Shown one piece after another: positions 1-64,000 of a DNA stretch of 64,000 nt. Numbering within the stretch: position 1 is the stretch's first letter; the number at the start of each line of letters is the position of its first letter. The notes under the pieces are model-generated. The model was given only the letters and a program-made list of their open reading frames with translations. It did no database searches and was not told the DNA's origin. The translations under genes were made by a program, and so were the position numbers. Source of the DNA: Sphagnum magellanicum (taxonomy: Eukaryota; Streptophyta; Sphagnopsida; Sphagnales; Sphagnaceae); assembly GCA_021904315.1 (NCBI GenBank), contig CM038918.1, forward strand, positions 11,237,349 through 11,301,348, written 5' to 3'.

Positions 1-232
1 TTTGCCTTGAATTGTGACCAAAATAGTTGCATATTAGTCGCATGTGACAATACGTATACAATGGAGTCAAAGGATGAAATGTATTTGTTGACTTTATACT
101 CTTTGTCATTTGCGACTAATTTTCACATGTGACTTGTCTTAGGCGACTAAAAGGATTTTAGTTGCAAAATGTCTCTTACGACTAAAATTTAGTCGCAAAG
201 AGCAGTCGAAAATACATGTTTTTCTTCTAGTG
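1..232 (-). mobile_element. CACTA transposon terminus (partial, enters from left edge)
   Basis: The last bases, TTCTTCTAGTG, are the reverse complement of the CACTAGAAGAA terminus of the complete CACTA element at 28281-31463. Read in reverse, the whole 232 bp matches the first ~230 bp of that element with only scattered differences. It contains the same subterminal motif, TTGCGACTA and its complement TAGTCGCAA, repeated several times, as expected for transposase-binding subterminal repeats of CACTA elements. The rest lies left of the window, so the target duplication (expected to be TAA, the bases just after 232) cannot be checked. Confidence 0.85.
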
Positions 233-594
233 TAAATTGACCTTCAATACGTCATCAACATTGTCAGTTAACACATGCAGGCACTTCTTCATGTCGTTTG
301 ACAATTTTTTTACTACATCCAAAAATACTTGTCACTTCGCCTTTTCTTTGGTGATGGGGAGGATACCCAACTTCGGGGATTTTTTAATGTAGATTACGCA
401 TTTGATTTAGATGATTGAACCTCCACAACAACATACATTTTCCTCCTTGGATCTACACCCATCTCATGTTATTATTGGAAACAAAATTTTGTTTCATGGT
501 TGTCATGTGAATGTGAGTATTGATCGTTAGCAAACTATTGTTGTGAGGTCGTATGGATTCATCGACTATTGCATGAACTAGGATTAAACATGAA
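233..594. other. Intergenic / unresolved repeat DNA
   Basis: No gene seen. The last ~31 bases before the following LTR (564-594) nearly match 6792-6822, the stretch just before the presumed 3' LTR start of the chromovirus, so part of this interval is probably retrotransposon-derived. Confidence 0.5.
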
Positions 595-1502
595 TGTTGT
601 CCTAACCCTAGCCTTGGGCTCGTCACCAAGGCAAGGACTTGCGAAGGTGCCGGCCAAGAGTGAACCCGGGAGTTACATTTTATGCTCCCAGGAGTGTAAG
701 AGAATGCAAGGGAATGAACCCAAATGAGCTCCCACTTTGGGAAATGGAGTTTCAATGGACTTTCGGATCTTTAAAAGGTGATTGTAGGGGCCAAAACTCA
801 TTGGATTGAAAAGTTCCTTATATCATTGGAAAGCTCTTAGAACTTAAATTTCTAAAATGGGATCGCATGACCCATTTGGATATTTAAGACATAAGTTATG
901 GCCAAAAGAAGGGCTAGGAGTCAAATTGTCAATTTGAGTTTTGACCACTAAAAGTCGGGAATCGTCCCGATTTCCTTGCATGTAGGTGGCGTGCAACATA
1001 TCGTTGGAAAACTCTAGACAAGAACTATAACTTTGGTTCAGACCTCACCTCAATCAGAGGTCTCCACACAAAGTTATGGTCTTCTAAAGTTGCAAAAGTC
1101 TCAATTTCAAAAATTTCGGGACTCCCACTTGGGGGTCCTAGAATAACATGCCATTTGGGTGTTGGCCCCATGGTTAGGCATAGAATATACTATAAGGGGG
1201 AAGGTGGTGGCTTCCCTCAAGTTCGGGCCGTGGTGAGTCTTGTGAGTCCATGTTTACCCGTGGTTCGTCCGGCACCAAAAGTGCTCAAACTACGCATTAA
1301 CCAACTTGTTGTTTGGTTTGTGTAGGTTCATGTGAATAATTGATGTTTGTCACTTTTCCTAGTCCCCATCCCAGAGCTCCTGCATGCCCCTCTACCCCCG
1401 AAGTGCTACGAACTAAGGAGCATGTTTCGACTTCGTACTTTTCCGTTGTTTTCACCTTAGATTTACATTTGAGTTTATCAAGGAACTTGGGAGTGCATTA
1501 CA
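595..1502 (+). repeat. 5' LTR of chromovirus
   Basis: About 905 bp. It starts with TG (595 or 598; the alignment to the solo LTR at 39885 favours TGTCCTAACCC at 598) and ends in CA at 1502, just before the primer site. It aligns along its length with the LTRs at 7104-7914 and 39885-40834, sharing for example ACTATAAGGGGGAAGGTGGT (near 1190, likely around the promoter) and CCAACTTGTTG (near 1300). Confidence 0.85.
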
Positions 1503-1520
1503 TGGTATTCGAGCTTTGGT
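1503..1520 (+). other. Primer-binding site, initiator tRNA-Met type
   Basis: TGGTATTCGAGC directly follows the LTR end. The common plant site complementary to the 3' end of initiator tRNA-Met is TGGTATCAGAGC, so this is a slightly decayed version. Its position immediately after the LTR supports the LTR boundary. Confidence 0.7.
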
Positions 1521-1563
1521 AGAGCTCAATCCACTTATTGGGGAGTTTTGATGGCACGTAAGC

Positions 1564-2645
1564 TAGTACATGGGACCATGCTGGAAAACCCCACCCATGA
1601 CCTAAATGTTCTATCCAAGGCCACTAGGGAGGAGGAATAAGAGGATTTTGAAAGACAAAAAAACCATGAGAACCATGATGATCATGAAAATGAAGAAGAA
1701 AAACTAACCACAGTCCTTTTTATTCTAGAACAATTGGAAGTTTTACTCAAAATGAATAGGCCTGATGTCACTGAATTAGTTGCAGCCCTCAAAGGAGGAT
1801 CATTGAAAGGTGTAGGATTTAAGCCTACTAAACCTAGGAGTTTTGACGAGGTTTGAAATTGGAAGGTTGTAAATGCTTGGCTTGCAAAAATGGAGGATTA
1901 CTTTCATGCCACCAAAATTGCGCGACATTCAGCCATGGAACTTGCCCAATCTTACTTAAAAGGCTATGTTTCCACATGGTGGAGGATAGTGAAGCAAGAG
2001 GAAGGGAAGACCCATGGCTACACATGGGAATTCTTCAAGGAACACATTGAGTTGGAATTCATTCCAAAGAATTTTAATTACATCTCAAGATGCAAAATCC
2101 ATGACCTTGTGAATGTAACAAATGACAACTTGCGCCAATATGTGAAAGCGTATTCTAAACCAATGCTTGAAATCTGGCATATGCATCAATTAGATTGGGT
2201 GTGCCATTTTGTGATGGGGCTTTCAACTTGGGCCAAGTGCAAGCTTGAGGAGAATTGACCCGCCTCATTATCCAAAGCCATCATGAAAATGGAAGGCTTT
2301 TTGGATGTGGGACGGGGCGAAAAATCTAGGTTTAAAAAGGAGAAAAAATTTCCTCACAAGAAGACACACCATGAAGGGGAATGGAACTGAGGGCAAGACA
2401 CCTCAAAAGGGGAAAAGCCCAAACAATTCCAAGGCTCGAACTTCAAACCCAAAGGAAATTTTGTTAAGAAGGGGGTTTCTTTTAAAGGGGCCCAACCCAA
2501 GGGGGATGTTACTATAAAACCCAAAGGAGCGTGCTTCAATTGCAATGAAGTGGGACATTACTCCAAAGATTGCCCCAAACCCAAACCGGGGAATGGGGGC
2601 TCCAAAGTAATTGCCCTTATCGCCAACCTAGCCCAAGGTGAACAT
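1564..2645 (+). pseudogene. Chromovirus gag remnant with CCHC zinc knuckle
   Basis: The structural capsid/nucleocapsid protein of the element. A gag core is readable at 1890-2258, with the WW-containing patch YVSTWWR and the segment FIPKNFNYIS typical of retrotransposon gag. A basic linker follows, then the nucleic-acid-binding knuckle CFNCNEVGHYSKDC (2532-2573), which keeps all CCHC ligands. The frame carries stops (for example near 1638, 1855 and 2256) and cannot make a full protein. Confidence 0.85.
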
Positions 2646-2689
2646 AATTGCCTTATTTTTTAAAAAGGGAAGTTTTCTAAATGAGACAT

Positions 2690-3010
2690 GTTATGTTTTT
2701 TGGACATAGGGGCTTCCCACAACTTCATAACCCGAAAAAGTGTCGAAAAAATGGAGCTCTAGTTGTAAGAGTTCAAGGCACCCATTGAGGTGCACTTTGC
2801 GGATGGGGTTCCCCATCCCACCACATTGCAAGTAAGAGACGTGCCTCTTCAATTAGGGAATTGGAAAGGAAAGGTGGATTTGTTGGTCTCCACCTTAGGG
2901 GGAATGGAATGCATTTTGGGAATGGAATTCATAACCCATAATAATGTGCCCATAGAAGGGCATAATAGGCTAGTTGGAATCCCATCCAAAATGGGATCGT
3001 CCGGGTGAAG
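2690..3010 (+). pseudogene. Chromovirus aspartic protease remnant
   Basis: The retropepsin domain that would cut the polyprotein. The active-site triad region reads FLDIGASHNFIT (near 2698-2733) where the family has D-T/S-G, so the middle residue is I. The flap/core follows as FADGVPHPTTLQV, then GMECILGMEF near 2905, the usual I-LGMD/E-W-type motif before the RT. In-frame stops lie around 2761. Confidence 0.8.
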
Positions 3011-3184
3011 GCACATGAAGTGCCTAATGTGGGTGGATCAACCATCCACCTGATGTTAGGAAAGACTTTGAAAAAGGAATGCGTAGGAGGTTATGGCATG
3101 TTGTGTGTGATGTGTTTGTTGGACGAATTTGAACGAAAGGAAATTACCAATTTGGTGAGTCTTCCCAAGTGCATTAAGTAAGTC

Positions 3185-3960
3185 TTGAACAAATTCTTGA
3201 ATGTGATGCCTGAAGAGTTGCTCAATGAATTGCCCCTGAGAAGACAAGTTGACCATTCAATTGAGGTGATGCCAGGAGTGGCACCTCCCACCAAGGCCCC
3301 ATATCGAATGAGTCATGAAGAATTGAAGGAACTTAAAGTTCAACTTGAAAAACTTTTTGCAAAGGGATACATCAAACCTAGCAAATCACCATATGGGGCA
3401 CCCGTCCTCTTTGTTCACAAGAAGGATGGGATGTTGAGGATGTGTGTGGATTATAAAGCCCTCAACAAGGCGATAATGAATAATCAATACCCATTACCTC
3501 GAATTGATGATTTGTTTGATCGACTCTTGGGAACTAAAGTGTTTAGTAGGATTGACCTATGTTCGGGGTATTACCAAATTCGAATTGCAAAAGGGGATGA
3601 AGAAAAGACTGCTTGTCGCACAAGGTATGGCTCATACGAATTCTTAGTGATGCCTTTTGGACTCACTAATGCACCCACCACATTTTGCACATTCATGAAC
3701 GACATTTTCCAAAAGTGGCTTGATTGTATATATAGATGACATTTTGGTCTATAGTAATTCCATGGAGGAGCATGCGGAGCATCTCCGGAAGGTGTTCCAA
3801 AGGTTGAGGGAAAACAAGTTATACGCTAAGTTTGAAAAATGCAAATTTGAAGTGATGGAAGTGGATTTCCTTGGACATAGGATCACCCAAGAAGGCTTGA
3901 AGATGGAGACCACAAGGTGAAGGCAATTTTGGATTTGGAGCCACCTAGGTTGGTTCTGGC
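3185..3960 (+). pseudogene. Chromovirus reverse transcriptase remnant
   Basis: Copies element RNA to DNA. Diagnostic blocks are in order: [36 protein letters not shown], the MPFGLTNAP block (near 3652), then after a one-base frameshift the catalytic YIDDILVYS (about 3723-3749) and KCKFEVMEVDFLGH. Both catalytic aspartates of YIDD survive, but the palm is split between two frames, so no intact enzyme is encoded. Confidence 0.95.
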
Positions 3961-4563
3961 CTTAAGATCATTTTTAGGATTGGTTTCCTATTATCGCAAG
4001 TTCATCAAAAACTTTGCAAAGATAGCCACGCCTTTGACAAACCTTTTGAAGAAGTCATTCGGAACTTATGAATGGGACGAAGTATGCAATGAAGCCTTTG
4101 AAACCTTGAAAGGCATTTTGGTGAAAGCGTATGTGTTGAAGTTGCCTGACTTTGACAAAGATTTTGAGGTCCACTCCAATGCCTTCGACTTTACGATTGG
4201 AGGAGTCCTAATGCAAGATGGAAGGCCAGTGGCATTTGAAAGCAAAAAGTTGAGTGACACAAAATGAAGGTGGCCAACACATGAAAAGGAAATGTGGGTT
4301 ACGATACATTGTCTCAAGACTTGGGCCATTACGTAGGCTCCAAAGATGTGGTGGTGTGGACTGACAATGTCACCTTGAAATACTTTGCCACTCAACCAAA
4401 ATTGTCATCAAAACAAGTGAAATGGCAGGACACATTGGCCTTGTTCAATGTGGACATTCAACATAAGCCCAAGAAGGAAAATGTGGTGCATGGTGCACTA
4501 AGTCGAAAACACCAACTTAAGATGGTGTATGTGGGGGAAACAGAACTTCAAAAGGAAGTTTGA
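3917..4563 (+). pseudogene. Chromovirus RNase H and connection remnant
   Basis: Starts with the connection segment RSFLGLVSYYRKFIKNFA (from about 3969) and continues into RNase H with GGVLMQDGRPVAFESKKLS. The first catalytic position, normally the D of the T-D-A/S motif, reads as N in HSNAF (near 4173). A stop at 4265 splits the domain, and the second half continues as WTDNVTLKYF and the LSRKH end near 4500. Confidence 0.85.
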
Positions 4564-4639
4564 CTAGCAAGCTGTTGTGACAAGTATGCCAAAGAAATAA
4601 AGCAAAACATTAAAAAAGAAATCAAATCACATTTCCATT

Positions 4640-5560
4640 TACAAGATGGATTATTGTGGTATAAACAAAATTGGCTCTATGTTCCGAAAGGGAGGCTTAG
4701 GGATGTGTTTTTGAAGGAATGCCATGATGGGCCACTTACAAGCCATGGTGGTGCAAAACGCACTACAACATTCCTCAAGAAGTCCTACTATTGGCCTAAT
4801 TTGAAAGATGATGCAGAGAAATGTGAAGACTTACTTAACTTGCCAACAAAATCAAACACTCAATTAAAAACAAGTAGGATAGTTACGACCATTACTGATT
4901 CCTGAAGGGCCATGGGAAAATGTGTCCATGGATTTCGTGGTGAGTTTGCCACCATCAAGGGGATTTGATGCGATCATGGTGGTGGTTGATCAATTTAGTA
5001 AGATGGCACACTTCATTCCCACCAAGGAAAGTGCCACGGCCTAAGAGACGAGAAGGTTGTTTTTCACGCACGTGTTCAAGCATCATGACCTCCCCAAGGA
5101 CATTGTGTCGGCTCAAAAACCCAAAGTTCACAAGCAAGTTTTGATGAGCCTTGTGGAAGCGCATGGGGTTAGAGCTCAACATGAACACCTCATTCCGACC
5201 CCAAATGGATGGACAAACCGAAAGAATGAACTTGGTTATCCAATAATTCTTAAGGAATTATGTGGTGACGGATCAATAAGATTGGGTGGACCATTTGGAG
5301 TTGGTCGAATTTTGCTATAACAATTCGAAACATTTGGCAATAGGTTCCACTCCCTTTCAAATGGTGACGGGCAAATCATCAAATGTGCCTATAATTTGGG
5401 CCGCACATGGGCAACCCCCAAGTGATGCAAGTGAGGAAGTGCCAATGGTCACACAACTTGATGAAGAGAGGCGGCACTTATGGGAGATAGCTAAGGCCAA
5501 TCTTGAAAACGCACACAAACGATATAAGGATTTTGTGAAAAAGTCCTGACAAGAGGTGAA
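4640..5560 (+). pseudogene. Chromovirus integrase remnant
   Basis: Would insert the cDNA. The zinc-binding N-terminal part is recognisable as HDGPLTSHGGAKRT and YYWPNL (4720-4800), but the paired cysteines are damaged. The catalytic core starts with [20 protein letters not shown] and [14 protein letters not shown] (4910-5030). The second aspartate region is altered (DIVSAQKPK), and the third acidic block is broken by frameshifts around 5200-5290. GPFGV, FCYNNSKHLAIGSTPF and the C-terminal part follow to about 5548. Confidence 0.85.
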
Positions 5561-5829
5561 CTTTGAAGAAGGAGACAAAGTGTGATTGAACATCAAAAAT
5601 TTCTAGTTGCTAAAAGGTCTAAGCCACAAGTTCTTGGGCCCATATGCGGGTCCATTCAAAGTGTTGGAAAAAAAATTTCCCGACACTTACAAGTTAGAAC
5701 TATCGGAAAATCTTAAAATTCATCCCATATTTTATGTTTCATTTTTAAAGTCGGTCTCTCATGATGCTTCAAGGCTTAATTGAAAGTAAAACTCAAGGCC
5801 TCCACCCGACCTCATTCATAATGAACCAT

Positions 5830-6008
5830 GAGGATGTGCTCAAGTCAAGGCAACTAAGGGGTCGAAAGTGGAAATACTTGGTCAAGTGGAAAGGATACCA
5901 TCCAATAGAGGCATTTTGAGTGAATGAATCGGATATGGAACATGCTTAAAAAGCCATAGAAGAATTCCATAATAGACTGACAAAGAAACAAAAGAAACAT
6001 AGAATGTG
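5830..6008 (+). pseudogene. Chromodomain at integrase C-terminus
   Basis: The block EDVLKSRQLRGRKWKYL then VKWKGYHPIEA (5830-5918), ending NESDMEHA and AIEEFHNR, is a chromodomain of the kind carried by plant chromoviruses, where it directs insertion to heterochromatin by binding methylated histone H3. The hydrophobic/aromatic pattern around KWKYLVKWKGY is well kept. A TGA replaces the conserved tryptophan codon near 5919. Confidence 0.85.
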
Positions 6009-6783
6009 ATGAGGACATCACCTTTCTTTTAGTGGAGTAGGGAATTACACAAATGTACCACATCAAGTTGCAAATGAAATAAAGGCAAAATACTTTCAAG
6101 AGATTGCATCATGAACATAATGAGTATTATTAAAAGAATGGTCAAGTGGCATGAACAAATTGAACTTTCTTGCATAAGCCCAAATCAAAATTAGACTCCC
6201 ACATTGGTGTTAAGAAAAATCTTGGCCCCAAAAGAGGAGGCAAACAAGATGAGCTTGCAAGGATGTGCACATGTTTAAAGTGCATCCCAAAGGGTTGGTT
6301 GGTAGTGGTGGCCAACACAGGAAATCATGACCTCGTTTGTGTACTATAATCGCGTAGCTTGAAACTTAGGTTTCTGTAAAGCCTAAACGTTGTTTCTTGT
6401 ACCTTGATATGCATACCTTTAGTTAGGCTTGATTGTTGTGATCAAGGCACAAGGTTGAGAAAGCAGTCATGTCAAGTAACTTAGGTCAAGATTAAACTTG
6501 GTTTGAGTTCCTCATGAAGCGAAGGATGGAATAATTGCCTCCCAAATGAAGGTTTTGTCAATTAGGCTAGTTTAGGTCTTTTGATGAAGCAAAGGTTAAG
6601 GGTTTTTTATGAGACCCCTGTGGACTTGCCAAGAAAATGTTGGAAACTTGGGGATGCCTAAATTAGCTTGAAGCAAGGTCCTGTCACAAAAGTCGGCAAT
6701 CGATGGTCAAGGATCCAAATGAAAGCAATTGCATTGAGAAAATAATTTCCAAGTGTCAATGAGGACATTGACCTTTTCTTCTA

Positions 6784-6835
6784 GTGGGGGAGACTATTGC
6801 ATGAACTAGGATTAGACATGAGTGCCTCACAACGA
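6784..6835 (+). repeat. Polypurine tract and truncated 3' LTR start
   Basis: AGTGGGGGAGA (6784-6794) is a plausible polypurine tract. About 30 bases later TGCCTCACAAC (6823) resembles the LTR start TGTCACAAC of the solo copy at 39885. Similarity stops after a dozen or so bases, so the 3' LTR is missing or replaced. Confidence 0.45.
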
Positions 6836-7103
6836 TCATGTGTCACAATTAGAACACCATTAAACTTTCTAAAAACCTATTTTTTCATGACAAAACATTT
6901 TGAAATAGATTGGCATTTTATACAAGACAAAGTAGAAAAGAAAATAGTCCATGTTAATTTTATGAGTATAACAAAGTAACTTGTTAATATGTTCACGAAG
7001 GCCTTAGGTCGAATTAAATTTGAAGCATGTAAAAGTAAACTCAATCCAAAGAATGCTAAGTCTGAAAGTTAGATAATGATCTAGTGAGTCTTTACTTAAA
7101 TAG
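6836..7103. other. Unresolved spacer
   Basis: AT-rich sequence between the broken chromovirus 3' end and the next LTR. No convincing coding or repeat signal. Confidence 0.4.
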
Positions 7104-7914
7104 TGTCGCAACCCCACTTTGAGGGAAGTGTGAGGTCGCCACTCACACTCCCGAAAATGGGACTTGGGAGTCTTCCGGGACTCTTGAAAACTTAGAGCGC
7201 GATTGCAGGGGTCAAAACACCTTGCATTGAGGTGTTCTTTATACCATTGGAAAGGTCTTGAAGTGTAAATGTCCAAAATGGCCTCACATGAGCCATTTGG
7301 ACATTTGCAACACAAGTTATGGTCGAAAGAAGAGCCGGGAGTCAAACACCAACCACTAAAAGTCAGGAATCGACCCGATCTTGGTGCGTGCAGGTGAAAT
7401 GTGACACACCGTTGGAAATCTCTTGAGGAGAACTACAACTTTGGTTTAAACCTCGTCCCGATCCGAGCTCATGGCGAGGAGTTATGAACGCCCAAAGTCC
7501 TGGGAGTCCAAACCGGGATAGTTTCGGGACTCCATTTTGGGAGTCCTGAGAAAAAAAACCATTTGGATGCAAGTGCGACGGAGAGCTGCAAAGAATACTA
7601 TATGGGGGAAGGTGGTGGCTTCCCCCGAATCCGGGCCGTGGTGAGTCAAGTGAGTCCAAGGTTGCCTATGGCTTGTCCCAACACTGAAAGTGTGCAAAAT
7701 GAGTTCTAACCAACTTGTTGATTGGATTTGGATGCAGGACCGAATAACTAAATAGCTTGTCCCTCTTCCTAGTCTAATCCCGGAACTTTCAGCACACCCC
7801 TCTTACCCCCTTTTAGTGCTGGAAGTTGGGAGCGTGCCCCAAGTCCCCCATATTTCCGCAACTTGAGTGATCTAGCCCCAACTTGGAGCTAACTAGGGAT
7901 TTGGGAGCGCATCA
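7104..7914 (+). repeat. Solo LTR, chromovirus-related, diverged
   Basis: About 811 bp from TGTCGCAACCCC to GGGAGCGCATCA. It aligns through its length with the LTRs at 595-1502 and 39885-40834, including CTATATGGGGGAAGGTGGTG near 7598 and CCAACTTGTTG near 7710. No primer site or coding region follows, so it is solo. Flanking pentamers (AATAG before, TTTAG after) match at only three of five positions, so the insertion is old or the ends are slightly misplaced. Confidence 0.75.
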
Positions 7915-9918
7915 TTTAGTTTCCTAAAAATTTGATTGGGATCAACAAAATTAAAATGTGTGCATGTGTGATTACATTATGAATGGAATGATTTCTTCTA
8001 GTAAAATGTGAAGGAATTTGTTGTTGATGACGTAAGAATGATGAAAAAAATGTTGTTAACTAACGAAGAAGATGTTTAGATCTTGCTAACAAAGACATTG
8101 CCAACGAAAAAACATTGTTCACATCTTGCTTAGAGATAATGTAAAAGAAGTAAATCTATGTTGCCTTGTTGTTCGATCTCCTTCATCCACCATTTCTTGC
8201 CAATCAAAAGTGTTTGTGTATGTTGAGTGTACGAAGGGGTGTTGGAATCGATATATTTTCATCTTAATATCATTCATCCCTTCGATAGATTATGTTAAAA
8301 CTTTTAGTATGCATGTTAAATTTAAAAGGAGTATTTGAGAGGTTTTTTCTTTTTGTTTTGTGAATTGGTTTTTTCTCATGTGGTGATTTCCATTTGTGAT
8401 TAACATTAGTTCTTCATTCAAAATCTAGTGAAATCACTTGATGTAGAAAGACACCTTTTATTGTAGCTAAAATCATCCATTAGAACAACTCCACAGGTGT
8501 TCTCAATATATGGTAATGGAACATAATATTTCTCAAAACCAGGATTAATTAATTTTCTTTTTTTCCCAACCCCACACTAAAACTAACACTACAAATGATC
8601 GATAACCAATAAGAACTATTAACAACCCACTTGGACCAACCACATGTTTAATAGTTTATCCAATAATCAATAGCAGGCATTGTCCTTTTGTAAGCCTTAT
8701 GCTTGCTTTCGAGAAAATGTCCAAGCCAAAGCCATTATGTTAAGCCAAAATTTATTGTCTAAGGCCATATACCCAACACTTATGGAGCTACTCTTAGGCC
8801 CACTTTACATTAGGAGTTGAGGCCGATGTTCAATTCAAATCACACATTCCTATTAGTGCAAAAGTTGAAATCAACCCCAAGGGCTAAATTACACTAGGAA
8901 TCAAGGTTGAAATAGAAAAAATCTTTCAATCTACCCCAAGTTACTAATAAATGCTAAACTTTATGGCCTTGTATTGGCTCCAAGGGTAAAGAAAAGGATA
9001 CCATCAAATTTGGGAAGCCAATTTGTGACCCTTTTGGCTAATGTTGTAACATTTATTAGTAATTTGGGGCTAGACAAAAAGCCAAAAATGCTCAAAGTTA
9101 ACCCCAAGTTTTTTCAACCTTAATTCTTAGTGTAAATCAAACTTTAGATTAAATCAGGATCTTTGAATCAAATTTAACATTTCTTTGATGTGTCTTGGAG
9201 TTATTAGCAAGGAAAGGGTTCATTCAAGAAGGTGAATGTACTAATGTGGGTGCAAGTTTAGCTTGGCCATTAATTACAAGTTACCCCAATTCTTTCACAA
9301 ACAATAGACTTGGTTGTGGGCACCATAACACAAAGCAAGTCATAAAACCAAATACGAGCAAAAAGTAATTGGCTTTCATTAGGCTAAGGCCTTAGATCTC
9401 GAATCCAACATGTTTGTACTTTGCACTAGATGTCAATCGTGCTGATTATGGTTTTCCACATAAGGAATCAAAAGGGTCTTACAATAAAACACCATTAGGC
9501 CCACTTTAGACAAGGGTCTAGGGTCCAATTTCCTAGGAACCAATTTGAACTCATGTGAAGCAAATTGAATCCTTGAGTTAGAGTGTTCCTTGGTCCCCAA
9601 CTTGATTCTTGGTTCTCCACATCATGAGCTCTCCTTTTAGCATTGTCTTTTGGTCCAAACCAATTGATTTTCCTTCCAAAATAGGTGTCGTATTAGCCTC
9701 AATTTGCCACTTTTTGGTTTTGGACCCTTGTCTAAAGGCCTTGGGACCAATTTAAAACTTTCCACCAATAAGACTAGTGGGTGCTTGTGACCTTCGGCCA
9801 CTATGAAGTCCCCCGGTTTTTTTAAACTTGGTTTGTGTTTTAGTTTTTTTTAGAAACATTTAACTTTTTTATTTTTTTTATTTTTATGTGTTTTTTATTT
9901 TTATTATTATTTTGCGAT
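7915..9918. other. Intergenic, no gene recognised
   Basis: AT-rich DNA. Short phrases recur loosely (for example GGCCCACTTTA at 8797 and 9500; CCCCAAG plus CTAGGAATCAAGG near 8880), suggesting old degraded repeats. No open reading frame with protein-like features was found on either strand. Confidence 0.5.
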
Positions 9919-10310
9919 CATCTAGCCAAACGGACATTTCATCCATCCCCTTAATCGGGACGGACATTAGCTAAAAGAAAAAAAACTTCCCAAAATCCTT
10001 CCCGTCATCAAGCCGAACGGACATTTCATCCATCCCCTTAATTGGGACGGACAGTAGCTAAAAGAAAAAAAAGGTAGTCTTGGTCAATACAAAAAAAAAA
10101 AAAAAAATTGATTTTGGGCTGTCTAAGGCCTAAATTTTTTTTGGTCTTCCCCTAAATCCGTCCCGTCGTCAAGCCGGACGAACATTTCATCTATCCCCTT
10201 AATCGGGACGGACAGTAGCTAAAAGAAAAAAAAGTAGTTTTGGTCAATACAAAAAAAAAAAAAAAAAAAAGATTCTGGGTTGTCCAAGGCCGAAATATTT
10301 TTTTTCTAGT
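9919..10310. repeat. Three-copy tandem repeat with poly-A stretches
   Basis: Copies begin at 9919, 10006 and 10166. Each carries an A-CGGACATTTCAT-type block, then CCCCTTAAT, GGGACGGACA and TAGCTAAAAG followed by A-rich runs. Copies two and three also share TTGGTCAATAC, a long poly-A and a GG-TGTC-AAGGCC block. Unit lengths differ (87 and 160 bp) because the first copy lacks the second half. Confidence 0.85.
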
Positions 10311-11829
10311 CTACCAAATCTTTTGCCTCAAAAAATCAAAATGCCCTTGATTTCTTTTTTCTCTGGAATCAGTTACATCTAGGGAAGTTACTTTTGGGGA
10401 AGCTCCACAGGGAACGGGCAATGACTAGAAGAATTTTCCAGGCACTGCCCACACAAACAGATAGACAGACACCACTGTTGCTTTAATTCCACCAATAAGA
10501 TTGTTTGAATTCATTGGTCCTTACACCTTGGACCCTCATCTAAAGTCGCCCTTAGTTTCACAACATTTATTTCCATAATTCTTCTATCTGCTTTCATGTC
10601 AAAATTATACCTTGCATACACTTGGAAATTTTCAGCACCAAAAATATCACTATCTTTTTCACAAGGCAATGCATCAGTTCTAAGAACATGCATTTAACCA
10701 ACCCATCCTGAAACATGGGCTAGCTAGATTATAAAGCTTGGTGATATGGTAAGGAAAATGGTAAACATGCTAAGGGTCTTGAATGCTACTAATACGAAAT
10801 GACTATTCCATGTCACCATGACATCATCCTTTCCCCTGCCCTTGTAATTTCCAAGTCTTCTATTTCCCTCCCTATGTAACAAGCCTTCCATTCATTAATA
10901 TTAGTTACGCCCACGTTACTTATTTTGCATAACGAATCATCAACATCCCCATCCCCATGGTACTTTTGTGCCATCCATGCCATACCACCATGTCTTCTCA
11001 CCATCATGATGACGAACCTTTTTGCTTTATGGCATCGTCGTCTTTCGTCATTGCGCATGTTTTGCATTTTGTATTGCACAATCATGTAATGTTTCCCTCC
11101 ATTGTTTTTTTACATGTTTGAACCCATTGTCGAATGCTCTCACAATAGCTTTGGTTCTTCTTCGGTGCCTTCTTCGTTGATCAATTTCATCAATACAACT
11201 ATTGCATGTGCTTCTACAACACCCTATCGAGATGCGTGCATTGCCTGATTCGAAAATCTTGCATTGCTTGTAATTTGTAGAAATTATGTGTAGAAGAAGT
11301 TATTTTTGCTTAGCAAGCTTGGATGCACGAATTACAAGTAGAAGGTCACTTTTCAGTCCCTTTTTAAAGTTGCCAAGTGCACAATTTTGTTCGAATGTTG
11401 TGTGCCCACATGGAGATGTCTTTTTCCTTCTTTCTTCATTATTATTTTCATTAGTTTGGTCAGAGTTTTCAACATCTTGCATCTCCTAAAGCAATCCAAG
11501 TTCTCCCTTCTTAATTAGACAGATAGCAACTCCTTGATCGCATGTTTCTTGGAGGCATTATTCCTTCATTCAATTTCAACTACATTTCGGTGACATTCTA
11601 CGAAAGATCTAGCTCTTTTTTGTGGTCCCTAAAGTCAAAAAGGTATGCATTGTTCATGAATTTCCCTTATAACATGTACATACTATTAAGTTTTCTTGTT
11701 TCCATGGTTTTTTTTTGTTTCTTATCCTTTGTAACCTACAACTCATTTGAAACAAGGCGTTCAATCATATTACAATTGTAGGCTTTCCCTTGTAACATGC
11801 ATGCCCAGGAATTGTCCCCATTTTGTGTT
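10311..11829. other. Intergenic, no gene recognised
   Basis: Short open frames occur (for example 10813-11085 minus, 11286-11489 plus), but they lack domains and compositional support. No feature assigned. Confidence 0.45.
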
Positions 11830-13080
11830 GACAATGTCTTTGAGGTGCTTATGCAAATCAATTGAACCACATTGTGTAACCTACATTTCATTTCAACAAG
11901 GTACTCATTCCAAGCAACCTTAATCTATCTTTTGTAGCATGCCCACAAACTATGTTTAATTCAATATCTTGCCTAAATTGGCCTATTCTGTCAACTCAAT
12001 CCTAATTGAAACATGACTGACTAAATGATTTTAATTCCAAGTAACATGTCCATGCCTTGTAACAAGCCCCCTCTTACAATATTTTAACTTGTGAGTCATT
12101 TGATGGAACTTGTTTGATGGTGTTGTAACTAAATCCACTTGCTCAGATAATACAATGATCCCAATTTCATGTAACATCTCACAACATGTCTTGGAACGTG
12201 TCCTTATTCATGAATTGTTGATCTTATACCTTGTTAGTTAAAGTATGTAAATTTTTCTGCCTTTTCTTGTAACCACTCCCACTTACCTTGATGTGGTCAC
12301 CCCAATTATTTCATGTGACATCTGACAACGTTCCAGTGATGTCCCTATAGGTCCATTGAGCCACAATTTGTAACTTGTAACTCATCTCAACAAGGTGTTC
12401 AATCTACCTCTATAACATGCCCACAAATCTATGTATAAAATGCTAGGTGTAACATGGATCATTAGATGTTTGGGGAAACTTGTTTGATGTTGTTGTAACT
12501 AATCCCATTTACCTTGATAATATGGTAATCCCAATTTGTTGTAACATTGGTACATAGCTTTTGATTCCATGTGATTCCTCCCACCTTGTGAGTCATTTGA
12601 TGGAACTTGTTTGATGGTGTTGTAACTAGGCCCACTTGCTTAGATAATACAATGATCCCAATTTCATGTAACAACTCACAACATGTTTTGGAACATATCC
12701 TTATTCATGAATTATTCCTATACCTTATTAATTAGGGTATGTAATTTGCTTTGCCCTTTCATGTAACCACTCCCACTTGCCTTGATGTGATCACCCCAAT
12801 TATTTCATGTGACATTTAACAATGTTCTAGTGCTATCCCTATAGGTCCATTGAGCCACAATTTGTAACCTTCAACTTGTCTCAATAAAATATTCAATCTA
12901 TCCTCTATAACATGCCTAAAATCAATGTACATAATTTTAGGTGGAACATGGATGACTAGATAATGTCAATGCCATCTTGTAATGTAGCTTTTAGTTGTAT
13001 GGGGAAGCTTGTTTGATGTTGTTGTACCTAGTCCCTTTTACCTTGATAATCCCAATTTTTTGTAACATCTAATAGTCTTT
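11830..13080. repeat. 497-bp tandem duplication plus degenerate third copy
   Basis: The block beginning CTTGTGAGTCATTTGATGG at 12088 recurs at 12585, giving a period of 497 bp. The copies align to their ends, including CACTCCCACTT, CCTATAGGTCCATTGAGCCA and the closing GTTTGATGTTGTTGTA segment. A weaker relative of the middle part lies at about 11830-12060 (ATTGAACCACATTGTGTAAC and AACATGCCCACAAA-like text). The unit is rich in TGTAACATG. Confidence 0.85.
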
Positions 13081-14010
13081 CCTAACTTGTGAAGGTTTCT
13101 TGGAACATGTAAGTTTCATATCATTATGTTAGTTTGTCATTTACATATATAGTGTATCCTTGCCTTGGCTACATTGGTATGTAACTTCTGATTCCGTAAT
13201 GTTTTTTCCATATGCATACCTAATGATATCTTGTAACATGTACATGTCTTTGTTGTAGCATGCATATTGTCTTACTATAGTGTCTAAGTATGGATTGTAA
13301 CCTATTGATATCATGTTATTATCTTAGTTTATATTTTATATTGTTATTCCATGTTTAGTTATTACTATGCATGGCACTCTTACATGTTTTATATATGTCA
13401 TTGTTGGAAGAGAATTTTATTCTTGACATTTCATGTATAAACATTGAAAGACAAGTTCCAATCATCAATGTATTATCCTCCTTTTGCATATGCTTTTGTT
13501 GTTTGTTTGTGCAATATTAATGTGATACATTTATGATGTAAGTCCTTCACATGAAATTATAGCTAAGTTAATTTTCAAAACAATTCTTAATATGCAACAT
13601 TTTAATTTGCAATGGTTTAAATATGCATATTTACTTTAACCCATTTCATTGTAACATGTTTACAATTATTTTGGTGGGAAAACATTCATCATTGTAATAT
13701 TATGAAACCCTAAACTTTTCAATTAGTTTCCCTAAACCTTAAATTGCAACAAAACCTTTGGTGAGTTTATTATTTCCATAACTTTGCAAGGAGAATGTGC
13801 ATAGAACTTTGCATTTTGTTGGGCTACATTTTGATGTTGTTTGTATTGTTTCTTGCAATAGCAATGGGTACAAACTCAGTCCTTTGGAAGCTTCAATCAA
13901 TTCCTAATAATGTTGTGTTGGCTTAATATTACGTGACATACCAAAATAATCTTTCACAATCAAAGTTTTTTGTGGCATGTGTTTTATCAATTATGGCCAC
14001 TGAGAATATC
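13081..14010. other. Non-coding DNA rich in TGTAACATG
   Basis: AT-rich sequence with frequent TGTAAC/CATGT motifs. It belongs to a domain running from about 11.8 to 21.5 kb that has this flavour throughout. No gene seen. Confidence 0.5.
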
Positions 14011-14019
14011 AATGTGATG

Positions 14020-14397
14020 GTGTCAAGGAGTGTTTTGAAGGCTTGTTGAGGTATTATGTCAAAATGAATGTGGGGCAGTTCGTAGAACAATGGGTGACCC
14101 ATGAGCCTTATCGTGAAATACTTGAGTAGACCCAAACTACTTGAGTTCCTTCGCTACGAAAAAAGAAGTATCGCCCTAATTTCTAATGTATATATTGTGG
14201 GGGAGAGTGGTCTAGTAAGCTAAGGTTGTTTGACCATAGGGTTAAAGGGTGTGAGTTTGCTCCATTTCACCGAGGCACAAAAAATCGGATCCCTCTTTTT
14301 GTTTTTCCTAACCTACATAGTGCCCAAATGTCCAAGCTTATAAAGTGCACAATGGAGAGTAACAATGGTTATGTGTGGCCTTTCAAGCTAAAGATGT
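14020..14397 (+). pseudogene. Decayed ORF with a Cys2-His-Cys finger-like motif
   Basis: In one frame the sequence reads ECFEGLLRYYVKMNVGQFVE, WVTHEPYREILE, then CIYCGGEWSSKLRLFDHRV and KGCEFAPFHRG, with three stops in between. C-x2-C followed after ~14 residues by H and by K-G-C is a plausible zinc-binding finger of the C2H2/BED kind found in transposon proteins. I do not recognise the family. It may be the N-terminal part of the same decayed element that has the Ulp1-like protease at 18960-19595. Confidence 0.45.
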
Positions 14398-14589
14398 AAT
14401 TAAAAGTTGATGCAAAGCAAGACCTAGATAATGGTGCCCTTAAAATTGGAGACCATGTGGATGTTCATGGTGTGCAAGTTAAAAAGTCTTAAGGGGCTAT
14501 TTCCAAAGCCTATCTATAGCAAAGACAATCATAAACAACAAACATCAACATATGATCCAAGGATGATTGCATCAAACATTGGGTTGTAA

Positions 14590-15297
14590 TTGGAATCCAT
14601 AAATGTTGTGGAAGATCATCTACAAGTATCGAAGGGTGTCTCGCCAAAAGAAAAGCTCAAATTGAAATATTTAAAAACAACTAGGCAACACAAAGGTGCA
14701 CAAATCGTGTCTACCCCAATGAATGTGGCATCGTTAGAAGATGAGGATGATTATACCATCATGGGGACAATTGTAGAACCTACACATGAATAGAATGTCA
14801 ATAAACTTGACACATATGCACTTGGTGAAAATTGGCATACATAAAATAGACAATGTCTTATTCACCGAGCCTTGCAAGGTGAACAAAATGTCCAGGACAA
14901 GGTTCCACCAACAAATTTTATAGTTAAATTTATTATATTTTCTCCTCCTAGTAAGAGACCCATCACTACTCCAAAATCCTTGACTTAGATGATAGGATGT
15001 GCTTCAAAGGGTAAAAATCCTCCTAAATCCTTGACTAGAATTCCAATTCTTGACCAACATGAAATTCAACTAGGGGGGTTGAAGAGTGGTGAGGAATTTG
15101 AAAATGCACATAGTCAATATTTGAAACATGTGGAGGTAGAGGCCCGTGAACATGTTACACTTTCATGGGAACCACTATTACCTCTTCCTTTTAAGCATCC
15201 ACCCAAATTGTTTAGCTTAGTTCCATATATGTTGAAAAAATATGATTGGTTGAGTAACTTTATTAATAATTTCAAGAAACAACTTGCAATATATTAA
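14590..15297 (+). pseudogene. Unidentified ORF fragments
   Basis: Two open stretches, 14590-14793 (67 residues) and 14989-15297 (102 residues), have ordinary protein-like composition. The second includes HVTLSWEPLLPLPFKHPPKL and MLKKYDWLSNFINNFKKQL. No known family was recognised. They share strand with the finger-like fragment upstream and the protease fragment downstream, so they are probably pieces of one decayed element. Confidence 0.35.
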
Positions 15298-15842
15298 GCT
15301 CTTCCTGAAGGAGGTTGGGCAAAATGGCTTGATAACATCTTCTCAATGTTAGTTGGCCAATGAACTATGAAGGATCAAGCAAGCATCACAATTTGTATTT
15401 AAATTCCTTAATACCGATGTGTGTTTGTAACATCCAGTTCTAGCCTATTTGTTGGTAACAAATGTTTTGCATCATGTTGTACTTTAGTTCATGCCATTGT
15501 TCTTCTTTTGTTTATGCCATTAAACTAGGTTATGTTCCATGCACATAATGTAACTATATCTTTTTTTTTTGTAAAGGTTTTGGCATCATGTTAGTCTAGT
15601 TCAAATCATCACTATTGGAACATGTTGTTCCAAGCACATAATCCAACTTTTTTGCTTTTTATAACATCCCCATTTCCAACTGTCCATTATGGTTTTGTTT
15701 GCATCCTCTCTTTTATTGTCCTTGTTTTGGGACCCTATGTGTGCATCCATAACATTACATTTGGTTAAGGTTGTTTTGCAACATGTTGATATTAGATTAT
15801 TTCATGTTATTAACTACTACCCTTTTTCATGTTAGGGGGGCA

Positions 15843-16130
15843 TGTGTAACATGCCCATAATCTCACAACCCCTTGTTACATGGTCTTTGAAACATGGCCA
15901 TAATTTCAAAACCCCTTGTTACAAGGACTTTGAAACATGCCCATGATTCAGAACTCCTTATTAAATGGACTTTGAAACATGGTCATAATTTCAAAACCCC
16001 TTGATACAAGGACTTTGGAACATGCCCATGATTCAAAACTCCTTGTTACATGGAATTTGAAACATGGCCATAATTTCAAAACTCCTTAGTAGAAGGACTT
16101 TGAAACGTGCCCATCATTTCAGAACTCTAT
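15843..16130. repeat. ~42-bp tandem repeat array (about 7 units)
   Basis: Units of the form TTTGAAACATG-CCATAATTTCA followed by AACCCCTTGTTACAAGGAC are repeated head to tail. Two alternating sub-types (GGCCATAATTTCAAAAC and GCCCATGATTCAGAACT) make a higher-order dimer of ~84 bp. The array contains the short inverted element CTTGTTACAAG. Confidence 0.85.
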
Positions 16131-16440
16131 GTACATGTTACAAGTTTATATTTACAATGTTTTCCTTTTACCTTATAATGATATATATTGAACATGCTAT
16201 TTATGATTGTGAACAATTTACTAACCAATGTAAGGTTTGTTGCCTTGTGTCATGATCATTTATGAAAAGCCCAAAGGAAAGAAGTGAGAACTACTATTGG
16301 CCATGTAATGAACCCTGAAACTATGGATGAGGAGTTCACCTCACTTGTTGAATACATCAAATACAAGTTATTTTAACGAAATAACTAGAAGCTTGAAGCA
16401 TGATGGGAAAAGGAACATGTAAAGAAGATGGTAGACTACA

Positions 16441-16898
16441 TTGATAGGCAAATGTAAGATTTTGACATTTTGCATGGTACAAAAGTTGAGGAAACAAAAT
16501 GCAATTGGCACCCATTTTACCATTTGTTCATTTCATTTCATGCACTCCAACATCTTGCTCCCACTTTTCCATGGGCACATAACCAAGAAGAAGCCACAAG
16601 CTTGTACGATGATGTTATGTGCAACATGAAGAGGTTACAAATGTTTGGCCCTATGCCATGGTTTACAAGGCTTATTAAATTATACATATTTTCAAAAGGG
16701 TTACAAAGTACATTGGTGCACCCGCTACGCAGAGCTACCCAAAGCAACACATCGAAATGGTTTTCTAAAGGGTCACATAGTAGGCAATGGTTGGTTATTC
16801 TTCAAATGATTGAAGAGGAGGGACCTTTGTTGTTTGCCAAAGGGGTGGGGATCAATGGCTACAAAGGGCTAACAAACCCATGCCATTCATGCATATGA
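16441..16898 (+). pseudogene. Unidentified ORF fragment, 142 residues
   Basis: The frame from 16470 to 16898 is open and protein-like (HGTKVEETKCNWHPFYHLF, then NMKRLQMFGPMPWFTRLIKL), ending in GLTNPCHSCI. The in-frame sequence extends upstream of 16470 without a convincing start. The family is not recognised. It is probably another part of the decayed element around it. Confidence 0.35.
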
Positions 16899-17899
16899 AA
16901 CATTATTTTTGTCTAATGAGTGGTAAATAGAATTCACAAAATGGATGCATCATGTGCAATTGCGAACTATCCAAAACTTTGCTTTGTAAAAAAAGGAGGA
17001 ATTTATTTCAGCTTGGCAACACCTCCATGAAGATCTAGAAAGTTGTGTTTTTGGTGTAACCTTCATTACTTGGTTAATATGGAGAAAAGACATCGATTTG
17101 GGTTGGGTTATTGCCAGGACATGTAAATATGCATTATTCCCAACCTATAATTATAATTAAAATTGTAGGATGTTCTTTTCAATGATCATTTTGTGTATTA
17201 CAAAATTCCCTGTAACATGGCAAATGTTGTGCATTTAAAACCTTATGTAACCAAGCAAATCAAATAACATCTCAAAGTTTCTTATAACATGGCAAATGTT
17301 GTACATTAAAGTAGACATAAACTTTTAGTGTTCCTTACTAATAAGGTTTATTTTTTCTAGGAGGTATTCCAACGTCTCAAGCAACTAAACAAGATGTGAG
17401 GGTGGTTGCCCAAAAGAAACTTCGAGATTGCCACTAATTGAAATATCTTGTAGCGGAAAAACATTTTTCCACTATTTGTGTTGTAAGTCAAACAAAAGGT
17501 GCATATCAATGTTAACACATCTAGACATGATAATCAACCTATTATTGACGAGGGGATGGGAGGAGGTGACCATCAAACACCTCAAGAAATTAAGACAAAG
17601 TGTGGCGCTAGTGGTGTTACGGCAATATCACATGTAGAACATGTTACCTCCCCTAAACCAATAACTACAACAAAGGTGACTATCCTAAATTTATTTCTTG
17701 CATCTGAAGCAATATTGCTACTATCCCAACTCCCACCAAAATTTGACTTGAGCCAAATATAACCTTTCAACCAATTAGGAAGAGGGGTAACTTGTAGCCA
17801 ACTACATTTGAGCTAGGTTATGTGCCATGTCAAGTGTTTGAATTCACCACCCTTGTAAACTACCCCCCCAAAAACCTTACTCATCAATTTGTTGCAACA

Positions 17900-18290
17900 A
17901 AATAGTAGGTTTTGCCAACCCCACCCCAATTGAACTAAAATCTCCACCTACTTTTAGTATGTTAACTCTTGTTTTAAAAGGGTTATTTCTGACTCAACTA
18001 CTGCCCCCATCTACAATAGTTGCATCCCATGATATTGAGCCTCCCCTCACCGATTCACTTATTACGGTGAAAATACCACCCTCACTGGAAGTGCCAAGTC
18101 CCTCCCTTGCACAAGTGGCCATGGAACCCCATAATAACATCCTAGCACTACCATCTACCAAAATTTTATATCTAGTCCCTATTGATGTACCAACACTAAC
18201 CCCTACAGAGGTGTCAAAACCATTACTTGCTAAGGTACTAGTTCCACCCTGTGTTTAAGCACATCTCCCCCCATTCATAAGGTACCTACC
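17900..18290 (+). pseudogene. Pro/Thr/Ser-rich repeat fragment
   Basis: An open stretch (17959-18258) encodes a low-complexity linker with recurring phrases such as LPPS, PPSLEVPSPSLAQV and PTEVSKPLLAKV. The DNA shows a loose repeat of a Pro-Ser/Thr-rich motif. It looks like a linker of a larger, broken protein rather than a folded domain. Confidence 0.3.
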
Positions 18291-18959
18291 CCATCTTCTA
18301 TTGAGGTGCCTCCAATTTCTACCATCATGGATGTGTGCAGAGAAACTAAGGAGTCATCAAAGACATTGTTGCAAAAGTCTTATAAATAAATTACGCAAAT
18401 TAAAAAGGATGTTAAACTACAACAATTGTATGTTTATTTGCGATGAGCCCTCTTGACATCCTCGTATATTTATATAACATAATTTTGGATATGTTACATT
18501 AGATACTTTGTTATTCAAGTAAGCTACACCATGTTACAAATTGTTCATTGTATCCCATGTTACATGAGCTATTGAGATGGTTTGTAACATAACTTGAAAT
18601 AATCATGATCATGTTATAGCAAAATGTGTAACTAGTATATGCATATATTACTTGCATATTTTATAATATGTTAGTTACTTATGTGAGCTATTGAGGTGGT
18701 TTATAACATAGGTTGAAATAGGTTTGATCATGTTATAACAAAAATGTGTGCCTAGCATATGCATATGTTCTAATTTTGTAACTATCATGTTTCCATTGTT
18801 ATCCCTCCATGTTACAACTCCTATTTGTAATGTATTCATTAATTGTAACCATGTTACATGACTTGCTATGTAACTTGCTAATTAGTTTCTCACCATATAA
18901 TGCAATTATTTCACATTATAGTCTAATGTTTTGAATTGTTTTGCAAGGTTGATGATATA

Positions 18960-19595
18960 CTGAATGAACTAAAGAAAGGTGTGAATGTGGAGACAACTAA
19001 TTACATTTTTTCTTCAAGGGTTTGAAGAACATGGAAATCGACATTGGTTTTAATGATGTTGAGGACGTCACTCATTTTTAGAAACAATTAAATGACACAT
19101 GGCTTGATTTCATGCTTGTACACACATTTGTAACGAGTATAACATCGAATAGGAATGGATATTTGTTCTTGACTTCACAAGCCTCTTATTGTTTAAAGAA
19201 TGATGTTAAAAGTAGGGGAGGGGTGGCTAGGTGGGTGAAGAAAAATTTCAAGAACCATACAATTTTTTAAAATATTATGATTGCCCCTTATTTGGCTTGG
19301 AACCGTTGGTCCTTTGTACATACTTGAGGAGAAGAGGACCATTCACTTTGATTCAATATTAGAGCACCATGATAACTCATCAACTTTACAATTTTCAATG
19401 AATGTGCAAAGAACATGGGCTATTTCTAAGGGCCTGAAACCAAGTGATGGGAATTTTGAGGACTTCATGAAGGTGGAGTTTTGTATTCCCAAGGTGCATA
19501 ATCAAATAAATGACTAGGAATGTGGGCATCAAGTTGTTGCAAACTTTGCCACCTATGTGAAGAGCCGAGGGACACAATATTCTTTATTATAGTAG
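18960..19595 (+). pseudogene. Ulp1-like cysteine protease (C48) remnant, probably transposon-encoded
   Basis: Pieces in two frames resemble the Ulp1/SENP protease fold that removes SUMO-like proteins. These are a segment ending IMIAPYLAWNRWSFV (the family has N-H-W, so the catalytic His is R here), then TIHFDSILEHHD (the F-D-S catalytic aspartate block), and IPKVHNQIND then ECGHQVVANFATYV, matching the Q-x-N-D-x-x-C-G oxyanion/cysteine block. Stops occur at about 19267, 19327 and 19515. Ulp1-like domains are carried by several plant DNA transposons. Assignment rests on motif spacing only. Confidence 0.5.
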
Positions 19596-19749
19596 TTGGT
19601 GGGTTAGATATGCCTATGCCCTTAGATTAGTATGTAAAATCCCATGTTTTTTTCCCTTTTGTAACTTGCCTATGTTATTGGATATGTAACAATCATGAAC
19701 CATTTAGTAGGAAGGAGTTTCTATAACAATGTTTATTGTTGTGCATTGT

Positions 19750-20065
19750 AGGGGATATGGCCTCAAGTCTTAACATGGGAAATTGAGAACATGATCATCC
19801 ATGACTTTGTTGACAAGCTTGGTGTTGTAGATGAAAGTGGGGACTATGCTCCTCCAAATGTTCTACTTGCAAGGGGGCACACAATTTGGTCCTAGTGCTA
19901 CAATTGTTGTAATAGATGTAGAAGCACAACATGCCATCTTAGATGACATTCGAAACAAGAATCAAAGTGTAATTCAAAGAAGATTTTTAAAAAGGGCAAG
20001 AGGGTCATTAAACCTAGTAAGCAACTTGCCCTCCCAACCATTTTTGACCTTATAACCCCATGTAA
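19750..20065 (+). pseudogene. Fragment downstream of the protease remnant
   Basis: Readable pieces IWPQVLTWEIENMIIHDF then VDKLGVVDESGDYAPPN (19750-19860) and a basic tail (KSVIQRRFLKRARGSL, about 19960-20010) follow the protease on the same strand. The basic tail could be a nuclear localisation signal. Family unknown. Confidence 0.3.
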
Positions 20066-23000
20066 AACACCCAAGTCCCATGGTCAAACCATGCAAAGTA
20101 CGACAACAAATGTAAAAATATGTAATGCCCCTTGTAAACAAAACTAAGGACACATGTTTTAGTGCCCATAGCATTTCCAAACATGTTACATTAATATGTA
20201 TGTATACAAAATTGAGATGATGCTTCTTTCAGCATGTATGTTAATGACATATAATGTAATGTAATTGTAATGTAGTGGTGTATAACACAATATAATTGCA
20301 ATGTGGTGGGACTTATAATCCAATATAATTAATGTATGTTATTGTGCATGGAATCTTCTCTTGCAACTTCCTTGCACTTTTGTAGGTTATGATGGAACTA
20401 TTTTGGAAAGTAGAGTTTTTAAATGCATTTAGTTGTTGAGGAAGAGAGCAATTGGGCATTGAGTTAAACACCCTTAAAAGGAGCTAACTTTGATTGAAAT
20501 CCTAAATTTATCTTGGTGTTTTTTTTGGTAGTCTTCTTCTTCTCATTTTCAAGTTTAGGGTTTAGGGTTGGCATCTTATTATTGCAAGTCTTGTAACTTA
20601 AACTACCCATGTTGGGTTTAGGTTTGACAATGACCTTCACCCATTATAGGTGAGCAAGTGAAGTTCACATCGGATGTTACATGCTAGGTGGTCAATGCAT
20701 TGATTTTTAAATATTTTGTATGATTATTTGTTATTGTTCAAAATGTTCATTTAATGTTGGTTTTGGCAATAGGCTATGGTTAGAAATTGAAACATAATCT
20801 AATCTAAGTGTGAACAACACTTGTAAGTTGTTGCTTGGATGTTTTTGGGTTGATGTTTCTATTTATGTTTGTTGACATATTAATTTTAAAACATAGTTGT
20901 TTCATAACGCATAGAAGTATTAGTTTTAAAGGGGCGCATGTTTAATAACAATGATGGCTATCATCCAAGGATTGGAAAAATGTGTTGGAAAAGTCAAATA
21001 GACTTCTGGCCACTCATAGATGCAAAATTAAAAAAGATTTTTCTTCACCTTTTACATTTTGATAAAATCAAATTATAATCTTCAAACTTGTTTATTTATG
21101 CCTTTAGGCAGTGACATAATACTTAAGGTATAAAGGATGCATATGTAACGTAAGTAATACAAATATGTAGTAAATTGACAAGTAATAAACAACATTAACA
21201 TGTAACCCAAGTACATTAAGAACTAATTACAACTTATATTAATAATAACAAACAACATTCACATGTAAAACCATGTAATGTTAATAAGTAATTAAATGTA
21301 ACATGTAATCCATGTAACAAACATAAACCATAATATGTAATAGTGAAACAAGTAACATTATCCAAGTATCATATTAACAAGGAACTTGTAACATTTATAA
21401 GTTAGTAACATAGATCAAAAGTTACATATGTTGTATTAATGTTTATCATTGTTACATGTGTAATGTGTAATGTGTTTGGGGTTGCTCTACTAACCATTGA
21501 AGGGCATTTCCCCATAGGGTGAAAACACATTACAGGTTGAGCCGATTTTCACCAAAAAAGGTGATGTATAATTAGTATCATAGTACATAGTAAGTTTAAA
21601 TTTTGATGACATCATTTGACAATCCTATACATAAGCAAAAAGCCCTAAAATGTGCACAACATTTTGAAACTCAAATTTCATTTTAAATCAAGATTAATTT
21701 CAATCCAATAGTTAGATGAAGAGGATTGAATAAAATCAATGTACACAACATATATAATGTGCATTTTTTTGTCGGCCATAGAGGCTCATGTTTGTGGTTC
21801 ATAAGAAATTATTAAACAAAATAAATTTGAAAAAATAATGCAATGCCCAACTAAAAAATCTCTTTCTATTTCATTTGGTATTAGTTTTTTCTTTAAATAC
21901 ATCCAATATTTTACTCTTATTGCTAAAAAAAAAGAGAAAAAAACACATATTTTAAATGAATTTTCAACCAAAAATTTAAACTTCCAAATGGCCTTAGATT
22001 TTCAAACAATTCAAGTTGCATTCAAACGAGATTTAATTCCAAAAAAACAACTCATTTTTTCCATCATTTCATCATCATTAGTAAGTGAAATAACATGGAG
22101 TTCAAGTTGTTAAAATGTAATGGGATTTGAATGCGAAACTATGAAACAAACATGTAAAAAGTTTTATTGTGATTTAAACAATTATATACTAGTTATAGTA
22201 CGTAAACAAGGGTAAATGAACTTGGAACTAGTTTCAATGTGAATGTGGTTTTAGTTATTATGACTTATAAATAGGATATAAATCCCAAGTGGGGCAATGT
22301 TTTTTTTGGATTTTTAATTGTTGCTGAGTTGGCCCCTATTTTCTAATCTTGGTAGATTGAGGTGGCAAATAATTGAGTGAAAGTATTTCTCTTATCGCTA
22401 TATGGTTTTAATAAATATATAATGGTGGAGATAGTTTTATTTTAGTGTTCAAGTTATATGGTGACATGAACTTGTTAGAAGTAAATGCATGATTGCAAAG
22501 GAAACTTGATAAGTGTAGAAATTTGGCAAACTTGGGTTATATTTTTGAACAATTTGGCAATAAAGTTTGATTTTTTCACAAAACATTTTTCCACTAATCT
22601 TGTCAAAATAAGCAGTACTAAACCCACAACTCAATCCCTTTAGTCCAAAAGATAGGTAACCCCTTTTTTACTCAAACTTGTAGTTAATGTTTAGCCTGAT
22701 CAATAACTTCAAGCTGAATGCAAAGAAATAAGAATTACATTTTAACCATGTTTCCACTATTTAGACTTCATAATAAAAAAATATGTACATTTTTTTGGAA
22801 GGATCTTCAGACAAATTCAATGTGTATTCAATTGAAACAAAAACCCATTATTTGACATGATTGTCTAAGTCTCTATAGTTGAAAAAAAATAGCTTCCTAT
22901 GTTGGATGATTTGGTGAGAATCCCACTAAAGCATCCCCATATTTGCATAGTTTAAAAACACCTAGTTAGAAAATAGCCATCACAAACATCTAACAATTAA

Positions 23001-23430
23001 TGCGTAGTGCTTTCCAAGGGAGTTGAACCCAAGTTTAGAAAAGGATTTTGCCCAATTGCAATGGAAGGCGAACCTACAAAACATAACACATTAGTACCCC
23101 TATCTACAAACCACATGAAATGGTACAAATGACAAATAGGGGTTAGGATTAATGCGCTTGCTTAAATGTAGGAATTAAAAATTATGAAGACACCATGAAA
23201 ATGTAAGTTGTTTTCACACAAAGTTGTTGTTCCAAAATGCAACAACTTCAACCCATATCGTACTTTTGCTTCATTCCAATCTATTATGGCAATTTGGAAT
23301 GGAAAAGTCTACAACATGAAAAAGTCATGAGCATACAATCTAACCATTAGATCCAAATGAATAGTTAGTCAATTCCTCAATTTGGACTTCATGAAAGTGA
23401 CAATAGAAAAAATACATTCACATTATGAAA
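20066..23430. other. AT-rich intergenic DNA, TGTAACATG motif up to ~21480
   Basis: No gene recognised. 21120-21480 is dense in ACATGTAA/GTAACAT words. From about 21500 the motif disappears and ordinary AT-rich sequence follows. The small open frames here look random. Confidence 0.5.
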
Positions 23431-24200
23431 AAAAAGGGTGTTTTGTAACTAGCCTTGCAACTCAATTTTTGAGTTGCAACAAACACTTATAACTCACTAT
23501 ATTTATAAATCGTGAGTTCTAATGGACAAATTGCATGAGTTGCAAAGTTGCAACTCATTATATATATGATGCAACTCATTACAACTCAATTGCAATTTAG
23601 TCAAAATGACTCATTTTCAACCACTATTCAATTCCATTGTAACTACACCCATGAGGTCATGCTAACATCAATTCCATAATAACTACACCCATGAGGTCAT
23701 GCTAACATCATCAATTATTATCCATTTATTAAAGTTTGACACATGAAATTATGAAGATCTTTGAACATAATTCATAATATTGATCTCCATTGTCCATGAT
23801 GATTATTAATGACGATCCAAAATTATGACATGTGGCATAATAAAAATTGCCACATGGCATATTTTGGATATTTATTTATTTATTTTAGTAGCTAGGTAGG
23901 TCATACATAACCATAGGTAGGTAGGTTGGTAGGTCTTAAGACCTACATACCTACATATTTACCTAGGACCGGCCTACACCTAATTATTTACCTAGGTAGG
24001 TAAGTAAGTAGGAAAGCACAAGACTAAATGGATTAAAGGATAACCATGAAATTTTATTTTATATTTTATGTTTTGCCTTTAAATTAAGTTTTTTTCAACT
24101 CATCCTAAAATGACACATGTATTTTAATGTGAAAACATAAGAGAACAAACCTTTTTTTATATAGTTTGTAACATGGGATTCGAAGACAAAGCATATGGGT
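23430..24200 (+). mobile_element. Fragment related to the CACTA element at 28281-31463
   Basis: Modules occur in the same order as in 28500-29080 of the complete element. These are a pair of inverted ACATGTGGCA / TGCCACATGGCAT words (about 23829-23859), then (TAGG/CCTA)n-type clusters (23890-24015), then AACTCATCC... AATGTGA... ATATAGT... GAACAAA... ATATGGG text (about 24090-24200). A 40-bp tandem duplication (23631-23710) sits at its left. Exact termini with CACTA and target duplications were not found, so this may be a truncated or more distant relative. Confidence 0.55.
23631..23710. repeat. 40-bp tandem duplication
   Basis: ATTCCATTGTAACTACACCC followed by ATGAGGTCATGCTAACATCA at 23631 recurs from 23671 with two changes. 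Confidence 0.9.
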
Positions 24201-24283
24201 TAAATCTTTTAATTGTTCATTAGTTACAATTGAGTTGTAATTATAACACTTAAGTGCTCAAGGTAGGTTAGATCCAAGGGTGC

Positions 24284-24300
24284 GGGGGGGGGGGGGGGGG
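24284..24300. repeat. Poly-G run of 17
   Basis: An uninterrupted run of 17 G in otherwise AT-rich DNA. It could form a quadruplex and is also a common spot for sequencing-length errors. Confidence 0.95.
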
Positions 24301-25218
24301 TCCATTGTTTTTAGCATTTAAACAAAATTTGAACCCCTCCTATTGGCGCGTCTAGTGCATTAAAAATTGTCAAAAATGGAATATAATTGAAAAAGTTATG
24401 GCCCCTCAAAATAGAGGGGTCAAGAACTTTAAAAACAAACCACCAAATGTTACAAAGGTCGATTCCCAAACACCCACAAAATTTCTTATATGTTGTTTTG
24501 TTGTTATTAAAGTTGAAAGATAATTTGTAGAACTTCAAATGGTGTTCCTATAACATTTTAAATTGTTTTAAAGTTATGAGGTTTGAAAGTAAGAGGGGTC
24601 AAAAAAAAAAAAAACATGTTTTGTAAATTGGATTTTTTTTTTTTTTTCATTATTCATTTTCCTTTACACTTCAAAGATGATTTCAAAAACTTGAGGTAGC
24701 ATTCCCATAACATTTTAAATCACTCAAAATGAAACACATATGATGAAAATATAAATAACCGATGAATATATATCCATATTAAAGTGGTTGGATTGTAGTC
24801 ATGTGGGGGTTTCATGGTAGCTTCACTATTGGATTGCACGGTGGTCATAAAGAAACTAGATTGTTATTTAAGTAACACATGATCTAATTAACTCGCATGT
24901 GATTTGGCATCTAGTTCAATCAATCTCTAGTAACAATAGTGTGATTTAAAAATTTGTAGATGCATAGGGAACTTAGGGCAACTTCTGGTTATACCTAATA
25001 TTGAGGGTAAATAATGCCAATTGTATTCATGAGCTTTTGTGTCGAAAACCTTCTGTCAAGTTCAAGTATTAAACCATTTGTAGCAAAAGTGCATTGGTTT
25101 TTCACATCTTGGCATACATCTGTCCAATCTTCCTTGGTGACCATGGACACAACTCCAATGCACTTATTAGTTTTGTGCAACATGTTGTCATGCTCGTATG
25201 CATGGCCTTATACATAAT
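24301..25218. other. Intergenic, no gene recognised
   Basis: AT-rich sequence with long A and T runs near 24602 and 24635. No coding or structural signal that I can support. Confidence 0.45.
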
Positions 25219-26691
25219 GACCGGTTACGGGCATGCCAATCATGTTTTTAGGGTTAATGTACGTTCTTAGGTTACTATACGTTGTTAGGTGTTTTAGGGT
25301 TATGGCTTGTTTAGGGTTTTAGCTTGTTGACCGTTGTATAAAAGGCCAAGCTCTTCCCTTCTCTTGTTAGTTTTTCTAAAATTTATTTGTCAGGGAGAGT
25401 TTCCTGCATAGTTAGACTGGATTTATAGATGCTCATGGCGGCTATTGCACGGCCACCATTTACATACACTACGTTTTCTTTCTTTCTTTTTAATTTAATT
25501 ATAGAAAAACTACTCTCTATCACTTAATGTTGAAAGTCGCAGATTTTTCCTGGCTTTGAGTTTCTTGGGTTTCTTTTGCTTGTTGGTTTTTTGTGTTCTT
25601 GAGTTGATGCTACTTTTTTTCCTTTTTATGCTCTTGTACTGGAACTATAACAAGAACAATAACAACCATAACTAGTAGCAACGCAAGTGAGGGAGAAGGG
25701 ACATTAGAAACAAACTATAAGTTGTGAAGTTCTAAGTTTTGGAATTTCGGAGGGTTGAAGGAGTGAGCAACTCCAAAGCTTGTTTTACTGCCAACTTTAG
25801 GTCTTGGGAACACGCGCACACACACACACACACAAGGTTTGATTGTAATACAAGATCTACACCAAGTGATGCAACCCACATACATTTGTTTTCCTTATAC
25901 ATGGGTTTTGAGGTTAGTATCTGGTTTTTGAGCTTGCAATCATGTAGTGAGTAGCCCATGTAGCAGCTCTAGAAGAAGAAGAAGAAGAAGAAAAAGAAGA
26001 GTAATTTTTTAAAAAATTCTTTTCTTTTTTGCACATCATCGCCGTAGAGTTCATGGACATAGACCGCTCTGTAGCATTGCCATCGATGTAATTGTTGGTG
26101 TAATCAATTGCAATTGTGTTCCATTCCGTTCCATTTTGTTCACCATTTGTTGCCATTTTGTTCGCCGTCCATCGTAGTTATGTCCACAGATGTTTGTCCA
26201 CCAACGTCCGTCCGTCGCCGTTCATCCTCATTGACGCACCATATTCTTCAAACCATATGTATTGTGTACATACGTATCTGATACCTTTCCATTACGATTG
26301 TATTTAATTGCATAAATTGTGTTAGAACTTTGTAGTTAGTGTTTTGTATTGCTACAAAATTTTGGGGCATGGGACAACACCATGTCCTTGGATGATGAAA
26401 ACAATACTGTTTAATCAAAGCCAAGGTATCAGCTACGAAGTAACACACAATCATTTGAATCGATTTTTTTAAGCTCACGATGATCACGACGGTACCATCA
26501 AATTCTACAGCGCCATCGTCATCCAATACAACTCCTACCAAGAATTCAGGTTCAAGTTACATTACATCAATGATACATTAGAGTCCATTTGGAGGGGTTA
26601 ATTAGTGGGGTATGTATGTTGTCGCACCAACTTTCACACCATCACCATATATTCTGCTACAAGTCGTTACCTCTACACCATATACACCATG
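25219..26691 (+). promoter_or_regulatory. Presumed 5' LTR and leader of the methyltransferase retroelement
   Basis: This interval lies just before the gag start at 26692 and contains a TATA-like box (TATAAAAG, 25337) spaced as in an LTR promoter. It also holds a (CA)n run near 25812 and a (GAA)n run near 25973. I could not match it to sequence after the polypurine tract at the 3' end (from 36503), nor find a clear primer-binding site, so the LTR extent is unknown. Position relative to gag is the main argument. Confidence 0.35.
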
Positions 26692-27920
26692 GAGGTTAAC
26701 AGTTCCTTTGGGAAAATTGAGAAGTTCAACAAAATGCCAAGTATCATTTCTTTGAGGGAGTTCAAGGTAACTTTTTCAATCATGGTTTATGAATTAGAGT
26801 TCAAGTATGGCGCTAATTACACCGAGGTGTTTGCATTCAAACAATTGGCCCATTATGTGCATTATGAGGCATTGGATGTCTACAAGCAACATTCTCTGAG
26901 GATTTTGGGCGTCACCCAGATCCCTAATCCAGCTTATGCTAAAGCCATTGCCACCACCTTTCAAGCTGCATTGCAAGCTACCATTGCACATCATGGGATT
27001 GTGCCCAATAATCCAATACTTATTTCAGTAAACCTTTCTCCTCAACAACTCATTGTTGCTACCACAAACAATCCTCCCACCATCGATGCACTAACTTTTG
27101 CTGATCTAGTGGGGGAATTCTTTCGAGTTCTTAAGCTTGAATTCTCAGTCAAAAGTTTTTAAAAAAAATTTAGCTCACCACCTTCTTTCGGCAAAAGGAT
27201 GAAACCTTTAAGATGCTTTACATGAGGCTTCTCAAGCTTAAAGAAGATACTCATAGCATCACAAACCTGTAAGTTGCCCATTGGTATTGTTGGAAAGTAC
27301 TCCGACACTCCATGCGCAGGTTTTGCAACAGGTTTTTGTGGAAATTTGGAGACTCATACACTTTGTTAGATGTGTACAACATTTCTAAAAAACTAAAGTT
27401 GGCTCATGCACACTATGAGGCCAATATAATGAAACCTTCATCACATTCAAGGCCTAAGCCTCCACTAGCTGCGCCAACCAAATCATCACATTCTTCTTCA
27501 AGGGCTAAAACGGTGCATTCGGCTATATCCATCCTACCCACAAAGCTAGTAAATGCAACATTCTTTCCAAAGATCTTTTTTGTGATTAGTGTGGGAAAGA
27601 GGGACATCAAGAAGCTGTTTATTTTCCCAAGTTCCCCGAATGGAAGCAACTTCGATTACCACAGCAAAATCTACCATCATCTTCCATTGCCCCTCAACCA
27701 CAAGCCAAGGCACTTCAACCTTCCATCCAGGCTTTCCCCACCAAGGGTAATTCTAGTAAGAATGTTAAGAAGAAAGGGCACAATGTTGACAAGAGGGAGG
27801 TGCTTCAAACCCATGCCGTTCAAGTTCAAATTCTACAAAATGAACTCGAATCATTAAGGGCCCAACTTGTTAATCTAAAAATCAAGTCTTCCCACCCAAC
27901 TAGTCATGCCCAACTTGTAT
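26692..27920 (+). pseudogene. gag of the methyltransferase retroelement
   Basis: The ATG at 26692 opens a capsid-like stretch (MEVNSSFGKIEKFN; then FADLVGEFFRVLKL) that is open to 27160. After frameshifts it continues through RFCNRFLWKFGDS. The zinc knuckle reads CD, stop, CGKEGH, then V-Y-F-P (27575-27620): two Cys and the His are kept, one codon is TAG, and the last Cys is Tyr. A short predicted coiled coil follows (VQILQNELESLRAQLVNLK, about 27810-27880). Typical gag layout with an extra coiled coil. Confidence 0.75.
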
Positions 27921-28680
27921 AGGGTTTAGGATCACGGGAGAGACCTCTTAGGTCGTTCTATGGCTTCTCACACGATGCCATGGTTAGGGAATATGTTCTT
28001 TCCAATGCACACAATTCTAATCTCACACCAAAATTTGTCACTTTTTTTACCCTTCCTATTTTGCGACATAAGAGGCTAGTGTCGCACCCAAAGTTTCTGC
28101 CATTAGGCAGCTAATTCAAACTAATGGACTTGCATCTGGTTTAAGTCTTATTACCAAGGTTAGAGGAATTCAAACAGTGATGCCACAATCTTTTTGTCCT
28201 CTCAACACAAAAGAAGAACACACCTTGTTGATGAAGGGGCAGGAGACTATTACACCACAAGCTACTAGGGCATCGAATTCCACTAGAAGAAAAACATGTA
28301 TTTTCGAGTGCTCTTTGCGACTAGATTTTAGTCGCAAGAGACATTTTGCAACTAAAATCCTTTTAGTCGCCTAAGACAAGTTGCATGTGAAAACTAGTCG
28401 CAAATGACAAAAAGTATAAAGTCAACAAATACATTTCATCCTTTGACTCCATTGTATACGTACTGTCACATGCAACTAATATGCGACTATTTTGGTCACA
28501 ATTCAAGGCAAATCATGTGCTGCCACGTGTTTTAATATATGATTATTTATATTATTATTATTATTATTTTGAAATAATCTAAGACGTTCAATTCAAAGAC
28601 TTGGATGATCTTATATTATGGCACGTGGCCCAATGTAAATATGCCACGTGGCATTAAAAAAATAATTTAATAAAAATATT

Positions 28681-28915
28681 AATATTAGGTTGGTAGGTAC
28701 CTAGGTAGGTACATAAATAGGTGCCTACAATCCTTACCTACCTACCTACCTACCTACCTAGGTAAAGTAGTAAATAGGTAGGTTCTACCTTCCTAGGCTA
28801 AATACCTACTCATATAAGTAGGTACTTAAATAGGTAGGTACATAGGCTGACCTAGATGGGTAGGTCAAACTAAGTACCTACCTAGCTAGATAGATAAGTA
28901 GGTTGGGGAGGTATG
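28681..28915. repeat. (TAGG)n / (CCTA)n cluster inside the CACTA element
   Basis: Runs of GGTAGGTA and CCTACCTACC in both orientations, so the region can fold back on itself. The same kind of cluster occurs at 23890-24015. Confidence 0.85.
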
Positions 28916-30099
28916 TACTTAAGAATTGTGCATTATTTGTTTTTTTGTTTTGGGTTGAGCCTTTTGATTAGCTCATCCCATGTGCACAAACTTCTTAATG
29001 TGAAATTGCATAGGCACACCCCTTTGTTTATATAGTGTTCAAAATAGGAATGGAGAACAAACAATATGGGATAAGTTTTGAAGTTGCAACTTCCTTACAA
29101 ACTAAGTTGTAATTCCAAAGCTTTCTTCATCCCTTATTTTCTAGGGTTTTTAGATTTTTAAACAATTCAAGTACTAGATAATTAAATAATCATTTAGTTC
29201 ATAATGATGAAATTTACATATATTTAAATTATAACTATACACTACAAATATTCAGTATTCATTATCAATTACTTAAATAAGTAATACCTTCTTCATATTT
29301 GACAAACTAACTATCTAGTTACTCACAAGTTATTAATACATAATTCATAAATAATAAAATATTTAATTACTTTTCAGAATCTGATCGAGCTATATATAAT
29401 ATAATTAATATGCAATAAATTTAATGGTTATAATTTAAAATTAAATATTTTAAATATTTATTTTAAAATTATATATAATGAATTAAATTTTTTTATTAGG
29501 AAGTAAATTCTTACACAAAATTTTGAAGAATTATTATTCAACTAATTACATTATTTATTATATAATAACATTTATTTTTGTAAAAATTATTATAGGTCAA
29601 ATAATTTTTTTCTCTTGGTAATTATTAACTATAAATACAATAATTTGTTAAACATAACATTAATTTTCATAATTACTATAAAATTACTATAAAATATTTA
29701 TCATAGATGATTAATCACAGAATTTTTTAAGATAATATTATTGTATAATAATTCATGAAATTAAAATCAGTAAAATAATTATTCCAACTACACTATATTT
29801 TTTTCCAAAATTTTAATTCAGGTTTGAAGTTATAAATTAAAGAGTGTGAATAATTATGTTCAATTAGAAAATAATTATGCACATACTAATTAATTCTTAT
29901 ATGAAGTAATTACAATGATTTTAAAGTAATGTCACATTAATTTATTTAATTAATTTATTCTAATATAATAATATAAATTATATAATATACAAATCTATGT
30001 CATAACAATAATTATTTAGTATCACTTAGATTTAATAAACATAATCATTTATAATTATTTATAAAAGTGATTTATTGTGGATAACACTAGTAAAAAAAC

Positions 30100-31090
30100 C
30101 CTTGAAATTCAATCAATAATTTTTTGAATTAAAATATAAATTTAAGATTCCAAAATAGTAATTCAGAATTCAAATATCGGTTTTTAGAAGTTTTTAGAAG
30201 TTAAATAAGAAATTTCAGAATTGAAATGTTAATTTTCAGATTCAAATAATAATATTCAAAATTAAAATTTGCATTTGAAGACTTAATTAATAAATTTCTG
30301 AATTGAAATATTAATTCTGAGAATCCAAAATAATAATATGGAATTCCAATTTCAACTTTCAAGTCAAATAATTTCTTAAAATTTAAATTTTAAACTTTAA
30401 AATTCAAATATCAAATTTCAAGTTGAAATAAAAATATTTAAAATCAAGTTGCCAATTTTTAGAGTCAATAAAGTTTTTTAATTTTAAATAATAATTTTTA
30501 GATTCAAAAAAATAATTTAGAATTCAAATATCAGTTTTTAGATCAAAAAAGTTTTTTGAATTTAAATAAAAAATTTCAGAATTGAAATGTTAATTTTCAT
30601 ATTCAAATAACAATATTCAAAATTAAAATGTCCATTTTTAGACTCAATTACTAATTTTCAGACTTGAAGTATTAATTTTGAAAATCTAAATTTCAGGTTC
30701 GAATTAAATGATTATTTAAAATATAAATGAAAAAATTTCATAGGTGAAATATAAATTTCATATTCACATAAAAATACTCAAAATTAAATGGAATATTCAA
30801 ATTAATCCATTTTTATGATCAATTATAATTTTCTGAATTGAAATACTAATTTTTGGATTCGAAAATATTAATTTAGAATTCAAAATCAATTTTTAGATCA
30901 AATCAGTCTTTTTGAATTGAAAATATCATATTCAATCAAAATTTTCAAATTCAAATAATGTTTTAAACAATTGAAATAACAATTTTCAGATTCAAATATC
31001 AAGTTTCAAATTTTAATAAAATTTTTAAAAAGTTAAAATAACAATTTTTCATAATTGAAATATCAATATTCATATTTGAATAAAAAAATT
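30100..31090. repeat. AT-rich degenerate tandem array, ~361-bp higher-order unit
   Basis: Words such as AATTTCAGAATTGAAATG and TTCAAATAATAATATTC recur throughout. One long phrase at 30211 recurs at 30572, a period of 361 bp. It lies inside the CACTA element. Confidence 0.7.
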
Positions 31091-31524
31091 CAAAGTTCAA
31101 ATATTAATTTTGCGATTCATTATATGAACAATATACATATGTATGCATATATATATATATAATTTTAGTACATACATTAAAATATACTCGTATGTCATTG
31201 TAGGATACCTTTAGGATGTAACTAATTTGGTGACTATTGTGACTAATGGGACATATCAACCTATTAATGGAGGAGAATAAATGTAAAATTGATGTAACCG
31301 ATATGATGAAATTTCTAATAGTTGCATCATAGTTGTGAAAATGACCAAAATAGTTGAAAGTTGGTCTTGTAGTTGCAAATATTCTCAAATCTAGTCGCAA
31401 ACGACTATAAGTCGCATGTAGTCGTAAATTGACTAGTTACATTTTGGCTGATTTCTACTAGTGTTCTCATGTCCCAAGAGTACATGTACATCACGAAAAC
31501 ACATAATTTTCCACTAATCAACTT

Positions 31525-31812
31525 ATGGAGTGCCAACTTCAAATGCGTGAAGTGGCGCAAAAGCTTGTGAGTACACCGTTGTTTAGTTTTCAAGACTTGA
31601 AGCTAAGCACCAGGGACATAATTACAATACTAAAAGATACCCTGAACACTACATCAAGTTTTTTACTAATCCTTAATCCACATGCTATAGGGGTCCCATC
31701 CAACACCTTGGAAAGAAATTCGATTGGCTCACGTGTTGTAAATGGCATTCGTAATCTGGTCACTAATTTTAGCATGGTTAAACTAGTGGGCTCTCTATTT
31801 ATGATTCTATAG
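31525..31812 (+). pseudogene. Spacer ORF between gag and protease
   Basis: 95 residues (starting MECQLQMREVAQKLVS) in the same frame as the piece 28177-28280 left of the CACTA insertion, so the two halves were once continuous. No domain was recognised. It probably belongs to the polyprotein region upstream of the protease. Confidence 0.5.
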
Positions 31813-31959
31813 TCACATATCAAAAGGGAGCTAAGAACACCTCATTTGTGGATTTGTTACTCAACAAAGGCGTTGTGGATAACCATTCTTTCCACAAAGT
31901 TTTTCACTCATTTCTGAAGGTGGTGCCTATTGAAAGAACTTCCATCACCACCGGAGTTG

Positions 31960-32270
31960 CCATTGTCAACAATATCGAGTCAGCAATCTAGGTGGGAGGA
32001 TAGACACCCAAAGTGGTACTTCTTAATACAGGTGCCCAACCAATGATTCTTAGAGTTCAATTCACCAAGAAGATGGGCATGCTCGATTCCAAACTACAAA
32101 AATTTATGTGGCAAATTCGCACCATTAGTGGGAGCATAGAGGAGGTACTTGGGGAAAGCTTGGATCTGATTGCATTTAACTTCAATGAAACTATAAATCA
32201 GGAACTTTGCCTACATGCTAAATGTTTAGTCACCAATGCCACCAATTATGATGTGTTCATTGGGTAAGAG
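31960..32270 (+). pseudogene. Aspartic protease with D-to-N active site
   Basis: The frame reads VVLLNTGAQPMILRVQF and ends LVTNATNYDVFIG (32013-32264), matching retropepsin spacing (active-site D-T-G, then a hydrophobic C-terminal block before I-G). The catalytic aspartate codon GAC/GAT is AAT here (32025-32027), a G-to-A change that would inactivate it. The region continues as EALFPPGFTIDNWFEHA, a segment that links to the methyltransferase. Confidence 0.7.
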
Positions 32271-32439
32271 GCCTTATTTCCACCAGGTTTCACAATTGAC
32301 AATTGGTTCGAACATGCTCACTACCAAGTGGATTGAAAGACTGATGGCCACCTGGGATATAAACCTAAACCTTGATTTACATAGAAAGCATAGTGATATG
32401 GCTCACCATTGTATGCTCAAGGAAGCACATACCATTTAG

Positions 32440-33290
32440 ACATACAATTAATTCAGAAGAAGCATATGGAATTATTTGGCCCCATGGACTTCATCATTTT
32501 AAGTTGGGAGTGTCAAGGATTTTCCGCAGCTAGATTTGGAGAAGGCTTGAATGACACAAGATCCAATCTCTTCATGGACATGGTACGACTGATCACCTAG
32601 GCTTAATCCATTTCTCTTACGTTTGGTATGTAATTAGAACACCCCTTCTCAACTTGACCAGAGAGAGAAAGTCTAGGAGCACTACATGCTGGTCAAGCAT
32701 TACCTTGGAAAGTTGCTCCTATTCGATGTGGCGTAATGCGGTTCCTATGCGCACCAGCTGTGCAACTAGTGGACCAACCTTGCACCACTCTCAGTTTTGT
32801 AGTTGGCTTTGAGATACACCATTAAAGACCCTAACCTACATGTTTTTCACATATTGGATGATTAAAGCTCTTGCCAAATAGTAAAAAAACCTCCTTGGTT
32901 TCCTGCGAACATAATAGGAAAACCAAGAAGTGTTTGGCCCAGCTTTGTTTCCTTCCCAGGAGCACATGCCTTTCAAGGAGATGGACCAGGCCTAGTGTAT
33001 TGTCATGCTTTGGCCACTTGGGATGAATTAAACCCAAAAGAAAGAGAAAGGGCTATGGGGTTCCAAATTGGCACTACCACTCACACAAGGTGACTAAATT
33101 GGAATGTAACGTTCTACTAGTGAGAAGTATGGACCTAAACTCCCTTACATGGTTATTGGTAACCTGTGTGTTCTTTCAAATGTACACAACACCAACACCT
33201 AATTCAACCAACTTACAGTTTTGGCGATGCGACTACATGGCACCTCGACCAAGTACACTTGCCTATCTTCAACACTCTACATTTCACTTT
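32440..33290 (+). pseudogene. C5-cytosine DNA methyltransferase domain (decayed) within retrotransposon
   Basis: Transfers a methyl group from S-adenosylmethionine to cytosine C5. Motif IV is clear: GPMDFIILSWECQGFS with the catalytic Cys at 32511-32513, followed by GEGLNDTRSNLF. Motif VI survives as (E)NTPSQL (about 32638-32655), motif VIII as CGSYAHQLCN (normally Q-x-R-x-R; both Arg altered), and motif IX as PKERERAMGFQ (about 33034-33066). The C-terminal LNSLTWLL (about 33138-33161) is the motif X region. GKPRSVWPSFVSFPGAH and DGPGLVYCHALATW (32917-33022) fill the target-recognition part. SAM-binding motif I (F-x-G-x-G) is absent, apparently deleted around 32437-32440. At least eight stops are in frame. 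Confidence 0.88.
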
Positions 33291-33519
33291 TAATGTTGGG
33301 GGGAGGAGGTCCATGTAATTTGACTCAAGTTGTTTGTGATACACTAAGAGGTACATTAGTTTATGGAGAAATAATTACAACCTTCTACAAATCTGCGTAG
33401 TTGGATAGTGGAAAACCCAATACACTAGGTTTTTCAAACACATTTTCCAACTCCATTCCATGAGTTTCCAACTACCCTTTCATTATGGGGAACCAACTCA
33501 CCAAGAAGGAGAGAAACCA

Positions 33520-34370
33520 GGTCACAAACTTGTTAATTAAGTATGAGAATGTGTTCATATTCTCAATGAAAGACTTAAGTAGGTGTAAGACCATGTAGTT
33601 TTCTATAGACCTTACAAATGAGACATCCATCTATCGAAAGAGGCATAGGTTGAGCAAACATGAATGGAAATTAGTATATGAAAGATGCAAATAGCTCCAC
33701 GAGGTTGGTTTCATTCAACCATCAAATTTTGATTTCATAGCCACTATAGTAATGTTAGCAAAGAAGGATTCAACTGGATTATGGACTGAGAAAAGGATGT
33801 CCAGGGATTATAGGCCTTTGAACCTAGTTACACCTCAGGACGGGTACCCCATGGCCACCCTGAAGAATTGTTGAATAACATTAGAGACTCAAACATTTTC
33901 ACAATTATGGATTTGAGACAAGGCTTCAACTAGATTATGCTCGATGCAAAGGATTGCAAAAAAATGACATTCCATGGAAGCAACAAGTTGTGGGAATGGC
34001 TTGTGATGCCTTTTGGATTGAAGAATGCACATGTTTCTTTCAGCGAGTCATGGACTAGGCTCTCCAAAGGGCAAATTTCCTGAAGTGCTCCATAGATGAT
34101 GTCCTAGTGCATAGCAAGGGACTCATGCAACACTTGGCTCATCTTGAGGAGTTATTCAAGAAGCTCCATGAAGTTAATATGAAGATCCATCCTAAAAAGT
34201 GTGAGTTTGTTGTCACCTCAGTAGTTTACCTTGAACACAAAATTTTGCCAAATGGTATTATGGCTCATTGGGCCAAAGTAGTAGCCATTTTGGAGATGCC
34301 CAATCCTACTGATGTTCACATTTTGAGGAGTTTCATCAGACTATGTAATTATTACAAAATTTATGTCTAA
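33520..34370 (+). pseudogene. Reverse transcriptase of the methyltransferase retroelement
   Basis: Readable blocks in order: NLLIKYENVFIFSMKDLSRC, IYRKRHRLSKHEWKLVYERC, IQPSNFDF, AKKDSTGLWTEKRM, then the palm block (WLVMPFGLKNA at 33999-34028) and the catalytic CSIDDVLVHSKG (normally Y-I/V-D-D; here S-I-D-D, about 34090). KKCEFVVTSVVYLEHKILPN and RSFIRLCNYYKIYV finish the domain. Sequence and order are Ty3-like but clearly a different lineage from the chromovirus at 595-6835. Confidence 0.92.
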
Positions 34371-34509
34371 GACTTTGGTACTATTGTTCATCCTCTCTTT
34401 ACATTGTTAAAGAAGGATGTTGTTTGGACATGGAGTGAAGAGGTTCAGGAAACTTTCAACACACTCAAGGAAAAGCTTTCAAAGTTCCCCATTTTGAGGA
34501 GACTTGATT

Positions 34510-34930
34510 TGAGCAAGGTCTTCATTCTACACACTAACTAAAGTGTTCTTGGTATTGGTGCTATTCTTGGCCAACTTGATGAGGAAGGTAAAGAATATGT
34601 TATCGCTTATGTATCTCGAAATAATAAGGCTGAGAGCAACTATTCTTCATATGAAGGGGAATGTCTTGTTGTTGTATGGGCCGTCATACATTTCAGGCCC
34701 TATCTTTATGGCACCAAGTTCACTTTGTATACTAACCACCAGCCTATCAAATGGTTGATGACCAATGACAAGCTTACTAATAAATTAGTTCATTGGGCGT
34801 TTATATTTCAGGAGTATGAGTTCAAGGTTATTCATCAACCTGGTATTACACATCAAAACATGGATACCATGTCATGGAGACCCCTCACTACCTCTGAAGA
34901 TTTCTTAAAAGCTAGGCAAAACTTCAACTA
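34510..34930 (+). pseudogene. RNase H of the methyltransferase retroelement
   Basis: Reads FILHTN, stop, SVLGIGAILGQLDEEGKEY, then SNYSSYEGECLVVVWAVIHF, YLYGTKFTLYTNHQPIKWL and ending PGITHQNMDTMSW. This is the Ty3 RNase H order. Two catalytic aspartates (T-D-x-S and Y-T-D-H) are both Asn here; the Glu in Y-S-S-Y-E-G-E is kept. The D-to-N pair fits G-to-A decay. Confidence 0.9.
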
Positions 34931-35049
34931 GATTTCAGCAGTACATGTATCTTATGCATCTAGTTATCTTGCACTACTACAATGTAACCTAGTTGAACAT
35001 CCCATTGTGGATATATGGGAGGATTTGGACACTATGAGGTTTTTTCAAC

Positions 35050-36060
35050 ATGGGGGATACCCTCCCCAAGTTACATCAAGTCAACGAGATCGTATACAAT
35101 AGCAATCCAAACGCTACTTATGGAGGGACAATCACCTTGTCCGATGCTTACCACAAGGCAATAGAATGGTTCCTCCACCACATGAACGGCTTAGTCTTAT
35201 TTAGAAGGTACATTCGGAGCTTGGACACTTTGGAGTTAAACGTACCTATAGCCTTTTTGCTTTTCATTACCATTGGAGAGGTATGTATGCTCAAGTCTAA
35301 AACGTCATTGCTAGGTGTGAATAATGTGATAAAGTGAGAATTTCCTTTTCCTTTCGATAGCTCATGCTTTTTCCACTCCTTATTCAATGCATGTTCTATC
35401 GCTAGTCATGTGATTGAGTTGGAGAATTACCACAAACCTCTAAGGGTAATGTCTACATCATGATTATGATTGAACATTTTTCAAAGTGGGTTGAGGTTAT
35501 TATGCTATTAGACAAATCATCACACAACACTAACCAAGTTTTCTTACAATAGGTCCTAAGTAGGTTTGGGGCTAGTGCTTAATGCCTTATTGATCAAGGA
35601 TCAAAATTCAGAGGATAATTCCAAGATCTACTTGATCATGCTTTCATTGACCATCGCCGGACTTCAAGGGATCATCCCCAAGCTGATGGCCTTGTAGAGA
35701 AAATGGTTCAAACATGCAAAAAGGGATTTCGGAAGATTTACTTCATTGGGAACAAAAAAAATTGGGACCTGGCCCCACCATACATCGCCATGGGTTACAG
35801 GATGTTTAAACACGCTTCTTTATCTCATTTCTTTTCTTACTTTCTACTTTTTGGGAGACATCCCATTCCACCCTCTTCCATTACTGCTCAAATGGACTAG
35901 GTTGTGGACTTGGACTCCCTTGCCATTTGCCTTAGGGTCATCGCAGAGAGGGCTGCTCTATTCAAGAGGGTTATGCCCATGGCTGTGAAGAACTTGCACA
36001 ACATCGAGACACCTTATGGTATGCACACACATAAGGTGGCAGTTACAAACCTAAGGTGAA
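35050..36060 (+). pseudogene. Integrase of the methyltransferase retroelement
   Basis: The zinc-binding HHCC domain is visible as HSELGHFGVKRTYS and YHWRGMYAQV, then ARCE, stop, CDK (35210-35330). The core has CD, stop, VGELPQTSKGNVYIMIMIEH (D1), LIDQGSKFRG (D2, about 35590) and HRRTSRDHPQADGLVEKM (E, about 35655-35710). FGRHPIPPSSITAQMD follows. Catalytic acidic positions are largely kept although several codons have become stops. Confidence 0.9.
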
Positions 36061-36298
36061 ACAATTTGATGTTGATGACTTTGTGTATCTCTAGCGGCAA
36101 CCTAATGATACTTTAGACACTTCTTCTGGTCACATTATCTTGAGGATTAAGGCAATCAGGCCTTCAAGTGTGTTGGAGTTGCAAGGAGCTAATGAACGCA
36201 CAATTCGGGATCACTCAAAAAATTATGCCCCTTGCCACTTGCCGAACTTGGATCCTACCATCATCACGTTAACTTGGATTCCTCCATTTGACTATCCA

Positions 36299-36451
36299 TG
36301 TCAGATATGTCAGAAGACAAACAATGCTAATTAAATGCTACTTTGCGATAATTGTAATGGTGGATACCATTTATTTTGCCTCAAGTTGGAGCTCATTTAA
36401 GTTTCCGCCAGCATTTGGGACTGTTCATCATGTTATCACATAACACCTTGA
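36299..36451 (+). pseudogene. PHD finger at the polyprotein C-terminus
   Basis: Reads CQICQKTNNAN, stop, MLLCDNCNGGYHLFCLKLEL, stop, VSASIWDCSSCYHITP, stop. Spacing C-x2-C, C-x2-C, H-x2-C, W-x-C-x2-C is the C4HC3 signature of PHD fingers, which usually read methylation or the free N-terminus of histone H3. All eight ligands and the pre-Cys Trp are kept. The TGA stop (36449-36451) lies ~37 bp before the polypurine tract, so the finger is the natural end of the polyprotein, taking the place chromodomains hold in chromoviruses. Confidence 0.88.
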
Positions 36452-36487
36452 TTTCTACTTAGACCATGTCACACTTTTCCCAGTTCA

Positions 36488-36502
36488 GGTTTGGGGGGGG
36501 GA
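36488..36502 (+). other. Polypurine tract of the methyltransferase retroelement
   Basis: GGTTTGGGGGGGGGA lies shortly after the last stop codon, marking where the 3' LTR should begin (about 36503-36506). Confidence 0.65.
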
Positions 36503-36800
36503 TAATGAGAATTTCATTTCAGCCTCCTCTTGTGCATTGTATATATATGTGCGTGCATCTCTTTTTGGTTGATTAATTTCTACCTTTGACTAGTTTTAAT
36601 TTTTTTGTTTAATAGAATTTACTTTGGATTTACACCCTTATGACACCAAACATCATGACACTACACGTCACGACAATGTAGAACTGCTCCTAGAAGCAAA
36701 AGGCATCATAGTCCATAGTCCATTTGTGTGGTGGGCTCAACGTACCAAATTAATGGCAATGTATCAGATTTAAACTCCACCAAATCCACAAAATGTTAAA
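36503..36800 (+). repeat. Presumed 3' LTR start, truncated
   Basis: AT-rich sequence after the polypurine tract. A TG candidate start lies at 36506. No matching 5' copy was recognised, and the hAT-like remnant begins by about 36800. Confidence 0.3.
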
Positions 36801-36801
36801 A

Positions 36802-38251
36802 CTAGTCATGTGAAAAATGGCGTTCAAGGTCCACATAGAGGTTGTACAGATCAACTTGAGTCAGCTTCACAACTACCACAAAATCACAAATGAAAGAATT
36901 TTTATTTTGAGCAAGTTTGCTCAAGTTTTGCACTACTTCCAACATAGGCAACACAAAAGTTAGTCCCATCATTGTTTCCACATCACAAAGTAATTCATAG
37001 TTAATGGCAATAACAAGATTAGTAGGAAGACCTTTAGACATTTTCATAACAATAGACTTATATTCAAATACCAATATTTTAAAAAGGGCTAACATTGAGA
37101 TCCATCAAGTTTAGATGTTTTTCAAAATCTTCAAGCCCCTTGAATCAATTACCTCAACCAATTTTGTGCATTCCAAATGCCTTTTCGGGGACTAGTTGTA
37201 GCAAGTGTACATAAAAGAAAACAAACCTTCAATCTATGCATGATAAAGGGATGATAAAGTTTGGACATCAAGATTACACCAGTGTGCCATAGAATGAATC
37301 CCTACAACAAAAGGATAGTGCTTGCTATCCAATTGGATAGTCACATCGATTTTCAAGCCTTGAAATATTGTTACTTTGTTAGCAATATCAATTTTTGACA
37401 TCCCACCAAAAATAACAAGAGAACAAATAATTACAAAAGTGAGGGTGTTAGATGTACCTTTATTGACAATTCTTTTCAAATTCAAAAGAATTGACACCTT
37501 GCACTAATTTTCAACAATATATACATGAAAAAAATCCAATAATAGTTGTTTAAAATGGTGACCTTGTCACAACTAATTGAAATGAATCTAGCCTATTGGA
37601 CCAACAACATAGTTTGTTTCGAAATAACATTATCCATGGTAGTAGCCATACCCCAACCAATTGAATTTGTCTAGTGTTTCCTAAGCGTATGGTGTACTTT
37701 CAAAAAATCAAACAAACCTTTCATATGTTCAAAATTGGTCATGGGTTTGCCATGTTTCAAAAGATGAAAAATTGCCACAAATTGGATATATATATATATA
37801 TTTCTACATTCCCAACCCTAAACCACCAACTTTGCAATAGCATTTAGACCCCAACTAACATAAGCCCTTTCATTTCTTTAGTGTTGGTTATCATTGTTAA
37901 TATAAGACCCATTAGCCATACTCCTAGACAATAAATTAATGATTTCCTTTTTCTTGCATGTTTATGCAAACCATGTAACTTAGGGTTTAAAATTTTGTCC
38001 TTATTTTCAACCAAATAACAAACCTTGTAGTGCACCATGTGAGTCTTGCTTACAAGATCTACCACAAGTTCAGCCCAAGGAAATTGGGTAGCCCATTCTT
38101 CTTTGAACACCCTTGTAATCTTTGCTTCTTTCTTTCTCTTTTTGGTTGGTTTCTCATAAGCAGGACCTTGAGTACCAGAAGTAGGACTTTGAATATTAAA
38201 AGCACCTCTGCTTGAAGAACTACACAAACTAGCAGAATTTGCAGCATTCAA
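36802..38251 (-). pseudogene. hAT-like transposase remnant with BED-like zinc finger
   Basis: On the minus strand, 38251-37844 begins with a Ser-rich leader and basic KPTKKRKKEAKI, then RVFKEEWATQFPWAELVVD, CYLVENKDKILNPKLHGLHK and HARKRK: a BED-like finger of plant hAT-type proteins (a Tyr replaces the first Cys of the pair region). Further on, 37497-37234 reads LDSKHYPFVVGIHSMAHW and CNLDVQTL, the H-C-x-A-H-x-x-N-L-like hAT block. After stops, ILKN-x-x-T-x-WISML (37084-37125) matches the T-R-W block, followed by LLCDVETMMGLTFVLPMLE. Frames are broken in several places. Confidence 0.65.
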
Positions 38252-39884
38252 AGTGCTTTGGAATTCAATAGAGCTTATAACACCAAGGTGCCTTGGAGTT
38301 CAAGAGAGCTTGCAACACCTAAGGTGCCCATTTCGACAAAATCTAAATCACCAAGGTTCAATGCATTAGTGGGGTCACATGGCACATGTGGTCCATGGGC
38401 GTTGCCTAATTCACTCGATGATGCAGAATGGAAAAATGACTTTGTAAATTGGACGATCTAGCACTAGACCCAAACCTAGACAAAGAAGCCACGTTAGGTA
38501 AATTTGATGATGCAAAACTAGACCTTAAATCAAACTGCACATTTGCCAAAAGCAAAAAACTAGAAAAAATGAGTTTGTTTTGAAATTTGGAGGCTTCATA
38601 GACAACATTGTGTGGAGCACAAATTGTTTCATGCATAAACAAATTGAAATTGGAAAGGTGATGAATCTTTCAACCCTAAACCCTTGGATATTGAAATCTT
38701 AAAGAAGGATTGATAATGTAAACAATGTTGTCGTAAATTGCACAAGTGAATTTGAAAGTTGAGAGGCTTTTATTTTGAAAATTGCAAGTTTTTATCTTAC
38801 AAATATTTTAGGAGTCACTGGAAAAGAATCTCAATGCCATGTCCATTGTTCCAAAGTCTAGCCTTTTTTTATTGCTTGTTCAACGATCATTTAGTGCTAC
38901 CACCATTAGATCATCGATTTGCTCTCCACATAGCATCACAAGTGAAAATGTTACAACTTGCAACATTGAGCACTCAAGGAGCAACCACCTAAAACATCAA
39001 TGACCTTGAAGAGCTTTGAAGTTTGCACATTAAACCTCCACATTCCTACAAAAAAATTAATATGACTTAATAAAAGAATGTGGCGAAAACAAATGGAGGG
39101 ATAGTGTGTATGGCAACACAAGTCTCCTCCTTTTTGTTGAGTGATGGCAATGGCACCTTTTGTGCCATTATGAAGTTGGTGATGTCCAACAAAGGTAAGC
39201 ATGAAATAATGACAATGAGTTGTTTTAGGAAATGTGGTAACAATGGGTGTGTACCTTGCAACGCAAACAGTGATGGATCCACGCCATGCATTGCTTGAGT
39301 GGCATCATGTGCTTCATTAAGGTCAAAATATGGCGATTTATTTTTAAATCCATTTTTTTCCAAAAGGCCTTTCACTAGCCCTTTTTTTTCATTTTGGCAA
39401 ATTTTCGCCACAAAAAAAAACGTTGATGTGGGGTGAGCCAATTTAGTTTTTTTTATTTGAAATCACACCATTTTTTTGTGTTGTGTTTGTTTTTCAATTT
39501 TTCATGTGAGTTTGACAATGTGACATAATTATTATCTTTTAATTATGATCAAATATTTCTTGAAATAATTAAAGTTGGTGCCACTATTAGATTGAAACAA
39601 TGAAAAAATTGCTTGTGAATTTTTAGATAGGATCTTTAATAGGTTTAATGCTCCAACCAAAGTATTTACCAACCAAGGGACATATTATATGTGGGAAGTT
39701 CCAAAAGTTGTGTGAGAAAACACTAATAAATCATTATGCAATCTCAAAAAACCATAATGAGGTAAACAAATTAATTGAATGAATGGTGTAAATTTGGTGA
39801 AATAAAGCTTGTGAAAACATGAGCTTCAAAATGACCATACTATATATTGGGATTTACAACTACCATGTTTAATTATAGGGTATA
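38252..39884. other. Intergenic, no gene recognised
   Basis: Short frames on both strands (for example 39067-39441 minus, 124 residues) have no recognisable domain. The first 400 bp (GGTGCCTTGGAGTTCAAGAG at about 38287; similar phrase near 38260) may be part of the hAT-like element. Confidence 0.45.
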
Positions 39885-40834
39885 TGTCACAACCCTAGCC
39901 TTGGGTTTGCGACCAAGGCAAGGGCTTGCGAAGGTGCAGGCCAAGAGTGAGCCTGAAAGTCACATTTCATGCTTTCGGGAGTGTAAGAGAATGTGAAAGA
40001 ATGAATCCCCACACTCCTAAATGAACTCCCACTTTGGAAGTTGGAGTCATAATGGACTCCCGAATCTTCAGAGGGAAATTGCAAGCGTCAAAACTTATTG
40101 GATTGAGAAGTTCCTTGTATCATTAGAAAGCTCTTAACACTTTGGGAGTTGGAGTCACAATGGACTTCCGAATCTTCAAAAGGCGATTGTAGGGGTAAAA
40201 ACTTATTGGATTGAAAAGTTACTTATATCATTGGAAAACTCTTAGAACGTAGATGTCTAAATGGGGTCGCATGACCCATTTGGACACTTAAAACACAAGT
40301 ATGGCCAAAAGAAGGGCTGAAAGTCAAATTACCAATTGCTCCGATTTCTTTGCGTGCAGGTGACATGCCATATATCATTGGAAAGATCTTGACAAGGGCT
40401 ACAACTTTGCTTTAGATCTCATCTCAATCGAAGGTCTTCGGGTAAAATTATGGGCTCCCAAAGTCGCGAGAGTTTCAACTTTGGGAGAGTCCCGGGACAA
40501 AATGACATTTGGGTGTTAGTCCTGTGGCTAGGCATAAAGTATACTATAAGGGGGAAGGTGGTGACTTTCCTCAAGTCCGGGCCAGGGTGAGTCTTGTGGG
40601 TCCGTGTTTGCTCGTGGCTTGTCCATGCACCAAAATGCTCTAATTATGCACTAACCAACTTGTTGTTTGGTTTGTGAGAGTAATTGAATTACTTGTCAAT
40701 CCTCCTAGTCCCATTTTGGAGTTCCAACACGCCCCTTTACCCTCAAAGTGTTGTGAGCCTCAACTCCTTTTCCTTCCGTTGTCTTCACCTTTGGACTCGT
40801 AGTTGAATCCATCAAGGAGCTTGGGGGTGTGTCA
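39885..40834 (+). repeat. Solo LTR, chromovirus family, with GTATA target duplications
   Basis: 950 bp from TGTCACAACCC to GGGTGTGTCA. It is flanked by GTATA on both sides (39880-39884 and 40835-40839), a perfect 5-bp target duplication that fixes both ends. It aligns along its length with the LTR at 595-1502. It contains an internal ~108-bp tandem duplication (CACTTTGG... at 40030 and 40138), absent from the other two copies. Formed by recombination between the two LTRs of a former full element. Confidence 0.93.
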
Positions 40835-43824
40835 GTATAGGTTTGGTTAACAAACTTATCTTGAATTGTTTTCATTATATTTTTTATTGTTTGGTTGTGA
40901 GTTCAAATTAGTAACTTCAATTTGATGAGATGCGATGATAATAATCAATTTGAATGATTTAAATGTGTGATTTTAGGCAAGTGTGATCAATGAATAATTT
41001 TGTTTCAATGTGCAATTCAAATACATATGAAATTTTTGGCAATTATTTAGATTAAAATATGTTATGTTATATTTTATTTGAAGAGGTAGTTATTAGCCTT
41101 GAGTTCATGAATTCAAAATGAAAGATTACATGTATAAAAAAAACAATATTAACTACATTGCATGTGTGAAAGGTGTTACATTCTCAAAGATTGTTGTTAG
41201 AAGGTTAAGATGGTCAAACATGGAAAGACCACATGCAGATGTCATTTTCCTAATGTGAATGGCTAAATTGATTCATCTTCGGTTTTTTTTCATGTTGACT
41301 TGTGGTGTATGTTATGTGGGTAATTTCCAAGGACAACCATTATGTTGATTTGTAATCGATGTTCCAAAGGTTGACATATGGGATGTTTGTTTCCACTATT
41401 GGAATAAATATTAGTCAAAAATAGTTTTACCCTTAATGAAAAAAATAAATTAAAAAACTTATGTAGTTAAATATAATAGGGAGTATCCTAAATTTTTATC
41501 CATGATGATTCATAATTAACTAAAGATTTGGGGGATTGTAATTAAACAATTATTGATAAGGCCATGTTTACACCTGGCCTATTAGTCTTTTAACGTTACA
41601 TCATAAACTTACCAATTTTCATAAGTTTGTACAAATTTCATGCCAAATCTAATTTTTATAAGTTCATATAAAAATTGCATGAATTTCATGTTATGTTAAT
41701 ATGAACAATATTTGTACGTATTCAATATGTTAAATATTTAAATGGAAAAGACATTATTTTTTAATGACATACATGAATGTTCATTTTTAATACAAAAAAT
41801 ACATGGTTTTATGCAAAATTATGTCATGATAATTGCATAGATTTAGTTAAAATGTAAATTGTACATACTTCATCAAAACATCATAAGTGGAAAGACACAT
41901 CATTTGGACAAAAATTATATGTATAAGATTTTTTTGTGCCATTTTATATTTTGAAGCTCACGAATTTTGCACGGACATGTTTGTTTTATAATTTTTGCAC
42001 CAATTTCATGATATTGAAAGGTTATGATGTAGTTTTAAATGTTCTTTAAATTTTTATTATATCAATAAATGCACCCACACATTATATTAAACACAATAAA
42101 ATGGCTTTGGGCTTGTGATTGCTAAAAAGTCAAAAAAATTAATAAAAATTTGTTCCAACAAAAGAAGATTAAAAATTTAAACATATTTTAAAAAATTGAC
42201 AAAAAAAACTCAAAAAAAAAAAAAAATCTATTTGCTTGATAACTTATTGTTTGGCCTTGGTGGCATCAAACCATGTTTAAGTTAAAACTAGTGTGAACCC
42301 TGTGCATAATGCACAGGTGTGTTATTTCAACAATGTTTGGTTGATATTTTTGGTTTTTAAAAAAAAACTTTTCTTTTCAAACAACTGTCTGTGGCCACTG
42401 TCCGTCCGGAATCACTATCACAGACAGACCAAGTGAATTAACATATATGATTTATAATTTGTGATTGTTGAATTGTTGGTGTTATTGTTGCACCACTAAC
42501 ACTAACCTTTCATGTCAAGAAATTCCTTGAAGATGTAAACTCCTTAGTAGAAATCCTATAACCTCATCTTCTGGGACTACACAACTTCCCCCCCTCCAAA
42601 ATAAAATTAGTTTTCGCAATTTTATAAGCAAATATAAATATAACAAACACAAAAAATTTATGCAAGGTATGCTTGTAGTTGGGCAACTTGGTTTTTATGT
42701 CATTGTTGTAATAATTGTGCTATTATTGAATTGTTAATCTTATAACCAATGTTTTACAATGCCACCAAACAAGATTCGGTACGTAATGATTTTCTCCAAT
42801 GCTTCTCTATGTCATTCCCAAAATCTCGAATAGTTGATAAAACCAAAATTTGAAATGAATGAATAAACTTTCTTGATTTGTGAGCTCTTTGTTTTGTATA
42901 ACTACAAGTGTTGTTGTGGCTTACTTTGAACTTACAATAAATTGTTTTTGTTACTCATATTGTTGTTGTTTCAATGCATGTTGTTAATAATGAACATACT
43001 TAAACTATGAAAATTACAACCATCGCGTTGGTGCAATCATGTAGCATTGCTTTTATTTAATGGGTTGTTATCTTTGTTTTTGTTAGAAATTATTAACCTT
43101 ACTTTGCACATTGCTTACTCTAACCACATTTGGTAGTGTTAATGTTCCAATGTTTTGCAACAAGATCAAGAAGATGATGTTAAAGCAAGCATGATTGAAA
43201 TTTCAATTGCAGAAGAACAAACGCTTGCATATATATTCGTGCTTCGATCAACGATACAAGCACAAAGTAAACAACATGAACAAAGCATAAAAATGAACAC
43301 AAATCATTTACCTTATGTGATGACTTTCAATCATCATTACTAATGAAATATTTTTTAATTTTCTATGCACTACAAGAGAATGTGGTTTTTTTCACACAAA
43401 AAATTGTCACTCGTGGCACATGTTTTAGATAAACTTTTTGGTTTCATTCATTACAATGTACAATATGTAACATTTATTATGACATACATTACATTAAAAT
43501 TATGATTTCATATTAAGTTATGGCACATAGAAACATCTTAAAACTTAACATCTTAGGGAAAAAAAGAAGGTTGAAAAAAACTCGAAAAAAGGAAAAAAAA
43601 TCGCCACTAAGGTAAAATTTAAAAAATGGAAAGAAAAAGCATGAAGACCTGTCCTCTAAAATTTTCCCCCCAAAAAAAATTAAAATATAAAATTGAATAG
43701 GTACAATTATATTAATTATTCATAATTTTCAAGTTGTTTTCCAAAGCAAAATTGAACTGGGCTGATTCTCATAGGCGGAATTGGCAAGGGTGACGGATTC
43801 TGGCATAGGTACTCATGGAATCAG
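40835..43824. other. AT-rich intergenic DNA
   Basis: No gene recognised. A palindrome CTGTGCATAATGCACAG occurs at 42300. CACTACAAGAGAATGTGG at 43369 looks like a CACTA-type terminus, but no partner end was found. Confidence 0.45.
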
Positions 43825-44170
43825 CTCAGTATATACTCAAAATTACTTACCTATGGCGAGTTTGATTGAGAATGTACATATACGGTGTACATATACGCTT
43901 TCTCGCACCCCTGAAATACACTAGCGTTGTGCTCAAGGCGCACACACACACTCTCTCTCTCTCAGAGCCTTTTAGGGTTTAGTGCTTGGTTTTCCCTCAG
44001 TATATACGTATATACTACTCAGAATTACAATACCTACGTAGAGTTTGGTTCGGTATATACTCAGAGTGTACATATACTGTATACATATACCCCTTCGTCC
44101 ACCCCCAAAACACCAGCTCTTGCGCTCAAGACTGTAAATACTCTCGTTGGAAGCTTTTTAGGGTTTGGTG
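43825..44170 (+). promoter_or_regulatory. Duplicated promoter/leader block of SEC24 with two telo-boxes
   Basis: CTCAGTATATAC at 43825 recurs at 43996 (period 171 bp). Each copy has the same order: ATATACT-rich text, TTACNNACCTA/CAATACCTA, GAGTTTGNTT, GTACATATAC twice, C-rich ACCCC, then GC/GCTCAAG and TTTAGGGTTT-GTGCT. The last is the telo-box (TTTAGGGTTT; 43971-43980 and 44157-44166), often found near transcription starts of plant housekeeping genes. Copy one also has (CA)n(CT)n at 43941. Divergence of the copies shows the duplication is old. Confidence 0.7.
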
Positions 44171-45073
44171 CTCATCCTCACCACATCTCTTCTCTAGCTC
44201 TCGCAATCGCCATTCTCCTCGCGTCTCCTACGACGTTGTCTCTTTCGTCCTCACTTCACCAATTCCTGACCTCTCTCACCTCCGCAAAATTTGAAGCTAT
44301 CCCGCGCAGTATACTTCTTTTTCTGCAGGTAAATAGATTGTAAGTACTTGGGACAAGCAGCGACGTCGAGGATTTCGGAGCTCACAACTACTTTGTTGCA
44401 GATCGGATTGCGAATCCCTCGTGCTTGAAATAATAGGTTGGTCTTCGCTTTCTCCATTTTCCTCTTTTCTTCTTCTCTCTCTTGGTGGATGTGACTGAAT
44501 TTCCTGCTGTATTGCGTTTTTGGTCTGTGTATGTTTGGCGGGCTCCGTTTTCTTATTGTAGCGCTTGGGGCGATGGTTTCGTAATGTATCTCCGGAGAAG
44601 CGTTCTTTGGTGAGCATGGTCCTTGGGATCTTCTTGCCGGCAATCTATATTTGAGAGACTCTTTTGTTTTTGGGGTTTCAAGGATCTATTGTACTCTCTT
44701 GCTGCACTGGTTCTTTGTCTTCGAGCTTCTAATTGTCTTGGACTTCTGTGCTGTATTCCTGTTTTTGTCTTTATTCCTTTTTTCCTTAATGTAGGAAGAA
44801 TGAATGAGTGAGTGAGCTTGCTAAATGGCAGGGTTGGGAATCAAGGAGACGGATCAGGTCTCAAGACAGTAAGTAGATCTGGCAATTTTTGTTCTCAAAG
44901 CTCCATCAGCAAAATTACATCAACCAGGGACAACAAATTACCAATCTTCGAAAACAGAGCTTGGATTCCTTTTTATGCTTGGTGTCCAATGAGCAGCTGA
45001 AGCAGCACATTCTGCTAGAAAATCACAATTGACTAAGTAGCCGCCTTGGAGGCTTTCATTCACTTTTGCACAC
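44171..45073 (+). other. SEC24 5' leader region, probably with intron(s)
   Basis: Pyrimidine-rich, GC-higher sequence between the promoter block and the start codon. Splice-donor-like sites occur (TGCAG/GTAAAT at 44327) and an acceptor-like TAATGTAG at 44790, so a 5' UTR intron is likely, but exact boundaries are not decided. No convincing conserved upstream ORF. Confidence 0.4.
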
Positions 45074-48000
45074 ATGGGGAGAGAGGGAGAATGGTCAGCC
45101 CCTCCTGGAGCTCAAGTGTATGCTGCTGTCCCACCTATGAAACCCTATCAGGAAATGCAGCATCCACCAGGAAATGCAAGAGGTCCTCCGCCACAATTTG
45201 CTAGACTTCCTCAAATTGGGGGACCTTTGCAGGGTGGCTCTGTAGCTCCTCCTCCGCAGTTCTCTGGTGCCGCTCAATTTTCTGGAGCTGGAGGTGCTCA
45301 GTCTTCAAGTGGAGCAGGAGGTTCAACCTTTGCAGCTCCTCCTAATGCAGGTCCTCCAGGTTCGGGACATAACTATGGAGCTGCAACTCCCCAACTTGGC
45401 ATGGCATTCCGACCTCCACCAGCATCCACCATGGCACGAGGACCACCAGGCCCACCTCCAGGTTAGTAATGTTCTACAGAAAAGACTCAGTGTTCTCCTC
45501 TAATAATGACGCTTTCTTGCAATTAGCTGCTAGTATTGAGACCAGTGGTCATACCTGCTTGACACATATCAATATAGTCCACCAATGACCATCTGGGATT
45601 CGGATTCTGTTTCAGATTTTAGGATGCAAGCTTACAAACAGAAAGACAGGTTGAAGGATCAAATTTGCTTGTCCATTTTTCATGGGAGATTGTATTGTTA
45701 CTGTACATACCTGATGTCTGACAAGCCTACTTATCAGACAACTCAGCCGCAGTAAAGCTCTGATTGAAGAGAAATTTTTGTCACATTCAGGGAGTTTGGA
45801 GATTTGACTAATTTGGATTTCCCAGCTCAAGTTCTTATAATCTTTCCTTAACCCTCCTGGGGTTTGTTGAGCAGTATTTTGTCCCTGCATGTTAGGAGCT
45901 TGAAGGGTTTAATTCAAAAACAGGAAACTCTAAAACTGAAGTTGTGGGTTACTGACTGAGATATGCACCATACGTCCTCAAAAGATCAGACTCTAAACAT
46001 TCTCAACCTTGTTTCTCTCTTGTCTTCCTTTTTTTCCCTTGTTTTTTTTTGTTCTTTTGTTCTTTCTTTTGTAGTTGCTCTTTCTTCTTGTTGTCCTTCA
46101 TGATCTCCTTCTCTTTTAAGGTTTTCTTGACCTAGGGAGCATCATTGCCGAGTATTCCTATTGCTGCCAATGCTGTGGCTGAAGCTCAGGATGTTTATGT
46201 TTGACATTGCTCTCCACCACTGCTGGAGCTGATGAAGTTAGTGGGGATGTGATGGTAGCTGGCCACTACCATGCATGGTATTGGTGAAGGTTGTTGAACA
46301 CATATGACTGTCACTGGTTTCAAACTGCTCCTCAGTTTTTCCCTTTTCTCTTAAGGGTTGGATTTCCTCCTTTCCTGTTCACTTGTAGGTTGTTGGGCTC
46401 CTTACTATTGGATCATCTCTATTCAGGTTGACTTATTATAGAGAAGTTCTTTAGCACTTATGAAGATGTTGTTTTTGGGAGGCAAGCACAGAAATTGAGG
46501 ACAGAGAGCTCTTTGATAACAGATAAGTCAGTTTCTTCTTGCCACCTTGGCTGATAGCTTGCCCACATTCTGCTCTTTGGGCCAATAAAACTGACTTTAG
46601 AGGCTTCAGCTCTCTGGGTCTGTCATGGAAACAGGCCCTTTTACAAGTTGGGCTGGGCTCAGAACAAATTGTCAGTTATTTGATTCTATTTGAGCCAGAG
46701 AGAGCAGAAGCTCTAACAACTGCCACTGAGCCAGCCAGTTGCCCTTGTTGACTGCAAATTTGCAGCTTAATTTGAGGAACTTGCATCTCTTGAGGTTTGG
46801 ACTGATAAGATTTCCAACAAACTGCTCAGCAAGAAGTGTAATTTCACAGGTGACTGCTAGGTTCTTTGGCAGCTGCACTACTTTGTCTCGTTGGTATTAG
46901 GAAAATGGTGTACTCCTTTATGTGAAGATTGGGTGCTGTTGAGTACACACAGTCTTTTTGCTTTGATGGAGGTCTTTGTCAGTTCTAAGATATGCAGGAG
47001 TGGTTTGGGATCTTCAGTGCTGCAGTGTTCTTTGTTGTTTTCAAATACAACAGTCCCTGCCTGTCCCACTGCTTTTGACGTGCTGTCCCAGCATCTGATG
47101 TAAAAAGAATTGATATGTAGTGTATTACTATTTGTAAGTGGCCTGCTTGCCATGGATCTCTTATCAGTTTTCATGAAATGGTATCTCATTGCTTGAATCA
47201 TTTCACCTCACACAAATATGCCCTTTGTAGGTTCTCATGGGCCCCCTCCAGGTGCAGCCCCTGGTGTATATGCCCCTACCAGTGGTCCATCTGGCAGACC
47301 AGCATTCTCTCAGCCACATTTGTCTCTGCCATCATCTCAGCCATCAAAGCCAGCACCAGGCCCCCCAACAGGAAGCAGTTTGTACTCACAAGGCCCTCCT
47401 CAAGGACCTCCACAAGGACCTCCACAAGGACCACCAGTGGGGTCATTTCCACAACAATTCTCTCAACAAGTTAGACCAGGAATGGGTCCTCCACGCTCCC
47501 AGTTCACTAACCAAATTGCAAGCCAGGGATCCTCACCATATATGCAGCCACCTTCACAAGTGCCTTCGCTAGCCCAACACTTGGGAGGTATGTCAGTTGG
47601 AGGACAGACAACTTTCGAGTCCTCAAGTGGCCCTCCTCCTCCTCCAAACTTCTCAGTGCCAGCTCAGCCTTCCAGTGCCTCACCTTACTCAGCTCCTCCA
47701 ACATGGCAGCCTGGGCAGAGGCGTGTGTATGCAGATGGTTACAGTGCACCACCTCCTAATGTGAGTGCTAATTCTAAACATCTTGTTGTGGCTCTAAGGA
47801 TGTTAATCTCTAAGCTTTGCATCCACAGCCCTCCTCCTTTCTCTCTCTCACAAGGCCTACTCTCTTGTATCTCACTCTCACTCTCAATGCATGAATGCCA
47901 TGTGGGTTTTAGGGCCTGTTGAGGATATGGTATTTTGCTTCCCTCCCTACATTGCTATTCCTCAACTCTTCTTGTCCTGTCCAACTGACTGTGGGTCCAT

Positions 48001-51000
48001 GGCCATAAAAGATGTAGAGCCTTCTGAGAACAGTTTCATACTCTTTATGTGTGCATGTGTCTTTGTTGTTGCTTTTGTCTAATTTTGTTTTCAGTATGCC
48101 ATTTGGACTACCAGTTCAATATCATGTCAGAATGATTGTTTTCTTGTCATTGTCATGTTTTTCTCATCTGAGGTCAGTTAACCCCCTTATTTTTCCCCAG
48201 GCCTCTATGCCACCTATCCCAGGTGGTCCTCCTCAGCAAATGCATCCAGGTGGGCAGCCTCATGTCCCTGGAAATGTAGCTCCTGGGATTCAAGGTATGT
48301 CACAGCCAGGCTCCCCAGCAGGTAATCAACCAGGATCTGCAACTTCTCGAATTGACCCAAATCAGATTCCACGGCCTCAATCAACAACAATGTCAGTCAC
48401 CTATGTGACTCGTGTGGAGAACCAAAGCAATGTGCCTCCGGTACAGTCAGTTCACTGTTTGTTACCATGCAGATCTCTATGAACTGTCATGTTTCTGGAG
48501 TCCCACATAGATAGTTGATGTATCTTCTCTACTCTGCAGATCTGCTTGAACTGTCACCTTTTCTGGAGTCCCACATCAGCATCATTATGTCTTGTTTTTC
48601 ATCATATGTCATTGCTTGTCATAAAGTACACAATGTTCTAGAAAGGCCAGTTGAGGCTATATTTGTGGCTTTGAACACATCTCTGAAATGCCTGCTGTAT
48701 GTTGTTTCCAGTCTGCTACCAGTAGCTTTGTTGTTAGAGACATGGGAAACTGCAGCCCCAGGATGATGCGGTGCACATTGAACATGGTACAATTGACATG
48801 CCTATCCCTCTAATTGCTATAAGTTTTCTCTTGCATGTTGCTGATTGAGTAATGATGGGGGCTGTTAGGTGATGAGTGTTGTCCACAAGCTCCTGTAACG
48901 AGATAGATTTGTCTGCAGATACCCTGCTCTGGAGATTTGCTTAGCACATCAGGGATGCCTTTGGCACTCATGGTTCAGCCCCTAGCTCTAGATCTTGCTG
49001 AGGAGCTTATACAGGTGAAGTATTTCAATTTGTGTTCTCCTATGTTTATGATTGGTCACTCTACAACAGTTCATAGTGCCTTTGTGGGCTCTTACACTGG
49101 AGTGGACAGGTCTTCAAATTGAAAATGTAAATTGTGAGTAATGTAGTATGGAGTTCATTTTCTCCATTATGTCTCACTGTTGAGGGGCAGGAGTCAATAT
49201 TGTAGAGCCAATATATAAAATGAACTTAGCGTTGGGTGGGGTTAAGATGTAAATGAAATTGCACCAACTGAAGACAAAAGAGAATCAGCTGTGTTACTCA
49301 AAAAAGGGATGGACTGTTATGGGAAGTCAGCAAAGCACTTTTGGTTGTTGTTTCCATGAACTTCAGCTAAAGGAAAGAAAGAATCAAACTGTGTCTGAAG
49401 TCCAATCTGAAGATCCAATCTGGAAACTTACTTGCTCTTACATTGGAGACACTCCTGAAGGATCACTACAACCAACTACTGACATGCCTTTCAAGTCTAT
49501 GTTGATTGTTGGTGGGAGGATGAGTATCCCAAGTGAGAAATGTAATCAAACAGTGAAAGGATGGTGACCCAAGGTGTAAAGAAGTCATTTGTACTGTGCA
49601 AAGAGATCTGGGGAATGTAGTTGAAGGTTTAGAGATGTTGGTCATTTACTGTGGTTGCTGACATTGGATGTGGTGGTGGAATTAGGTAGTAGATTTTGGC
49701 GAGAGTGGTCCTGTTCGATGTGCAGCACCTCACTGCAAAGCCTACATAAACCCATTCATGAGATTTATTGACCAGGGTAGCCGATTTGTCTGCAACTTGT
49801 GTGGTAAGAGCTCTTCTATCACATGTGACACCTAATAGACAGGTGTTCTTCCAGTCTTCTCTTCATCCTGGCCATGTGGCAACAGTGCCTGGAAATATTC
49901 AGTACTTGTAAACTTGGGATGAAACTCTTGCTTATCTTCCCTTGTGCTTTGCAAACCATTTTTTTCCTTTTCTGTGAGCCTCCTGCCTCATTTTCTCTTT
50001 GCTTTTGCGGTTCTGCATATGCCGCCTGATTTGTTTCACCGTTTCCTTAAAATATAATGCTTGCTGATGACATTTGTTCTGTTCTGTTGTTGACTTCGCC
50101 CTTGAACACCAGGCCATACTAGTGAAACACCACAAGCTTATCAGTGCAATTTAGGACCTGATGGAAGAAGACGTGATGCTGACTCTAGGCCAGAGCTTTC
50201 AAGAGGCACTATTGAGTTTGTGGCCCCAAAAGAATATCAAGTGGGTGCTTAATCTTTTTCAGTGTACTGGTTTGTTATGTGGAGGCAGCTCAGGTCTCAG
50301 GTTGTGTTGCCACCTTACTTCTTCTATTGATGTCTATCTTTATTTGGCAAAATGCAGGTCCGTCCTCCAATGCCACCAGTTTTTTTCTTCCTGATAGATG
50401 TGTCAATGACAGCTGTTTCAAGTGGGGCTGTGGCGGCAGCTTGCAGTGCTGTTAATCATGCACTTGCAGACCTTGGAGTGAGGCCTCTCTCTTGTTTGCA
50501 AATCAGTACTGGTTTAGATTTTTCCAAATTTCTTCTTTCCTGTTCTGGATCTTGGTTGAATGCTCCTGGAGCTAACCATTATACTGTCCTTCTTGGCTGA
50601 TGACTATGAGCACACCAACAGTGACAATCATTTCTTTTGGCTTAGGTCATCTTACTGCTGGTGACTCCTGAATTTAAAGTTTACTTTTTGTTTTCTTGGA
50701 CAGGAAGGTCCTCAGACAAGGGTTGGCATAGCAACATTTGACTCCACTATCCACTTCTACAACCTCAACAAAGAATTGCAGACGGTCTGTTTCTCTCCAG
50801 CAATCTGAGGGCCTCTGAGTTCCTTTGTATTGTCTTTGCCTCCTTGCAGTCAAGTAGCTCTCAGGGTGCTCTTTGGTTCTGTCATGTCACTCTTTGCTGC
50901 TTTGCCTCCTATGGTGCAATTTGACAGCAACATTGACAGGAATCACACTTGTAACTTGCAGATTTCCAACTTTGTCTTCTAAACTCTGTTCCCCTCTTTG

Positions 51001-54000
51001 TGTTAGTTCTGCAGATAGGACTTTTACAGCTGGTAATGAATTTGAATAGTGGACAGCTGTAGGAATCTTCTCTCTTTCCTGTTGTTCAGGCCATGCACTC
51101 TTTCTGTACTGTTCTTGTCTCCACTGTATATGAAAGTCAGCCTGAAGGCTCTGTCTCCAGGGCAAGCTCTTGGCACTTGTGACTGATCTGTCATGTTTCC
51201 CTGACAAAATCATCAATCTGCAGCCATCCATGCTGGTGGTCCCTGACATACAAGATGTTTATACTCCCCTTCAAAATCATCTGATTGTTCCACTATCTGA
51301 GGTGTGTTATTTCCTCCTTGTGATCAACCCATTTGTCCCTCATTATCAAACAGTCTATATGATGGAAGGACCTTGGCCTCCTGACCTGCGAATTCTCACT
51401 GATGAATGTGTGTTTCCTTCAGTTTGTTGTATTGTTGTAATAGTGCACACCCTAGAACTGCTAAAGCCTGGACACCAATGTCTGTAGGTAGTGCAATGTG
51501 TGTTTCCTTCAGTTTGTTGTATTGTTGTAATAGTGCACACCCTAGAACTGCTAAAGCCTGGACACCAATGTCTGTAGGTAGTGCACCAAGTAGTAAAGCG
51601 CTCAGGCTTGAATTAGGGTTCTTGAATACATCAGAGGGACAGCAAGACAGCATAGGGTGGTGCTTTTACCTGATGCACCATTATGATCTCTTCCTGGAAA
51701 AGTGCCTTCTTAGTGATCTGATGTGCAGTGCACATGTCACATTGGTTGCAAATGAAGAACTAAAGTTACCACAACTAATTCCAATCTTGAGTCCATCAGT
51801 TCCATAGTGGCCTTTTTGTTGATATGAGTGAAGATATGTAGGTTTTGTGGACTGGCCAATGAATTGGATAATTTTGGTGGATATTTCAGGGCCGTGAGCA
51901 TCTTGAGCAACTGCTGGAAACTATTCCCAGCATGTTTCAGGACAATCGAATTCAAGAATCGTCATTTGGTGCTGCTGTGAAGGTGGGAGTTTTACAAATC
52001 TAAGAAATCCAAATTACATCAGAAAGATGCAAACATGGTAGCAGTTTCTTTGATGATTGTGATGATCTGAGGGGTTCACTTACTTTGCTTTGCATGCTCT
52101 TGCAGGGTGCATATTTAGCTATGAAGGCAACAGGAGGGAAGCTTTTTGTATTTCAAACAGGTTGGTCAATCTCATATTATCTATTGTTACTGCTGAGATA
52201 TGGGTCCGAGTTGGTTTTCATGCCAATTTACTACTTCATTGTTGTCAAAGTGATTGTTCTTGCTGAGTAAGAAGTATATGTTGTCTTCCAGATGTATTGT
52301 TGCTTCATGTTAAAGTTGATCTTTTGCTGGGATTGTGTTGTTGTTGCAGTTTTACCATCAGTGGGACTTGGTGCACTGACAGCAAGGGAGGGAGAAGGCA
52401 AGATTGGAGAGAAGGTAATTCCTAGACCATCTACAGCTGATATGGTTCCAAGTTCTGAAATGCAATAGTGATTCGGCTTTCATGGGTTTCCTGATGCAGG
52501 AGGCACAGAAGCTGATCCAGCCTCTGGATAAGACATTGAAGACAATGGCAATTGAGTTCGCAGAGTCCCAGGTGGCTTCTTCTCTTTATCTTCTGGTTGA
52601 ATATTTATGGTTCAGGTCAAGCAAGTCAACCTTAATCTGGCTTTAACAGAAAGCTGTCTTCTAGTTCCTGAGTTCTACCTCAGCTTTCACCATGTGATAT
52701 AATACATAGTGAATTCATTGAATTGGTACTTTTGACCCTCAGCAGTGGGTTAAGGAGAACTCATGTTGCTCATTTCTCTGTAAGGTCTAATGTGCTGGTG
52801 CTCTCTTTGCAAGTGCAGGTTTGTGTTGACTTATTGTTGATGTCACAAAGTTATGTTGATATTGCTTCATTGTCAGTTGTGCCACGGATAACCGGAGGCC
52901 AGGTTTGGACAGATGCCTTACTACCTTGAGCTTCTCTTTCTTATTGCTCTTGTTATGACTTTGAAAGCATTGTTGCAGTCCCAAGGTGTGCTAGTCAATG
53001 GTTTAAGCATTTCGCATGGTAGGAATCCCGTAGGCCAGTGACTTTTGGTATTGTTGTAATGGAAATGAAATGCCAATGTTTTGGACTGCAGTTTTCAAGC
53101 ATCTTTTTTTCTGTTTCCTTTTTGTTCAAACGGGTCCTCAGGTTTTCTATGTTTCTTAGCAACGGGGTCCCCTGTTTTCCCCTGTTCATGGATATTGTGG
53201 GGGTCATCTCTCAACATTTTTTCAGGTTGTTTTGGATTGTAAGTATGGAGATGCTCTTGATACTTGTGACAATACTTTCTAGTTTCTGAACCCACAACTG
53301 GAGTTATGCTGAGTTGTGTCCACTTACAGCTCATGGATTTTGGAATCAGATTTACTTCTACCATGGGTTCCAAGCAAGTGTGGATTCCACAAAGCTGTAC
53401 AATGATTTACGTTGGAATGTGACACGGCCACAGGGGCTAGAAGCTGTTATGCGTGTCCGCTGCACTCAGGCAAGCCTCCTTCTGCTTTTGTTGCTTTCCT
53501 TTCGCAGTTTCTAGTGTAGCCAGCAGTTTGGTCTTTCTGTCACTGACTCAGTTTGGCTTTTCGCAGTTCTTTCTTCTGTGTTGTCTCTTTGCCTTCTCCC
53601 CTGAACCCATGCAACTCCAGTAGGTAGAGATGGTCTTCAGCGTGTTGGATTTCCTTGTAATCTTTATCTTTTAGTAAAGCATGATTACTGTGGTGTGATG
53701 CAAGCAGGGTTTGCAACTTCAGGAATATTATGGCAACTTCTGTAAGCGTAATCCTACTGACGTTGATCTACCTGCAGTAAGTTTGTCTGTTCACCATTAT
53801 TTATCTAGACAACCAAAGCACTCATCATCTGTTGGGATGGACTCACAATCATCTATCTCAAGAGGTGCTCTGACTTGAAGAACCAGTGTATGAGGAAGGA
53901 AATGCCTGATCTTGAATGATGACCTTGCAGATTGACTGTGACAAGACAATCATGGCAACATTCAAGCATGATGACAAGTTCCAGGATGGAGCAGAATGCT

Positions 54001-57000
54001 GTTTCCAGGTTAGACTCAATTTCATTCTAATCTTGGGGGTATGTAGGATTTTATAGCTGCTATAGGGGGGAACATAACTGGGAATCTTTGGCACCTGAAG
54101 GAGTGCAGGAGTGCCATTGCAAGCATAATGAACAGATTTTATGATCCTGTCTGAAGGGTGAATGTTTTAAAACTTCCTTTTCAACGAGACATCGCTGGTC
54201 TATATATTGTTCTTTTTCTATACATGTGGCTACAACTCTCAGGCTGGATGTATTAGATGAACTCTAGTCCAAGAATGCTTGGGTACATGCAGCAGCATTT
54301 TGGATTTAGTTGTTGCACCCTTTTATGGCAACCTATGTGGGTCTAATAATAGTTACCTAGAGCTTATGCTTGTTTCTTTTCCTCTGGATAGTCTGCACTC
54401 CTGTACACAACTGTGGATGGACAAAGGCGAATTCGCATCAACACCCTTTCTCTTTCTTGCACAACTGTCCTCAGCAATCTTTTCCGTGGGGCTGATCTGG
54501 ATGCTCAGTTCACCTACCTGCTAAAGCATGGTACGTACACATCCTTTTGTGTAAGGTTTCATCATCTGTGATTCTGTGGTTTCCCTGTTCTAGGCTTTGG
54601 GAAGGACATTCCCTCTGCATTGTGTTGGATCAATATGTAAGCATTGGTTGAATCTGTTGACATTATTTGATTAGTCAACTCTCCTCCTGTGTTATCAACC
54701 TAAGTTTTGTTTATGGGGAGTAGAAGTTGTTACCCATCCAGATCCATACTGTTCCTGCAATGTTATGACATGTATGTCAAAGATATTCAAAAGCAATTCC
54801 TCCAAACACATACTACTCACAGGGCTCCTGAAATCCATTTAAGCATCTACTGTTTTTTCCAGGCATCAGAGTCGACTTTACAACTTGGATCCTATGTTAT
54901 CAGCTTATCTCATGTTCCCACAGTCTAGTGACTTGATTTCAGGACTTGTCTCAATTGATGTTGTTGTGGTTTTGCAGCTGCCCACAATGTGCTGACAACA
55001 CCAGTGGTGCAAGTAAGGGATCAGTTAATAGTGCAGTGTGTGACAATACTCTATACATATCGTAAATTTTGCGCTACAGCATCTTCCTCTGGGCAGCTTA
55101 TCCTCCCTGAAGCCCTGAAGTTATTGCCTCTCTACACTATGGGTATGCTTGCTATTCCACCTCTTCATGGAATCCATGATCATTGGCATCGATTCTGAAA
55201 GTGCTCCTTATGCAAGTCTCATAAGGTTGTGACTGGCTTCTTGTTATCTTACCTTCAAATTGTTGTTGTAGAGATTTCTCTGCAAATTTCATAAATATTC
55301 TTATGGAGTAGGAGTCCAGTGCTGAAATGTCTGGGAATCCTGATCAGAAACATACATAGGAAGAGATGTATGTGTAAGGTTTCCAAGCAGATTGCTGGAT
55401 CTCCGAACTGTAGGGTAAAGCTTGAGGTTGAGGGCATTACTGAAATGAGGGTTTGCTAGGTGAGAGCCAAGCGCAAGCCTGATTATGGTTATGCCCTTGC
55501 CTGTGGCCTGTACATGGTATAAAAACCAATGCAAAAATCAGAGTGGGGGGCTTTATGTTTTTTGAAAAGCCTACTGTGGGAAGTGAGAATGCCTGCACAC
55601 AGGGCAGAGAAGATTTATTACATGTTATAACATGCCCTCCACATACATTAAGAAATTTCTAAGAGGCTTTTACAAAACCCTCACATGATGTTTGTGACCT
55701 TGAAAGAGTATCTGCTAATTGAGACTGGTGTACCTGTGATATAAGTTCTTTTACTGGTTTGGTTTGTGTTATGGCAGCTCTAACAAAAAGTGTGGGACTG
55801 CGATCGGAGGTGCGGGTTGATGACCGGTCTTACTGGCTCACCCGTGTTGCATCACTTTCAGCTTCTCTTGCAATTCCCCTAGTCTATCCCCGCATGTTTG
55901 CTCTTCACAATCTTCCATCCAAGGTAGCCCTCTCCTTCATCCATTTGGAAGATTGGGCTAGTTCTTTCTGCAGCACATTAGACACCTCAAATTGTCATCA
56001 CCTTCCAGTTGGCATCTTGATATCTGAGGACATAGAATAGCAGAATCAGGAGGATAATGTGCTCTTGAGATCTTTCTGTTCACATTTTGTATAAGTCCTG
56101 TTCTTTCAGTATCTATGTAGGGTTCTACTTTGAGTCAGGATAGCTTGCTGAAGCTTCTTGTGTTTGCACTACCCTTGATTCCAGTTATTTCTATCTGCCA
56201 CACTGGTTTGTCACAACCAGGTTAGTTCCATACAGTGCACAACTTTTGGGTAGAAAACCATTACAGAGCTGGTCTTGAGGGTCCTCTAACAACTCTTTGT
56301 GTCTCATTTTTCCAGGAGGAACTGGGGGGTGCAATATTGCCGAAAGTAGTGCCATTGTCTAGTGAAAATTTGGACAATGATGGCATTTTCCTTTTGGAAA
56401 ATGGAGAGGATGGCTTCTTCTATGTGGGCAGGCAAGCCTCAAGTGAAATTCTTCGCCAACTCTTTGGTGTGCAATCTGTTGAAGAAGTGGTTTCTGGACA
56501 GGTGAAAAGTTCTCCCTTAACACTGACATGTATCCCTCTGAAAGTTGCAATTCAGCAATGAAAAGCTTATTATGTCAATGTTGGCCTGAGGTTTTACTTT
56601 TGATGGGAGGATCTGTTTTCATATGTTTGATACAGTTTTTGCTGCAAGAGTACAACAATGACTTGTCAAAGAGGCTGAATGAAGTAGTCAATGAAATTCG
56701 GCGTCAACGGTGTTCATACCTACGGTATTTCTTTTTTCCTTTTCAAAACTTTGACCTTAGTGGATGTTTCATCTTCTTTTTTTACATCATATACACACTC
56801 TTCTCCTGTACAGTAGTAAGGGGTCACAAGAAATAAGTTATCATAGTATTGTTAGGCTGGTCAATCTGAGTCCCTCATGCAATCTGCTGAATGGGTTTGT
56901 CAATACAGGCTGCGTTTGTTGAAGAGAGGAGATCCATTAGGTAATGTTCTTTTATCTCCTGCACTTTCTTGGTACTTTAACCATGCACCCTTGTTTCGAG

Positions 57001-57435
57001 GTTACACTATCGCAATGGTCAATGGAAAGTTCTTGCAACTATCTGCTGCTCTTATATGTGCCCTGATGTTGCTCTTTCAAAGTGTCCACTATATCATCAA
57101 CACTAATCTTTATAGCATGTCTTAACTTCCTTTTTTCTTTTTCTTCACCTCCTGCACATCAAGTCTCTGACTATGTCCAAAGCTTGCTGGGGTATAATCT
57201 TCAGGTAGATTTATGTTCAGGACAGCTTTCAAAACTGTCCTCCCAGTCATGGCTAAATATGTACTTCCATGATTTAAAGTATGTCTGAAAGAGTCTGAGC
57301 AAAATTGTGTGGTTTCTGTGATGTGTAGAATATCTCTTTTTCTCGTATTTGGTGGAAGATAAGTCACCATTGGGGTTTTCATATGTGGAGTTTCTGGTTC
57401 ATGTTCATCGCCAAATTCAGAACAGAATGGCTTAG
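45074..57435 (+). CDS. SEC24: SEC24 COPII coat cargo adaptor (plant SEC24B/CEF class), 25 coding exons
   Basis: Cargo-binding half of the SEC23-SEC24 inner COPII coat at ER exit sites. Exons: 45074-45461, 47231-47760, 48201-48440, 48712-48786, 48919-49014, 49686-49803, 50113-50240, 50358-50477, 50704-50784, 51224-51301, 51890-51982, 52106-52160, 52350-52414, 52500-52571, 52819-52902, 53350-53469, 53708-53776, 53931-54008, 54392-54530, 54978-55142, 55778-55923, 56316-56501, 56636-56724, 56909-56940, 57329-57435; phases agree throughout and give 1117 residues. The first ~400 residues are Pro/Gly/Gln-rich and disordered. Then come a zinc finger (C455, C460, C479, C482), a vWA-like trunk (RPPMPPVFFFLIDVSM, GIATFDSTIHFYNL, TGGQ), a beta-sandwich, a helical part (ILPEALKLLPLYTMALTK) and a gelsolin-like end (FLLENGEDGFFYVG, VHRQIQNRMA). 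The sequence is closer to Arabidopsis SEC24B/C (CEF) than SEC24A. Intron 16 is GC-AG. The start is the first ATG after the leader; the N-terminus is the least certain part. Confidence 0.95.
51405..51584 (+). repeat. 90-bp perfect tandem duplication in SEC24 intron 10
   Basis: The segment from AATGTGTGTTTCCTTCAG at 51405 recurs identically at 51495, period exactly 90. The intron contains no SEC24 coding sequence. Each copy has an acceptor-like TTCCTTCAG and donor-like GTAGGTAGTG, and the unit is open in one frame. Confidence 0.95.
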
Positions 57436-58532
57436 GGGAGCTCTCTCTCTGTGTACACACCCTTATCTTCCCTCTTGTGGAGATCTTCTGACCATTTTAA
57501 GTAATTGAAGTTGTTTATACAAACTGCAATTTGTTTGCATAGTTGTCGTTCAAATTCATAGCTTTTTCCAATTCATGTACATAGAGAGGGCTTTTTATTG
57601 TTATGAAGGAACGTCTTTTTGTTCTGTAAGGTGAACTGCCATACATGCTTTCACTGTGATCTTCGGCATTCACAAACCCCTAAATGTTCTACGAATCAAC
57701 AACTCTTCTTCATGTACTCAATGTAGGGTACACCATTTGTCTATCGAGCTGGGGCTCATATGACTGCTCATTGACCCTTTAACCGCCAATGCTTTGGGAT
57801 CATATCTGATAGCTTTCAGGATGTGTATCTAAAATATCTCTAGCTTGTACTGAATTGCTGCAGTCTGGTATAGAATCTACTGTTCTGTTTTGAGTTGTAT
57901 ATTAACACGCGACCTTCCTCTCTCCCAAATATCTCAATACACATCTCTACTTCCGCACGTTTTTCCTATGTTGTATTCCTTGATGAACCGGTACCGTTTT
58001 TCCTATGTTGTATTCCTTGATGAACCGGTACCATATCAATCAGGACGCTTTGTCTGAGGAAAAATTGTGTTGCAAAAAAGTCAATGGTGTCATGTTTCAT
58101 TCATTGGCTTTGTACTTCTTGGAGAAACTACAGGATTAATATTAGATATTGGCAGTAATCCAATTACCATAAACTCGAGATATGCAACTCGAGATGCTGA
58201 GTTCATTCAGTCCCACATTTGTAGGAATGTTCACCAGGTGTTACAATGAACAACCCTGAGTTCATTTTTGTGCAAGTCATGGAACCTTTGCTGGTTTGAC
58301 CGAATGTAAAGACTAGTGAAATGTGTTTGACAGATGAGATTATCCAAACAAATGGTAGATATTTCCAAAGTCTAAAGAATGAGTGATACTGAGTGATACT
58401 TCCCTATGATATCGTCCTTCTTGAAAACGGAAAACCTTAGCATTTCTTGAAAGTCGAATTCCACTTTAGAACATGCCATCTGAATACACATGTAAGTTTT
58501 TGGGAGGTCTTTACATGTCAAAAATATTAACA
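57436..58532. other. SEC24 3' flank / intergenic
   Basis: Contains the presumed SEC24 3' UTR (no exact poly-A site chosen). A perfect 37-bp tandem duplication (57959-57995 and 57996-58032, CGTTTTTCC...GGTACC) is present. No gene recognised. Confidence 0.5.
57959..58032. repeat. 37-bp perfect tandem duplication
   Basis: GTTTTTCCTATGTTGTATTC followed by CTTGATGAACCGGTACC occurs twice head to tail without a change. Confidence 0.95.
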
Positions 58533-58764
58533 AAAAATACAATGAAACCAATTAGTAGCCTTAAGGATATATTCCAAGCATTTTTGTAACAAAAATACAA
58601 TGAAACCAATTGGTAGCCTTAAGAATATATGCAAAGCATTTTTGTAACAAAAATACAATGAAACCAATTGGTAGCCTTAAGGATATATGCAAAGCATTTT
58701 TGTAACAAAAATACAATGAAACCAATTGGTAGCCTTAAGAATATGTGCAAAGCACTTTTGTAAC
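58533..58764. repeat. 58-bp minisatellite, four copies
   Basis: Units starting AAAAATACAATGAAACCAAT and ending GCATTTTTGTAAC begin at 58533, 58591, 58649 and 58707. Copies two to four are nearly identical, so it is probably length-variable between individuals. Confidence 0.95.
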
Positions 58765-59339
58765 AAAGAGGGGAATTCATGGATATAAAGGTGCCCTTCA
58801 TGTACACTACAAATTTTCTCCAAATGCTTTACCTCATTGAGATGTCCTAATGGTTTGGATTGTCCCTTGTATGAGAGGATGGACCTTTGTTGAATTCCTT
58901 GAAATTTAGGAAGTGTTTTGCTTGTTTGTTTGTTTTCTTCTTGCTTTGGGGCAATAGGCTGTCTTCAAGATTATTTAGTGCTGAACATGAGTTGTTAGTC
59001 ACCATAATTTGGACAAAATCCATCATAATCATATGCATTGCAAAACAAATTCATGATGGATTATGAACTTTGTAACTAATGAAAGGCCACCAGTTACGAG
59101 AATTAACCAAGGTGCAGGATGAAAAGGGATTCTTTCAAGTCTCATTACAATTGGTTCTGATGGATTCTTTTACCCATTCAAAAATAAACTTGATGGATTA
59201 TGCAAAATTTGTTATAATGGATTTGCTCAAATTGCCCAGTTCTTGGCTCTTTTATAATAGAAAAATAAAACTCGCCCCAGGGGGCAGGTTAATTTTACTC
59301 ATGGCCATGCCCCATCCCACAGGTCAGAATATCATACTT
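58765..59339. other. Intergenic
   Basis: No gene recognised. The stretch 59079-59335 is open in one frame but has no recognisable family. Confidence 0.4.
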
Positions 59340-59442
59340 CCCGGACTGCTCCATGCACAATGTCATCTACCCAGACTGTTCCATACAGAATGTCATCTTT
59401 CCAGACCGTTCCGTGCAGAATGTCATCTACCCAGACCGTTCC
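59340..59442 (+). repeat. 30-bp tandem repeat (3.4 copies) upstream of complex I gene
   Basis: Units CCC(A/G)GACTG(T/C)TCCAT-CA-AATGTCATCT begin at 59340, 59370 and 59400 with a partial fourth. They lie ~200 bp before the NDUFA1-like start codon, in its promoter or leader. Confidence 0.9.
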
Positions 59443-59640
59443 TCCACGAGAAAGAATTAGGGTTTGGGGATCGGCATCACAACAGCTTTTCGACCTTCAG
59501 AACCTCGCTCGCTCGCTCGCTGCGGTCTTCGAGCTTCAGAACCTCGCGGCAGTTGTTTTGTGTTGCTTGCCTTTGGGATTTGCTTTTTGTTTCGGCTCTG
59601 GGAAAAAAAAAAAAAAAAGTGAAAGTGTAGCGGAGTCACG

Positions 59641-60349
59641 ATGTCTTGGGAGTCGATGTTGCCGATGGCCGTCATCTCGGCCATGATTTTTGTCATGGCT
59701 AATTCGCAGGATGTGATCAACAAATTCACCACTGGCAAAGTTTGTGTCCTCTTCTTCGCCTCTCTTTTGTCCCCCTGTTGATGATCGTTTCCTTGTCAGA
59801 GATTCCTGAATATGTTTGATTTTTTTATTCGGTTTTCTTTGTGTGTATTTTTTCTCTGTCTATGTCTTCCTGTAATATCTGTCTATGTGAGAGCTTCTTC
59901 CCAAACCTGAATGCTCCAGATCTAATTTGTGAGCGTTTGTTTGTAACCATTTGCATTGAGGGTTCCTTTCTGGGAATGGCGTTGGGGATATACTATTTTG
60001 CTTGCAGCCGAAGCATCCAAGGAATGATGCATGGGACCGGGCGATGGACGAAAGGGATGCTCGGATCAAGGAAGAAGCTACAAGAGCTCACCAGGTAAAA
60101 AGCAGCTTCTTAGGGGAATCCTCAAATGGGAGTGAATGTTTTAGGTTACAGCATCTGTTGCAGTATTGTGCAAAGTTTGAGATGCTTACAAAGTCTAAAA
60201 GTCTAAAGTCCATTGCATTGCATTGAGATCTCAACAACTTGCAGTGCACTGGAATGTTGAATCGAGATGAATTGCCTTTAGTTGAACTTTGAGCTCTACC
60301 TACTCTTGATCAAATTCAGGAGCAGGTTATCATGGACTTCCCTCATTAA
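59641..60349 (+). CDS. NADH dehydrogenase (complex I) subunit, NDUFA1/MWFE-like
   Basis: Small single-span accessory subunit of mitochondrial complex I in the membrane arm, needed for assembly. Exon 1 (59641-59739) encodes MSWESMLPMAVISAMIFV then MANSQDVINKFTTGK: a short N-terminus, one membrane helix (about residues 5-21) and the NSQ-x-x-I-x-K block of plant homologues. Exon 2 (60008-60094) gives PKHPRNDAWDRAMDERD and ARIKEEATRAHQ, matching the P-K-H-x-x-x-D-x-W-D-x-A-M-x-x-R-D signature. The end is uncertain: with a third exon (60320-60349, acceptor AAATTCAG) the protein is 71 residues; without that splice it runs on to 60226. Plant homologues have about 65 residues. Confidence 0.85.
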
Positions 60350-61518
60350 TCAAGCAAAACAAATCAGAAAGCTTAGGAGTCTTGAGAGACTCACGATTGC
60401 TTTTCAATGATGAACTGCTCTGAAATTCAAACTCAGAGTGGAGAAAGTTCCAGTTCTGATATCAAAGGTAGTCTCACACTATTGAAGGAATCAATGAACT
60501 CCTGTGCATAGAACAGCATTTTTTTGCCACATTTGAGACTGGCAAGAGGAGACACTCTCCATCTGGTTGAACTGGAAATAAAATAACCTAATTTGATGCT
60601 GTTTGGCTTGCAGAATTGATGTCAATACCAGCAAAATAGAGTGTGGAGGGGGTCCCAGAAGTGCATGTGATTGTCTGTGAGGTTGTCACAGAAGAACACA
60701 TGATCATTTCTTTCACAACCAATTATTCTGTCTCGTAGGTAACTATGTTGCAGCAGACTTTTGTGTTGGGAACTACTTCCTTCTCACAGCAGGAGTAGTT
60801 TTGCATCTTCCAAATTTGCATTGTCAAGGATGTTCATTCATAACAGACAAAAAGTAAATGGAATTTTAAAACGCTTATGTCGATTCACTTGCAAGTTTGT
60901 CTTTCTTTGGTGTGTCAAACTGTGAAGTCTGTGTTTTTCTTCACTCACATAGCTTCTATCCTTGACTCAGATTCTAATGGACAATTCAGAAGACATGATT
61001 GAATGTCTAAAACTTGGCATGATGTCATGCAATGTCTTAAGCTCAGTAGTGTATCTGCATTTTGTTCATTCAAAGTTGCAGTTTCACAAGGAAAATACCT
61101 CACTTCCAATGTCCCCATATTGGTATTCTGTGGGTTAAGGCTGTTAGAATTCAGTGCTGCAAGCACCTAAGTGATGGAAATCCTGAAAGTGAACATATGG
61201 TTCCAACTGGACATGATCCTGAAGCTGTTACTTCATTAATCATGACACATAGGTGCTCTCAAATTCAGCCTTCCCCCTAAAATGAGGCTTTTGCTCAATA
61301 TTCAACATCTCTCTTGACTGTGATCAAGTTCTGGTCATCTTGTCTTTGATGCAATGTTCAAATATAAGAGAATGTAGTGGTGGCAAAATCTATAGCAGCT
61401 AGAGAGCATGGCTGGCTGCTCTTCTAAATAAGATGTGACAGAGCCTCAACTAATCAAAATTGTTTGATTGATGGTTGTCAATAGGGCTTCCATCTTGGTG
61501 TGACTATAATGATGTCAC
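60350..61518. other. Intergenic between convergent genes
   Basis: No gene recognised. It lies between the 3' ends of the complex I gene (plus) and the AP endonuclease gene (minus), so it mainly holds their 3' UTRs. Confidence 0.5.
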
Positions 61519-63922
61519 CTACATCTTTAGGATAAGTCCAATGGGGCAGTGATCACTCCCATCGACATCAGGAAGGATGTATGAATCATAAACACGATTT
61601 GCGAGTAATTCTGAGACAAGGAAATAGTCCAGCCGCCAACCTGCCAAGTAACAACAAAGTTTCAAACTGCCGATCATGGAAAGTGCACCATCAGTAATAA
61701 ACATCCTTCACTCAGAGATATACCTTGTAGATAGATCAGTTTGCCTCTGTTTTCTGTGGTGCACAATAGCCACAGAAGAAAGCCCAGAGAGAGATAAGTC
61801 ACACAAACCAATGGGTCATGCAATGACAGCACCAAGTGAACATCCATTAAAATGTTTCTTATTGTCATAACACAAAGCACAATGCATCAAGAAATGGTTC
61901 TATGAGATTTTCTGGAAAAGTTCATGATCAAGTACTTACCTTGATTTTTAGGGCGGGCACCACTGCGGTAGCCCCAGTAGGTGTAGCCAACTGCATTTGG
62001 ATGTTGGTTTCTGAATGTGTCCACAAATCCTTTCTCCAGAAAATTTCTTGCAAATGATGCTCTTTCTTCAGGTGTGTAGCCTGCGCTTTGTAAGTTGCCC
62101 TGTCTCAAACCAAACCATAAACCTGTTTGTATCAGTGTTTTTTTTTGGGTGGCAAAATTTTGACCTGAAAAATATGATTTTGACCTATACAAAGGATTTT
62201 CCATGGAAAAAATGGCCAAAATTCGCCAGATTTTGAAAAAACAAGTTTCCAAATCACCAGGTTTTTGTGATAAGTTCCAGTAGGGAGCCAAGAATATAGA
62301 AAGATTTTGGATTTTTTTTACTTTCATATCTAGTCTGTAGCCAAATCTGGCTAAATCATCTTATGGATGATCACCCTGGTTTGTAGGTACGTGCAGTAAA
62401 TTGCTGGAATGCAAAAGTCATCACACTATCATCATAAAGTGGTTAAAAAGTGGCCTCCTGAAGCTCAACTAAATTACGGATTAGCAATACAGCACTTCAA
62501 ATTACAGCAAAAACTCTTAATAAACTAAAGCATTTGCTAATGAGGGTTAGGGGTCTGTACATCAGGATGGTGAATATCAATTTCTTGGTGTGCACAATTC
62601 AAGTCGCCTGTCAGTATGACTGGTTTTGTCTGCTCCAACACCTGTGGATCAGAACATGCATTCTCTGATTTGAGCAAACTAAGAATTACTCCAAACAAAC
62701 AAAATCCAAAGCACTTTGCTGTAGACCCTAGAAATCCTTCATGCTACAATTGGATGCAGTTCAAGCTCAAAAAGTACAAGAAAGGTTTTTGAATGAAACA
62801 CAATGCCTGAAAAACCTACCTTCAGGTAATGACTAAGATCAGGGTCCCACTTCTCAGTGCGATAAGTCTGTCATCAAAAATTCACTTTCAAAAACATAAG
62901 TGGATTTATTCTTCGACCACATGCATACATACACTTCTGTGGTGAAGATGCATTTGCACTATCTGAAATTCACAAAAAAAACGAGTTCCAACTGTCAACA
63001 AATATCTTTCATAAGAATAGAGAAATCTCCATTCTCACAATGAAGAAGAAACAGCAAGGATAACTCTTCCTCAGGAAGCCATAGAAAGAACCAAACAAGG
63101 GAAGACAGAAACAAACAAAAAACAAAAAACACACACCGGTATGAACAAAAAGTGCCAGTCTCACACCTGTTCAGGGACCATCAACAGTAGTATGTATGAT
63201 AGTGACTTAACTACCACAACTTCCCCACTGACTTTATCAGCTCCCTATAGTGGGTAAAGGCCAGTGATGAGCACCAACCTACGAACTGAGTTTCTGCTGC
63301 AATTCTGGAAGCAACAGGAAGACTCAGCCATACTACTGGCTAGCAACAGACCACAACAACAATGACAAGACAAAGAAACAAAGAAAGACAGAAAGTCAGT
63401 TACATCTCCAACTGTCAACAAAATTGCTTTCAGAATTGTAATTGTATTTATTCTTCACAATACCCATTACATGTACATATTTTGGAGATGCAATTTGCAC
63501 TATCTGAAGTTCATAAGAAAACTGATTAGGCTTGTGGAAGGATGCGAACCACAGAGGGTTGACTAGCTACATATGTCAACATAGATTTAGATGGGCGAAA
63601 ACTTGCACAAATATGAATCAGCTAATACAGCTTACATAACCCAAGATGCAGAAAACTATAAACAAGCAAGTCTCCACCTAGCAGATTGAGAAACATGATA
63701 TTTGCAATGCAGACAGATTCTAGAGATCCATTGGGTCACTTCAATTTTTTTCAAAAATAACAGAAGAAATATGGAGATACCAGTCTGTTATTGCCAGAGT
63801 TGGGGACGTAACTGACAACAATGTAAAAGTCATTGAATTCTGCAGTAATTACTCGCCCCTCGGTATCATGCTCCGGAATGCCCAGTCCATATCGCACAGA
63901 TAGAGGCTTATTCTGCACTTCC
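61519..63922 (-). CDS. ARP: AP endonuclease (exonuclease III family), ARP-like, 3' part; gene continues past right edge
   Basis: Cuts DNA at abasic sites in base excision repair. Exons on the minus strand in transcription order: 63922-63781, 62867-62820, 62641-62561, 62099-61940, 61640-61519 (stop TAG 61519-61521); phases fit and all introns are GT-AG. The first visible exon reads [19 protein letters not shown], then [16 protein letters not shown] and SYVPNSGN (conserved Tyr). Next come [36 protein letters not shown] (catalytic D and N of G-D-L-N), [53 protein letters not shown] (metal/DNA Asp) and the end [13 protein letters not shown] (catalytic D-H). The sequence fits Arabidopsis ARP rather than the shorter APE1L/APE2 types. 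The start and upstream domains lie to the right of the window. Confidence 0.93.
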
Positions 63923-64000
63923 CTAGAATCAATAAGAAGCCATTCTAGGTTGGTAACACAGCTATATATAAATATATATGTCCAGCAAACCTCAGAATAT
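63923..64000 (-). other. Intron of the AP endonuclease gene at window edge
   Basis: The acceptor TTCTAG ends the intron at 63923. The preceding exon is outside the window. Confidence 0.6.

Follow-up and report, generated by a model that had tools for sequence, protein, structure and literature searches.

The locus considered here raises the question of whether a moss retrotransposon carries a cytosine methyltransferase and a PHD finger as parts of its own coding unit, and what use it would make of them. The window (the whole stretch of DNA analysed, 64,000 nucleotides from Sphagnum magellanicum) holds a degenerate Ty3-type element at 26689-36448 with the order gag, protease, C5-cytosine methyltransferase (MTase), reverse transcriptase (RT)-RNase H, integrase and PHD finger. 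Our main reading, to which we give a probability of roughly 0.75, is that of an old, dead Ty3/Gypsy-type copy in which a DNMT3-like MTase sits between protease and RT in Pol and the integrase ends in a PHD finger; it takes in a mechanism, set out below, that by itself is held more tentatively.

Anatomy and decay of the window copy

Ten pieces of the window were scanned separately against Pfam; five matched and the remaining five returned nothing or noise. The matches include DNA_methylase (PF00145; 32397-32597, E 2.2e-8, 34.4 bits with a cut-off of 22), RVT_1 (34059-34367, E 4.1e-9), RT_RNaseH (34542-34928, E 1.7e-28) and PHD (36335-36400, 21 amino acids, E 1.2e-5). The protease piece matches weakly (0.12), and the protease of the related protein P0242 reaches 3.8e-5, which is below the curated cut-off; the protease motif reads LLNTGA in the window vs LLDTGA in P0242. 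Protease, RT, RNase H and integrase follow in sequence with the integrase last, and a gag with CCHC knuckles lies upstream, as seen through P0242 aligned to the window, which is the arrangement of a Ty3/Gypsy element. The two CCHC-type knuckles are those of P0242 (residues 290 and 312), the window knuckles being decayed in the alignment. The initial annotation had proposed a Ty3-type element whose MTase is flanked by protease and RT and whose integrase is followed by a PHD finger, and both the Pfam matches and the alignment to relatives bear this out (Table 1).

Table 1. Features of the element and of the insertion nested within it (window coordinates)
Feature	Position	Strand	Basis
Possible primer-binding site GGTATCAG	26425..26432	+	By eye, 8 bases only, weak; presumably part of the initiator-tRNA-Met complement
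gag	26689..28280	+	tblastn with P0242 residues 1-549, 40-72% identity by segment; frameshifted in window copy
Nested CACTA-type DNA transposon, 3183 bp, foreign to the retroelement	28281..31463	.	Ends, target duplication, abutting flanks
gag-protease linker and aspartic protease	31465..32366	+	tblastn with P0242 residues 548-848, 39% and 71% identity
Deletion point	32436..32439	+	About 153 residues (linker, MTase motifs I-III) gone from window copy
MTase remains, DNMT3-like, motifs IV to X	32439..33197	+	PF00145; 58-66% identity to P0241 by segment
Linker, reverse transcriptase, RNase H	33269..34931	+	Pfam RVT_1, RT_RNaseH; 33269-34739 65-81% identical to P0241 by segment (tblastn); frameshifts, stops; open piece to 34931
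Integrase zinc-binding domain and core	35022..35996	+	70% identity to P0129 residues 11-337
Integrase C-terminus and terminal PHD finger (C4HC3)	35993..36448	+	78-79% identity to P0121/P0122
G-run 3' of PHD, possible polypurine tract ahead of 3' LTR	36493..36501	+	By eye

No LTR pair was found by blastn or by local alignment, in which no score rose above those of shuffled sequences. In a correction to the initial annotation, the AT-rich DNA that separates gag from protease does not belong to the retroelement: it is a CACTA-type insertion and a unit by itself. Its ends are CACTAGAAGAAA and, inverted, CACTAGTAGAAA (11/12 alike), it is bounded by a TTC target duplication (28278-28280 and 31464-31466), and its flanks abut in the gag-protease frame; the gag alignment reaches 28293, the final 13 bases being already inside the insertion.

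The window copy is judged from its sequence to be dead and old and cannot make a working enzyme: MTase motifs I-III are deleted, motif VIII has no arginines left, the frames are broken by numerous stops and shifts, and the CACTA-type insertion interrupts it. Residues 847-870 of P0242 align to 32365-32436 and residues 1024-1102 to 32439-32675, leaving 871-1023 without a counterpart, and the matches of P0004, P0024, P0063 and P0068 likewise begin only at 32439-32442. The catalytic Cys codon of WECQGFS does lie at 32511, as annotated. Of the MTase motifs, remains of IV to X are present; two corrections to the initial annotation are that I-III are missing and that motif VIII reads HQLC vs HRLR in P0241 and P0242, with both arginines gone. 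Searched alone against solved structures, the window MTase stays at noise level (DNMT3C 0.28, HhaI 0.37).

In the 2026 aligned residues there are 41 stops, 23 of them at positions with Gln or Trp in the relative, and in many relatives the motif VIII arginines are exchanged for Gln, Trp, Cys or His; this pattern is compatible with C-to-T decay. As a sign that methylation drove the decay it points to nothing special in this element, since CpG is no more depleted there (observed/expected 0.29-0.32) than in the whole window (0.31).

Related proteins, joined domains and trees

Of 602 candidate proteins, 314 matched the MTase read-through at E<=0.01, the best of them with 74% identity over 95%; of 698 candidates for the integrase-PHD read-through, 498 matched at E<=1e-3, the best with 76% identity over 94%. 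These relatives are predicted proteins, whose gene models may splice over stops. Single predicted proteins join gag, two CCHC knuckles, protease and MTase (P0242), MTase, RT and RNase H (P0241), and protease, MTase, RT and RNase H (P0248, Marchantia). In these proteins the MTase is in frame with its neighbours, and on that ground its origin as a separate insertion was rejected. At the other end, P0129 (Calypogeia; Pfam Integrase_H2C2 and rve), P0148 and P0223 join the integrase zinc domain, core and PHD. P0244 (RT-RNase H-MTase-integrase-PHD) is the only retrieved protein with MTase and PHD in one frame, and its MTase lies after RNase H, vs before RT in the window. The joins thus recur in other proteins, and neither refuting condition set in the initial annotation overturned the reading. 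The relatives were retrieved as protein fragments, among which no further copy runs through the whole window order from gag to PHD, and no single frame has the exact order from protease to PHD.

The named hosts of the relatives are Sphagnum compactum, S. magellanicum and Calypogeia fissa and, at a greater distance, Marchantia polymorpha and S. fallax; together with a window exon whose best match is a chloroplastic AP endonuclease, they support the annotated land-plant origin. Viral contigs and prokaryote genomes gave pattern matches of which none held up, in line with what a plant element would lead one to expect. In the named plants, MTase (Marchantia, S. compactum, S. fallax) and PHD (S. magellanicum, Calypogeia) occur in separate proteins, and their union in one plant element therefore rests on the window DNA. 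These predicted proteins, better preserved and in part from mosses and liverworts, show that the family of such elements is real; it has so far drawn little notice.

Among solved structures, the best match of P0241 is the Ty3 RT (4.2e-62), followed by 8r0s, 'Enzymatic polyprotein' (1.1e-45), and then by retroviral entries. In an RT tree of 8 rows, of which three are less than half filled, the MTase-bearing RTs cluster together and apart from Ty3 and an MTase-less element of the same window (100/100). P0244 is placed beside the Sphagnum type in the MTase tree (94/90), for which the program warned of long branches, and beside P0251 in the RT tree (90/96); neither placement is firm enough to claim domain swapping.

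Class and residues of the methyltransferase and the PHD finger

A profile built from 32 diverse MTase rows was searched against solved structures and ranked DNMT3A first (7e-20), followed by DNMT3B (7e-16), the plant enzyme 4onj (2e-10), which we take to be a DRM, DRM2 (2.5e-7) and HhaI (5e-6), with no DNMT1 or CMT among the 48 sequences at E<=1e-5. By this ranking among solved structures, DNMT3 appears to be the nearest class, ahead of DRM, DNMT1/CMT and the bacterial enzymes, and an origin of the MTase from DNMT1/CMT or from bacteria is disfavoured. P0241 alone also finds DNMT3A (3.5e-5) behind its RT match. Motifs I, IV, VI, VIII, IX and X are present in the MTase relatives, and PF00145 is above cut-off in P0004, P0002, P0059 and P0024 and not in P0031, which has the later part only.

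Residues were counted over 137 aligned hits (120+17), using only the hits covering each site. All 42 keep the catalytic Cys of motif IV, and 47 of 52 keep the Glu of motif VI; for the two motif VIII arginines the counts are 48/66 and 45/67, losses that arise because many copies are decayed; in the 17 long proteins the corresponding figures are 17/17 for the Glu and 15/17 and 17/17 for the arginines. Immediately before the catalytic Cys, 28 of 42 sequences have Glu (including P0244, P0241 and P0242) and 12 of 42 have Pro (Marchantia, P0243, P0251 and P0254 among them). A Glu at this place is unusual, and the activity of the family's MTase is therefore not to be assumed. An AlphaFold model of the MTase (mean pLDDT 30.1) was too poor for use.

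As annotated, the window PHD has all eight C4HC3 ligands still legible; two in-frame stops fall inside the finger. Seven relatives match Pfam PHD at 6e-13 to 8e-11 (P0122 6.3e-12) and P0244 at 1.7e-9, the zinc ligands not being complete in every relative (e.g., P0148, P0127 and P0219). The nearest solved relatives are KMT2D, KMT2C, KDM5D, WSTF, Lid, DPF2, KAT6A, ATXR5 and BAZ2B, with KDM5A/B and UHRF1 lower in the list; several of these proteins read the unmodified H3 tail.

Possible function and comparison with known systems

We tentatively propose a write-and-read mechanism, which as a whole we hold to be possible and lean somewhat against. Gag-Pol would bring the MTase into the particle beside RT and integrase, and the integrase PHD finger, owing to its sequence class, may dock the integration complex onto nucleosomes whose H3 tail is unmodified. 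The MTase, if active, would then add cytosine methylation to the new copy or to its target, so that each insertion might be silent from the start or soon become so; this would do less harm to the host, whose maintenance methylation would pass the state on. On a longer scale, and at somewhat less than even odds, one old Ty3 lineage may have kept a writer (the DNMT3-type MTase) and a reader (the integrase PHD) from algae to mosses and liverworts, with the place of the MTase shuffled in Pol (ahead of RT in the bryophyte elements, behind RNase H in P0244), and may, as a self-contained unit, both place and mark its own insertions in land plants.

That the MTase instead works against silencing is rather unlikely, in our estimate: methylated cDNA could resemble host DNA, or the enzyme could compete with host RNA-directed methylation and redistribute the marks so that the element stays expressible. 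The catalytic residues kept across divergent lineages argue that the domain serves the element somehow, and purifying selection on the DNMTs of such elements has been described in a source whose available part leaves their role open (de Mendoza et al., 2018; PMC5890265); the PHD class, however, suggests chromatin reading at integration rather than masking of cDNA. A domain that has lost catalysis and is kept in Pol for structure or nucleic-acid binding, much like a spacer, would have its mark in the change from Pro to Glu before the Cys that prevails in 28/42 hits. We consider this improbable, as P0241, P0242 and P0244, which have this Glu, keep the Cys together with the glutamate of EN and the arginines of motif VIII, needless for a binding-only domain, and lineages with Pro exist as well.

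It is hardly credible that an MTase gene and a PHD gene landed by chance in a Ty3 element at one place. The degenerate state of the window copy, its one unrelated nested insertion and the failure to retrieve another full-order copy would fit such an accident, but it is contradicted by the domains being joined in frame in predicted proteins from elsewhere, other species included, unless these joins are artefacts of assembly or gene prediction, and also by the single group of MTase-bearing RTs, in a tree of that small size.

The closest described system is KnitGypsy-Dnmt3 of the charophyte alga Klebsormidium nitens, an LTR Gypsy with a DNMT3-class MTase (de Mendoza et al., 2018; PMC5890265). Compared by description, in the part of that source available, the two share an LTR Gypsy type, a DNMT3-class MTase inside Pol and conserved key residues; they differ in host (land plant vs alga) and in the repeat structure, described as DIRS-like in KnitGypsy-Dnmt3. 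The word PHD is absent from the main text of that article, and no K. nitens sequence is named among the listed hits of the relatives. The dinoflagellate SymbioLINE-Dnmt and SymbioDIRS-Dnmt3 are retrotransposons with their own, independently acquired DNMTs (PMC5890265); unlike the Ty3 element of the window, they are, as far as the available text goes, a LINE and a DIRS. The DNMT3 genes of non-flowering host plants are described, in the available part of the source, as combining a DNMT3-type catalytic domain with DUF3444 (Yaari et al., 2019; PMC6453930), unlike the MTase here, which is fused into gag-pol; DUF3444 is absent from the Pfam matches of 13 scanned MTase relatives.

Among solved structures the best relatives of the MTase are DNMT3A/3B/3C. 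In host DNMT3 enzymes an H3-reading ADD finger accompanies the catalytic domain, whereas the reader here is on the integrase end of the polyprotein and not beside the MTase. In this position it resembles the chromatin-reading chromodomain at the integrase C-terminus of Ty3/Gypsy chromoviruses, with a PHD finger instead; no chromodomain was matched in Pfam at E<=0.1 in the eight scanned relatives reaching the integrase C-terminus. The integrase PHD may thus be an added chromatin-targeting device.

Our literature search found no paper describing a land-plant Gypsy that bears a DNMT3. A 2019 article, in its available portion, gives methyltransferase-bearing elements as absent from land plants (PMC6338049). 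The initial annotation had likewise limited such retrotransposons to dinoflagellates and a charophyte alga, in agreement with the accessible parts of the literature (PMC5890265, PMC6338049, PMC12344493), and to these the land-plant relatives are added here. Those of Marchantia polymorpha, a model that is tractable and whose proteins are annotated, would allow asking directly why an element carries an enzyme of host silencing. Such elements could also inflate host DNMT gene counts in bryophyte annotations (cf. P0246, the database name of which begins 'DNA (cytosine-5').

Domain order and relatives of the element

The Ty3-type element with a C5-cytosine methyltransferase (MTase) and a PHD finger is real and no chance juxtaposition, and its family extends beyond this one copy. 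The order in the window, by matches, is gag, protease, MTase, reverse transcriptase (RT), RNase H, integrase and PHD finger, which is of the Ty3 type. When 10 separate open pieces of the window were scanned against Pfam, DNA_methylase (2.2e-8) and PHD (1.2e-5, on a piece of 21 aa) were recovered, bearing out the two domains proposed in the initial annotation, together with RVT_1 (4.1e-9) and RT_RNaseH (1.7e-28); the protease piece was no more than suggestive (0.12), and the remaining five gave no Pfam match or noise level.

A chance juxtaposition, named there as the refuting outcome, is contradicted by domain joins that recur in other predicted proteins, whose gene models may splice over stops. 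Single proteins join gag-CCHC-protease-MTase (P0242), MTase-RT-RNase H (P0241), protease-MTase-RT-RNase H (P0248, from Marchantia) and integrase zinc domain-core-PHD (P0129 from Calypogeia, P0148 and P0223). A further protein, P0244 (1649 aa), carries RT-RNase H-MTase-integrase-PHD in one frame; its MTase follows RNase H, an arrangement that differs from those of the window element and P0248.

With the window's MTase reading as query, 314 proteins were found at E<=0.01 among 602 candidates, the closest being 74% identical across 95% of the query length; one of the best 120 of these is named as Sphagnum compactum. Of 698 candidates for the integrase-PHD reading, 498 reached E<=1e-3; PHD is annotated in all of the best 10, and at least 9 Sphagnum magellanicum and at least 2 Calypogeia fissa are named among the best 120. 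A search for full-length relatives returned 17 proteins (E<=1e-3, 1261 candidates), of which 15 have an annotated methylase domain; their named hosts are Marchantia polymorpha (8) and Sphagnum fallax (1). Across these searches, the closest relatives with a host name suggest Sphagnum or some other bryophyte as the source of the window. Three proteins with CCHC knuckles and an MTase (P0254, P0255 and P0256) have only 31-34% identity to the full-length-relative query and probably form a far branch of MTase-bearing elements. The Marchantia protein P0246 (Mp_8g17980) has a database name starting 'DNA (cytosine-5', yet reads as a retroelement gag-MTase protein; counts of host DNMT may be inflated by such cases.

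Both trees are small, with long branches, and compatible with one capture or several. The window falls inside a 13-row Sphagnum-type group (100/99) of the 28-row MTase tree, nearest by path to P0034 of S. compactum and with no firm position within the group, and the 8 Marchantia rows and P0257 of S. fallax form another group (100/100). The 8-row RT tree, in which three rows are under half filled, places the MTase-bearing elements apart from Ty3 and from the window's second, MTase-less element (100/100).

Nature of the methyltransferase and the PHD finger

Against solved structures, the window's own MTase reading gave noise level only (DNMT3C, 0.28), and P0241 alone matched Ty3 RT (4.2e-62) and DNMT3A (3.5e-5). 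A 17-row profile of close rows found DNMT3A first (4e-7), then 4onj (4e-5), which we take to be a plant DRM, and HhaI (1.5e-3). A diverse 32-row profile found DNMT3A (7e-20), DNMT3B (7e-16), 4onj (2e-10), DRM2 (2.5e-7) and HhaI (5e-6); neither DNMT1 nor CMT was among its matches at E<=1e-5. Among 137 aligned MTase matches, each site being covered by part of them, conservation is 42/42 for the Cys of motif IV, 47/52 for the Glu of motif VI, and 48/66 and 45/67 for the pair of Arg in motif VIII (15/17 and 17/17 in the 17 long proteins). Directly before this Cys, 28 of the 42 sequences have Glu and 12 have Pro; such a Glu is unusual and calls for caution over the putative MTase activity.

Intact relatives, including the integrase-PHD proteins P0122 and P0129, have all eight C4HC3 ligands of the PHD finger, and some of the relatives listed have lost one or more. 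The closest solved PHDs are those of KMT2D, KMT2C, KDM5D, WSTF, Lid, DPF2, KAT6A, ATXR5 and BAZ2B, several of which prefer unmodified H3 tails. Gly-Tyr precedes the conserved His in this PHD finger, whereas many H3K4me3 readers have Trp at that position. With modest confidence, we suggest that the PHD-tailed integrase would read unmodified chromatin and the MTase would write methylation at new insertions.

DNMT3-bearing Gypsy elements were already known; within the literature searched, the land-plant occurrence and the PHD-tailed integrase are new. One primary report of DNMT-bearing retrotransposons was found, in dinoflagellates and Klebsormidium (PMC5890265), and the word PHD is absent from its main text; PMC6453930 concerns host DNMT3 genes. 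Within the paper library searched, there was no land-plant DNMT-bearing retrotransposon and no PHD combination, in agreement with the earlier statement that such elements had been reported only in dinoflagellates and a charophyte.

Decay of the window copy and its surroundings

The window copy is dead, a fossil. Nothing in the window corresponds to residues 871-1023 of P0242, which would fall between 32436 and 32439, and the matches of four other relatives (P0004, P0024, P0063 and P0068) likewise start only at that point; the S-adenosylmethionine-binding motifs I-III have therefore been lost. Motif VIII reads HQLC in place of HRLR, 41 stops occur in 2026 aligned residues (some possibly wrong-frame segment ends), and no LTR pair was detected for the element in the window.

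Features of the window
Feature	Position	Strand	Remarks
Gag through protease region	26689-32436		Covered with P0242 as query
MTase to RNase H			Covered with P0241 as query
Integrase to PHD			Covered with P0129 and P0122 as queries
CACTA-type DNA transposon	28281-31463		3183 bp, between gag and protease; ends CACTAG...CTAGTG, TTC target duplication
Second Ty3-type element	598-7810		RT at 3182-3736
Remnants of a further, distinct integrase and of an integrase C-terminus/PHD-like end	39506-39788 and 41204-41428		About 30-45% identity to relatives
Intron-containing Sec24-like gene (COPII coat protein)	45000-57000	+	56226-56558 against solved structure, 3.4e-6; rest by eye
AP endonuclease exons	61519-62360	-	61890-62360 best match chloroplastic enzyme, 5.1e-20; 61519-61707 by eye

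The gag-side and protease-side flanks of the CACTA-type insertion abut in frame. Its left end is found again, inverted, at 1-235 (95% identity over 235 bases), and a second copy therefore probably extends beyond the window. AT-rich degenerate repeats lie inside it at 30.1-31.1 kb.

The second Ty3-type element has LTR-like direct repeats (780-1399 with 7201-7810, 71%) and gave no MTase match by tblastn. Stretches related to these repeats occur at 39885-40750, and this LTR-like sequence apparently separates the remnants of the distinct integrase and of the PHD-like end at 39506-39788 and 41204-41428. The Sec24-like and AP endonuclease exons are consistent with plant DNA.
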